This document shows positions 1 through 43,463 of a DNA stretch of 43,463 nucleotides, piece by piece. Within the stretch, counting starts at the first letter, position 1; every line of letters begins with the position of its first letter. The DNA lies in the IMG/VR virus record IMGVR_UViG_3300037014_000036, positions 1 to 43,463 of that record; one strand, 5' to 3'. The notes below the pieces were generated by a model. The model had not been told where the DNA came from. It was given only the letters and a program-made list of their open reading frames with translations, and made no database searches. This DNA comes from a virus. The translations under genes were made by a program, and so were the position numbers.

Positions 1-180
1 GGTGGCGGCATAGGTGGCATGGACGGCGGCATGGACGGCATCAGCGGCATAGGTGGCGGCATAGGCGGCATGGGTGGCGGCATGGACGGCATCAGCGGCA
101 TGGACGGCATCAGCGGCATGGGTGGCGGCATAGGTGGCGGCATGGGCGGCATAGGTGGCGGCATCGGCGGCGGCATGGAG
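1..180 (-). repeat. Degenerate short tandem repeat inside the Imm5-like gene
   Basis: Units of 6, 9 and 12 bases built from GGCATA/GGCATG, GGTGGC and GACGGC are repeated with few changes. Read leftward they encode a periodic Ala-rich helix (His-Ala-Ala, Asp-Ala-Val, Tyr-Ala-Ala). Such low-complexity DNA can change length by slippage. The plus-strand reading (Gly-Met-Gly-Ile repeats) is a shadow. Confidence 0.8.
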
Positions 181-474
181 CATTTCCTCGATTGTCGCCT
201 TTCCACGCGCCCATCGCTCTGCGGTTTCGATTGCCAACAGCGGACGACGTTCGCCTTTGGTCACGTATTTCAGACTCAACCTCGCGCAGGCGCAGGCAAC
301 CAAAACGAGTTTGCAAGGCGTCGTCGAGTTGAAATTGGAGGTGCGGCCGATGATCCACAACATCCAATCACCGCGTTCGCAGTTGTCCCAGGCCACGTGC
401 CGTGACGGTTGTGTGCGAGCCCAGTCGATAGCATCTGTACAGGCACCTAGTTTTTCTAGCAGCATGACGTTCAC
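1..474 (-). CDS. Imm5-like Ala-repeat protein (partial, runs off left edge)
   Basis: This leftward gene stays open to base 1. The N-terminal part reads like the Imm5-like immunity domain common in phages and planctomycetes: an early Ala-Cys-x-x-Ala-Ile-x-Trp-Ala helix, then CERGDWMLW, then a Cys/Ala helix and AIETAERWARG. From about residue 107 it becomes a helical repeat of Ala with His, Asp, Tyr or Thr every third residue, encoded by the repeat at 1-180. I chose the GTG at 474-472 because a GGAAAG ribosome-binding site lies six bases upstream; an in-frame ATG at 465 is the alternative. It follows the helicase by 21 bases and is probably last in the early operon. The biochemical role is unknown; the family name comes from toxin-immunity contexts, but no toxin is visible here. 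The C terminus is outside the window. Confidence 0.75.
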   Translation of the reverse strand, partial: MNVMLLEKLGACTDAIDWARTQPSRHVAWDNCERGDWMLWIIGRTSNFNSTTPCKLVLVACACARLSLKYVTKGERRPLLAIETAERWARGKATIEEMLHAAADAATYAAHAATYAATHAADAVHAADAVHAATHAAYAATYAADAVHAAVHATYAAT

Positions 475-495
475 GGGTTACTTTCCTTTCGGGGG

Positions 496-2028
496 TTAAA
501 TCAAACTCTCTTTCGGAACGTCGGTCACTTTGCGCCACCAGTCGCCCGCGTCTTTCGGCATCAGCGATAGATCGCGCGGCGGCCATCCGTGGTTCTCGAC
601 ACAGTACAACGCTTCAGCTTGCCGGAAGGTGCGCCCAGCCCGCTTCATTCGATAGTACATTTTTTCCCACAACTGCTGCTCGTTCGGTTGGTGGCGGACG
701 CGGCGGGGTCGGTAAACGTCGCCGTCCACCGGCCGCAACGTGCCGTCGATCTGGACGACCATGCGCGATTTCTTGTGGGCGACGAATCCGCACGCTGGGC
801 ACGTCCGCCCGCCCGCGCGCACCTTGCCGCACTCGGGGCAGACGATAGGCTCGGCCTGTTTCTTCTCCCGTAACTTTTCCGCGCGTTCGCCCACAACCCG
901 ATGGTTGGTCAAGCCGAGCGTCCATTCCCGATCTTCATTCAGCGAACCGTGACGATGCCAGTTGCCACCATGATCCAAGACGATGGCCTTTTCTTTGCCC
1001 GTGTCTTTACAGGCCCGCAATAGCCGGCCTCCACTTTGGATGTACGAAGTCAGCCCACCAAACACGCAGGCCAGGATGCCACATTCAACGAAAGGCAAGT
1101 CGATGCCCTCTCTCAATACATAACGATTGCACACAACCTTGATGTCGCCTGCCTGCAATAGTTCGACGATGAGTTGGCGGCTTTCTTGATCGGTCCCGTG
1201 AAACTCGCCGTCTATCCACGTATCGGTCCCGTCGATATGGGCGGCCCGGATACCGGCTGCGGTGAATTGCTCGGCAAACCAGATGCTCTCTTTCACTCCG
1301 GGGGCAAACAGCAATGTCGGCTTTTGTTCCGGGTTATGTTGCTTCCACGCCTTGACGACGCGGCCGAAAATGCCCGGCCGCATGATGGCCTTGACGTTAT
1401 CCGCTTCGCTCAGGTCTTCGCCTACTTGATACTTGCGGATGTGTTTCAGGTCCGGTTCGTCGGGTGCGTAGGTTTCGGCGGGAACCAATGCGCCGATACT
1501 CCGGCACTCAGAAATGGACCCAGCCACCAGCAACTCGTCATAGAGTCCGTCCAGATCCAGCGGCGTGGCCGTATAGCCGATGATCGTGGCACCAGCGTCA
1601 ACGTGGTCCTGCATGATGCGTTGCATGGCTCCACCTGTCTGACAGTGGGCCTCGTCGATCAGCACAATGGATGCCTGATGAAGTTCCCGACTCTCGGCTT
1701 TGTAGACTTGTGACAGTTCGCTAGGAGTCATACAGAGTTGAATATCGCGGAGCAATGCAGGTGCGTAACCCGATGCCCGCTTGCCGTAATCAATCCCCTC
1801 CCGATCCAGCACGCCGCCGGTTTGCGAGAAAAGCATCTTTCTTTGGGTGTAGAGTGCTGCTTCCCTTGCTTCCTCTTTTGCGTAACGGAGAACATCGACC
1901 ATCGAAAGACTCTTGCCGCTGCCCGTGGGCGACGTGACACACAGCCGCTTGACGCCGCGCTGGATTGCGTCCAGCACGCCGTCAAACGCCCGTCTCTGAT
2001 TCGGCCAACGGCCTTCCGGTAGATTCAT
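496..2028 (-). CDS. DEAH-box superfamily 2 DNA helicase
   Basis: This is a 510-aa SF2 helicase of the type III restriction/Rad25-like kind that phages use in replication or recombination. Visible motifs are Walker A TSPTGSGKS (about residues 32-40), motif II DEAH (about 125-128), GYTATP (about 151-156) and motif VI QSGGRLLR in the second RecA domain. A C-terminal CPECG...CPACG pair is a likely zinc ribbon. The ATG at 2028 overlaps the TGA of the ParB-like gene in an ATGA junction, which favours translational coupling. An ATG seven codons upstream (2049) is possible but its Shine-Dalgarno-like bases touch the start codon. Neighbours (ParB-like, ERF) place it in a DNA-metabolism module. The substrate cannot be read from the sequence. 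Confidence 0.92.
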   Translation of the reverse strand: MNLPEGRWPNQRRAFDGVLDAIQRGVKRLCVTSPTGSGKSLSMVDVLRYAKEEAREAALYTQRKMLFSQTGGVLDREGIDYGKRASGYAPALLRDIQLCMTPSELSQVYKAESRELHQASIVLIDEAHCQTGGAMQRIMQDHVDAGATIIGYTATPLDLDGLYDELLVAGSISECRSIGALVPAETYAPDEPDLKHIRKYQVGEDLSEADNVKAIMRPGIFGRVVKAWKQHNPEQKPTLLFAPGVKESIWFAEQFTAAGIRAAHIDGTDTWIDGEFHGTDQESRQLIVELLQAGDIKVVCNRYVLREGIDLPFVECGILACVFGGLTSYIQSGGRLLRACKDTGKEKAIVLDHGGNWHRHGSLNEDREWTLGLTNHRVVGERAEKLREKKQAEPIVCPECGKVRAGGRTCPACGFVAHKKSRMVVQIDGTLRPVDGDVYRPRRVRHQPNEQQLWEKMYYRMKRAGRTFRQAEALYCVENHGWPPRDLSLMPKDAGDWWRKVTDVPKESLI

Positions 2029-2837
2029 GTTCGCGCCGCCTGCTTCCATTCCTTGAGTGTGGCCATCGGCGTCTTGATCTCGCCGATGAGTTTGCGGTGA
2101 AGGTTGCCGTGCGGAAAGTGTCGGTTGAGTTCGTCCGTCCGGTTGAGTGCCTTGCCGAGCAGTCCCTCGATCTCACCCCATAGCCGCGGGTCTTTCTTCT
2201 GCGCGCCAGACTTCGGCGCGGCGGGCAGCTTGCCCGTCTTGAGGGCCGTCGCCATTTTGGCCTTAGGTAACTTTGCGGCCTTGACAACGGCTGCCTTGCC
2301 GAGTGGCGATTCGCCCGAGAGGATTTCGGCCTTGGCTTCCGGTCCTGCCACTTCCGCGATGGTGTCCACGGCCTCGGCAAAATCCTGATCGCGCTTTATC
2401 GTAGGTGCGGAAACGCCGTATTCTTCGGCTAATTTGGCAGCAGTTGGGATCGGGGTATCAGAATGATCCCCCGATTTTTGGTCCCCATGTCCGCCGTCCG
2501 TTCGCTTCTCAGCCTGATACCGCTTGCCCCTCAGATAGCTCTTTTGCTCGTCGGTCAGATTCCGCCGCCCCAGTTGGTTGGCGATGATCCACTCGATACA
2601 CTCTTCGCGTGTCTCGAATCTCAGGGCCGTGGTCTTGAATGTCTTGCCGAGCCGGTCGCAGATTTCGTAGCGGTGGTGCCCATCCAGGATCGTGTCCTTA
2701 TGATTCGCCCACACCACGATCTCATCTCGGCAACCATCGGCGGCAATGCTGGCCTCCAACTGTGTCGCCTCTTCCGTCGTCAAGTCGGGGCAGAGTCCGG
2801 CAAACTCTTTGTCGATGGTCAATTTTCTGGTTGCCAT
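2025..2837 (-). CDS. ParB/sulfiredoxin-fold nuclease-like protein
   Basis: The 270-aa protein has an N-terminal ParB/Srx domain with the motif DGHHRYE at about residues 52-58, preceded by LEASIAADG and followed by an ANQLGRRNL segment typical of phage ParB-like proteins. A helix-turn-helix-like stretch (AAKLAEEYGVSAPTIKRD) lies near residues 133-150. The C terminus is Lys/Ala-rich. Family members bind or cut DNA and use nucleotides; here the role may be replication or regulation rather than partition, since no ParA is seen. A GGAAAGGA ribosome-binding site precedes the ATG. The gene ends in an ATGA overlap with the helicase. Confidence 0.88.
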   Translation of the reverse strand: MATRKLTIDKEFAGLCPDLTTEEATQLEASIAADGCRDEIVVWANHKDTILDGHHRYEICDRLGKTFKTTALRFETREECIEWIIANQLGRRNLTDEQKSYLRGKRYQAEKRTDGGHGDQKSGDHSDTPIPTAAKLAEEYGVSAPTIKRDQDFAEAVDTIAEVAGPEAKAEILSGESPLGKAAVVKAAKLPKAKMATALKTGKLPAAPKSGAQKKDPRLWGEIEGLLGKALNRTDELNRHFPHGNLHRKLIGEIKTPMATLKEWKQAART

Positions 2838-2859
2838 TGGGCATCCTTTCCTGGTAAGG

Positions 2860-3075
2860 TTATGCGGGGGGGCGTTTATCCTTCAATTCACTCAACGCTT
2901 CGCTGGCAATACATGCTTTGCACCATGAGTCGGCCCCGTCGATGGCTCCCTTGATGCGTCCATTGATCTGGCAGTTGCCGGAAGTAAAATGTTCGCATTG
3001 TGGTCCAGCGATTAGGCGTAGGGCAATGGCGAACCTAGCGTTCAGTTCCTTGTGAAACTGCAATTCTCTATTCAC
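2860..3075 (-). CDS. Small Cys-containing protein, unknown function
   Basis: This 71-aa product starts at a GTG with a strong GGAGGAG site four to five bases upstream. It has four cysteines (C-x8-C near the middle, then WCKAC), which could bind a metal, followed by a short helix and a basic tail. It sits between ERF and the ParB-like gene in the same operon, so a supporting role in DNA metabolism is plausible but not shown. I recognise no named family. Confidence 0.7.
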   Translation of the reverse strand: MNRELQFHKELNARFAIALRLIAGPQCEHFTSGNCQINGRIKGAIDGADSWCKACIASEALSELKDKRPPA

Positions 3076-3086
3076 AATCTCCTCCG

Positions 3087-3878
3087 TTACGCCGGGGCGG
3101 CGGTTTCGTCGAACTTGTCCAACTCGGCCCGCCGCGCGGCTATCAAGCCGGTGGCGACTTTCTGCCGGGCGGCATCAAAATATGCCCCGGCCAACTTTTC
3201 CATCTTGTCGAGTGTTTCGGCGGACGTTTCGGTTTCCAACTGTGTGGCCATCTTGTCGAACATCTTCTGGACCAACTGCCCGGTCAGTTCCACCGCCACG
3301 GGTCCCGAGAATGACGACGCCTTGATCCGGTCGGCCAACTCACAAAGGGCCGGCCACTTGTCGGCGGCGGTGATGTCACGTAGGGCGGCGGCCTTCTTGG
3401 TAGCCTCGGCGTCGGGTTTCTGTCCGTTGGACCTGGTGGGTGGCTTGCGGGCGGGAGCGGCCTTCGCATTATTTTCGTTTCGCGCCATTGCCGCCTCACC
3501 ATCGTCATCCGAATCTGAGGGTGCAATCCCGCAAATTGCGGCCAAACTGTACCGTCGCAAATAGGTGCAACACGATCCGGCTGCCTGGACATCTTCTTTT
3601 CCCGGCCGTGCCGCCATACGCCCCCGCACCCATTGCCCCGATGCGTGGGCTAAAAGCGTATCCACGGCGATTAGCCCGTCGTCGGTATGCTCTAGCGTCT
3701 GCGTGACGGCGAGAGCATTGTGTGTGAGCGGAGCGCGAATTGCCTCCCAGATAGAAGCCAAGTCAGAATAGGTGGACTTGAAAAAAGGGTTTTCACTATC
3801 CTTTTTTGCAAAGGTCATCTCGCCCTGTGCCTTCGATAGGGCAGCAATTAGATCGCCGATCTGTTCTGAATGGTTCAT
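3087..3878 (-). CDS. erf: ERF-family single-strand annealing protein
   Basis: This 263-aa protein matches the ERF superfamily of phage recombinases, which anneal complementary single strands during recombination and genome circularisation. The N-terminal domain shows the family pattern: FAKKDSENPFFKSTYSDLAS, then WEAIRAPL, VTQTLEH, and the GSCCTYLRRYSLAAICGI core where most members have a GSxxTYxRRY-type block. An acidic SDDDGE stretch and a Lys/Pro linker lead to a helical C-terminal region. The start at 3878 overlaps the stop of the upstream coiled-coil gene by 4 bases (ATGA). Confidence 0.92.
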   Translation of the reverse strand: MNHSEQIGDLIAALSKAQGEMTFAKKDSENPFFKSTYSDLASIWEAIRAPLTHNALAVTQTLEHTDDGLIAVDTLLAHASGQWVRGRMAARPGKEDVQAAGSCCTYLRRYSLAAICGIAPSDSDDDGEAAMARNENNAKAAPARKPPTRSNGQKPDAEATKKAAALRDITAADKWPALCELADRIKASSFSGPVAVELTGQLVQKMFDKMATQLETETSAETLDKMEKLAGAYFDAARQKVATGLIAARRAELDKFDETAAPA

Positions 3879-4747
3879 AGCGAATCCTTTACGAGTTGCG
3901 TTATGTCCTTGATGGTTTGCGTCAGGATCGCCATAACTCGCGTAGCAGCCTGGGTGGCGGCGGGCGAAACAGTAGGAATTGGGATAGCTGCCACGGCACT
4001 GGCCACCGCCAGCAGCTTCTCCCGGTCGGGTCGGAGTGCTTCGGCCTTAATGCGCGCCGCCTCTTCCGCTTCGGCCTTGGCTTTCACAGCGGCTTCCTTT
4101 GCGGCGGTCTCGCGGGCGATACGTTGCTCCGTTTCGATCCGTGCCTTCTCGGCGGATTCCGCGCGGGCCTTCTCAACTTCGATGACGTGCAAGCGGTCGG
4201 ATTCGATCTTGGCGAGCCGGTTCGCTTCTGCCTCTTGGGCGCGGCGGGTCTCGTCGATCTTCTTTTGCTCGGCGGCCATCGCTTCCCGTTGCCGTTGCAA
4301 CTCGGCGCGTTCGGCGGAGAGCCGGGCGTTTTCCGCCTCCTGCTCGGCCTTGATCTCGGCGGCTGCCGCGTCCGCGATAGCCTTTAGTTCGGCTTCCGCT
4401 TTCAGTCGCGCGGCGTTCTTGATGCGGTCCAGTTCCGCCGTGTAGGCATCCTCTTGTTGCGTCAGGTGCGTTTCAATCGGCTCAAGCAGGCCGGTGATTC
4501 GCTTGGCCTCAGAATCCACCCGCCGTCCGTACTCAAGGGCCTCGGCCTTCATGTCCTTGCGCAACTTCTCGACGGTTACACGGTCGGCCTTCACAACCAT
4601 GCGGGCAGCGTGAACGGCCTTGTAGCCTTCTGTATCGTTCACGTCACGGATCGTCAGCGGCATGTACTGCTCGCGCATCGCCGCGATCTTCTGTTCGGTG
4701 GGGGTGAATCGCTGGAGTTCAGTAGATAGGGTATCGGTTGACATCAT
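3875..4747 (-). CDS. Coiled-coil protein next to ERF
   Basis: The 290-aa protein has an N-terminal 70-residue globular part (PLTIRDVNDTEGYKAVHAAR...), then a long Glu/Ala/Arg/Lys-rich coiled coil from about residue 80 to 240, then a short hydrophobic C-terminal helix. Proteins of this layout are often encoded beside phage annealing proteins (DUF1351-like), so it may act with ERF; that is inference from context. The first two codons are both ATG after a GGAACCG site, so the exact start is ambiguous by one codon. Both ends are ATGA overlaps with neighbours. Confidence 0.85.
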   Translation of the reverse strand: MMSTDTLSTELQRFTPTEQKIAAMREQYMPLTIRDVNDTEGYKAVHAARMVVKADRVTVEKLRKDMKAEALEYGRRVDSEAKRITGLLEPIETHLTQQEDAYTAELDRIKNAARLKAEAELKAIADAAAAEIKAEQEAENARLSAERAELQRQREAMAAEQKKIDETRRAQEAEANRLAKIESDRLHVIEVEKARAESAEKARIETEQRIARETAAKEAAVKAKAEAEEAARIKAEALRPDREKLLAVASAVAAIPIPTVSPAATQAATRVMAILTQTIKDITQLVKDSL

Positions 4748-4968
4748 CGGTTCCTTTCAGGATAGCCCTGCACCATACGTAGGTTGTCGTCGTAATCCGT
4801 AAACGTCTTGAAGCCCCGGTCCCTGTCGCGTAGGAACTGCTCGTCGATCTCCTCTATCGGGGCCGGTTCCATTTCCGCCGTGAACCGCACCGTGGTTGGC
4901 GTGTTGTGTCCGTGCCACAGCCAGTAGTCGTGAGCCGACATGGTTTTGCGCCAGGCTGCTAGGATCAT
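4744..4968 (-). CDS. Small protein, unknown function
   Basis: I place the start at the ATG at 4968 because it overlaps the stop of the upstream gene (ATGA), giving 74 aa. A longer reading to 5139 exists but would run across most of a well-supported gene in another frame. The product begins MILAAWRKTM and carries an acidic middle (EPAPIEEIDEQF). It is not recognised. Its stop overlaps the next start by 4 bases, so it is embedded in a coupled chain. Confidence 0.7.
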   Translation of the reverse strand: MILAAWRKTMSAHDYWLWHGHNTPTTVRFTAEMEPAPIEEIDEQFLRDRDRGFKTFTDYDDNLRMVQGYPERNR

Positions 4969-5249
4969 TCGATTACCTCGCGCATGTGCACTGTTCGCTG
5001 ACGTGTGTTGGCTGCGTGTCGGGCCTCCGGTTCCGTTAGCCATGACGAACCCAAGGAGCCATCTGTAAGCCAGATATTTAGCCAGCATTCCGGCGGCTCG
5101 GGGGGCTTCACGCGGAAATTGCAACTGGTGAAGTCCCAATCTGGCTTCGAATCATTGCACCAGTGGCTGGGATTACACTTGTCCGCAAATTGAATCGGCT
5201 TCCCGTCTTTTGCTGCCTGCAACACGGCGATCATTTCGTCGATAGTCAT
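4965..5249 (-). CDS. Small phage protein of the MTIDEMIAVLQAAKDGKPIQ type
   Basis: The 94-aa product opens with an N-terminal helix followed by GKPIQFADK, then W-x-F-x-x-C-x-FRVKP. This arrangement recurs in many phage early regions (a short helix followed by a small beta domain ending in YRVKP or FRVKP). The function is unknown. The rest (WLNIWLTDG, then EPEARHAAN and REVIE) looks like a second small fold. ATGA overlaps on both sides tie it to the 51-aa membrane gene and the 74-aa gene. Confidence 0.85.
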   Translation of the reverse strand: MTIDEMIAVLQAAKDGKPIQFADKCNPSHWCNDSKPDWDFTSCNFRVKPPEPPECWLNIWLTDGSLGSSWLTEPEARHAANTRQRTVHMREVIE

Positions 5250-5401
5250 GGCGTCGGCTTCTTCTTATTCTTCTTAACAAAGTGATTCATCACCAGGAAG
5301 AAACATAATCCCAAAAATTTCCACGGGCCGTCCGCAAAACAAAAACACGCTGCGGCGCACGCCGCCAGTGTTACATTTTCGATCAGATATACCCAGAGCA
5401 T
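5246..5401 (-). CDS. 51-aa membrane protein with lysine-rich tail
   Basis: Reading leftward from the ATG at 5401 gives 51 codons ending in a TGA that overlaps the next start (ATGA). Two hydrophobic segments (about residues 2-22 and 28-42) are followed by a tail with KKNKKK. The shape fits a two-span inner-membrane peptide with a cytoplasmic basic end. Size and shape are holin-like, but it lies in the early operon, so I do not call it a holin. It overlaps the end of the 118-aa gene by 19 bases. Confidence 0.6.
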   Translation of the reverse strand: MLWVYLIENVTLAACAAACFCFADGPWKFLGLCFFLVMNHFVKKNKKKPTP

Positions 5402-5739
5402 GGTGCGGCCTCCCTCGCGGCAAGGTACGCGCGAATCTCAGCCGCACAGCCCTCCAATGCCGTTACTATCAGTCGCGGTGCCTGCTCCTCGGGGTCTGCG
5501 TCTGTATCGCAGTAAACCAAGACGGCCATGGTCGCTTGCCGATGGTCTGAGCGCGCGTGCAGCGTTATTTTCGTCATCCCTAGGCGCAGGACGCGGTCAT
5601 GTTCCCAGCAAAGGATTGGCGGCAAATCATATTCCCACTTCGGCAGTTTCGCAATCATGCCGTTGTCGCGCAGGTCTTGCTCGACAGCATGGGCAACCGG
5701 ATCGTCGTGGATCGGGCGCTCAACGTCGTGTGTCAACAT
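5383..5739 (-). CDS. Unknown early protein (118 aa)
   Basis: This ORF starts at an ATG eight bases after a GGAA site. The product is mixed alpha/beta with an acidic stretch (CDTDADPEEQAP) before a C-terminal helix. No family is recognised. It lies directly downstream of the CsrA-like gene in the early operon and overlaps the 51-aa membrane gene. Confidence 0.65.
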   Translation of the reverse strand: MLTHDVERPIHDDPVAHAVEQDLRDNGMIAKLPKWEYDLPPILCWEHDRVLRLGMTKITLHARSDHRQATMAVLVYCDTDADPEEQAPRLIVTALEGCAAEIRAYLAAREAAPCSGYI

Positions 5740-5754
5740 GGGGCAGTTCCTTTC

Positions 5755-5958
5755 CTACTTGTACTCCGGCGGCAACGTCGCTGCCGGGATGGTGTTGGTA
5801 GTTCGTAGCCGCTGGTTGCGAACGCACTCCCGTTCGATCTGCACTTCCGGCGGGGCCTCGAAGCCCAGGCGAATCCCGGCCCGATATCGCACCAGCATGA
5901 CTGCCACGTTCTCGCCAACGAAAATCCGCTCTCCGATCCTTGCTCCTAAAACTAACAT
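5755..5958 (-). CDS. csrA: CsrA-family RNA-binding regulator
   Basis: The 67-aa protein aligns by eye with CsrA along its length: MLVLGARIGERIFVGENV matches the MLILTRRVGETLMIGDEV type of N terminus, then a strand, then IRLGFEAPPEVQIERE, matching the RIGVNAPKEVAVHRE type. Leu4, Arg7, the Gly-Glu turn and the C-terminal Arg (R43 here, equivalent to R44 of E. coli CsrA) used for RNA contact are present; Arg6 is replaced by Ala. The loop before the APxEV block is one residue shorter. CsrA dimers bind GGA motifs near ribosome-binding sites and change translation and RNA stability. A GGAAAGGA site precedes the ATG. As a phage gene it could reprogram host or phage mRNAs. Confidence 0.85.
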   Translation of the reverse strand: MLVLGARIGERIFVGENVAVMLVRYRAGIRLGFEAPPEVQIERECVRNQRLRTTNTIPAATLPPEYK

Positions 5959-5982
5959 GATGGATTCCTTTCCTACGTTTTG

Positions 5983-6057
5983 TCACGATACGGGCAGACT
6001 CAGCACCGCCACTACAATCGCGGCGGCCAGTACCAACAGGTCAAGTGCGAGTTTCAT
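5983..6057 (-). CDS. 24-aa single-span membrane peptide
   Basis: A short ORF (MKLALDLLVLAAAIVVAVLS, then LPVS) follows a clear AGGAG ribosome-binding site with a 7-base spacer. It is almost entirely hydrophobic and would form one membrane helix. Its start lies inside the end of the 83-aa ORF. Function unknown. The ribosome-binding site makes translation likely despite the size. Confidence 0.5.
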   Translation of the reverse strand: MKLALDLLVLAAAIVVAVLSLPVS

Positions 6058-6292
6058 GGCACACTCCTAAAGTTAAAATGCCCCGAGGCCCGCGTGGGCA
6101 TGACGCGGCGGCCGTGCCGCACAACGGGGCGAAATGTTCGACTGGAGGGGGGGTATGGTAATGCAGAAAAGCCGCCGGCGGGATTGGCCCGCCGAGTTCA
6201 ACACGGTCCCCAACGGGGGGCAGAGTCACGAGCGCGGATCGTGACGCGACGGCATTTTTTCGGCTGGGGTCGTTCTGAATTGCGGAAGCCAT
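6041..6292 (-). CDS. Possible first gene of the early operon (83 aa)
   Basis: This is the first ATG with a good ribosome-binding site (AGGA, 5-base spacer) after the strong promoter at 6322-6350, giving an 83-aa product beginning MASAIQNDPS. The composition (Pro-, Ala- and His-rich, GPRGILTLG near the end) is not typical of a stable fold, so it could be a leader ORF instead. An in-frame ATG two codons upstream is an alternative start. Its end overlaps the start of the 24-aa peptide. Confidence 0.4.
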   Translation of the reverse strand: MASAIQNDPSRKNAVASRSALVTLPPVGDRVELGGPIPPAAFLHYHTPPPVEHFAPLCGTAAASCPRGPRGILTLGVCHETRT

Positions 6293-6321
6293 CGGCATCC
6301 TTTCCGTATTGAACTGGGAGC

Positions 6322-6350
6322 AAAATACCATACTCCGAAAAACCTGTCAA
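6322..6350 (-). promoter_or_regulatory. Sigma70-type promoter of the leftward early operon
   Basis: Read on the minus strand, a perfect TTGACA (6350-6345) is followed after exactly 17 bases by TATTTT (6327-6322). Transcription would start near 6315 and run left into the early genes from 6292 to the window edge. It is one of the two best promoters in the window by match to consensus. Confidence 0.8.
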
Positions 6351-6371
6351 GAAGATTCTTTTCGGATTCTT

Positions 6372-6394
6372 GTTACGATTTTGGGAAACGTAAC
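6372..6394. promoter_or_regulatory. Dyad upstream of the early promoter (possible operator)
   Basis: GTTACG and CGTAAC form an inverted repeat with an 11-base centre, ending about 22 bases upstream of the -35 hexamer of the early promoter. Position and size would suit a regulator site. No T tract follows on either strand, so it is not an intrinsic terminator. Confidence 0.35.
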
Positions 6395-6429
6395 ACTCAG
6401 CGCACCAGGGCCGAGGGCGAGACAATATA

Positions 6430-9400
6430 CTACAGTGCGCTCGCGGGCACGGCGGCCTTCGCGCGGGCACGCTGTTTCTTTGCCAGCATGTTCTTGAAAT
6501 GCTCCAGCCGTTCGGCAGCGGCAAGTTGGTCAGGCGACATCGCGGCCTTCTGCTGTTTCGAGAAGTAGACGTTCTCAAAGGATCGACCGCCCGCTTCCTT
6601 CATCATCTGCGTCAACAGACTTCCCGTGATACCTTCGCTGGTTCGTTCCGGCACATCGGTAACGCGGGCACCCGTGAGAGTGTTGAGTGCCTTGGCAGTC
6701 CAACTCTTGCGTGGATCGAAAAGCGTTCTTGACATACTCAGCCACGCCGATGCGGGCGAGTTCGATACGATGCTTTCCAAGAGTTGCGGCATACGCGGCG
6801 GTTCTCTGGTCCGCGACCCCGTGGCCGTGTCATAAAGGTTTGATGCCAAGCGACCGATCAGCGGGTCTTGTTCCGACAACTCACGCGGACCACCGGGGCC
6901 ACGTTGGAAGGTAGACCTATTGGTTGCCGTTTCCACAAGGCCCTTGAGAAGCGGATTGGTTCTCGATACAAGGTCGAGCGCAGCGCCACTTACGCCACCG
7001 CCGAGATAACCGAACGGGTCTTCGTGCATGAGTCCGAATCCAGTCATAAATCGCGGATCGCCGCCAGGTTCGGGACCGATCAGGGGCGTGCCTTCTGGAA
7101 TCGGCAACGACAAACTTTGTCTAATGTAGTCGGGAACAAACTGACCGCCACTGCCGCTCATCTGCCCTTGTGTTTTCACCAACTGGCCCAATGGACCACC
7201 CGGCCGCTCGACAAGTTCCTTCGCCGTGGCGGCGAGGGATTGCTTCTGGAAAGGGTAAAACGGTATCAGTCTTTTCAGAACCTTTTTCTCTGTCTTAGTA
7301 AATGCCGACGGAGAATACCTGAACTGAGACGTGCGGGCTATGTCGGCTGCCACCGCCGGATCGTAACCTTCGCTGGTGAGTTTCAACCAGGAAGTCAATC
7401 TTGGTTGGGCTTCGGCCATTCGATTGGCTTGCCGACCGGCCTCGAAGGGTGCCCAGCCTTTTTTCTCTCCCACTCCGACTTGTCTTGGATTCCAGGTTGC
7501 CTCTCCGCGTCCTTTAAGTGCATCGACGACACTCTTGGCTGTGATTGGTTTTGTGCCTGGCCGTTCCTCCAATAAATCCTTGACTGTCCGGGCGACCTTC
7601 TCGCCGGCATCCGACATACCGCCAAGTTCCGTTCCCCAATGTGTGTGCATTACTGTGGCCAGGATGTTGGCTGCTTCCGGTGCCGTGACCGTCGCGGGAT
7701 TCAGTCCTAACTCAACAATCTTCGCCTTTACCACCGGGTTATTCACAACGTAAGACAGATCGCCTTGTGAGACACCGGAACCATGCAAGAGGTTCCACGC
7801 CACCTTGCTTCCCTTGGCGGAAAAGACTTGATCGAGCATCGACTTGACGGTTCCTGAGCCAATGTTTCGGGGAGCAAACGAGAATCGAGTAGTGACGCCG
7901 CTTTTCCAAAAACTGTTGAACTTATCGAGGGCGGCGAGTGCGCCGCTGACCGATTCGGGCGCATCAAAACTCTTATTGAACTTGCCTAATTGTTCCGCCA
8001 AGTCCGGTCGAATCCGCATCGTCTTGATACTATTGAGTAAGCGTTCATCGGCTGGCAACCCCATCTTTTCCAATACCTTCACGCCCAGCCCACCCGACAT
8101 ATCGCCAAACTTGATCCCCGCATCTTTGGCTGCTTGATCCAGGGTCAATCCAGCTTCGTGCGTAAGTCTGCCGCTGGTTCCCGCCCAACCCTCCAATGCC
8201 TTGGGCATGGAAACGATGTCAACCAATAATTTTGCCTTAGCAATTCTTAGTTCGGGGGCAAACCTTCCTTCCGCGATGGCCATTGCCGGGTCCAGATTGA
8301 AATACTCTTTGCGAGATTCGGGTGCCGTCCGCATAAAAATCTTCGCTAAGGTGTTTGCCCGGTCGCGTGGTTTGGCACCAGCCAGCTTGGCGACATTCAC
8401 CAGATCATCCATTGGCAAGCCGTGCAGAGTAGCGGTCCCCGGCGGAAGCGCAGCGAAAGCGGGATGGGTTGGTTTCTTCTGTAGCATCTTTTCCAACTTG
8501 TCGAGTTGTCTGTTGGTCAGATACTTTTCAGAAGCAGTCCCGCCGAGCAACTGCTTGATCTGTTCGGCAATCGACTTGCGTGTTTCTTTTCCACCAGCAC
8601 CGGGAGTGTCTGCCAAGTCAGCAAGGGTTTGATTTGCAAAGACCTCGTTGACTGTGGCCTCTTCCCCGCTGATGTCGCGTAGGGCTGGATTACGAGAGAT
8701 GCCACTTCTGTCGGTTGCAGAGACGCCTCCCTTTCCGCCCCTGTGCGCTGCGCCCGGATGGGCACCAATGGCTTCGCGGGGGAGGTACTCGTCAAGTAGG
8801 CTGCCCCTGACTCCCCATTCTTTTGCCGTGTCAAGAAGTTCACCAGGGGACATTTTGCCGAAAAGTTCCCGCATCTTCGGAATGTCGGCGGGGTCTACGC
8901 CATGTACCGTTTGCAACAGAGTTTCGGCAGCGGCAGCCCCGGTGGGATTGTGGGCAACTGCCAATCGCCGAATGGCGTTTCTACCCGCGATATTGTCCAA
9001 GTCGTATTTCTTAGTGATGTTGATGAGGTCGTTTTGCAGAGAACGGCCAGCGGTCTCGCCAGCCTCTCTTGCTTGGGTGAATCGTGCCCCGGCTCCGCTG
9101 GCCTGGGAATCGGGATCGCGTATGCCCAGCGTACCAGCTTGATTGAATATCGAGTTTGCCCAAGGCATACCGGGAATCCGCATTGTCTTGGCACCCATCC
9201 AGTCCATACCCTTGGCGTAGGCTTTACCCGCCGTACTTCCGCCGCCCAAGGTAGCCCACGGCTTTCTGCCGCCGCCGCCCCATAACCCGATATTCAGGTT
9301 GCCGCCGATAGGCGTGTCTAAGAGGGCTTCGGCATCGCTTACCGGCAACTTATTGAACTTCTGTGCGAAGTCCTTGACCTTCTGAAATGCGGCGGATTGC

Positions 9401-10155
9401 TCGGCGAGAGGCACTGTCTTTTCGAGGTACTGCCGGGCCGTGGTGGCCCCCATGCCTTCACGGGGACCAACTCTACCTACTTTGCCAAGTATTTTGTTCC
9501 ACTCTACCCCCTTGCCCATCAAGCCAGTTGCCTTGAGTGCCTGTCCGCTACGGCTGACGGCCGGCAATAGGCCACTCGTTGCCCAGAACAGCGGATCGGT
9601 CAAGACGCCCACGCCCAGGTTGGCCGCGTGCTTGCCGCCCCACGTCGCCCAGTCATCCGATGATTCCGGCTTTAGGCCAGTGAGGTCCGCCGGCTGGATT
9701 CGCTTCTCAGGGTCGGTAATGCCAAGGGTGTCGGAAAAAGGGATGAGGTTCAGCAACCCGCCGCCCCAGTCGCCCGGCTTGGTTCCCATGCCCAAACCGG
9801 ACAAGATGCCACGGGCCGCAGCCGCCGGTTTATCAAGAAGCTCGCCCGTGTATTGTAGTGCGGTAGCCCCCTTCTGTCCCAACTCCGTCAGTAGGGACGC
9901 TTCATCCTCTGGTGTCAATTCTGGCGCAGTCTGCCGCCCCCTACGTGCCGCCGTGGGCATGGCAAGGCCATAGTCGAGTCCAAACGGGTCGGCCCTCCTG
10001 CGCCGTCTAGGGGCGTCCAGAAGGGTTGTGTACGGATCGCCAGCTAGGTAAGATTCGGCGTCTAGGGGGGTTGCAATGCCCGCGTAATCGGCGTAGGATG
10101 GCTGTTGACCGAATCCGTAGTCGAGCAACGGGTTCTGTGTGCGTCTGCGAACCAT
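6430..10155 (-). CDS. Very large virion-associated protein (1241 aa)
   Basis: This is the largest gene in the window and the last in the virion operon. The N terminus is Arg/Tyr-rich, followed by Gly/Ala-rich helical regions (GELLDKPAAAARGILSGLG). A later part resembles the membrane- or DNA-associated regions of large internal virion or polyvalent proteins: TTRFSFAPRN, then FRYSPSAFTKTEKK with a following RLIPFYPFQKQ block. No peptidase or lysozyme motif is evident. By size and position it could be an internal/ejection protein or a minicapsid-packed protein; I cannot decide. The stop is TAG. An AAGG site lies about ten bases upstream of the ATG. Confidence 0.8.
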   Translation of the reverse strand: MVRRRTQNPLLDYGFGQQPSYADYAGIATPLDAESYLAGDPYTTLLDAPRRRRRADPFGLDYGLAMPTAARRGRQTAPELTPEDEASLLTELGQKGATALQYTGELLDKPAAAARGILSGLGMGTKPGDWGGGLLNLIPFSDTLGITDPEKRIQPADLTGLKPESSDDWATWGGKHAANLGVGVLTDPLFWATSGLLPAVSRSGQALKATGLMGKGVEWNKILGKVGRVGPREGMGATTARQYLEKTVPLAEQSAAFQKVKDFAQKFNKLPVSDAEALLDTPIGGNLNIGLWGGGGRKPWATLGGGSTAGKAYAKGMDWMGAKTMRIPGMPWANSIFNQAGTLGIRDPDSQASGAGARFTQAREAGETAGRSLQNDLINITKKYDLDNIAGRNAIRRLAVAHNPTGAAAAETLLQTVHGVDPADIPKMRELFGKMSPGELLDTAKEWGVRGSLLDEYLPREAIGAHPGAAHRGGKGGVSATDRSGISRNPALRDISGEEATVNEVFANQTLADLADTPGAGGKETRKSIAEQIKQLLGGTASEKYLTNRQLDKLEKMLQKKPTHPAFAALPPGTATLHGLPMDDLVNVAKLAGAKPRDRANTLAKIFMRTAPESRKEYFNLDPAMAIAEGRFAPELRIAKAKLLVDIVSMPKALEGWAGTSGRLTHEAGLTLDQAAKDAGIKFGDMSGGLGVKVLEKMGLPADERLLNSIKTMRIRPDLAEQLGKFNKSFDAPESVSGALAALDKFNSFWKSGVTTRFSFAPRNIGSGTVKSMLDQVFSAKGSKVAWNLLHGSGVSQGDLSYVVNNPVVKAKIVELGLNPATVTAPEAANILATVMHTHWGTELGGMSDAGEKVARTVKDLLEERPGTKPITAKSVVDALKGRGEATWNPRQVGVGEKKGWAPFEAGRQANRMAEAQPRLTSWLKLTSEGYDPAVAADIARTSQFRYSPSAFTKTEKKVLKRLIPFYPFQKQSLAATAKELVERPGGPLGQLVKTQGQMSGSGGQFVPDYIRQSLSLPIPEGTPLIGPEPGGDPRFMTGFGLMHEDPFGYLGGGVSGAALDLVSRTNPLLKGLVETATNRSTFQRGPGGPRELSEQDPLIGRLASNLYDTATGSRTREPPRMPQLLESIVSNSPASAWLSMSRTLFDPRKSWTAKALNTLTGARVTDVPERTSEGITGSLLTQMMKEAGGRSFENVYFSKQQKAAMSPDQLAAAERLEHFKNMLAKKQRARAKAAVPASAL
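10026..10054 (+). promoter_or_regulatory. Candidate promoter for the lone plus-strand gene
   Basis: TTGTGT (10026-10031) and TAAGAT (10049-10054) are separated by 17 bases on the plus strand, about 130 bases before the ATG at 10187. It lies inside the beginning of the 1241-aa gene on the other strand, so the match could be chance. Confidence 0.4.
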
Positions 10156-10186
10156 TCCCGAGTGCCTTTAATCTAAGGAGCGACCG

Positions 10187-10438
10187 ATGAAAACTCTTGA
10201 GGAACAAGTCCGATCCTTGCGGTGGAGTCTCTGGACAACCTGGATAAATGGTGGTCTGCTTTTTTTAACCCTTCTCCTGTGGGTAATAGTGATACAGGTT
10301 GAGGTAGGCCAACTTTCTTCTGAGTTGTCGCCACCACCCCAAAAAATCAAGGATATAGTCAACGGCGAAATCATATTCGAGACCACCGCGTCAATAGTTG
10401 CTGGGCAGGAACGGAATGATTCCCCCGCCAAACATTGA
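10187..10438 (+). CDS. Lone plus-strand single-span membrane protein
   Basis: The 83-aa ORF has a strong TAAGGAG ribosome-binding site eight bases before its ATG. It has a charged N-terminal helix (residues 1-20), one strong transmembrane segment (about 22-42, GGLLFLTLLLWVIVIQVEV) and a polar C-terminal part with a Pro-rich hinge. The topology suggests N-in, C-out. It is the only plus-strand gene inside the leftward virion operon, starting 31 bases from the start of the 1241-aa gene and overlapping the tail of the next minus-strand gene by 48 bases. Lysis (spanin- or holin-like) or superinfection-exclusion roles are possible, but no motif decides. Confidence 0.65.
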   Translation: MKTLEEQVRSLRWSLWTTWINGGLLFLTLLLWVIVIQVEVGQLSSELSPPPQKIKDIVNGEIIFETTASIVAGQERNDSPAKH

Positions 10439-12259
10439 ACCGTGCGGATTCGCTATGGATCGCTTAGTTGCGGTGCCCTTGGTGGTCATCCCCCGAAGAA
10501 ATTCACTGATCTTGTCATCGGGCACCTTATTTTGCTTTAGTATTCTCACTATTGTTGGTGCGTCAGGCTCACCCGTCCAATTAGGAATTAATGCCCTATT
10601 GAGGTCCGCAATGTCACCCGGCGTGGCGTTTGCCATAAGCACGCTTAATCCGGGTGGAAGAAGAGGTTGGCCGGTCACTTTGTCCACAGGAGGTTGCGGC
10701 GGTGCATTGGGATCACGCGGCTTTCCACGCAACGCATCTACAAGCTCTCTAGCCGTGCCAGCCATAGCCGCTGGGTTCATACCACCGCCAGCGAGGTTCC
10801 CACCTGACATCATAGTTCCCAGGACACTTGCCATAAGTTGCTGGTTGACAACCTCTGGCGCGAGTTGCGGCGGCAGTCCAGCTATCGCCCAACTGGCGGC
10901 ATCTTCCGGTGCCTTGCCTTGATTGGTCAACGCTTGAAATCGCGCCTGCCCAGCGGAGATCGGCTGTCCCGCTGCGTTCGCACCGACGCGGAGTATCCGT
11001 TCTGCCATCGGGGCGTACTGACCGACGCCGTTCATCTCTTTTACCTTCGCCATGTGTTTGGCGAACAGGTCGGGAGTGGTTCCGCCCGCACCAGCCAATG
11101 CGGCTTGCAAGGTAGACAAGGCCGGTTTCCCTTCCTGGCCGGGAATCACCGACGCAACCCTGCCGCCCGGCGAACGGAACGGTCCCTGCCACGGTTGGAC
11201 GGCCCCTGTCGCCTGTCCGGCCAGTGCCGCATCCCGGTTGGCTAAGGTATCGGCTTTCCACTGGTCGTAGCCACCGCCCGACTGATAGGTTGCAGGGGCA
11301 CGATTGCTCATGGGAGTCTGTTGCAAGAGTTGCCCAGCTTGATCCCGACGCCCTTGCAATGCTGCCGCCAAGTCGAGACGTGACCGTGCCATATCGCCTC
11401 CGAAGTTGAACGCCCTTCCCGCTGCCGTATCAGGACCGCCGATGTTCGGACCCGGCTGGAATGGCCGACTCGGCACGTCACTGACACCGGGGGCCATGCC
11501 GCCTTGCGGTATTACGCGAAACGGATCGGGCGCACCCTGGAAAAATGGATTGGGAACACCACCCGCCGTTCCCGACAGGGCAGGGTTGGCAGCGAACATC
11601 CGCTGGGTGGCTGCATCGGTTATGCGTTGACCAGCAGAAGGTGGTTGCCAACCGCTTGTACCTTGTTGTTGCGGACGCGGCGCATTCATTCCCGCCGCCA
11701 ACGCCCTGTCGTTGGCTGTTGGCTGAATAAACCGTTGCGGTTGTGCGGCGTTGGGGTGAACGGGCAACATCCCTTGGCGCAAGGGCATCCCATTCATATC
11801 CAGCGGAAACGCCGCACCACTATTGTTTGTCGCCCCCCGCCAACCCGTCGGTATCGGAGAGGGAACACCAAGAGAAGTTTGCAACGATGGAATAGTCAGT
11901 GGCTTTCCGGCGAATGGATTGTTTTGTCCGAAACCACCCAGGCTAGCTTCTAAAGAGGGGCCTCCAGGGATCGGAACTTGTTCTGGTTCGATGCCTTGGA
12001 CTTGATTGAATGTACGAAGTCCCGAACTCCCCGCATTTATTGCCTGTCCACGATCCCCGAACTGTGCCGGACGAGGGGGTATCCACGGCGCAATGGGTTT
12101 GTTTTGTAGAAACCCTTGATACTGTGCCGGACGAGGGGGTATCCACGGCGCAATGGGTTTGTTTTGTAGAAACCCTTGATACGGCAGTAGTTTGGTGCGG
12201 TTTATCGTTTTGGGCATCTTCATTGGCCCCATGATCGAATCCAACAGACTTGTAGCCAT
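10391..12259 (-). CDS. Gly/Pro-rich virion protein with duplicated 20-residue unit
   Basis: This gene gives 622 aa from the ATG at 12259, which has an AAGGAG site six bases upstream; a longer in-frame reading to 12316 lacks this. The first third is rich in Pro, Gly and Gln, looks disordered, and contains two exact copies of YQGFLQNKPIAPWIPPRPAQ (from the 60-base duplication). The middle has Ala/Gln-rich helices and the last 200 residues look globular (KVKEMNGVGQYAPMAERILR, later APPQPPVDKVTGQPLLPPG). Its place between tail proteins and the 1241-aa protein suggests a structural role. Family not recognised. Confidence 0.75.
   Translation of the reverse strand: MATSLLDSIMGPMKMPKTINRTKLLPYQGFLQNKPIAPWIPPRPAQYQGFLQNKPIAPWIPPRPAQFGDRGQAINAGSSGLRTFNQVQGIEPEQVPIPGGPSLEASLGGFGQNNPFAGKPLTIPSLQTSLGVPSPIPTGWRGATNNSGAAFPLDMNGMPLRQGMLPVHPNAAQPQRFIQPTANDRALAAGMNAPRPQQQGTSGWQPPSAGQRITDAATQRMFAANPALSGTAGGVPNPFFQGAPDPFRVIPQGGMAPGVSDVPSRPFQPGPNIGGPDTAAGRAFNFGGDMARSRLDLAAALQGRRDQAGQLLQQTPMSNRAPATYQSGGGYDQWKADTLANRDAALAGQATGAVQPWQGPFRSPGGRVASVIPGQEGKPALSTLQAALAGAGGTTPDLFAKHMAKVKEMNGVGQYAPMAERILRVGANAAGQPISAGQARFQALTNQGKAPEDAASWAIAGLPPQLAPEVVNQQLMASVLGTMMSGGNLAGGGMNPAAMAGTARELVDALRGKPRDPNAPPQPPVDKVTGQPLLPPGLSVLMANATPGDIADLNRALIPNWTGEPDAPTIVRILKQNKVPDDKISEFLRGMTTKGTATKRSIANPHGSMFGGGIIPFLPSNY
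12061..12180 (-). repeat. Perfect 60-base tandem duplication in frame
   Basis: Bases 12061-12120 and 12121-12180 are identical over all 60 positions. The unit is a multiple of three and duplicates 20 residues near the N terminus of the 622-aa protein. Complete identity, including wobble positions, indicates a very recent event. Confidence 0.97.
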
Positions 12260-12290
12260 GACTATCTCCTTCTCTTTGACGTTCCCTATT

Positions 12291-13286
12291 TTAACGTACT
12301 TCCCCCCCGGAAGCAACGCAGATATTGTCCAAGTAGTGTTGTACCGTCTGACGGATGCCCGAATCGAAGTCCCATAGCGGCTCCCACCCTAACTCACGCC
12401 ACATCTTGCTGGCGTCGATGGCGTACCGCCAATCGTGGCCCGGCCGGTCTGTGACAAAGGTTATCAGCGACTCGCAAGGGGCATGGGGCAGGTCGGGGCG
12501 CAATTCATCCACGATCCGGCAGATCGTCCGTACCACGTCGATGTTCGCCTTCTCACAGTTGCCGCCGATGTTGTAGGTTTCCCCAGGTAGCCCATCCTCC
12601 AATACCCGCCACAAGGCCCGGCAGTGGTCCTCGACATATATCCAGTCCCGCACATTCTGCCCGTTTCCGTAGACGGGGATTGGGTTGCCCTCCAATGCCT
12701 TCAGGATGGTTTGGGGTATCAGCTTCTCGGGGAATTGGTACGGCCCGAAGTTATTCGAGCAGTTGGTGACGATGGTGGGTACGCCGTAGGTTCTGTGATA
12801 GGCCCGCACGAAATGGTCGGCCGCCGCCTTCGACGCCGAATAGGGCGAACTCGGATCGTAGGGGCTTGTCTCAGTGAACCGGCCTGTCGCCCCCAGGGAA
12901 CCGTAGACCTCATCCGTCGAAACGTGCAGGAACCGTTTGGTGCCGTGTCGCTTGGCGGCTTCCAATAGCGTGAACGTGCCGACGACGTTGGTGCGGACAA
13001 ACTCGGCGGGCCACTGGATCGAATTGTCAACATGCGTCTCGGCGGCGAAGTGAACTATGGCGTCCAGTTCATGTTCCGCAAATACATGCTCCACTATGTC
13101 CGCGTCAGCAATGTCGCCCCGGATGAAGGTGTGCGCCGGGTTGTCTAAGACCGATTGCAGCGAATTGAGATTCCCAGCGTAGGTCAGCTTGTCCAAGGTG
13201 ACGACGGACTCTCCACGGGCGATAGCTTGGCGCACAAAACAGCTTCCGATAAAGCCTGCTGAACCAGTGACTAGGATCGTGTTCAC
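12291..13286 (-). CDS. rmlB: dTDP-glucose 4,6-dehydratase-like (RmlB family)
   Basis: This extended SDR enzyme of 331 aa is near the usual RmlB length. It shows the NAD-binding TGSAGFIG near the N terminus, [11 protein letters not shown], the catalytic STDEVYGSL (Thr-Asp-Glu), YSASKAAAD (Tyr-x3-Lys) and [14 protein letters not shown], all RmlB hallmarks. RmlB converts dTDP-glucose to the 4-keto-6-deoxy sugar on the way to rhamnose and other deoxysugars. The GTG at 13286 overlaps the TGA of the upstream gene (GTGA); an adjacent GTG and an upstream TTG are alternatives. It is inserted among virion genes, apart from the RmlD-like gene at 19183. Confidence 0.93.
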
Positions 13287-13567
13287 CACTTTCTTTTCCC
13301 CTCGTGGCAACCTCTGGCACAGTGGCCGTGTTCCTGTTTGTACTCAGTCAGTCGCGTCCGTTCGTGCGCGGCTATCAGTTGGCAACCTTGCGTGCCGGTT
13401 GTATCCCAGTCCTCGCATAGTAGGCAAATCATTTTTCGTCGGGCTATCTCTTCCGGGCCGGTGGGTGCTGGGCAATTTCTTCTCGGCCAGCCTTTGATCT
13501 TCGCGGGCTTGCACCAGCCGCATCGGGCACACCGGATTCCACTTTCATCGGGCGTACAATCCATCAT
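13283..13567 (-). CDS. Cys-rich small protein, likely zinc-binding
   Basis: The 94-aa product has three cysteine clusters: CARCGWC near the N terminus, CLLCEDW in the middle with a following GC, and HCARGCHEG at the end. This looks like a small metal-binding protein. It starts at an ATG overlapping the stop of the 146-aa gene and ends overlapping rmlB, so it is translationally coupled on both sides. No function is assigned. Confidence 0.75.
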
Positions 13568-14004
13568 GGGAGCGTATTGACTATGACGTATGCCGCCGTC
13601 ATATTACAGGGGACATTTTGATTTCCAAGATCAGAAGTTAAGTCAGTGAAGTTACAGCTCGGCACAGGATCGTCATGGTCAGCTATTTTGATGTTAAAGA
13701 TACTGCTTAGATTAACAAAATTAACCATCAAATAATAATCTCCTGTGCCACCGAGTTGATAAATATGTGCCACAACTCTATCGCAAGAACAAACTGTTGC
13801 TGGAAAATCGTAGTCCCATGTACAGTTTCCGGTAAACTCAGCGGGGTCTGATGGAGATAATATGTAGGTGTCGTTTAACGTAAGGCACGGCTCTTGGCAT
13901 CCAAATCCGTAAATGCTTTTTGCAACACCAAGCAACTGAACTTCTAACTCGTTGGTTCCTGAATCACTACACAACTTACATAGGCAACATTTTCTTTGAC
14001 TCAT
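13564..14004 (-). CDS. Cys-rich protein resembling a planctomycete family
   Basis: This 146-aa product starts CCLCKLC after four residues. It then has a beta-type domain with C-x3-C followed by LNDTYIL, CTWDYDFP and paired Cys-x-Cys, and ends with CNFTDL and CNM. The core (LN-x-TY-x-L then C-x-W then a beta-strand series) resembles a domain I associate with planctomycete secreted or phage proteins; that is memory-based. The DNA is visibly more A/T-rich than its neighbours, which suggests separate acquisition. The start at 14004 makes an ATGA overlap with the 192-aa gene. A receptor-binding or particle-decoration role is possible. Confidence 0.7.
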   Translation of the reverse strand: MSQRKCCLCKLCSDSGTNELEVQLLGVAKSIYGFGCQEPCLTLNDTYILSPSDPAEFTGNCTWDYDFPATVCSCDRVVAHIYQLGGTGDYYLMVNFVNLSSIFNIKIADHDDPVPSCNFTDLTSDLGNQNVPCNMTAAYVIVNTLP

Positions 14005-14579
14005 GGGCAAGGTCCATCGAGTGTTCTATACCCTCCCGTTCCATCGGCAACCACAGTCACATTAGCAGCGTTTGTTGGCAAGGCTGTCGAGTAGTTGGTT
14101 ACATCTACGGTCGTCCCCGGAAGTTGTCCACCGTCTAGGGAAACTAGTGAACTGAGTGTATAACCGGCACCAGCATCTACGACTCCACTCGGTCCCGTAC
14201 CAAGAATCAATACAGCCAACCCTTTTCCGTAGACGATTTGTTCCTTACCCGCCAAGTCAACTGTCGTCCATACCTTTGCCGCCGTGGTGGCGTCGAAGCC
14301 GGTATGCGCATCGCCGTAGCCGCGAAACTTGCCGGGGAAGGTGTTTTGCACCAGCACCTTGGTGGCGGTAGTGTCGGCCGTCATATCGGCCTTGCACGGC
14401 CAGGCGTTCTTATCGGTATTGCCGGGAGCCACGTCATCGTAGAGGATGCGTGGGATAAGTTCCTCGCCGCCGCTTTGCGGTGGCTCGTACTTCGCCAGCC
14501 GTGCAAGCGCATTCCAATCGTCGGCAGTAAGCAGATCGCCGCGAACCTTGTGGTCATTCACATCATGGGCGTCGGGCAT
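14001..14579 (-). CDS. Virion protein, unknown function (192 aa)
   Basis: The 192-aa product begins with a DVNDHKVRGDLLTADDWNAL helix, resembling the start of many phage fibre or base proteins, then switches to Gly/Thr/Ala/Val-rich beta sequence (LAVLILGTGPSGVVDAGAGY). The layout fits a small fibre or decoration subunit. It is coupled to the Cys-rich gene downstream by an ATGA overlap. Confidence 0.7.
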   Translation of the reverse strand: MPDAHDVNDHKVRGDLLTADDWNALARLAKYEPPQSGGEELIPRILYDDVAPGNTDKNAWPCKADMTADTTATKVLVQNTFPGKFRGYGDAHTGFDATTAAKVWTTVDLAGKEQIVYGKGLAVLILGTGPSGVVDAGAGYTLSSLVSLDGGQLPGTTVDVTNYSTALPTNAANVTVVADGTGGYRTLDGPCP

Positions 14580-14582
14580 GGT

Positions 14583-15365
14583 TTACCAACCGGCAGGATA
14601 TTGATAATAGGGAGAGGTGCCATCATCTTCGTTATAAAGCAGTTCCCATGCTGCGTTCTTTGCGTGCCAGAACTTGTTTACCCCAAACGGATTAACGGGA
14701 TGCCTGTAGAGAACGGAGTAGCGGGTTCCGTCCCCCATTGCGGAATGAGATTCGATGTGCGGCGCGCCGTAGAGAACTGTCTGCGAACCAAACGACAAGC
14801 CAAGGTAGTAGGTTGACTTTGCACCGGAGTTGCACGTTCCGATGTAAGACAACGGCGTAGTGGGCAATGCCAAGAGGCGGCCGATTTCAAGGTGCCAACT
14901 CCAACCCAGCAAAGGATAGGACGTGTTTTGTTCCTTAGTAGTCAGCGCATCGCCGTCAGCCCAATAAAATGTCCCCGTGGGTGGGCGAATGTGAAATTGT
15001 TCCGGCACCATCTTCTCGTCGACGTAGGTTCCGCCCACCCATTGCGGACCCGCCGAATCGTACAACACCTTCAATACCGCCTCTGAGTAGGCAATCATGT
15101 GCGCCCCGCCGCTGCTCGTGCGCCCGCGCCCGCGTGGCTTGATGTTCCGGGCAAAAGCGAAAGGGGTTCCGTCTGGGTGAGGGTAACTACCGCCCGCCTC
15201 AGTCATTAGGTGCGAAATCAGGGCGGGGCAGTCCGTCCAATCGCACTTCAACAACCGAAAGGCACGGAACTGGGTGCGGTTCTTGGAGTCCAGATACCAC
15301 TCAGGTTCCGGTGATTCCCCGTATTGGGCTTCGTGCGTGACTTCTGTATAGGATGGTGCTGCCAT
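14583..15365 (-). CDS. Virion-region protein, unknown function (260 aa)
   Basis: This 260-aa protein is rich in Tyr, Trp, Ser and Gly (ISHLMTEAGGSYPHPDGTPF, then FARNIKPRGRGRTSSGG and FYWADGDALTTKEQNTSYPL). It looks like one globular beta-rich domain. It has no signal peptide and no membrane span. Neighbours are small virion-type proteins, so a tail or fibre role is likely. Family not recognised. Confidence 0.7.
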   Translation of the reverse strand: MAAPSYTEVTHEAQYGESPEPEWYLDSKNRTQFRAFRLLKCDWTDCPALISHLMTEAGGSYPHPDGTPFAFARNIKPRGRGRTSSGGAHMIAYSEAVLKVLYDSAGPQWVGGTYVDEKMVPEQFHIRPPTGTFYWADGDALTTKEQNTSYPLLGWSWHLEIGRLLALPTTPLSYIGTCNSGAKSTYYLGLSFGSQTVLYGAPHIESHSAMGDGTRYSVLYRHPVNPFGVNKFWHAKNAAWELLYNEDDGTSPYYQYPAGW

Positions 15366-15367
15366 GA

Positions 15368-15712
15368 TTATGCGAGCATCGCGTAGGGTGGGTTGTCTTG
15401 AATGGATCGAACGATGGCCAGTATTTCCGCCACGTCTTGCCTCAACGTCTCTACTTTCGCCGCCAGGTCGCCGCCGCCTTGCATCCCTGGCGGAACATCA
15501 GGTATCAGTTTGATTTGCTTTGCCGCCTCTGCCCCGGCGTCAGGTATCAGTTTGATTTGCTTTGCCGCAAGTGCCCCGGCGTCAGGTATCAGTTTGATTT
15601 GCTTTGCCGCAAGTGCCGACATCGGCGCGGGACTGGGCGGTAGGTGTTGTCTCTCCCGCGCGTTCTCCGTCTGTCGTCTGCGACGTTCTTCTGGGGAATC
15701 TTCGCTAGCCAT
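15368..15712 (-). CDS. Small repeat-containing virion-region protein
   Basis: I chose the ATG at 15712 (GAGGAA site about five bases upstream), giving 114 aa. It starts with a charged Glu/Arg helix, then three near-identical 14-residue units AAKQIKLIPD(AGA), then a coiled-coil-like helix (LAAKVETLRQDVAEILAIVRS). The final helix suggests oligomerisation. The reading up to 15787 would overlap the neighbouring gene without a better start. Confidence 0.7.
   Translation of the reverse strand: MASEDSPEERRRRQTENARERQHLPPSPAPMSALAAKQIKLIPDAGALAAKQIKLIPDAGAEAAKQIKLIPDVPPGMQGGGDLAAKVETLRQDVAEILAIVRSIQDNPPYAMLA
15501..15617 (-). repeat. Three 42-base tandem repeats
   Basis: Units begin at 15501, 15543 and 15585 and share nearly all bases (GGTATCAGTTTGATTTGCTT and following). 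Each encodes a 14-residue unit containing AAKQIKLIPD. The second and third copies are closest, suggesting stepwise duplication. Confidence 0.9.
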
Positions 15713-15719
15713 GTTTTCC

Positions 15720-16538
15720 TCACGTCGGCCAATAGGTTGTGCCGTCCGGTCGTTTGATGTGCCCCTGTACGCCCGCGTAATCCGCACTGAACTTCGCTAC
15801 CCCAGGGGACACGACGTACTCAGGCTTGTTCCTCTTGTTGCGAATGACATACTGCACGGGCAACTTTAATATCTGCGCCCACTTGATGTCCCAATACGTG
15901 GTTGCCGTGGCGTACAGCCAGAACTTGACGAAACTCCCCAGCGTCGGCAGCGCGGATACCGCGTTGAAGTGGTGCGTCCAGGTAATCCAGGCGTCCAACC
16001 CGTACCCTGCCACTCGATTCGGCCAACCACCCGATGCGTCGGTCCAGACTGGTTTGGCGGTGTTGCCTATCAGGCTCAGGCCCCAGCCTGTAATTCCCGA
16101 TACGGCAGTACCGTCGATGGCGATGCCCCGCTTCCTGGCACTGAACGCGCCCGGCGTGGCCGAACTGGTGGCGGTGTACGCGCCGGGAGTCAGCGAACCG
16201 TTGCCCAGAAAGTACAGGTGGTGGTAGATCGCATCGTCGCTACGCGGGCGACAGAAGATGTCCGCCCGGTCTATGATCGCCCCGCTGGTTGCGCTGCGCC
16301 AACCCTGGCCATCCCGGTCGGAACCCGTGAAGGTGAATAGTTCGCCCGGAAGTTTCGCGGGCGTATGACCGTAACCAGCCGCCGAACCCTGCCAATCGTA
16401 ATTCGTGTCGCCGCGCACCAGACCACCCCTGGCATTGTCACAGGCTATTGGATCATCCAGCCCGGCGCGGACGATCTCGAACTGCTCCAGGCAGGTCAAG
16501 CCGTCGATTGCCGCTCCGATGCCGGTAATGAGTCCCAT
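15720..16538 (-). CDS. Virion protein, LamG/lectin-like composition, unknown
   Basis: The start at 16538 has an AGGA site six bases upstream and gives 272 aa; an in-frame extension to 16607 overlaps the upstream gene. The protein opens MGLITGIGAAIDGLTCLEQF and is rich in Trp, Tyr, Gly and Thr, with WITWTHHFNAVSALPTLGSF and a VKFWLYATATTYWDIKW block typical of beta-sandwich surface proteins. This suggests a surface-exposed or carbohydrate-binding virion component. No family is certain. Confidence 0.7.
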   Translation of the reverse strand: MGLITGIGAAIDGLTCLEQFEIVRAGLDDPIACDNARGGLVRGDTNYDWQGSAAGYGHTPAKLPGELFTFTGSDRDGQGWRSATSGAIIDRADIFCRPRSDDAIYHHLYFLGNGSLTPGAYTATSSATPGAFSARKRGIAIDGTAVSGITGWGLSLIGNTAKPVWTDASGGWPNRVAGYGLDAWITWTHHFNAVSALPTLGSFVKFWLYATATTYWDIKWAQILKLPVQYVIRNKRNKPEYVVSPGVAKFSADYAGVQGHIKRPDGTTYWPT

Positions 16539-16546
16539 GATCCATC

Positions 16547-17047
16547 CTAAGCGGGTCCAGCTACAAGGTCCGTGTGCGGGAATGACATCCACACTTCGCC
16601 GGACCATACGGTGGCCCAGCCGGTTTCCGTCCGGGTCAACTCACGTTCGTTCAGCGTCTCGTCGTGTTCAGACAGCCCGCAATACTTGACGTACTTGGTG
16701 CGCCCGTTCCAACTCAACGCTTCCATCGTCGTTTCCCAATTCGCCAACGCCACGAAGATAACCCACGCCAACTCATCCAGCTTGTCCGAATCGGTGTCCC
16801 CCGTGGCAACCTTCACCCGAAAGATTTTCCGTATCTCTGAATCGGTATTCGTCCAATCCTTGACCGTAACCCCTTCCACCGGCTCGATGGTCACGCAAGG
16901 AAAGTCGGCATACTGAGAACCCCGCTTTGGCGCGTTAGCCAGCTTGATGCGATTGCCTACTGGCACCAACGCGGTAAATGCTGAGTTGGCCTCAAGTAGC
17001 GTCCACAAACTGTCCCGGACCTGTGCGATTGGATTTGTTACCGACAT
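16547..17047 (-). CDS. Neck/tail-completion-like virion protein (166 aa)
   Basis: This 166-aa alpha/beta protein starts VTNPIAQVRDSLWTLLEANS, then LVPVGNRIKLANAPKRGSQY, VTIEPVEGV, and ends in a strand-rich part (TGWATVWSGEVWMSF). The order short helix, strand pair, long helix and C-terminal sheet is the layout of tail-terminator or minor tail proteins of HK97/lambda type. This is a structural guess from sequence layout and position among neck genes. Confidence 0.65.
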   Translation of the reverse strand: MSVTNPIAQVRDSLWTLLEANSAFTALVPVGNRIKLANAPKRGSQYADFPCVTIEPVEGVTVKDWTNTDSEIRKIFRVKVATGDTDSDKLDELAWVIFVALANWETTMEALSWNGRTKYVKYCGLSEHDETLNERELTRTETGWATVWSGEVWMSFPHTDLVAGPA

Positions 17048-17052
17048 CGGCG

Positions 17053-17532
17053 TTACCCCGCATAGTCTTCGTCGATTACGGCCACCGCGAACACGCCGGT
17101 CCCCAATGTGCCACTACCTTCCGTTACCGTCACCACAACGGTCAACACGTCTTCCGCCGCAATGGTCGTGGTGCTGAGTACCCCATGCACCAATTCATAG
17201 GCTGTCTCTGTTGAGGTCAACGAAATGGCGGCACTCAACATGGTCGTGCCGTTGAGTTTTAGGTCCACGGCAATCGTACTGTTGCCGGTGCTTGGCGAGA
17301 CGATCCCCGCCGAAAACGACTTGACCGTTCCCGCCGTTCCACACCCGACATGCAGAACCTCCGTAGCATCATGGGCACCCGGACACGCTGCGTCCTGGCT
17401 GTAGGTGATCTGGTGGCTATGCCCCATATCCGACGCCAGGATGGCCGTGCCACCTTCGTTGAGGATGAATCCAGCGGCGCGTACGGACTCAGTGAAGTTC
17501 GCGCCGGTTGGCACGCGAATGGGAGTTGACAT
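17053..17532 (-). CDS. Beta-rich virion protein (159 aa)
   Basis: The protein is rich in Thr, Ser, Val, Ala and Gly, with long beta stretches (STIAVDLKLNGTTMLSAAIS, then LTSTETAYELVHGVL and a DVLTVVVTVTEGSG strand). An AGGAAGGA site precedes the ATG. The composition fits a head- or tail-decoration protein. No family name can be given. Confidence 0.7.
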   Translation of the reverse strand: MSTPIRVPTGANFTESVRAAGFILNEGGTAILASDMGHSHQITYSQDAACPGAHDATEVLHVGCGTAGTVKSFSAGIVSPSTGNSTIAVDLKLNGTTMLSAAISLTSTETAYELVHGVLSTTTIAAEDVLTVVVTVTEGSGTLGTGVFAVAVIDEDYAG

Positions 17533-17547
17533 GGTTTTGTATCCTTC

Positions 17548-17931
17548 CTATATGGCATCCAAGCGGAGTCCGCCTGACTTGATGCGTGCGATGGTTGCGT
17601 TGTATTCGTTCCGGTGGCCGGTAAGTGAATCTTCCGGTGCGCCCTTGTCGTCGTAGCTGTCTTGGCCTCGGGCGGCCTTCAACCAGATTCCAGCCCGGAT
17701 GTTGGCAAGGTGGGCGATTACCGTTGGCGTGGCCGCCGCCGACGTGACAAACGGCTTTCGGTAGTGCGTATCCCGCAACAGGGCGTCGATCTCCGCGTCG
17801 GCAAACGCGATAGCCGCGGCCTTGCGGGCGGCAATCTTCACTGCACTGCCGTCGTTATCCACGTCACTCCACGCGGTAACAGTGGTCGCGCCAAACTCAG
17901 CGTCAATTCCGGCAGTCGTGCCATAGGCCAT
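17548..17931 (-). CDS. Head-tail connector-like protein (127 aa)
   Basis: Starting at the ATG 17931, the 127-aa product opens MAYGTTAGIDAEFGATTVTA and has helices such as ADAEIDALLRDTHYRKPF and a C-terminal YNATIARIKSGGLRLD. This is similar in layout to DUF1320/gp36-type connector proteins that start with MAYxTxxDI. The upstream gene stops three bases before. The stop is TAG. Confidence 0.65.
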   Translation of the reverse strand: MAYGTTAGIDAEFGATTVTAWSDVDNDGSAVKIAARKAAAIAFADAEIDALLRDTHYRKPFVTSAAATPTVIAHLANIRAGIWLKAARGQDSYDDKGAPEDSLTGHRNEYNATIARIKSGGLRLDAI

Positions 17932-17933
17932 GA

Positions 17934-19178
17934 TTACACTCCCCAAAGACTCGTTGCCATCTCATTGCTGTGCGGCCAACCTTGATCGAAACGTCCTTGC
18001 GACGGGTCGTATCGTGTCGGGTAGCTGGCGGCCATTGCCTCTCGCATCGCCTTCTCGGCCACATTGATAAACTGATTGCCGAGAGAGTTACCCTTGGCAT
18101 CACAGATATTGCGATTTAGGGCTAAGTGCATCTCCATGTACCGCAGGAAGGCGTTCTGGGCACACGTCTCGATGTCGATAGGATCGGTCACAACGTACTT
18201 GCGGCCGGTTGCACCCGTCGTCACGTTGCTTGCCAGGGCCATTGCGAGGGTCGTCGTGACTGAATGAATCCGATGCTGCTCGGCATAGCGATACAGTCCG
18301 AAGCGGCCCGTGGGAACATTGGTGCCATCCCGCCCTATCAGCAGCATGGCCCCCGCCATATCCGTCTCGAAAGCCGTGCCGCTGCCAACCACGGCGGTAC
18401 TGGCGGTTGTGACGGTGATTGTCCCCTTCATATCGGCGTCGTCCCGGCCCGTGTACTGCAATTCCCTTGGCCGTCGCTGGTAGGTGAAGTCCAATGGTTC
18501 GCTGGCCGGCGCGAAGGGCCACGGATAGATCGCCTTCTCGGCAGGTCTATTTGGCCGTTCACCAATGGCGTAGTATTGAATTGGCCCGGTCGAACTGTAG
18601 TTACGTTGGTAGGCGGTCATTTCCGCCATGCCGATCTGTTGGCCGTAGGCCCAGGAGTTCCGCCCCATCGGGCCTGTGAAGTTGACAAAATCACTTGGCA
18701 GCGGGTAATAGCGGCAAAACAAGCTGTAGGTCGTACCCGCTGCCAAGTCGGCTCCGGGGTTCAGCGTGGCGTCTAAGATGATGTTGGTCGTATCGACGTA
18801 GGTTTCCACTTCACAGAGGGTATCATTCAATTTCAGCGTGGCATCCGTCACCCACGACGGCCACGTTGCGCCCGCGAGGGTCAGCGTGCGCGTAGCGTGC
18901 GTGTAGGTCACGGTCCCCGTGGCTTGTGCGGCGTGCAGATGAATCCTGCCCGGCTTCTCCAAGGAAGACCAGTTGTAGCCGTTAATGATGTCCAGGTAGG
19001 CTGATTGCACGGCATGGCGCACCGCTTCCTGAGACGCTTCGTTGCCGTGCCCCAGCAGAAAATTAACGCCCAGGTCTATCGCGTCGGCATAGGTGAGAAT
19101 ACCGTGGCCGCCGGATCGTGCCGTGCCAAGTGCCGCAGGAGTTGCCAGGGAACCTTCGTTAATCGTATGGGTGGCCAT
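17934..19178 (-). CDS. Tail-tube/adaptor-like virion protein (414 aa)
   Basis: This 414-aa protein has an N-terminal helical part (EASQEAVRHAVQSAYLDIIN, then GYNWSSLEK) followed by repeated short beta segments and a C-terminal helical part (AQNAFLRYMEMHLALNRN). That is the layout of podovirus tail tubular protein A or adaptor proteins that sit under the portal. An inserted beta segment (GTITVTTASTAVVGSGTAFE) looks like the small Ig-like insertions common in such proteins. Its position after portal and capsid genes supports a connector role. Confidence 0.65.
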   Translation of the reverse strand: MATHTINEGSLATPAALGTARSGGHGILTYADAIDLGVNFLLGHGNEASQEAVRHAVQSAYLDIINGYNWSSLEKPGRIHLHAAQATGTVTYTHATRTLTLAGATWPSWVTDATLKLNDTLCEVETYVDTTNIILDATLNPGADLAAGTTYSLFCRYYPLPSDFVNFTGPMGRNSWAYGQQIGMAEMTAYQRNYSSTGPIQYYAIGERPNRPAEKAIYPWPFAPASEPLDFTYQRRPRELQYTGRDDADMKGTITVTTASTAVVGSGTAFETDMAGAMLLIGRDGTNVPTGRFGLYRYAEQHRIHSVTTTLAMALASNVTTGATGRKYVVTDPIDIETCAQNAFLRYMEMHLALNRNICDAKGNSLGNQFINVAEKAMREAMAASYPTRYDPSQGRFDQGWPHSNEMATSLWGV

Positions 19179-19182
19179 TTTG

Positions 19183-19866
19183 CTAATCCTTCAACGAAGT
19201 GTCCCACGGCAATCGTACCGAAATCTCAGCCCGCGTAATCGGTTCGACGGTTGGGGTTCTGCGCCGGGCAAGGTCCAGCATGGTCTTGCGCTCCGTGCCG
19301 ACGTGGATTATTCTGCGCAAGTCCGTCCCCGCGACGATGCCGCCGATTACCCGGTCGATCAGCGGGGCAATCACGTCCACGTAATCCGCCGAGGTCCACA
19401 TATCCTCGACCGCCTTTGCGTGTTTCCACGGCGAGGGCTTGAAACTCGTGCGGATGATGCGGTGACGTTTGTAGCCTTGGGCATACACCTCTCCCAACAA
19501 CTTGGTTGTCGCGTACCAGTTGACGGGATGGGGAATATCGGTCGGCTCGTACCCGCCCCGTTGACCATCGAACACATAATCGGTACTCAGGTAGACAAAC
19601 TCCGCGTCGATGGCTTTCGCAATGGCAACCATATTCTGCGTTCCGACGGCGTTCACGCGGTAGCATTGTTCCCACTCGCTTTCGGCCTTCCCGACATTGG
19701 TGTAGGCGGCACAATGGACGATGCACTTAGGCATCGCCGTCATTACGGTTTCCATGATCCCGTTAGGGCTGGTAACGTCCAAGTCGCATGAGGCAGGTGC
19801 GTAATACTCCCGGCGCTTTCGCAACTCCGTACCCAACAATCCGCTTCCACCCGTCAAGAGGATCAT
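19183..19866 (-). CDS. rmlD: dTDP-4-dehydrorhamnose reductase-like (RmlD family)
   Basis: This 227-aa SDR enzyme shows the nucleotide motif TGGSGLLG at the N terminus, VHCAAYTNVGKAE, STDYVFDGQRGG and YATTKLLGE (Tyr-x3-Lys), all matching RmlD. It is shorter than typical RmlD (about 280-300 aa), mainly in the C-terminal substrate domain, so specificity is uncertain. RmlD reduces dTDP-4-keto-rhamnose to dTDP-rhamnose. The ATG at 19866 overlaps the stop of the preceding gene (ATGA). RmlA and RmlC are not seen, so the host would supply them or the substrate differs. Confidence 0.85.
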   Translation of the reverse strand: MILLTGGSGLLGTELRKRREYYAPASCDLDVTSPNGIMETVMTAMPKCIVHCAAYTNVGKAESEWEQCYRVNAVGTQNMVAIAKAIDAEFVYLSTDYVFDGQRGGYEPTDIPHPVNWYATTKLLGEVYAQGYKRHRIIRTSFKPSPWKHAKAVEDMWTSADYVDVIAPLIDRVIGGIVAGTDLRRIIHVGTERKTMLDLARRRTPTVEPITRAEISVRLPWDTSLKD

Positions 19867-20216
19867 TGCGGTTCCACCACGTAGACGAGGAACCCACTGG
19901 ATGCGCAGGTTCCGTTCTTGCCTTTTATTTGCAAGGCGGCACCCGTTTCGGTGCAGAACCATCCGAACGGATTGTAAGGCGCAACGATGGTTCCCGCCGC
20001 ACCGCACGACAGGCCGTTCGCGCCTGTCAATTCCACGGCATCTTCACCGGCTACCTTGGATTGCAGTTGGATGACTACCGCCGTATTGGTGTTCAGCACG
20101 AAGCCGAGAACGTGAATCTTCGCCCCCACCACGGCGGCAATCAGTTCCACGGCATCCCACTCGACGCCGCTGATTTGGGCGTGTCTTACGCCGTAGGTTT
20201 GGTCTAGCGCAGCCAT
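19863..20216 (-). CDS. Small virion/decoration-like protein (117 aa)
   Basis: The 117-aa product is beta-rich (HVLGFVLNTNTAVVIQLQSK, later APYNPFGWFCTETGAALQIK). The PYNP-x-GWF followed by a strand and a terminal VYVVE resembles a small virion protein seen beside capsid or tail genes in many phages (memory-based). It directly precedes and overlaps rmlD by 4 bases. Confidence 0.65.
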   Translation of the reverse strand: MAALDQTYGVRHAQISGVEWDAVELIAAVVGAKIHVLGFVLNTNTAVVIQLQSKVAGEDAVELTGANGLSCGAAGTIVAPYNPFGWFCTETGAALQIKGKNGTCASSGFLVYVVEPQ

Positions 20217-20259
20217 AAAAGGCTCCTTTGTGTTTGTAGGTTGTTAGTTACGGCTGCGG

Positions 20260-21480
20260 TTACTTCGCTTGTTTCCACCAGTTCGTACCATCGCAGATCA
20301 GGTCCAGAGCGCTGCCCACTGCATCGGCGGTTGCCAAGACGGCAGAAGTGGCGGACGCAATGCTCTCCCCGGCGTTGCCGAGCAACCCAGCGGTCGAGCC
20401 AAGGTTAATGACGTTGCACGCCTTTCCGACTGCCACGGCCGGCATCTTGAAGTAGTTTTTGGCGGCGTCACTTACGGAAATCAGATTCACCGGCGCACCA
20501 AGAGTCGTCGCCAAGCTGGCTGTAGCGGCACTTCCACCAACTTGCAGAATGGCAGGGGCCACAATCCCCGGTGCGCCCGTATTGACCAACCCACCCGTTC
20601 CGACATTCAACGACACAGCCGTCTGTGCCGTAGCCGTCAGATTGGTGATGTTCGCGGCTGCGCCCGTGATAGACGACGCACTCATTACGCTACTGACAGT
20701 GATGTTTGTACCAAAAACCGCGTTTGCAGCGCTGAAAGCAGTGATGTTCCCAGCGGCACCCGTGATAGACGACGCACTCAACACGCTGCGGACAGTCATG
20801 TTCGTGCTGATAACGGCACTACCGGCTGTGAAAGCGTCGGCAACAAGGTTCTTGTCTACAGCACCCCGTTGGTGCCAGTCGGTTCCGTCGCAAACTAAGT
20901 CGAGGGCAGCACCAGGAGCCTTGGCTGTGGCGAGTGCCGTGCTGGTGGCACCGGCAATACTCACACCAGACGTGTTGCCAATGAGTCCAACAGTTGATCC
21001 ACCGACGTTGACGACGTTGCACATCAGACCAACCGATGCCACCGGGAGCCGGAAGTAGTTACTGACTGCCGTCCCAACACTGATGAGGTTCACGGGCCGG
21101 GAAAGCGACACCGCTGAACTGAAGGCAGAAGCGGCACTGGCACATCCAGAAGTAGCACCCGACGCAATCACACTGCCCGCAAGCACCGCTCCACCCGTGC
21201 CGACGTTCAAGGCCGCAGCCGTGAGTCCCGTGTCGACGCTCAGGTTCGATAACGTGGCGGCATTGATCGTGGCCGAACTAATCGTACCGATCTCCTTGTT
21301 CGCACCCAGCACCAGCGCCTTGCTGGACGCCGCCGTGCCCGCCGTCACGCCGTCGATAAATGCGAGTTCCGCAGCAGCGAGAACGTCGATTGCATCGAGC
21401 ATGTCGATCAATTCCGTCGCCCCCGCGCTATCGGGAACGCAGCCCCGCAGGGCGGTATCAAGCGCTTGTGAAATAGCCAT
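20260..21480 (-). CDS. Repetitive fibre-like virion protein A (406 aa)
   Basis: The 406-aa protein opens MAISQALDTALRGCVPDSAG, the same start as its paralogue at 22950, and then consists of Ala/Ser/Thr/Val-rich repeats (SASSITGAA units). It contains two copies of a 75-residue module with CNVVNVG or CNVINLG, then GN-x-x-(E/V)SIA and ALDL(V/I)CDGT(D/N)W. The C-terminal LDLICDGTNWWK resembles the ends of phage fibre or head-fibre proteins. A trimeric fibre or decoration function is likely. The first module is internal, which suggests duplication. Confidence 0.75.
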   Translation of the reverse strand: MAISQALDTALRGCVPDSAGATELIDMLDAIDVLAAAELAFIDGVTAGTAASSKALVLGANKEIGTISSATINAATLSNLSVDTGLTAAALNVGTGGAVLAGSVIASGATSGCASAASAFSSAVSLSRPVNLISVGTAVSNYFRLPVASVGLMCNVVNVGGSTVGLIGNTSGVSIAGATSTALATAKAPGAALDLVCDGTDWHQRGAVDKNLVADAFTAGSAVISTNMTVRSVLSASSITGAAGNITAFSAANAVFGTNITVSSVMSASSITGAAANITNLTATAQTAVSLNVGTGGLVNTGAPGIVAPAILQVGGSAATASLATTLGAPVNLISVSDAAKNYFKMPAVAVGKACNVINLGSTAGLLGNAGESIASATSAVLATADAVGSALDLICDGTNWWKQAK

Positions 21481-21510
21481 AGTAACAATCTCCCTGAAAA
21501 AAAGTGTTCG

Positions 21511-22095
21511 TTATCGCGGCGTGGCCACGATCCCTTGTGGTGTCATGGTAAATTGAGGCGTGCCGTTCGGTTTCATGGCCAATGCGTTCAGGCCGTATGT
21601 GTTGTCACTGACTACAGAGGCTACGACGAATCCTGCCTCTGTGAGTTGCTTCCTCAAGGTCGCCTGAGAAAAGCCCGTCTTGTGTTGGTAGAAGGCATTG
21701 CCGGCAGCAACATATTTCCGATGTCCCCACAGGATGTCGGCCCCGGCAATCAGACCCGCTGGTGAGTCGTACAGCACGGTATCCAAGTCGCCGGTAGCGA
21801 TGGCCGACGCTACCGCTTGCGCGTCGGGAACCGCCAGCACGAGACTTCCACCCGGCTTCAATACCCGGAAGAACTCTTTGAGTGCGATAGGAACTTCGTG
21901 CGCGTACAGGTGTTCCAAGTTGTGTGAAGAGTAGACGCCATCCACCGATCCGGCCGTCATAGGAATCTCGGTTATCGACGCCTCGATGTCCGGCTTCACG
22001 TTCGGGTCGATGTCCAGGCGCACCTCAGTCCAGCCTTCCTTAGAAAAGGGGGTAGTCCCGGCAGGTCCGCATCCGACGTTCAAGAGCGTTTTCAT
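21511..22095 (-). CDS. Class I SAM-dependent methyltransferase
   Basis: The 194-aa product begins MKTLLNVGCGPAG, a canonical SAM-binding motif I, followed by VRLDIDP, GVYSSHNLEHL and a post-motif LKEFFRVLKPGGSLVLAVPD. This is the Methyltransf_11 layout. The ATG at 22095 overlaps the glycosyltransferase stop (ATGA), so the two are coupled. The pair may modify a glycan or small molecule; the acceptor is unknown. Confidence 0.88.
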   Translation of the reverse strand: MKTLLNVGCGPAGTTPFSKEGWTEVRLDIDPNVKPDIEASITEIPMTAGSVDGVYSSHNLEHLYAHEVPIALKEFFRVLKPGGSLVLAVPDAQAVASAIATGDLDTVLYDSPAGLIAGADILWGHRKYVAAGNAFYQHKTGFSQATLRKQLTEAGFVVASVVSDNTYGLNALAMKPNGTPQFTMTPQGIVATPR

Positions 22096-22940
22096 ACCTT
22101 CACCAACCCTTTCTCGATGGCCCGTTTCATGGGAATCGAATCCGTACCCAGCGTGTAGCGACGGCCGTTTTGGTGGTCGATGTGGTCGCAAAGGATGGAC
22201 GTGTCCACCATGATCTTCCACTTGGTTTCGTCAGTCAGCCGCTTGGTGAACCAGAGGTCTTCCGTCATCCGCATCTCACACCAGTTCAGGCCGATCTTCA
22301 CCGTGTCGTCAACCGTTCGGAACCAGGGATTCTCGGGCGTCTGCGGCAACTCATCGAACATCGAAAGCCGCAACAACGCGCATCCCATCGGTATCCCCAC
22401 GATGCCGTCCTTGAGCATGTCGCCCAGGGTGAAGTCGTAGAACACGCCTTCGTTCCAACCCTTCCAAATCAGCGGATGGGGCGGGATGCTCTTCATGCAG
22501 TACAGACCCGACGCAATCCCGTAGTCGGGGTTGTTGTCGAGATGGTACGCCAGCTTGATGAGGGCATCGGCGGGTAGGATCGTGTCCCAATCGTTGAAGA
22601 AGATATACTTCAAGCCCGCCCCCTTTGCCGCGTTGACGGCGGCGCAGCGGGCTACCCCGACTTCCATTCCGTCGGCGAAGACCTCGATCCAGTTGTGACC
22701 GGGCGGGCAACAGAGGTTCTTGCGGGCACGCTGCCACTCAGGAGTAATCAGTCCAAGGTGCTGGTCTCCGTTGACGGGTGGCTTTACCGCATCCTCTAAC
22801 AGCTTCAGACACGCAGGGACGTTAAACGCCGTGGCCGAAAGCTGCTGGATAGCCGCTTTGACATTTTCCTGCCCGATGGCCACTGTATCGACAGGGACCA
22901 TCGGGATCGGCGTACATACTCCAATCGACCACTGACGCAT
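22092..22940 (-). CDS. GT-A-type glycosyltransferase
   Basis: This 282-aa protein has the GT-A layout: VARCAAVNAAKGAGLKYIFF followed by the DxD-like NDWDT (about residues 116-120), then ALIKLAYHLDNNPDYGIASG. The C-terminal half contains a helical part and a conserved-looking ENPWFRTVDDTV, then MTEDLWFTKRL. The donor sugar cannot be told. It lies between the two fibre-like paralogues and is coupled to the methyltransferase. Confidence 0.8.
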   Translation of the reverse strand: MRQWSIGVCTPIPMVPVDTVAIGQENVKAAIQQLSATAFNVPACLKLLEDAVKPPVNGDQHLGLITPEWQRARKNLCCPPGHNWIEVFADGMEVGVARCAAVNAAKGAGLKYIFFNDWDTILPADALIKLAYHLDNNPDYGIASGLYCMKSIPPHPLIWKGWNEGVFYDFTLGDMLKDGIVGIPMGCALLRLSMFDELPQTPENPWFRTVDDTVKIGLNWCEMRMTEDLWFTKRLTDETKWKIMVDTSILCDHIDHQNGRRYTLGTDSIPMKRAIEKGLVKV

Positions 22941-22949
22941 GGCGTTCTC

Positions 22950-23783
22950 CTACACTGCCCGCTTCCACCAGTTAGTACCATCGCACACCAGATCAATCGC
23001 GCTTCCCGTCGCCGACATCGAAGCCAGAGAAGCAACAGTAGCGTTGGCAAGACTCTCGCCGGCGTTGCCGATCAAACAAGCGGCCGAGCCGAGGTTGATG
23101 ACATTGCAAGCCATCAGACCACCCGCCGGTGCCGGGAGCTTGAAGTATTTGCTATCGCTCGTACCAAGACTGAGCAAACAGATAGGTGACGACAACAATA
23201 CGGCTTGAGAGGCAACAGAGCCAGTCCCGCCCGAGATATACTTGCTTGCCAGAACCAACGGGCCGACGGCGCAGTTGATGCCGTTCGTACCCGCCGTCGC
23301 CCCGAGTGCGGTTATTCCAGTCGAGCAATCGAGCGACTTGAACACGCCCGTCAAGGCCGTGACGTTGCTGGCGAGCGTCATATTGGTTCCCTTCAAGGCA
23401 GGGAAGTTTCCCGTCGGGCACGTCATGGACGTAGAACAGTCAATCGCCTTGAATGTTCCCGTCAACGCACTCATACCATTCGAACAGTCGAGTGACTTGA
23501 ACACGCCCGTCAAAGCGGTGATGTTGGAGGCGAGAACTGCATTGGTCGCCGACAAAGCGGGTACATAACCTGATGCCGCGCTAACCGTGGTTGCGTTGAC
23601 CGACTTCATAACCGCCGTGCTGCCAACCGTCAGTCCCGTTGCGACGACCAGATTGGTGATGCTTGCGGCGGCATAGGTGTCCGTCGCCAGATTGGCGTTG
23701 CAGCGGTCAATCAGTTCTATCGCCCCGGCCGCGCTGTGGATCGACCCCCGGATTGCATTTTCGAGTTCTTGCGAAATAGCCAT
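22950..23783 (-). CDS. Repetitive fibre-like virion protein B (277 aa)
   Basis: The start at 23783 has an AGGAGA site and matches the N terminus of its paralogue (MAISQELENAIRGSI). The middle holds short repeats (LTGVFKSLDCS units, three or more), the end a single 75-residue module with CNVINLGSAACLIGNAGESL and IDLVCDGTNWWK. It is shorter than protein A but shares both ends. A fibre or capsid decoration role is likely. Confidence 0.75.
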   Translation of the reverse strand: MAISQELENAIRGSIHSAAGAIELIDRCNANLATDTYAAASITNLVVATGLTVGSTAVMKSVNATTVSAASGYVPALSATNAVLASNITALTGVFKSLDCSNGMSALTGTFKAIDCSTSMTCPTGNFPALKGTNMTLASNVTALTGVFKSLDCSTGITALGATAGTNGINCAVGPLVLASKYISGGTGSVASQAVLLSSPICLLSLGTSDSKYFKLPAPAGGLMACNVINLGSAACLIGNAGESLANATVASLASMSATGSAIDLVCDGTNWWKRAV

Positions 23784-23809
23784 GAACACTCTCCTTGTGA
23801 AACGACAGT

Positions 23810-24259
23810 TTACGTTGCGCCCACCGCCCGCCTCTTGGGAGGCGACTCAGACGGCGGGGCCTTGATTGTTACGCCCCGGCCTTCACAGCCGATACCACGC
23901 TTCTTACACACACGCCTCAGACTGCCTACCGGGTCGCTGGCAGGCAGAAACGCCTCGGGGTCGCCCTTGCACTTCGCAATGCAAGGCTCGTAAATGTCGC
24001 TCGCACTCGGGGTATATCCTTGACTCTTAGCTGCGTCCGTGACGCGCTTGACTTCCGCTTCGTCGCCTTGAAACTGATCCAACAGCGTGCCCTTGCCGCG
24101 CACAAACGTGGCGTCAGTTCGGATCGCAGGCGCACCGATGATCCGGTCCAATGCACGATGTCCGCACTCCGGGCAGGTATGCAGCGATTGATCCTTCATC
24201 TTCTGGAAAGCCTCGAAGGCGTGGCCGCATAACGTGCAGGAGTAGTCATACAAAGGCAC
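23810..24259 (-). CDS. FmdB-type zinc ribbon protein
   Basis: The first 40 residues form an FmdB-type zinc ribbon: MPLYDYSCTLCGHAFEAFQK, then CPECGH. Two further Cys pairs (CIAKC near residue 93, CKKRGIGCEG near 118) could bind another metal or iron. The tail is Pro/Lys/Arg-rich. Such proteins occur beside portal genes in some phages; function is unknown. It starts 4 bases after the portal stop. Confidence 0.85.
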   Translation of the reverse strand: MPLYDYSCTLCGHAFEAFQKMKDQSLHTCPECGHRALDRIIGAPAIRTDATFVRGKGTLLDQFQGDEAEVKRVTDAAKSQGYTPSASDIYEPCIAKCKGDPEAFLPASDPVGSLRRVCKKRGIGCEGRGVTIKAPPSESPPKRRAVGAT

Positions 24260-24263
24260 TGTA

Positions 24264-26423
24264 TTACCCTGCCTTCCTGGCTGGCTGTTTGGTTGGTTTC
24301 GCCTTGGCCTTCACTTTTTCCATCGCCATCTTGTGTCCTGCGTTCATCCGATCCAGCCGCATCTTGGCCAGCTTCATCATCATGTCGGCCTGATGCGATT
24401 CTGCCTGCTGTTGCACGTCCTGTTGGTGTTGTGCCCCACTAATCTGCATTTGTTGCGTCTGCCGTGCGGCCTGCAATTCCATGTCTTGTCGCGTGTGTTC
24501 CGCCTGGGCCTCTTGTGCGGGGTCGGGCGGGGGCGGCTGCTCTTCCGGCGGCGGCGGGGCCGGGCCGATGTCCAGCCCGTCCATATCCACTTCCATCGCA
24601 TGGCCCATCTTGCGGTTGAGGTTGTTGATCGGGCCGGGGTCGCCGGTGGCCTGCCATGCCTGCGTGAGTTGAATCGAAAGCGGCTGGTAGATTTCTTTGA
24701 GGTTCGCCGCGTCTTGCTGTCGGTTGGGTTTCTTCGCGCTGCCGGCGGTGATCGAGCAATTCATCTCCCGCAAAACCGTGTCCGGGTCGGCGTTGGCGAA
24801 TGTCTGGTCGAAGATCATCGCCCCCACGTCGCCCACCAGCGGTTGGACGCTTTCGCCGTTGACCCCGGAGAAGTAGGCGCACATCTTCTCATTGCGGGCC
24901 ACGTTATCCTGCCACTGCTCGACCTGCTTCGTCATGTAATCGGGGCGGACGGAAATCTGCTGCTGCTTCGTTTGGGCGTCGGTCGTGGTCCGGCTGGCCG
25001 CGCCGGGGTTCAGGCCGTACATGAGGTCGCTAAGACCCACTCGTTTGTCGAAGAGGTCAAAAAGACATTCAATGATTTTCCAGACATCAAAGTTGACCGC
25101 CGGACCCTGGATGAACTTAATGAGGCTGTCGATGTCCTTGAGGATTTCGGGGATACCGACCACGCATAGGTCTTTGCCATTGTTCAGGGCACCGTCTAAG
25201 TCTTTCTTTGCCGATTGGAGAACGGCAATTATCGTGCGGCTGTTCTGGTAAATGTGGTGCGTCAAGTGCGAGATGATGATGTTCAACGCCACCAACTCGC
25301 CCAATCCCGGCCGCAACGGCGAGATCGGCCAGGAACAATTCGGTTGCCGGTAGAAGTCCAACATGACGCAAGGCCACCGCTGATCTAACCAGTAGGGCAC
25401 CGGCCAGGCGAACGCTTGTTTCACTTCGTCGTCGGTAGCCGACAGGAACTTGTCTTTCGGCATATTCAACGGCCACGGCACGCCACGGGCCACTTCCAGG
25501 TAGGCGAAGTCGCCTATCACGTCGTCGAACGCTTCCTGCATGATCTTGGACGTACCGGACAGCCGCGTGCCGATCCCGCCGATGGACCATAACTTGGTGT
25601 AGTAAACCAAGTCGTTGGTTCGCCCTTGGTCTTTCTGCCGTTTCGCCGTAGAGTTTCCCCGCAACGCACCTTGGGCATTGGCCGATTCCAACCCGTTCTT
25701 GTTCCGCAGGCTGCCGTAGGGCAACCCTCGATCCTTCTCCGCCTTCCAGTGCGGCTCGACGCATTGCTGGGCAATCCAAAATGCCTCGCCGAAGTTGGCG
25801 GACTCACTATCTGGGTCGATCAGCAGCCGATCCACGGTGTCGTAGAACGAGCCGGTAAGCACCCGGTCGCTGCCGGGCATCTTGTACGGCATCGTCCAAA
25901 GCACGCCCCGCCCCTTGATGAGGGCTTCCGTACAGGCATCTTCCGACGCCTGCTGCAAACCGCCGTTGGGTTGCTCGCCGGGGGTATAGTTCAGGTATCG
26001 TTCCAACGCCTGGCACCCGGAGTCCAGTACCGACTTGCGTTGCTGCTCCTGGGCCTGGGTCTGTTGGTACTGCGCCTGGACGTTCGGATCGTCCGGGTCG
26101 CCGAAGATTTCCGGCCCGTAGTCGATACCCTCGGGCGGGCGCACTTCCCGCGTCGGGTTGCGGTTGTAGATGAGGGGACCGAAAAGCGCAACAAGCTCGA
26201 AAGCCTTGTTCAATGTAATGCGGAACTTCGGCGAGAACGAGCCGCCGATGTACTTCGCCATGTACTTCGGGTCGTACATCTGGCCGACGGAACCGCTAAA
26301 GAACATCATGCACTGGTCGGCGATGTCTTGAAACCGATCCTTCTTGTGTTGGATGGCAATGTCGATCTTGCCTTGCCAGCCATCCACAAGAGGTCTCAGC
26401 AGTTCGTAGCGGTTGTCGGCCAT
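24264..26423 (-). CDS. Portal protein
   Basis: This 719-aa protein has the portal layout of podovirus (P22/T7-like) type: an N-terminal helix-rich stem-like region (DRFQDIADQCMMFFSGSVGQ), a central wing with ALIKGRGVLWTMPYK, KDLCVVGIPEILKD and LIKFIQGPAVNFD, and a C-terminal region with a Pro-rich linker (PAPPPPEEQPPPP) followed by a long Gln/Met/Lys helix (QQDVQQQAESHQADMMMKL). The portal is the dodecameric DNA channel at one capsid vertex. It sits downstream of the large terminase with one small gene between. Confidence 0.9.
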   Translation of the reverse strand: MADNRYELLRPLVDGWQGKIDIAIQHKKDRFQDIADQCMMFFSGSVGQMYDPKYMAKYIGGSFSPKFRITLNKAFELVALFGPLIYNRNPTREVRPPEGIDYGPEIFGDPDDPNVQAQYQQTQAQEQQRKSVLDSGCQALERYLNYTPGEQPNGGLQQASEDACTEALIKGRGVLWTMPYKMPGSDRVLTGSFYDTVDRLLIDPDSESANFGEAFWIAQQCVEPHWKAEKDRGLPYGSLRNKNGLESANAQGALRGNSTAKRQKDQGRTNDLVYYTKLWSIGGIGTRLSGTSKIMQEAFDDVIGDFAYLEVARGVPWPLNMPKDKFLSATDDEVKQAFAWPVPYWLDQRWPCVMLDFYRQPNCSWPISPLRPGLGELVALNIIISHLTHHIYQNSRTIIAVLQSAKKDLDGALNNGKDLCVVGIPEILKDIDSLIKFIQGPAVNFDVWKIIECLFDLFDKRVGLSDLMYGLNPGAASRTTTDAQTKQQQISVRPDYMTKQVEQWQDNVARNEKMCAYFSGVNGESVQPLVGDVGAMIFDQTFANADPDTVLREMNCSITAGSAKKPNRQQDAANLKEIYQPLSIQLTQAWQATGDPGPINNLNRKMGHAMEVDMDGLDIGPAPPPPEEQPPPPDPAQEAQAEHTRQDMELQAARQTQQMQISGAQHQQDVQQQAESHQADMMMKLAKMRLDRMNAGHKMAMEKVKAKAKPTKQPARKAG

Positions 26424-26429
26424 AATGGT

Positions 26430-26819
26430 TTACACTTCCAGCGGTGGCCCTGCGTTTTGGAGAACCTTGGGCGGACGCCCTGGGCCTCTGCGGTGCGGTT
26501 CGATGCCAGAGATCGAGGTCACGTTGTTATCGTAGGTTGCCGGCGTTTCTCTCGGGTCTTCGCCCGGCAGATAATCCCACGTTCCACTCTCTTGCATCTG
26601 GGTAGGACGTTGCTTGTGGTATGGGTCGTCTTTGTGCCGCACACCGCTGGCAAGCGTCAGGTGTTTGGTGTTGCGGGGGAAGATCGTCAGGTCCAGTGAT
26701 CCGCCCGCGCTGTACGCCGTGATAATCGCCACGCGCGGTTCCTGGCTTTGACTGCCTTTGTAATACCACAGGCACATGCGACTGTTGGGTACGGGAAACG
26801 CTTCGGTTTGTTCGTTCAT
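26430..26819 (-). CDS. Small protein with AT-hook-like motif
   Basis: The 129-aa product opens with a mixed domain (MCLWYYKGSQSQEPRVAIIT, then AYSAGGSLDLTIFPRN) and ends with RRGPGRPPK, an AT-hook-like DNA-minor-groove motif, in a disordered tail. Lying between terminase and portal, it might touch DNA during packaging, but this is inference. Confidence 0.65.
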   Translation of the reverse strand: MNEQTEAFPVPNSRMCLWYYKGSQSQEPRVAIITAYSAGGSLDLTIFPRNTKHLTLASGVRHKDDPYHKQRPTQMQESGTWDYLPGEDPRETPATYDNNVTSISGIEPHRRGPGRPPKVLQNAGPPLEV

Positions 26820-26849
26820 GGTTCGGTCCTTTCGGTAGGTCGCTTCGGG

Positions 26850-28559
26850 TTAAGCCGCCGTGGGCACCGGGCCAGCGCCCAGATAGCACACGTCGGATGA
26901 TTTGCCTTTGGGTTTCATCAGCTTCTCGTAGGCCCGCAAGGCGGGTTGCGAGTTGTCTTCCAGGGACACTGAGGGCACGTAGGCTTGGTCGATGTCGAAT
27001 AGCGGGGCCAGGTACGCGGCCATGTAGCCGAGCGCGTCGAGACAGTGATTGTCTTTGCGCTTCACATCCTCGGAGATGTCGTCGTGACTGACTTTCTTTT
27101 TGTATAAACTAAACTCCCGGCGGGTATAGGGTACGTTGTCGGTCACGAATCGCAGCAGCGTTGTTCCATCAGCGCGTGGATTGAGCCAATCACGCGCCGT
27201 CATGTTTCTGGCACCGATGTTGTCGCTGCCGGGCAAAAACCCCGTACCAGTCAACTGGCTTTCCAACCCGTACTGCTGAAATGCTTCCCGCCAAAACTCG
27301 ACGGTGCGCTTTCCGCTGCCGCTTTCCGTCTGTCTGCCGGCGTGGGCGTCGATGATAAAGGCGCGGTACGTTCTCCCCCTCGATTTCTCGGCAACTATTT
27401 CCGAGATTACCTTGGGGTCGCATCGCTGGGCGAATACCTCATTGTAGATCAGCAGGAACTTGCCGACTGAGGACGGAGGAACTGCGCCAAAGATTACTGC
27501 GGCATTGGTATGGCCAGGGTCGATTGCCAAGTAGTGCGTCCAGTCTTTGGGCACGACGAAGTTGTTTTCCTTCAACGCCGCTTCCATCGCATCCGGCCCG
27601 AACTTGCGGGGAATCCCATGAAGTTCGATATTGAAGTTGGGAAAGACCAACTGGAGATCGTCGGTGTAAAGCCCTAAGTCTCGCGCTTGCAACACCGCAT
27701 CGCCGGCCGCCGCCCAACCTTCAAGACACACCTGTTTGGAATCGGAGGGAATGTACGGGTTGCCGCTAAAAGCCAATACCCATTCCTCGACGTTGGGGTG
27801 CGGACGCCCACGCTGCTCTGCCGCCCGTGAGGTCATCATCTTCAGCGCGTCGTTGGAAGAGTGCGGCCATGCAGCCCAGATCAAGCGGCCGCGAACCAAG
27901 GGAAGTCGGGCTTGCCACTCGTGAACGTGTTCGGGATACTTTACGTCCTCGTCTATGCCAATCAGATGGACCGGTTCGCCTTGGCCTGCATGATCGGCAC
28001 CGGAAGTGAAGCCGTGTATCTCCGTTTTGTTTTTCAGGCGAACGATGGAAAACACGCGCTCGCCTGCCTTTTCCCACACGATATGTTCGATGTACTCGTG
28101 CGGAATTAAGGGCGGGGCCGGCTTGGTTTCATCTTCTCGGGCGGCGTCGTCAGGTTCCCACGCACGCCATGCCCGCCATAGGCCGGTGACGCGATCCTTG
28201 ATGATGCGAAACGAATAGTCCCCGGAGCAGAACAACTTGCGGTAGATGCGGGCGATGTGCTTTTCGTCGTAACCCACAACCCAAATCAGCATCGGCTTGT
28301 TGCGGGGATAGTTGAACGGCAACTCCTTGCCATCGGGGCCGGTCAAAGGGATACCCGTGGCGGCCGAAGCGATTTCAGCCGCCCACGCCATCGTCTTGCC
28401 CGATTGATTGCCGCCGCGTATCAGCCGTTCGCTGGCGAGCGACAAGTGGAACGGCAACTGCGTTTCCATCGGGCGGTAGAGGCGCAAGGCCAGCATCCGT
28501 CGCCGTGCCTTCTCGGCGGCAAGTATCTCGACCCGGCGGTTTTCAGTTGTCGCTATCAT
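26850..28559 (-). CDS. terL: Terminase large subunit
   Basis: The ATPase domain shows GGNQSGKT (Walker A, about residues 49-56 from this start) and LIGIDED (Walker B, about 199-205). The C-terminal RNase H-like nuclease shows LAIDPGHT, FIIDAHA and DNHCLDALGY, supplying the acidic residues. The protein packages DNA into proheads. I chose the ATG at 28559 (569 aa) because it has the shortest overlap with the small terminase and a GATGAG-like site four bases upstream; ATGs at 28568 and 28589 are possible. The C terminus is short and has no added domain. Confidence 0.93.
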   Translation of the reverse strand: MIATTENRRVEILAAEKARRRMLALRLYRPMETQLPFHLSLASERLIRGGNQSGKTMAWAAEIASAATGIPLTGPDGKELPFNYPRNKPMLIWVVGYDEKHIARIYRKLFCSGDYSFRIIKDRVTGLWRAWRAWEPDDAAREDETKPAPPLIPHEYIEHIVWEKAGERVFSIVRLKNKTEIHGFTSGADHAGQGEPVHLIGIDEDVKYPEHVHEWQARLPLVRGRLIWAAWPHSSNDALKMMTSRAAEQRGRPHPNVEEWVLAFSGNPYIPSDSKQVCLEGWAAAGDAVLQARDLGLYTDDLQLVFPNFNIELHGIPRKFGPDAMEAALKENNFVVPKDWTHYLAIDPGHTNAAVIFGAVPPSSVGKFLLIYNEVFAQRCDPKVISEIVAEKSRGRTYRAFIIDAHAGRQTESGSGKRTVEFWREAFQQYGLESQLTGTGFLPGSDNIGARNMTARDWLNPRADGTTLLRFVTDNVPYTRREFSLYKKKVSHDDISEDVKRKDNHCLDALGYMAAYLAPLFDIDQAYVPSVSLEDNSQPALRAYEKLMKPKGKSSDVCYLGAGPVPTAA

Positions 28560-29148
28560 CGAACTCATCTTCGTCGGTATCGAGATCATCGGGCGTATCG
28601 GCGTCGTCGTCTGGACCTTCTAGTTCCGGCACGTTCTGGTTGACAATGCGTGCCACGGCGTTGTCGATCTCTCGATCTAGGTCTTCGTCGCTAAGGCTTT
28701 CCACGCCGCCACCAGCCCCGTCGATGCTGGTGTTTGCCATCTGAACTAATTTTGCCAAGGCGTGGTATTCGTCCAACACCATCTTGCTTCCCGGCCTGTC
28801 TTGTTCCGCAAGTTGCAGGTTGCGAAACCATCCTTCACAAAAGCCCTTAGTGCCCCCCATTAAATCGAACATCGTGCCGGCTATGTGCGTAATACGCGGC
28901 ATGTCAAGGCGGTCCCCTCGCAACTGGGCTACCATCTGTTGCTGGACCACTCTGGCAAGCGCGGCTTTCACTCGTTTCAGTTGGCTATGTTGGCCGCCCT
29001 CGCATAAACTACATTTAGCCGACCCTTTTTTTCTGAAGGCGGAAATGGGTTTGCGCTTTCCGCAATCGGCGCAAATCCTATCTATGGTCGCTATCGCGGG
29101 TTCGGCGAACGCTTCCGGGTCGTAGGTTTGCAACGCCACGCTGCTCAC
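28543..29148 (-). CDS. Putative terminase small subunit (zinc-ribbon type)
   Basis: The 201-aa protein starts with a CADCGK...CSLCEGG zinc ribbon, then a helical DNA-binding-like middle (LKRVKAALARVVQQQMVAQL), and a very acidic tail (DDDADTPDDLDTDEDEFDDS). It lies immediately upstream of terL and overlaps it, the usual position of terS. Sequence identity to a known small terminase is not clear. Confidence 0.6.
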   Translation of the reverse strand: MSSVALQTYDPEAFAEPAIATIDRICADCGKRKPISAFRKKGSAKCSLCEGGQHSQLKRVKAALARVVQQQMVAQLRGDRLDMPRITHIAGTMFDLMGGTKGFCEGWFRNLQLAEQDRPGSKMVLDEYHALAKLVQMANTSIDGAGGGVESLSDEDLDREIDNAVARIVNQNVPELEGPDDDADTPDDLDTDEDEFDDSDN

Positions 29149-30125
29149 TCGACGCCCTCCAGTTCAAGCTCCATCGTGCGCCATCCACTTTCCTTTTCCC
29201 CAGCCGCGCGAATCAGTTTGGCGTTGGCGTTTTCCGCCGTCAGACGGCTGGGCTTGTCAACGCACTTCACCTTCCAATGGCCCGCCCATGCGTCCCAATT
29301 CACCCGCAGCGGGTTGTAACCCAACTCCAAGGTTCCGTGGGAAGAAATGTCGCGTGTGGCCGTCACGTCTTCTGTAGACGCCTTGGCCTGCTGGTACTGG
29401 TCGGTCCACTCATAGTAGAACCAGGACTGTTCGGATTGCTGCTTGGCGTCCAGACAGCGTTGGGCGAACTCCCGCACCTGATCCAGCGTCATAGGCCGGC
29501 CACCCATGTACTGCCCCTCGATGGGTGCCATGAGCCGCTTCATCAACGTCTCTTGCTTCTTCTTGGGTTCGGTCAACTCGAAGGCCCGCATATCGAACAT
29601 GATAAGGCCCGTGGGCAACGCGGCGCAATGCTGGATGCCCGACATGCGGCTGGCATCGTTGCGGGAAATCATTTGCAACTTCATGCCGGGGTCCGGGCAA
29701 TCGGATTCGTTGCCAGACCACTCGAAGACGTAAACACATTCGTTTGGTGGAGGTCCGCAGTACGGCGCGCCGATAACCACCGGCCCCCGATCGTAGTGGT
29801 TGTAGAGGAAGTCGAATGATGTATCGAAGAATGGCTTGGCGTCCGGGTCGCGTCCGATGCGATAGTCCGGCCATTGGTCGCTGTCCACCATCACCAACAC
29901 GTCGGCCCCGCACTCGCGGGCACCAACGACCGCCCTATTGCGTGTCATAGTAATGGGCGTGTCCGAAATCTTCGTCTTTTTGCACCAGCCAATGCGTTCA
30001 TCCTTGCCCGCCTTGAGCATGGTGCGCGTAACCCAATCGCACACCTCGTCAGACTGAGACGAGATGCCGCCGTTGCCGGCGTAGGGAAACGTAACCAGCA
30101 GCACGTTGAGTTTGCGTGGCGTCAT
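29145..30125 (-). CDS. GT-A-like glycosyltransferase (second)
   Basis: Starting at ATG 30125 (GGAG site), the 326-aa product has MTRNRAVVGARECGADVLVM followed by VDSDQWPD (DxD at about 81-83), then YNHYDRGPVVIGAPYCGPPP and a long C-terminal region with helical EQSWFYYEWTDQYQQAKAST. This is the GT-A fold order also seen in the 22092 gene. It lies between the terminator after the capsid cluster and terS, with an ATGA overlap to terS. The target is unknown. Confidence 0.75.
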   Translation of the reverse strand: MTPRKLNVLLVTFPYAGNGGISSQSDEVCDWVTRTMLKAGKDERIGWCKKTKISDTPITMTRNRAVVGARECGADVLVMVDSDQWPDYRIGRDPDAKPFFDTSFDFLYNHYDRGPVVIGAPYCGPPPNECVYVFEWSGNESDCPDPGMKLQMISRNDASRMSGIQHCAALPTGLIMFDMRAFELTEPKKKQETLMKRLMAPIEGQYMGGRPMTLDQVREFAQRCLDAKQQSEQSWFYYEWTDQYQQAKASTEDVTATRDISSHGTLELGYNPLRVNWDAWAGHWKVKCVDKPSRLTAENANAKLIRAAGEKESGWRTMELELEGVE

Positions 30126-30170
30126 AGGTTCTCCCATCAGGTCGCTAGGTCGTTTCGGGATGTGCAGACA

Positions 30171-30206
30171 AACAAAAACCACGGTCACGGCGTGCCGTAA
30201 CCGTGG
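30171..30206 (-). terminator. Strong intrinsic terminator after the capsid cluster
   Basis: On the minus strand, CCACGGTTACGG and CCGTGACCGTGG (30206-30179) form a 12-pair stem with one G-T pair and a four-base loop, followed at once by TTTTTGTTT (30178-30170). It lies between the second capsid-associated paralogue and the glycosyltransferase. It would reduce transcription into terminase and portal genes. Confidence 0.85.
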
Positions 30207-30258
30207 CCCCGAGCAAGCCGGCTTACGACCTATTGGTCGCGGCGTTGCGCGAATTTCC

Positions 30259-30876
30259 TTACTCGATGCAAAGGTCAACTAGGACCATCGTGTTGTCAAC
30301 AGTCGTCGAAAGGGCTGTGGTCTCGAAGCGACCGACGTAGTTCGTCTCGTACAGTGTCTTACCAGACGTGGCCCCAATGGCTTCCACTTTACCGGCGTCC
30401 TCACTGGTGTAGGCACCGGAATGAGCGGCGGTACACTGAGCGGTGGTGGCCGTAATGGCGTAAGCCAGATCAGCCGCCACGATGTCGGCTGCCACACTAG
30501 CGGCCACATACACATCGCACGGCCCCTTGGTGAAGACAATGCACAAGTCGCCGTCGCGGACGCCCGTGGTGTATAGTCGGGGATCAATGACCCCAGCTAC
30601 TTCTTCGGCGGTTATCCGGGAGCGTGCGGAAAATCGCCGTCCACGGTAGGCGGTTTTGTGGACCACCATCAAGCCGCCGTACAGCGTGACCCCCGACACG
30701 TTTCGCATGATCCGACCCTTCACTAACCTTGCGCTCTCGATGATTGTCGGGTCCGTCGTGTCGGTGTGCTTGAAGATAACGTCCACACCTTCCAATTCCA
30801 CACCACCGTAGTCAGTGGATGCGTCGATGGTTCCATCCGGGCCGTAGTAGGTCTGGCCGCGTTCTAGTGCGTTCAT
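30259..30876 (-). CDS. Capsid-associated protein, paralogue 2
   Basis: This 205-aa protein is a close paralogue of the gene just upstream (30895): both open with NALERG-x-TYYG, share TIDASTDYGG, RIMRNVSG, KTAYRGRRF, KGPCDVYVA, IVAADLAYAIT and end VLVDLCIE. It carries an extra ten-residue loop (AHSGAYTSED). Position right after the major capsid gene suggests a head-decoration or minor capsid protein. It is the last gene before the terminator. Confidence 0.8.
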   Translation of the reverse strand: MNALERGQTYYGPDGTIDASTDYGGVELEGVDVIFKHTDTTDPTIIESARLVKGRIMRNVSGVTLYGGLMVVHKTAYRGRRFSARSRITAEEVAGVIDPRLYTTGVRDGDLCIVFTKGPCDVYVAASVAADIVAADLAYAITATTAQCTAAHSGAYTSEDAGKVEAIGATSGKTLYETNYVGRFETTALSTTVDNTMVLVDLCIE

Positions 30877-30894
30877 AACTGAGTGCTCCTTTTG

Positions 30895-31488
30895 TTATTC
30901 GATGCACAGATCGACCAGAACCAACGTATTGGCCACAGTGGCGGACACGCCCGCTGCCTCAAACCGACCGACAGCATTGACGGCATAAAGAGTGATTGCG
31001 GATGTAGCCGCAACCGCTTCCACTTTGCCGGAGTCCGTGGTGGCTGCCGACGTAGCCCCGGTAATGGCGTAAGCCAAGTCGGCCGCTACGATGGTAGCTG
31101 CCACGCTGTCAGCCACATACACGTCGCACGGTCCCTTGGTGAACACGATACAGAGGTCGCCGTCGCGGCAACCCGTGGTGCCCAGACGTGGATCGACCAC
31201 GCCGGCCGCCTCTAGTGCGGTCACGCAAGTGCGTCCGCAAAAGCGCCGTCCGCGATAGGCGGTCTTGTGCGACACCATGATTCCACCAGGGATGGTGAAA
31301 CCAGACACGTTTCGCATGATGCGGCCCCGAACCAGTCTTCCGCTTTGGATGATGGTCGGGTCGGTCGTGTCGGTATCCTTGAAGGCAACCGGCATCCCTT
31401 CCAGTTCGATGCCGCCGTAGTCGGTCGAGGCGTCGATAGTGCCGGACGTACCATAGTAGGTACAGCCACGCTCTAGTGCGTTTTTCAT
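30895..31488 (-). CDS. Capsid-associated protein, paralogue 1
   Basis: The 197-aa paralogue of 30259 lies directly downstream of the major capsid gene. It has two extra cysteines (GCTYYG, RFCGRTC) compared with paralogue 2. Beta-rich with conserved GPCDVYV. Two copies in tandem could form a heteromeric decoration or a mixed vertex. No known family is recognised. Confidence 0.8.
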   Translation of the reverse strand: MKNALERGCTYYGTSGTIDASTDYGGIELEGMPVAFKDTDTTDPTIIQSGRLVRGRIMRNVSGFTIPGGIMVSHKTAYRGRRFCGRTCVTALEAAGVVDPRLGTTGCRDGDLCIVFTKGPCDVYVADSVAATIVAADLAYAITGATSAATTDSGKVEAVAATSAITLYAVNAVGRFEAAGVSATVANTLVLVDLCIE

Positions 31489-31549
31489 AACACGATACTC
31501 CTTGGTATTTGCGAGTGTTTGTAACTGACTGAGGAAAGGGACCGCCTAC

Positions 31550-32722
31550 TTAGGCGTAGTTGAACACCTTGGCGATTCGACGCGGATCGAAACTGAAGTT
31601 TCCGAGGCTGATGGCGTACCACTTGTACGAGCCGTCCGATTCCTCGAACGGACCCCTGGTTTCCACCAAATCCTTGCTGACGAACATCAATTCGATGTCG
31701 TCCATGTCCAAGACGTATCCCGTCTGCGGAGGGCAACCGTATTCGCAGTAGGTGCCCAATCCCTCGTAATTCAGCACGTCGCCGAAGCCGAGCGTTTCGG
31801 ATTCCTTGTGCGGAGTGAGGATGAGGTTGCTGGCCCGCAGCGAGTTCTTGAAACCGGCCATCATGTCCGTGGACAACATGCACATCAGCGATGAGCCGTT
31901 GCCTTGTCCGCCGGCCGTGTTGCGAATCCACATACCCACGCGGCTGAGGCACCGCTGGGCATTGCCTTCCCACGTCGCTTTGTCCGTGCCCCATTTGGTG
32001 CTGGACCAGTTGGCCAGGATCGGGCTGCGGTAGGCGTACTCAGGGTCGCCGTGGCCTTCCGGCCAGTCGGTGTGGATGACGTGGTTCGGATAGTACCCGG
32101 CCGTATGCGCCACCGCACCCAGATGTCCCGACCACGATCCGGCTTGCGCGGTGTAGGTGGGTAGACCTTGATAGAGGGCGGTAGTGCTGTGCGCAGCCAC
32201 GATGTCTGTGGCGGCGCAGGTGCTGGAGGTAATCGAACCGGCGGCTTCCACCGTCGAGCAGGCGGTTTCCAGACCGTCGAAGTCCAGTTCTTTCCCCGTG
32301 GCGTTGGCGTCGGCGTAGATTTGCAGGCCGATCTTGTTTTTGATACCGCTCATCAACTTCGGGATGATCCGGCGATAGCGGTTGACGATAGTGGTGGGCG
32401 AACCCGCATCGCCGCCCATTTCCATGTACTCGATGATGTGCATGGTGTCGGAAGCGATCAGAGACTTCCAATCCAGCGAAGTCTTCTTGAGGTAGTTTTG
32501 CGGGGCGTAGTCGATCCCCTGTCCATAACCGAAACTGGTTACGGGTGCTTCCTTCCAGTCAACAGACCGATCCTTTTCGTAGCTGCCGTTTACTCCGGTT
32601 CTGACTCTGCCGCGATTTTGCAGCATCGCCAGCCACAATCGCTTGTAGATGGTGGTGTCCAGTACGTTGCCAGTCCATTCAGGAATGGATTGCTGAAGAA
32701 TCCCAACCCAGGGCGCTGCCAT
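31550..32722 (-). CDS. Major capsid protein
   Basis: The 390-aa protein lies directly after the scaffold gene. It starts MAAPWVGILQQSIPEW and includes VNRYRRIIPKLMSGIKNKIG, WSSTKWGTDKATWEGNAQRC and VLDMDDIELMFVSKDLVETR, in the manner of N-arm, spine-helix and C-terminal A-domain regions of HK97-fold capsid proteins. A strong AAGGAG site precedes it. The stop lies within a small palindrome (CGCCTAAGTAGGCG). Identification rests on position, size and layout. Confidence 0.85.
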   Translation of the reverse strand: MAAPWVGILQQSIPEWTGNVLDTTIYKRLWLAMLQNRGRVRTGVNGSYEKDRSVDWKEAPVTSFGYGQGIDYAPQNYLKKTSLDWKSLIASDTMHIIEYMEMGGDAGSPTTIVNRYRRIIPKLMSGIKNKIGLQIYADANATGKELDFDGLETACSTVEAAGSITSSTCAATDIVAAHSTTALYQGLPTYTAQAGSWSGHLGAVAHTAGYYPNHVIHTDWPEGHGDPEYAYRSPILANWSSTKWGTDKATWEGNAQRCLSRVGMWIRNTAGGQGNGSSLMCMLSTDMMAGFKNSLRASNLILTPHKESETLGFGDVLNYEGLGTYCEYGCPPQTGYVLDMDDIELMFVSKDLVETRGPFEESDGSYKWYAISLGNFSFDPRRIAKVFNYA

Positions 32723-32746
32723 GATGCACTCTCCTTGTTCGTGAAA

Positions 32747-33883
32747 CTAGATTTTGAGTTCCACCCCTTGTTGGGCGGCCACTCGTCTGAGTACGGCGTC
32801 AAAGTCGTCGCTCGGGTTCTGCTGCGTTCCGGTCGGGGCGGTGTCGTCGGGGATGGACCCGCCTCGCTGTGGGGAACGCAGATTCTTCGTTACTCTGTCG
32901 AGAAAGAGTTTCTTTTTTTCGGGGGGAGCAATGGTCGGTTGGACCACTGCTTGCGGCTTGGCGGGACCGAACTTGCCGGCCGCTTCGTCGGCAGCCACGG
33001 CGATCTCCGCGTATTGCCGAATGACGTTCGGATCGTTCATGCCGGATTCGCGCAACTCCTGGGCGTGCATCGCCATCGCTTCGCCCTTGGGCGTGAGGCG
33101 CGGTTGACCGTCAACGCCCACCAACACCTGTCCGCCGGAATCCTGTTGGTAGAAATCCTTGGCGTGCAGTTGGATGTAGGCTTGGACCTCGATCTCTTGC
33201 TGGCGCTGGGCGAACTCTTCGCGCACCAACTTACGGGCCTCTTCGATGATGGTCTGCTTGAGAGACGTTTCACGCGGGGCGAAATACTTGTCCAACAGGC
33301 CGGGGAAGTCGCCAAGCAAGTCTTGGCTGTTCAGGCGACGAGCCTCTTGAACGTCGTTGAGCTTCTGGGCATAGCCGGCAAACTGAGGCGCGCCACCAAG
33401 AGGGGACCACATGCCCGTGCGGGGGTCTTGTTCGCAGAACCGCTCCCACTGAGGATCGTATTCCGTCTTTCGCCATTCCAAGGCTGGCGGGGTTGCGGCC
33501 TTGATAGCCTCTTCCGCAGCCGCCTTCGCCTCTTCCTCTTTGGCGGCCAAGTAGGCTTGGAAGTCGCCCATCTTGTCGGCGTAGGGGGCGAACTGCCGGC
33601 CGATCTGGACGATGGGCTGGACTTGGTTGTACTCTTCTGCCCTGTCAAACAGCGCAGCAGCCAGTGCCTTGTCGTCGGCGAAGTCCTTGGGGTCGTAACC
33701 CCGTTCGCTGGCGATGTCCCGCAGAGAGAAAGCGGGTGCCGACGCTAGGGGCGGCACCAATGCTACTGGTTCTGGGGCGGGGGGAGCGGCCGGGGTTGCC
33801 GGCACTACAGAGGTAGTCCTATTGTCACCCGGAGGTGCAATGCTGATTTTGGAAAGAACGACGTTGTCGCTTTCGATTGGCAT
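32747..33883 (-). CDS. Scaffold-like protein
   Basis: This 378-aa protein has a Pro/Ala-rich N terminus, then an acidic-basic helical middle (AAKEEEAKAAAEEAIKAA, and IIEEARKLVREEFAQRQQEI), and a Pro/Lys-rich then helical C-terminal end (SDDFDAVLRRVAAQQGVEL). This long-helix, disordered-ends pattern is usual for capsid scaffolds, and it lies immediately before the major capsid gene. It is the first gene of the leftward virion operon. Confidence 0.8.
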   Translation of the reverse strand: MPIESDNVVLSKISIAPPGDNRTTSVVPATPAAPPAPEPVALVPPLASAPAFSLRDIASERGYDPKDFADDKALAAALFDRAEEYNQVQPIVQIGRQFAPYADKMGDFQAYLAAKEEEAKAAAEEAIKAATPPALEWRKTEYDPQWERFCEQDPRTGMWSPLGGAPQFAGYAQKLNDVQEARRLNSQDLLGDFPGLLDKYFAPRETSLKQTIIEEARKLVREEFAQRQQEIEVQAYIQLHAKDFYQQDSGGQVLVGVDGQPRLTPKGEAMAMHAQELRESGMNDPNVIRQYAEIAVAADEAAGKFGPAKPQAVVQPTIAPPEKKKLFLDRVTKNLRSPQRGGSIPDDTAPTGTQQNPSDDFDAVLRRVAAQQGVELKI

Positions 33884-34057
33884 TTTTGGCCGCCTTTGCG
33901 TTTAGGTCCGAGTCGGGAAACGCAGTACGCAGCCCTAACCATGCCTTATTCCCCCCCTAGAGTAAATGCAGAAATAGCCATTCGTAGTATTCCTACAAAA
34001 TTAACAAAAGAAATGCTATTGCATTAGAAGTGCAAGATTTCTTATAATAAGCAAACC
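33884..34057. promoter_or_regulatory. Divergent AT-rich control region
   Basis: This is the only gap between the leftward virion operon and the rightward cassette. It includes A/T-rich sequence, an inverted repeat GTAG(N5)CTAC at 33984-33996, and TTGCA(N7)TGCAA at 34019-34035. The plus-strand promoter is given separately. On the minus strand only weak hexamer pairs are seen (for example TTGTAG and TATTTC, 16 bases apart). Confidence 0.55.
34019..34048 (+). promoter_or_regulatory. Promoter of the rightward cassette, near-leaderless
   Basis: TTGCAT (34019-34024) and a perfect TATAAT (34043-34048) are separated by 18 bases. The first ATG (34058) starts 10 bases after the -10, so the mRNA would start at or within a few bases of the start codon. 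The -35 overlaps a small dyad (TTGCA...TGCAA), a possible operator. Confidence 0.65.
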
Positions 34058-34285
34058 ATGAAGCACCAACGGCTATTATCAGAGACGCTAATAGCGTTTG
34101 ACCAACACAAAGAGTTGCCCGGAAAGCCGACCTATGCACAGCTAAACGCCTGGCGGTCGGTGGGCATGATTTCCCGACACGGGGGCGTGAAGAGAAGGGT
34201 GTACCTGGAGATGGTAAAAATCGGCGGGCGACCGCATACCAGCCTGGAAGCCTACATGCGATTCGAGGACTTAATCAATGAGTGA
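34058..34285 (+). CDS. DUF1580-like HTH protein
   Basis: The 75-aa product (LLSETLIAFDQHKELPGKPT, then a basic helix, VYLEMVKIGGRPHTSLEAYM) has the layout of DUF1580, a planctomycete DNA-binding-like family with a helix-turn-helix followed by a wing and ending in TS-x-EA. It is the first gene of the rightward cassette, translated from a near-leaderless start. It may regulate this cassette. Confidence 0.7.
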   Translation: MKHQRLLSETLIAFDQHKELPGKPTYAQLNAWRSVGMISRHGGVKRRVYLEMVKIGGRPHTSLEAYMRFEDLINE

Positions 34286-34484
34286 TCCGAGAACCATGCG
34301 ATACCGATTAAAGAGCGATCCGAGGGTGGAGTGTGAGGCCGAGGTTTTTGGAAGGGTTCCGGGTTGTCAGTGGGTGCGGGTGGATTACGTGGATGCGCAA
34401 TTGACCAAGTTATGCTGGTTGCACCCAAGGGACTTCTTTGATCTGTGTTGGGAGCCGATGCCCGAGCCTGCCAAGCCGGAATGA
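34278..34484 (+). CDS. Small protein, paralogous start to next gene
   Basis: This 68-aa product opens MSDPRTMRYRLKSDPRVECE; the YRLKSDPRV block recurs in the next gene. It ends with a Trp/Pro segment (WEPMPEPAKPE). It overlaps the DUF1580-like gene by 8 bases. Function unknown. Confidence 0.7.
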   Translation: MSDPRTMRYRLKSDPRVECEAEVFGRVPGCQWVRVDYVDAQLTKLCWLHPRDFFDLCWEPMPEPAKPE

Positions 34485-35014
34485 ATAGGGAGAGCGCCGT
34501 GGGATACCAATTAAAGAGTGACCCGAGTGTGAAGTGGAATCCAGTGGGTTTCGTTGGTAGTTGCCTCAAACGAACCCCACTGGGAACTTGCCCTGATGAT
34601 TGGATTTGGATTCCCGAGCCTGCCGAGCCGGTGCTGGTGGAGGATGAGTTAGAGGAACTCCGGCAGAAATACCCGATGACAACTGCGGAGTATGCAGAAC
34701 TTCTCGCTCGTGCTGCTACGGAGCTTCGACGGTTGCGGGCGGAAAAGGACCATCGTGAACGCCGGATGGACTGTTGGGCGCTGGCCGACAGATACCTGCA
34801 CGCCCTGCATCGGCTTCTAACGCCGGACGATATATGGGCTGCCCTGATAGAGAGCGGGGACGATCCCCAATACTTTGGCCTCGTCCAGATTACGCAACAC
34901 CACGGCAAGAATAGGTATTTTCAACGCCACCTTCTGGACGAAGCGCGGATCACGGACGCACTGATCAAGAAAGAAATGCAATCGCTGGTTGCGACCTTGA
35001 ACAAGTCACCATGA
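34481..35014 (+). CDS. Helical small protein (177 aa), unknown
   Basis: The ATG at 34481 overlaps the previous stop (ATGA). The N terminus repeats the YQLKSDPSV block; the middle is helical and charged (LEELRQKYPMTTAEYAELLA, then RAATELRRLRAEKDHRERR), followed by a globular C-terminal part. The layout suggests an early phage protein. The DNA around 34502-34530 is about four-fifths identical to 34300-34328, indicating a local duplication. Confidence 0.75.
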   Translation: MNRESAVGYQLKSDPSVKWNPVGFVGSCLKRTPLGTCPDDWIWIPEPAEPVLVEDELEELRQKYPMTTAEYAELLARAATELRRLRAEKDHRERRMDCWALADRYLHALHRLLTPDDIWAALIESGDDPQYFGLVQITQHHGKNRYFQRHLLDEARITDALIKKEMQSLVATLNKSP

Positions 35015-35091
35015 ACAATAGATTGCTGAGAACAAAAGACAATCTCGCCCACGCACCAGATGTCGTCGTGTTTCGGAAGAAGAAGCCGTGA
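35011..35091 (+). CDS. 26-aa basic peptide
   Basis: A 26-codon ORF (MNNRLLRTKDNLAHAPDVVV, then FRKKKP) starts in an ATGA overlap with the previous stop and ends in a GTGA overlap with the next start. Its continuity with the coupled chain supports real translation. Function unknown; the basic tail could bind nucleic acid or membrane. Confidence 0.45.
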   Translation: MNNRLLRTKDNLAHAPDVVVFRKKKP

Positions 35092-35303
35092 ACACCTGCA
35101 ATCCTCACTTCTGTAGCGCATTGGCCCGCGAGCCGGACGGACCCTACTTCTCGCCCGACGTGGGCCAGTTCTGGAAACGCAGCGGCAAACTCTACCTCTG
35201 GAACGGACAAGTCCTCAACGCCACCGTACCCGTCGGGCGGTACCTGCCGCAACCCTGTGACGACTTCTCGCACAACTACCAACTGCAAAAAGGAACCGCA
35301 TGA
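35088..35303 (+). CDS. Small unknown protein (71 aa)
   Basis: The gene starts at GTG 35088 overlapping TGA (GTGA). The product has Cys residues at both ends and an aromatic middle (GPYFSPDVGQFWKRSGKLYL, then WNGQVLNATV). No family is recognised. It is coupled to the FkbM methyltransferase gene downstream by an ATGA overlap. Confidence 0.65.
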   Translation: MNTCNPHFCSALAREPDGPYFSPDVGQFWKRSGKLYLWNGQVLNATVPVGRYLPQPCDDFSHNYQLQKGTA

Positions 35304-36055
35304 GCGACACAATCGACATCAACCTCATCAGCGACAGGGACTGGGAGTCACTGCTCGGGCCAGACACTATGAATATGAGCGAGTACAAGGGAACCCGGTC
35401 CTTTCGCCGATTCGACAACCCGCTATCGAAGTTGGTCTGCGAAGAATGTCTTACGGGCAAGTCCTACCCATTCGTCCAGAACATCGGACCCGTCAGGGTC
35501 ATCGCCGACGTGGGGGCGAACATCGGGGCCAGCGTCGTCTACTTCGCAACCGTTTACCCGGTAGCGACGATTCACGCCTACGAACCGTCGCCGACTGCCT
35601 TGCCACTCCTGGAGCACAACACGACAAAAAACTTCGTTATAATTCATCCCTTCGCACTAGGCGGCGAAAACGGGACACGCACCCTGTACCACGACTTTCA
35701 GGACTGCGTTAAGGATTCGTTCCATCGGCCTGAGTTATTCACGCTGGGCGACTCTCTGGCCTTCGTGCGATCGGCAAGAGAGGCGCTGGCGGGAATCGGA
35801 CACATCGACATCCTCAAGATCGACACTGAGGGCTGCGAAGTCGAAATCTTGGAAAACCTGGCCGAGGCCATAATCCCCATCAAGGTGATCTACGTCGAAT
35901 ACCACTCTTGGGCCGACCGAATACGCATCGACCAAATGCTGGCTCCCACACACCTGCTAATGCACGTCAACTCCTATTGGAACCATCCCCTCGGGGAACT
36001 CACCTACCTTAACAAAACCATAGTCGAGCAGTGGGACAAGGAACTAAACAAATGA
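35300..36055 (+). CDS. FkbM-family methyltransferase
   Basis: The 251-aa protein shows the FkbM signature: ADVGANIGAS (motif I, residues about 69-78), IHAYEPSP, and the late LKIDTEGCEVEIL (about 172-184). FkbM enzymes O-methylate sugars or natural products. An AAGGA site precedes the start. Both ends have ATGA overlaps, so it belongs to the coupled chain with the following methyltransferase. Confidence 0.9.
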   Translation: MSDTIDINLISDRDWESLLGPDTMNMSEYKGTRSFRRFDNPLSKLVCEECLTGKSYPFVQNIGPVRVIADVGANIGASVVYFATVYPVATIHAYEPSPTALPLLEHNTTKNFVIIHPFALGGENGTRTLYHDFQDCVKDSFHRPELFTLGDSLAFVRSAREALAGIGHIDILKIDTEGCEVEILENLAEAIIPIKVIYVEYHSWADRIRIDQMLAPTHLLMHVNSYWNHPLGELTYLNKTIVEQWDKELNK

Positions 36056-36609
36056 CATTCAACCCCCTGTACCACGAGAACACCGCGAAAGACGATACGG
36101 CACTCGCCGGACTCGCCCGGCAACGCCGGGATGAGTGCCCGTGGGGGTGCGCCGTTGCCGTCGAAGTCGGGGCTTGGGCCGGGCACAGCACCCTCATCCT
36201 GGCAGAACTTGGCTACACCGTCTTCGCCGTCGATCATTGGCAAGGTGGGGAAGGCGATAGAATACAAGCAATCGCCCAACTGATCGGCATAGACAAAGGA
36301 TTCAAGACCTTCTGTGAGAACATGGGCACGTCCCTACTGTCCACAGTCTTTCCCCTGCGTGGCAGTTCCGAGCTGATCGCATCCGTCTGGCCCCGAAACC
36401 GACCTATCGACCTCTGCTTCATCGACGCCGATCATAGGTATAATTCCGCCCTACAGGACATCCAAATCTGGACCCGCTTGATGCGAAAAGGCGGTCTAAT
36501 GATCGGCCACGACTACAGCGATTTCTTCCCTGGCGTCGTCTTGGCCGTCGAGGACACCGGCCCCTTCCAACAGGCAGGCGACTCTATCTGGTACAGGAGA
36601 ATAGAATGA
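36052..36609 (+). CDS. Class I SAM methyltransferase (Methyltransf_24-like)
   Basis: The 185-aa product includes VEVGAWAGHST (SAM motif I), YTVFAVDHWQGG and LCFIDADHRYNSALQDIQIW, then LMRKGGLMIGHDY, as in Methyltransf_24 and related enzymes that often sit in glycan or rhamnosyl clusters. Start at 36052 by ATGA overlap. Substrate unknown; pairing with FkbM suggests sugar methylation. Confidence 0.88.
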   Translation: MTFNPLYHENTAKDDTALAGLARQRRDECPWGCAVAVEVGAWAGHSTLILAELGYTVFAVDHWQGGEGDRIQAIAQLIGIDKGFKTFCENMGTSLLSTVFPLRGSSELIASVWPRNRPIDLCFIDADHRYNSALQDIQIWTRLMRKGGLMIGHDYSDFFPGVVLAVEDTGPFQQAGDSIWYRRIE

Positions 36610-36764
36610 GATGCGAAATATGTCGCTACTTTAAGATTCCATCCGAAAATCTGACGGCGCATTTCGGACGATGTATGCGCTACGCTCCACACCCCAGACC
36701 ATACACAATCGGCTTAATGCCCCCCACAGATAGTTGGACATTGGCCAATTATGCGGGATACTGA
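36606..36764 (+). CDS. Small Cys protein (52 aa)
   Basis: It starts MRCEICRYFK with a later GRCMRYAP, a pattern seen in small phage zinc-finger-like proteins (C-x2-C then C-x-x-x-P). Starts in an ATGA overlap with the methyltransferase. Its end overlaps the next ORF by 14 bases. Confidence 0.65.
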   Translation: MRCEICRYFKIPSENLTAHFGRCMRYAPHPRPYTIGLMPPTDSWTLANYAGY

Positions 36765-36900
36765 GTTCTGCGGCGAGTTCCAACAGAAGGGCGATATTGA
36801 TTACGACTGGACTTTCTGCCCCAACTGCGGCCAAAGGTACTTTCTGGCAGAAAAACATCATTGCGGCGAGTCCCAACCAAAACCCGAGGACAACCCATGA
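36751..36900 (+). CDS. Small zinc-ribbon protein (49 aa)
   Basis: The product has an FCPNCGQRYF pair and two flanking Cys (FCGEF, HCGES), enough for a zinc ribbon. It starts inside the end of the previous ORF and ends in an ATGA overlap with the next. Likely a real small gene; function unknown. Confidence 0.6.
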   Translation: MRDTEFCGEFQQKGDIDYDWTFCPNCGQRYFLAEKHHCGESQPKPEDNP

Positions 36901-37163
36901 TCTTTGCCCGCATTGTCGCAGCCTTGAAACACACCTTTCACCGGACACCCTGGACCCCATTCTCTTCCAACCCCACAAAAAACGGAATATACTTCGTCTG
37001 CTTTCAATACGGCGAGGACCGTCCCCACCCCCCAGGCTACCACAGAATCGAAGCCGCCATCTATGACACCCAACGCGGGTGGTCGCTGGGTTCCGAACAT
37101 GACATGACATTTACCCACTGGATGCCCGTACCTAACCCGCCAGCCCGATCAGAGAACCCATGA
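36897..37163 (+). CDS. DUF551-like small phage protein (88 aa)
   Basis: The ATG at 36897 overlaps the previous stop. The product ends with FTHWMPVPNPP, the THWMPLPEPP-type block of DUF551 phage proteins, preceded by a strand pair (GIYFVCFQYGEDRPHPPGYH). Function unknown. Ends in ATGA overlap with the next gene. Confidence 0.7.
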   Translation: MIFARIVAALKHTFHRTPWTPFSSNPTKNGIYFVCFQYGEDRPHPPGYHRIEAAIYDTQRGWSLGSEHDMTFTHWMPVPNPPARSENP

Positions 37164-37459
37164 CACACTCACCTGAACCGTGGCGCATTGTACCAAGGGA
37201 ACCATCGGGGGCTGCCCCGATAATCCTTGACGCCAATGGAGAGATTGTGGAGTTGGAACCGCACAACGAAGACTAGACTATTGCTAACTGGCCCCGCATC
37301 GTCGCCTGCGTCAACGCCCTACGCAACTGGACCGACGAAGACCTCGAAGGCCGTACCTTCCTGAAAAGCGATACACTCACCGAGGATGGAAAGGTCGTCG
37401 GGATGCTATTCCAGACAGAGCGCGTCGTCAGACCACCAACTAAATGGGAGAACCCATGA
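37160..37459 (+). pseudogene. MTHSPEPW-family gene interrupted by an in-frame TAG
   Basis: From ATG 37160 the reading is 38 codons (MTHSPEPWRIVPREPSGAAP...), then TAG at 37274-37276, and then continues in the same frame for 60 codons to a TGA that overlaps the next gene's ATG. The continuation includes PRIVACVNALRNW, matching QRIVACVNACRSL in the intact paralogue at 37456. So the ancestral gene was 99 codons and an amber change cut it. TAG is used as a normal stop elsewhere in the window (6430, 5755, 17548), so genome-wide amber recoding is unlikely. Confidence 0.8.
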
Positions 37460-37893
37460 CACATAGCCCAGAACCGTGGCGCATTGAAGATGTTTACAGG
37501 TTGATTGACGCCAACGGAAACGTCATTTGCCAATTTGACGACCGAGGATATGGACCACCCAACGAGTGTAACCGTCAACGCATCGTCGCCTGTGTCAACG
37601 CCTGCCGTTCCTTGCCAACCGAATATCTACAATGGGTCGCCACGGAAGGCCGGCACTTGCTTAAGGGTTCGACGCCGCTAGTCGAAACCTCAATGGCAAA
37701 GTTCGAGAAGATGATAGACAAGCCAGCCGAACCCGTCTGCCACGTTTGGGAGAACCAAACCACCTGCCACGCCGAGTGCGGCATCTGCCACGCCACCCTA
37801 CACCTCGAATCCGACATCCACTACGTCGGCTGCGAACATATCGACAAATACCACTTGACTCCAACTCCCCTATATAAGGAATCCCAGAAATGA
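37456..37893 (+). CDS. MTHSPEPW-family early phage protein with Cys tail
   Basis: This 145-aa product starts MTHSPEPWRIEDVYRLIDAN and has RQRIVACVNACRSLPTEYLQ, the hallmark of a widespread phage early family of unknown role. The C-terminal half has C-x3-H, CGICH and GCEH clusters, a likely metal site not present in the interrupted paralogue. Start has a GGGAG site and an ATGA overlap. Confidence 0.8.
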   Translation: MTHSPEPWRIEDVYRLIDANGNVICQFDDRGYGPPNECNRQRIVACVNACRSLPTEYLQWVATEGRHLLKGSTPLVETSMAKFEKMIDKPAEPVCHVWENQTTCHAECGICHATLHLESDIHYVGCEHIDKYHLTPTPLYKESQK

Positions 37894-38033
37894 CTAACGA
37901 CGGCGGACCCGCCTTCCCAGCCCCTGAATATACCTTCTCGCAGGGCATGTCCCTAATTCGCCCTGGCTCTTGTGGTTGTCGGCGTCATCGGGAATATCTT
38001 TTTGTCTTGTCGGGGTTGACACAGAAAACGTAA
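37890..38033 (+). CDS. Truncated MTNDGGPAFP-type protein (47 aa)
   Basis: The product begins MTNDGGPAFPAPEYTFSQGM then SLIRPGS. Many phages carry proteins opening NDGGPAFP and continuing GMSLRDYF; here the sequence diverges after GMSL and stops soon, so it looks truncated or frameshifted. A +1 frame just after this point would give a hydrophobic FALALVVVGVIGNIFLS stretch without a start, consistent with a lost end. It overlaps the promoter at 38016. Confidence 0.6.
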   Translation: MTNDGGPAFPAPEYTFSQGMSLIRPGSCGCRRHREYLFVLSGLTQKT

Positions 38034-38044
38034 TCCAGTAAGAT
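38016..38044 (+). promoter_or_regulatory. Near-consensus promoter of the noncoding locus
   Basis: TTGACA (38016-38021) and TAAGAT (38039-38044) are separated by exactly 17 bases. Transcription would begin near 38050-38052. No convincing protein gene follows for 1.5 kb, so it likely drives a noncoding RNA. Confidence 0.8.
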
Positions 38045-38050
38045 TCACAA

Positions 38051-38208
38051 TACCCGAGCCGACCTACGTGCGTAGTTGCGAACTTAACCCCCCTAACAGC
38101 CGGGGTACATGATGAGGTCGGGTCTGGGCACACAAACGAGAATATCGCGCTTCCAGCGCAATTCTATAGCAGCCATCTGTCCTGCCCAGGCCCCAGGTGG
38201 CTGTTTTT
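38051..38208 (+). ncRNA. Candidate small structured RNA (about 158 nt)
   Basis: The predicted RNA starts at the promoter's expected start and ends at a hairpin plus T5. Pairings visible by eye: CCGACCT (38059-38065) with AGGTCGG (38115-38121), flanked by CCC/GGG (38053-38055 with 38126-38128); ACCCC (38087-38091) with GGGGT (38102-38106); TACG/CGTA around 38065-38074; GCGC with GCGC (38147-38159). The 5' end therefore enters a helix directly. No Rfam family is recognised. It could be a regulator or the first part of a longer RNA if the terminator is leaky. Confidence 0.55.
38170..38208 (+). terminator. Intrinsic terminator-like hairpin
   Basis: CAGCCATCTG (38170-38179) pairs with CAGGTGGCTG (38194-38203), ten pairs with one G-T, followed by TTTTT (38204-38208). 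This can end the RNA from the 38016 promoter. Confidence 0.7.
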
Positions 38209-38722
38209 CTGCGCCTACTCACGCCAGCCGTAAGGCGTCTATAGCGGCCCCATTTGCCGCACCTTACCTCGTTACGGCAGGGACAACACCTGAGAAGTCG
38301 GTCCCTACTGGCCCCCAAAACAGGCTCGACAAAGCTGACTCCTCACGGGACCATCGCTGCTCGCTGACCCAGTGGAACCTTGCGACAGCCCTAATAGCCG
38401 CACTCCGCGGCGACACGCCTGGCCCGGACTGCCCGGGGATGAGAAGCCGCGTAACGCATCGTGATCGTCATCATTTCACGAGCAAGAGGGTACTCGGTAA
38501 AACCAGAGAGGAACCGCCTCTCATGCGGCGAAAACGCCGTCGCCTAGATTGCCCGCCATGCGGGAAGACGTGCAGCAGCGATCAGGGGATTGCAGCATCC
38601 CGAGACGCCTGCAGCCAACGTCTGTGTGTTATAGACTTTTAGCCCACACGTCTAGGGGGGTTTGTGATACCGCTTCACCTCAAGTCCCATAGGGGCCACT
38701 GCGCACCAACACCAGCCCCGCC
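38209..38722 (+). other. Hairpin-dense noncoding stretch
   Basis: No reading frame here looks like a protein; an open 177-codon frame exists but has random-like composition. Perfect or near-perfect hairpins are packed together: GCCGTAA/TTACGGC (38227-38278) enclosing GCGGC/GCCGC; GGTCCC/GGGACC (38300-38352); GAGAGG/CCTCTC (38506-38522); CGGCG-AAAA-CGCCG (38526-38539); CCCGC-CAT-GCGGG (38552-38564); GGGAT/ATCCC (about 38586-38601); AGACG/CGTCT (about 38603-38622). It may be the body of a large structured RNA reaching the terminator at 38803. Confidence 0.45.
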
Positions 38723-38751
38723 TTGCAATTCCCGGTGACCTGTAGTAATAT
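38723..38751 (+). promoter_or_regulatory. Second promoter just before a terminator
   Basis: TTGCAA (38723-38728) and TAATAT (38746-38751) are 17 bases apart. The expected start (near 38758) is only about 15 bases before the terminator stem, so any transcript is about 45 nt unless the terminator is read through. Confidence 0.55.
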
Positions 38752-38772
38752 GGCAGCGGACACGAGAGACTC

Positions 38773-38803
38773 GGCCCCGGCGCGTCAACGCTGGGGCCTT
38801 TTT
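38773..38803 (+). terminator. Strong intrinsic terminator
   Basis: GGCCCCGGCG (38773-38782) and CGCTGGGGCC (38789-38798) form a ten-pair stem with one G-T and a six-base loop, followed by TTTTT (38799-38803). It closes the hairpin-dense noncoding locus. Confidence 0.9.
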
Positions 38804-39548
38804 CGTATCGTGTAACTTCGATCCTCTCTCGTCACCATTAGATATAGCGCCACCAACGAAACGTCGTCAACGTGCCAAAACGTCGTGAAGTTCCTTATCA
38901 GGGGCCACCAGAAAAGAAATAGAGTAAATTACCTAGTGTGAAACACCATTTCTTGAAATATCCCCACGGCCACACGTAACTAATAACGGCGCACCAGTGG
39001 TCCATACCCGGGGGTAGGTTGGCCCTGCTAGCGCATGTATCGACGCAAGCGCATACATAGCAACACGTTACGCTATGCTGCTACCTGTCGATAGATAGCT
39101 TGCCCAGCTTATTAGGCTTACGTAAAGCATTTATCACTAAGATGATAATGATTGTCATGTATGGTATAGACTAGCATACACTACTAAGGTGCTGATGTTA
39201 GTGATGTATCGTGCTGCCTGCTATGCGGCATGGGTACGCGTGTGTGTTTGCAAATCGCGTGCCAACTCCCCCGTTTGACGGCGACCTTCCCCCTTGAAAC
39301 GGTTTGCCCATTTTAACGCCACCTTTGGGGCGAACTAAGTGTCCAGTTTGGATTTTTCGGATTTCACCCTAGTCGTCTCCCCTCGATGACTGGCTCATGG
39401 GATCGTCGTGCTGCCCCCTCGGTTGGATTTCTTCGCCCCTTCTTTTGGGGCAAAGTGTAAAATCGTGAGCGGAATTGAAAATCGGCCGCCGAATCGACTG
39501 CGAATCGACGCGACGGCCTAACCACCAGACCCTAGTAAGGAGAGTCCA
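38804..39548. other. Intergenic region, candidate origin or control region
   Basis: No gene is supported here. It is more A/T-rich in its middle part. Features seen: a palindrome TTACGTAA (39118-39125), an inverted repeat TTATCA(N6)TGATAA (39131-39148), repeated ATGTAT motifs (listed separately), and a GCCCC(N7)GGGGC hairpin (39435-39451) without a T tract. A TAAAAT -10-like box at 39458 lacks a good -35. The AAGGAG site for the next gene ends it. Confidence 0.5.
39035..39209. repeat. Scattered ATGTAT/ATACAT motifs (iteron-like)
   Basis: ATGTAT occurs at 39035-39040, 39157-39162 and 39204-39209; its complement ATACAT at 39053-39058; a partial complement CATACA at 39175-39180. The first pair forms an inverted repeat with a 12-base centre, the third and fifth one with TGTATG/CATACA. 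Such clustering could mark binding sites of a replication or regulatory protein. Confidence 0.45.
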
Positions 39549-39968
39549 ATGGCTACCTCTACGCTATCCCCCGCCCCCGTTTCTAGCAAGCCCCTGCAAT
39601 CGACTGGGGTATCCCCTGCGCCGTCTTATGCGGAAGCTATTGCCGCAATCATGGCGCAGGTGGCCGCTGGCACCAAATCCCCCGAATTGGCCGGCAAGCT
39701 GATTGCGAGTTTGGCCCCACCGGCCCGACCGGCGGCCGCGCCGCGGATTACCCCGGTTGATGCACGCCCCTATCGCTATACGGTGAGCGAGAAGGGGAAC
39801 CGGCTCTTGTGGCACAAGAACGGCAAGACCGGCTTCACTCATTCCCCAGCGGATTGGGCGGACATCGTGATCCTGGTTGAGAAGGGCATGATCCAAGCCA
39901 TGCTCCGCGATCAGAATCCCCCAATGAGCGAGAGCTATGCTCAGCGTCTCGCCAAGAAGGCAGGCTAG
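39549..39968 (+). CDS. Unknown accessory protein (139 aa)
   Basis: The ATG follows an AAGGAGAG site. The N-terminal 60 residues are Ala/Pro/Ser-rich and look disordered; the C-terminal half (RPYRYTVSEKGNRLLWHKNG, then FTHSPADWADIVILVEKGMI) looks like a small folded domain ending in a helix. No family recognised. Confidence 0.75.
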   Translation: MATSTLSPAPVSSKPLQSTGVSPAPSYAEAIAAIMAQVAAGTKSPELAGKLIASLAPPARPAAAPRITPVDARPYRYTVSEKGNRLLWHKNGKTGFTHSPADWADIVILVEKGMIQAMLRDQNPPMSESYAQRLAKKAG

Positions 39969-39981
39969 TGTGCGACCCTAT

Positions 39982-40021
39982 CCACTACTGGGCAGGCGTA
40001 GTGGTGTGGGTTTCACACTAC
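39982..40021 (+). promoter_or_regulatory. Leader with two mutually exclusive hairpins
   Basis: CCACTAC (39982-39988) pairs with GTAGTGG (39998-40004), while GTGGTGTG (40001-40008) pairs with CACACTAC (40014-40021). The two helices share 40001-40004, so only one can form. This sits between the 139-aa gene and the RBS of the 78-aa gene (CGGAG about 30 bases later). Confidence 0.4.
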
Positions 40022-40049
40022 CCTATCCCCTTGCTACGGAGAACGAACT

Positions 40050-40286
40050 ATGCGATGCGAGAAGCGACAGACTTGGTATCTATTGGTATGGCTCGCTGAT
40101 GCGCTGGATTGGCATATTGTTGCCAACCATAATTCGCGCAGCTTACGTTGCGCCATGTCATGGGCGCGGAACACTTATCCCCGGATGACATGCCATGAAC
40201 GGTTCGCGGTAGTGCCGTCTTGCGAACTGGAAGAGGCACTGAGCCGCAAGAATGTGTATCCTTCACTTCGCGCCGCCCTGAGCTAG
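40050..40286 (+). CDS. Unknown small protein (78 aa)
   Basis: The ATG follows a CGGAGAACGAACT leader. The product starts MRCEKRQTWYLLVWLADALD and has Cys/Trp/Arg-rich helices. Possibly a small DNA- or membrane-associated protein. An intrinsic terminator follows 30 bases after the stop. No family recognised. Confidence 0.6.
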   Translation: MRCEKRQTWYLLVWLADALDWHIVANHNSRSLRCAMSWARNTYPRMTCHERFAVVPSCELEEALSRKNVYPSLRAALS

Positions 40287-40315
40287 TCCACCCTATCCCC
40301 CGATCTGGAGTTTGA

Positions 40316-40348
40316 CCCCCGCCGTCCGGTTTGGATTGCGGGGGTTTT
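40316..40348 (+). terminator. Intrinsic terminator after the 78-aa gene
   Basis: CCCCCGC (40316-40322) pairs with GCGGGGG (40338-40344), followed by TTTT (40345-40348). A smaller pairing lies in the loop. The gap 40349-40507 holds an AGGGGCG/CGCCCCT long-range pair and two copies of ACGCGATT, but no gene. Confidence 0.75.
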
Positions 40349-40507
40349 GCATTTCTTGGCCGGCCGATTGTGCCACAAGGCCCCCTGCAATTCGCTACGT
40401 TGCGGCTGTTGCGTTGCGTCGGCTGATGCGTGATTCGGGCAGGGGCGCGGCCGACGGCGTTAAACGCGATTTTACGCGATTCGCCCCTCGAATGACAGGG
40501 AAATAGC

Positions 40508-40711
40508 ATGAGTATAGAGCAAGCAAGAGACAAAGCACGGTGTACGGCCTACCAGTATCGTCGGCCAGCGTACCTGGTGCTGGATACGCTAGTGTGCGGG
40601 TTGAGGATATTCCTTGGCCCGCACCCTGAGTACCTGGATAGCGAACCTACTCGGTATTTCCCCATTGAGATCGTGCATCCCGACGGAGTACGGGAATCGG
40701 CAATAGGGTAG
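40508..40711 (+). CDS. Unknown small protein (67 aa)
   Basis: The ATG has a GGGA site eight bases upstream. The product has a hydrophobic middle (AYLVLDTLVCGLRIFLGP) and a polar C terminus (RYFPIEIVHPDGVRESAIG). It may be soluble with a small beta domain. No family is recognised. Confidence 0.6.
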   Translation: MSIEQARDKARCTAYQYRRPAYLVLDTLVCGLRIFLGPHPEYLDSEPTRYFPIEIVHPDGVRESAIG

Positions 40712-40738
40712 GCGGGGGCGGTGGGTCGGGGCTAACAG

Positions 40739-40823
40739 GTAATGCCGCCAGAGACACACGGTAACGCTGTCGTAACGGCAGCAGCGTTACATAGTCTTTA
40801 ATGCCGCCAGAAGGAGTTTCCCT
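40739..40823 (+). promoter_or_regulatory. Repeat-flanked hairpin leader
   Basis: Two copies of TAATGCCGCCAGA (about 40739-40751 and 40799-40811) flank a perfect nine-pair hairpin, GTAACGCTG (40761-40769) with CAGCGTTAC (40782-40790). The second copy continues into AGGAGTTTCCCT and the start of the next gene. A near-identical AATGCCGCCAGAAGGAGTTT-type leader recurs before 42487. Confidence 0.6.
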
Positions 40824-41108
40824 ATGCAAGCGAAAGGTCGACGCGGTGCGTACTACCGCGTGGTAGTTACAGCGGCGCTACAGGCTAACTTTGTGGCCCG
40901 TATCCTTCCGGCCGCAACCCCAATAACACTAACGACTTACGACAATTCATCTGGAATAACGCTCACGAGTCGCTACAATACTAGCAGAGAACAGAACCAC
41001 GGCCCTCGGGCCACCCGGCGGGGAAACACGCAGCAGCCGCGCGGCGGCCGGTTAGTCACCGGCCATCGGATACACTGCCGCGCGGGCGGCTTACACAACG
41101 CCGCATAG
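40824..41108 (+). CDS. Possible protein with conserved leader (94 aa)
   Basis: The ATG lies behind the perfect AAGGAG leader shared with the 42487 gene, which argues for translation. The product has a short hydrophobic/basic first third (YYRVVVTAALQANFVARILP) and an Arg/Gly/Thr-rich, low-complexity rest, which is weak protein evidence. It may be degenerating. A GGCCGGT(N5)ACCGGCC hairpin (41046-41064) lies near its end. Confidence 0.45.
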   Translation: MQAKGRRGAYYRVVVTAALQANFVARILPAATPITLTTYDNSSGITLTSRYNTSREQNHGPRATRRGNTQQPRGGRLVTGHRIHCRAGGLHNAA

Positions 41109-41128
41109 CGGCAGAATCGAGTGAGAAC

Positions 41129-41407
41129 ATGAGCGATTGGACATTACCACTACAGCGAGTCGGCGGAAAAATTGAGGATGCCGAGTGCATTATCCTCGCC
41201 GATACATGCGGCGGCAAGCTGGGAGCCGAGTTTGGCGATTTTGTCGCCCTGGCTTGCAACTGTCACGATGACCTGGTGGCAGCGTGCAAGGCAATGGTTG
41301 AGGCGGCACACCATAGCGGCAGGATGATCGGATTCGACTCACAGGCATTCGACGCAGCCCGCGCCGCCCTCGCCAAGACGGAGGCCACTCATGCCGCTAC
41401 CAGTTGA
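41129..41407 (+). CDS. Small early phage protein with HDDLVAA helix
   Basis: The 92-aa product contains ACNCHDDLVAACKAMVEAA and ends with DAARAALAKTEA, an arrangement common in small phage proteins of unknown function (N-x-HxxLVAAL...ARAALA). It overlaps the next gene's start by 17 bases. Confidence 0.75.
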   Translation: MSDWTLPLQRVGGKIEDAECIILADTCGGKLGAEFGDFVALACNCHDDLVAACKAMVEAAHHSGRMIGFDSQAFDAARAALAKTEATHAATS

Positions 41408-41591
41408 CACGAACAAACCGCCGCTACCAGATTACTATGATGCCAAGCGCCTCGGTCCTGATTGGCACCTGACCTGTAGGGTTTGCAAGCGCCGCTGGGC
41501 ACTGCCGGTTGGCAATGATCATCCAGGCAACCTATTGCGGCTCCTAGACCACGGCCGCAGTCACACGGAGGCCGCCGATGCCACTACCTGA
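41391..41591 (+). CDS. Small zinc-finger-like protein (66 aa)
   Basis: The product has CRVCKRRW followed by DHGRSH, a possible C2H2-type metal site. It starts MPLPVDTNKPPLPDYYDAKR. It lies between and overlaps both neighbours in the coupled group leading to the ImmA-like gene. Confidence 0.65.
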   Translation: MPLPVDTNKPPLPDYYDAKRLGPDWHLTCRVCKRRWALPVGNDHPGNLLRLLDHGRSHTEAADATT

Positions 41592-42006
41592 CCGACTGAC
41601 GATTTCCGAGTGTGAAGCGATGCTAGTAGCGCGAGTGGAAAATCGTGGCTACCGCGTGATCTGCCAGCCGTGCATGGACAGCGGCATGGTCGATTCAACA
41701 CGGCGGCTGGTGCGTTACGGTTACGCCGATCCAACTGACCGATTGGCGACGTTGGCGCACGAATACGCGCACACCCTCGGGCACGAACCGACCGACATGG
41801 GCAGCCTAGTAATGGCCTTCCGATTCGGTCGGCTGGACGCCTGCTGCCAGGTCTGGCGATACGAGTTGCTGGTTTGGCGGCGCGCCGAGCGCATCTTGCG
41901 ACGGCTAAATCCAAAGGGTTTCAACTGGCGTCGTCATGCGAGACGGAAGATGCAGAACTTCGCCCGTGAGTTACGGATGATTGCCAAGAACGTATCAGTG
42001 GAGTAA
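41578..42006 (+). CDS. ImmA/IrrE-like zinc metalloprotease
   Basis: The 142-aa protein has a clear gluzincin-type HExxH motif in LATLAHEYAHTLGHE, followed at spacing by a helix with RYELLVWRRAERIL whose Glu can be the third zinc ligand. This is the pattern of ImmA/IrrE proteins, which cleave partner XRE repressors in phages and mobile elements. The XRE gene follows after 4 bases, strengthening the call. It starts MPLPDRLTISECEAMLVARV. Confidence 0.82.
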   Translation: MPLPDRLTISECEAMLVARVENRGYRVICQPCMDSGMVDSTRRLVRYGYADPTDRLATLAHEYAHTLGHEPTDMGSLVMAFRFGRLDACCQVWRYELLVWRRAERILRRLNPKGFNWRRHARRKMQNFARELRMIAKNVSVE

Positions 42007-42010
42007 GACA

Positions 42011-42394
42011 ATGCCCGTTCCTGACCGACTGAAAACTGCCCGGCTCCGCGCCGGCCTGACCCAGCGGCAACTCGCCGCGAAGCTCGGCTTTCACACAATG
42101 AGCATCAGCCAGCTAGAGCGCGGGGTGCGGAATCCGTCGATGGCGTTGGGTTGGAAGCTGTACCTGGAGGATATAGCACGGGGTATCCTGCAACCATCAC
42201 CGGGTGCTATCGCTTCTTATGCGCGGCGTGGCGTTGGCGCTGGCAAGACGATTGTCAAGCCATCGGCCACCAACCTACGTCGGAAGGAAATCCCCCTCGT
42301 GCATGTTAGCAATCAGAAGATAGTTGCCTTTGAGAACTGCAACGCCATCATCGGATATGACGTTGCGCCCAAGAAGATGGCTGGGCTGGGATAG
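42011..42394 (+). CDS. XRE-family helix-turn-helix regulator
   Basis: The 127-aa product has an HTH_3 domain near the N terminus: RLKTARLRAGLTQRQLAAKL, then GFHTMSISQLERGVRNPS. The C-terminal part is basic and could be an oligomerisation or protease-sensitive region. Pairing with the ImmA-like protease resembles the ImmR-ImmA switch of ICEBs1, where cleavage of the repressor relieves repression. Operators have not been identified. Confidence 0.85.
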   Translation: MPVPDRLKTARLRAGLTQRQLAAKLGFHTMSISQLERGVRNPSMALGWKLYLEDIARGILQPSPGAIASYARRGVGAGKTIVKPSATNLRRKEIPLVHVSNQKIVAFENCNAIIGYDVAPKKMAGLG

Positions 42395-42486
42395 TTGGAA
42401 TGTCCCGGCCGGGATTGTGCGCAGTCTCGGCCCGGTTGTTGCACCCTCACCCCATAGACGGCCATGCCGCCAGAAGGAGTTTCTCT

Positions 42487-43323
42487 ATGCTTGAACAGCA
42501 GTACGACATCAGCGGGGCCATTGTGTTCTGGTCCCTGCAACCCACGCCCTATCAGGCGGTCAAGGACATTTTCGACCGGCTGGGGCTGAGTGGTTGCGTG
42601 CCAAACCCCAGGACGGACCAATCCGCCTTGGAACACAGCATCAAGGCCGTGTGCGGCACGAAGAACAAGGCGGTGATGAGCCGCAAGCGCCCCAAGCGGA
42701 ACGGGGTGGAGTTGGTGGCGATCACGCGGAACGAACTCCGCAACGATTACATCACCAGCTTCGGTGCCAAGGTGGTGGAGGGCCGCGTCAAGACGGATTA
42801 CGGCTACGCCGACGAGTACAGGCTGACGGAGGAGTACCTGGCGTCCAAGGCGCTGCTTACCACCACGGCCGTCGGTATGGCCCTTGCGGCTGCCGTGGCG
42901 AAGTACGACGGCATGAAGGGGTTTGCCAAGCCGGGCGTGTTTTACATCCCGGAACACCACCTCCAGGATTGGCAGCACCTTTGTAGCCTGATTGAAGGTG
43001 CCCAAGAGGGCAACGCCACTACGGCTATCCGGGCCGCGATGGATGAGGGTACGGCCCGTGCCATTCGTGACAACCTGAGCAAGGAAGTCCAGGAGCAGGC
43101 GGCCAAGCTGCTGGACGACGTGAGCAAGGGCACGCTGAACGATACCCAGTTGCACGTCCGGGCGGAGCAGGCCGCGGCGTTGGTGGACAGGGTGAACCTC
43201 TACTCATCCATCCTGGGTGAGGCTTTGGGAGGGCTGAAGAACGTGGCCCTGGTGGCTCAGAGTGCTGCCGGTGCGGCTGCCATGCAGGACTTCGCCCAGA
43301 GTGGTGTGGGCGTTTGCGTCTAG
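42487..43323 (+). CDS. Unknown phage protein (278 aa, DUF6744-like?)
   Basis: Start at ATG 42487 behind the GAAGGAGTTTCTCT leader. The product has ISGAIVFWSLQPTPYQAVKD, IFDRLGL, NPRTDQSALEHSIKAVCGTK, a central strand-rich domain and a helical C-terminal half (VDRVNLYSSILGEALGGLKN). The layout reminds me of DUF6744, but with low certainty. It could be an accessory or host-takeover protein. The C terminus is short and hydrophobic. Confidence 0.7.
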   Translation: MLEQQYDISGAIVFWSLQPTPYQAVKDIFDRLGLSGCVPNPRTDQSALEHSIKAVCGTKNKAVMSRKRPKRNGVELVAITRNELRNDYITSFGAKVVEGRVKTDYGYADEYRLTEEYLASKALLTTTAVGMALAAAVAKYDGMKGFAKPGVFYIPEHHLQDWQHLCSLIEGAQEGNATTAIRAAMDEGTARAIRDNLSKEVQEQAAKLLDDVSKGTLNDTQLHVRAEQAAALVDRVNLYSSILGEALGGLKNVALVAQSAAGAAAMQDFAQSGVGVCV

Positions 43324-43328
43324 CGTAG

Positions 43329-43380
43329 GGTGAGGTGGTCCGTGACCTCACCGTGTCGGCTCGTAGCAGGCACGGTGAGG
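43329..43380 (+). promoter_or_regulatory. Leader with two mutually exclusive long hairpins
   Basis: GGTGAGGT (43329-43336) pairs with ACCTCACC (43345-43352); CCTCACCGTG (43346-43355) pairs with CACGGTGAGG (43371-43380), ten perfect pairs. The middle arm is shared, so the helices exclude each other, as in attenuators. A GCTGCCAGA copy of the leader motif (about 43408-43416) and a start codon (43459) follow. Confidence 0.5.
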
Positions 43381-43458
43381 GGATGGTTCATCTTGCAAGG
43401 CGGCAATGCTGCCAGAGCGGACAGAGATTGTCCACCTCTTCGTTACGGAGTAATGCCC

Positions 43459-43463
43459 ATGAA
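43459..43463 (+). CDS. Start of a further gene, off the right edge
   Basis: An ATG at 43459 has a GGAG site eight bases upstream, in a CGTTACGGAGTAATGCCC leader like that before 40050 (GCTACGGAGAACGAACT). Only the first five bases of the gene are in the window. Confidence 0.4.

Follow-up and report, generated by a model that had tools for sequence, protein, structure and literature searches.

Is the long gene-free stretch of this phage genome transcribed into a structured non-coding RNA, as the earlier note had proposed, and what might such an RNA do? The window, meaning the whole stretch of DNA analyzed, is a 43,463-base virus record for which no close relatives were found. The genes for its capsid, terminase, and portal point leftward and extend up to 33883, and small accessory genes run rightward from 34058, with plus-strand genes spanning 34058-37893. 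The gap that follows is the longest gene-free gap in the window genome and in all relatives examined, and the rightward genes 39549-43323 and beyond lie downstream of it. At 37137-37602, the window carries two tandem paralogous small genes, both beginning MTHSPEPWRI; the second lies directly upstream of the candidate RNA. A distant relative (30%) is present in the accessory region of the related phage G005. Elsewhere, an exact 60-bp tandem duplication occurs at 12061-12180 within a long minus-strand gene. Reading transcription from the signals in Table 1, we consider it very probable that one or two non-coding RNAs are produced from this 1.65-kb gene-free stretch.

Table 1. Coordinates of the gene-free gap and of the features predicted within it
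Feature	Position	Strand	Details
Gene-free gap	37894-39548		about 1,656 nt; flanking genes end at 37893 and start at 39549
Sigma-70-type promoter	38016..38044	+	TTGACA (38016-38021), 17-nt spacer, TAAGAT (38039-38044); predicted start about 38051
Predicted short RNA, about 158 nt	38051..38208	+	5' branched helix 38053-38128, hairpin 38139-38165, terminator
Intrinsic terminator 1	38170..38208	+	10-bp stem CAGCCATCTG/CAGGTGGCTG, then TTTTT
Extension, present only on terminator 1 read-through	38209..38803	+	38220-38808 folds with z -2.9
Most strongly folded domain	38484..38683	+	closing helix 38495-38504/38659-38672
Intrinsic terminator 2	38773..38803	+	10-bp stem GGCCCCGGCG/CGCTGGGGCC, then TTTTT
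Remainder of gene-free gap	38804..39548	.	AT-richer

The TTGACA/TAAGAT promoter with its 17-base spacer and the two intrinsic terminators described in the earlier note are all present, and the predicted terminators account for both RNA lengths that it had put forward (158 nt and about 750 nt). To weigh these signals, promoters and terminators were counted with one uniform definition over the whole 43 kb on both strands, with a promoter cut-off of at least 10/12. Three promoter sites reach this cut-off genome-wide, compared with about two in shuffled genomes, and the promoter by itself is not significant above shuffles. Strong distinct terminators number four, compared with about 1.3 per shuffled genome; one of the same definition lies on the minus strand at about 30177. 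Taken singly, each signal would be unremarkable. The significant part is their clustering: one of the three promoter sites and two of the four terminators fall on one strand within 790 bases, which is unlikely to be due to chance.

Another of the three promoter sites, TTGACA-17-TATTTT at 6350(-), is likely a leftward early promoter. It lies inside a 277-bp block (6143-6419) that is 99.3% identical in the relative G001, the neighboring genes being about 80-93% alike. Because this promoter sits in a block 99% identical in G001, it suggests that the phage group uses promoters of the TTGACA-17 type.

The earlier note had seen no believable protein gene at the locus, and our results bear this out. 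The frame that it had singled out, 177 codons at 38109-38642 in which a protein-like codon signal would have spoken against an RNA, scores -0.11 bits per codon on this single sequence, compared with +0.1 to +0.5 for nearly all training genes; no such signal was seen. Codon-bias profiles stay near background in all six frames throughout the gap, the longer stop-to-stop frames on either strand match no Pfam or PHROG family, and tblastn returned no match. A decayed protein gene was rejected, with no family match in any frame.

Folding, a check that the earlier note had suggested, revealed more structure than expected on the plus strand, the one that would be read from the promoter. The predicted short RNA folds with z -3.2 (1 of 200 shuffles folds as well). 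The helix expected right at the 5' end of the transcript is indeed predicted as a branched helix, but the 5' 80 nt alone reach only z -1.65, slightly better than shuffles. The 758-nt transcript gave z of about -3.45 to -3.3 on the plus strand and -1.1 on the minus strand. The strongest domain gave z -4.53 on the plus strand (0 of 200 shuffles) and -2.81 on the minus strand, and ranks 6th of 432 windows. It comprises hairpins at 38506, 38525, and 38552 and a long arm at 38566-38623. The three consecutive hairpins reported at 38506-38564 (GAGAGG/CCTCTC, GCGGCG-AAAA-CGCCGT, and CCCGC/GCGGG) are present, with mean pair probabilities of 1.00, 0.77, and 0.99. Three 9-10-nt complementary pairs join distant parts of the transcript; they are not much above chance, and we claim no tertiary contact.

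A coarse calibration scan of the same genome found that a few other 758-nt, 200-nt, and 150-nt windows, many of them coding, equal or beat these folds, the share of same-size windows folding equally well being a few per cent. The fold excess is thus moderate and suggestive, and on its own not decisive. The strand preference and the coincidence with the promoter and terminators are better arguments than fold strength.

We then compared the locus with known RNAs. At both gathering and relaxed thresholds, no Rfam family reached its gathering threshold and only chance-level matches appeared, in agreement with the earlier remark that no family motif could be recognized. The same note had likened the locus to GOLLD and ROOL, which are abundant or induced phage-encoded structured RNAs and have, to our knowledge, no known function. 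The likeness holds for size and phage context, as both are large (about 600-850 nt) structured RNAs from intergenic regions of phages or prophages. It fails elsewhere: the covariance models of ROOL (RF03087) and GOLLD (RF02032), both covered by cmscan, gave no match at any reported threshold (the ROOL search had no match in 14 control genomes either), and a tRNA search of the entire 43 kb found none, whereas ROOL and GOLLD often sit near tRNA islands (PMC12286853). The candidate RNA also differs from them in its internal intrinsic terminator and in a fold excess that is moderate, not extreme. Neither the model scores nor the tRNA context would place it in the ROOL or GOLLD family.

As far as sequence signals go, the locus has what is expected of a phage small RNA gene, namely its own promoter, an intrinsic terminator, and no open frame. 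A comparable unit is the lambda 6S RNA of the pR'-tR' leader, which combines a strong sigma-70 promoter with a short terminated RNA and possible read-through. The candidate resembles it in its strong sigma-70 promoter, a terminated RNA in the 150-200-nt range, and possible read-through; unlike the lambda unit, it is not located 5' of structural genes and has no recognized antiterminator gene or sequence relation. In phage HK022, the structured putRNA occupies the extreme 5' end of a transcript, with terminators after it (PMC9378689). The candidate is likewise structured at its 5' end and followed by terminators, a likeness of layout, and it differs from putRNA in length and branching.

Homologues were sought at several levels. 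A DNA similarity search of phage and plasmid records found no match to the RNA locus. The exact pattern CATGCGGCGAAAACGCCG occurs in two viral contigs, but within a helicase gene, and was dismissed as chance; a longer pattern retrieved nothing from genome contigs. Relatives were sought through the capsid, terminase, portal, helicase, and neighboring genes. The helicase led to G001 (92%), G002 (79%), G006 (46%), and G007 (33%); the 37456 gene, terminase, and portal to G005, of which L059 is a near-identical fragment; and the portal alone to G022 and G023. In none of the records searched did blastn detect the RNA, nor did covariance models built from single sequences, one for the 158-nt RNA and one for the 200-nt domain. 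Over 0.72 Mb of relatives' records, the best hits of these models had E 2.4 (158-nt RNA; overlapping the end of a coding gene) and E 0.058 (200-nt domain). The DNA, protein-neighbor, and covariance-model searches all failed to find a homologue.

A different RNA candidate emerged in G005 (L047, IMGVR_UViG_3300032342_000667), whose terminase and portal are related to those of the window and which also encodes a relative of the 37456-37893 protein. Here, a TTGACA-16-TAGGAT promoter at 12561 precedes 660 gene-poor bases (12596-13255) that fold with z -7.2 on the plus strand and -3.0 on the minus strand; other gaps of the relatives are mostly scattered around z -1. The G005 RNA has no Rfam match and shares no sequence with the window RNA beyond chance. 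The two are alike in combining a TTGACA promoter with a long gene-poor structured RNA. The G005 RNA differs in its setting, between a row of repeats and the rightward terminase and later genes, near a Cas12f/TnpB-like gene. We consider 12561-13255 of G005 a stronger structured-RNA candidate than the window locus; for the latter it establishes no more than that the same kind of arrangement exists in another phage of this structural lineage. A gap in G006 (12807-13332, z -6.9) was rejected as a structured RNA, since its sequence reads as a short gene with strong hairpins after it.

The Cas12f/TnpB-like proteins and repeats of the relatives may merit a separate study. G001 (L049, IMGVR_UViG_3300037264_001715) encodes a 431-aa Cas12f/TnpB-like effector at 8530-9825, within 8248-11655, and directly downstream of it a 13-repeat CRISPR array with repeats of about 36 nt (GGTGGAGAGCAGCGTCAATTCAAGGGTGACTACAGG) and spacers of about 30 nt; no cas1/cas2 was noticed near the effector. 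The window lacks this 3.4-kb cassette, which has CCCTCCA at both edges, although the site itself (about 6143) is otherwise 92-99% identical. None of the G001 spacers matches the window. G005 carries a 420-aa Cas12f/TnpB-like protein and repeats at 10321-12549, and the two proteins match each other (32%, E 3e-50); both are also related to Cas12f1 and TnpB. The G005 repeats include two of 36 nt ending AGGGAATGCGGG at 11619-11710, further single copies scattered through the record, and, at 12372-12549, 5' of the structured RNA, about seven truncated 10-11-nt repeats (GGGAATGCGGG) with unique spacers of 15-18 nt, a row that is possibly a minimal-repeat guide array. The window itself has no Cas12/TnpB effector and no CRISPR-like array with which a tracrRNA or guide RNA would be expected, and its RNA belongs to no CRISPR or TnpB system of the window genome. 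Two 8-mers of the G001 anti-repeat do occur in the RNA; because the window has neither effector nor array, they were taken as chance and a guide-RNA role was rejected.

With its signals, the absence of a gene, the clustering of those signals, and a moderate plus-strand excess of structure, all of which are observed, the locus is well supported as a candidate transcribed, structured, non-coding unit. Our preferred reading, held tentatively and at somewhat less than an even chance, is that of a free-standing non-coding RNA gene for a trans-acting structured RNA, mainly of 158 nt. Host RNA polymerase would start at about 38051, and most transcripts would end at terminator 1, yielding a compact RNA that the 5' helix and, at the 3' end, the terminator hairpin would protect. 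A minority may read through, or be antiterminated, to terminator 2, giving about 750 nt that would include the branched domain. The RNA would probably act in trans via its structure, for instance as the binding partner of a host or phage protein. We infer a trans role mainly because the next gene is distant, there are two terminators, and start-site pairing is unconvincing: the exposed loops pair with phage translation starts no clearly better than shuffled loops, the best energies against 51 phage start regions being at or within about 1.5 sd of the shuffled ones. Antisense action on the phage's own genes was rejected on the same ground. Also in favor of the preferred reading is G005, related in its terminase (38%) and portal (44%), where this layout recurs in a stronger, though unrelated, form. 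Against it count the failure to find a homologue, the other genome windows that fold as strongly, and the weak 5' 80 nt; moreover, a simple small RNA would not be expected to have a 570-nt read-through part between two terminators. A variant that seems improbable to us takes the transcript in its full length of about 750 nt as the first of a new class of large structured phage RNAs, the hairpin at 38168-38205 being part of the fold and not a stop; the unrelated 660-nt RNA of G005 would then show that the lineage repeatedly carries such RNAs.

In the main rival, which we regard as possible but rather unlikely, the locus would serve the rightward genes in cis, as a leader or antitermination module. 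By analogy with lambda pR'/6S, a constitutive promoter would give a short terminated transcript until an antiterminator, either a Q-like protein or a nascent 5' structure as in HK022 put, let polymerase pass both terminators. The 37000-40500 region has no other plus-strand promoter of at least 9/12, and none of at least 10/12 exists up to the window end; structure begins almost at the 5' end of the transcript; and in G005 the promoter and 660-nt RNA lie directly 5' of the same-strand terminase, portal, and later genes, which supports a leader for G005 itself. In the window, however, the first downstream gene starts 745 nt past terminator 2, the late genes run leftward from 33883, away from the promoter, and no Q, N, or other antiterminator family was recognized among the proteins scanned. 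That the gap is instead functionless spacer or decayed DNA, whose GC-rich composition gives the strong folds and whose terminators merely end the upstream operon, has a low probability. Its sequence has no detectable relative, coding windows reach similar fold z-scores, and the terminators could serve the plus-strand genes 34058-37893; yet 1.6 kb without use is rarely kept in phage genomes, the promoter coincides with the start of the unit, and the structure excess lies on the strand that it would transcribe.

Also of low probability is a part in a replication origin, in which an origin-proximal transcript would serve as primer or regulator and the AT-richer remainder of the gap as the unwinding region. 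The cumulative GC skew reaches its minimum at 39781, just beyond the gap, GC content falls to 36% over 120 nt at 39091, and an imperfect 73-bp palindrome (39133-39205) lies beside the RNA. An Rfam match to the copy-control antisense RNA of plasmid R1162, at 39483-39556 just before the gene at 39549, would also point to an origin, but it is below threshold and at chance level (26.3 bits, gathering 55, E 0.065) and is probably chance. Set against an origin, the gap has no iteron family, and AT content is higher in two other stretches of the genome. Independently of the RNA, the palindrome and the skew minimum mark a possible replication origin region; a resemblance to a Fur box at about 39143 gave no match.

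At present, the free-standing RNA gene that we favor is no more than a candidate, represented by a single orphan sequence. If two related phages of one lineage each had a putatively promoter-driven structured RNA of their own, that lineage would provide a fresh test set.
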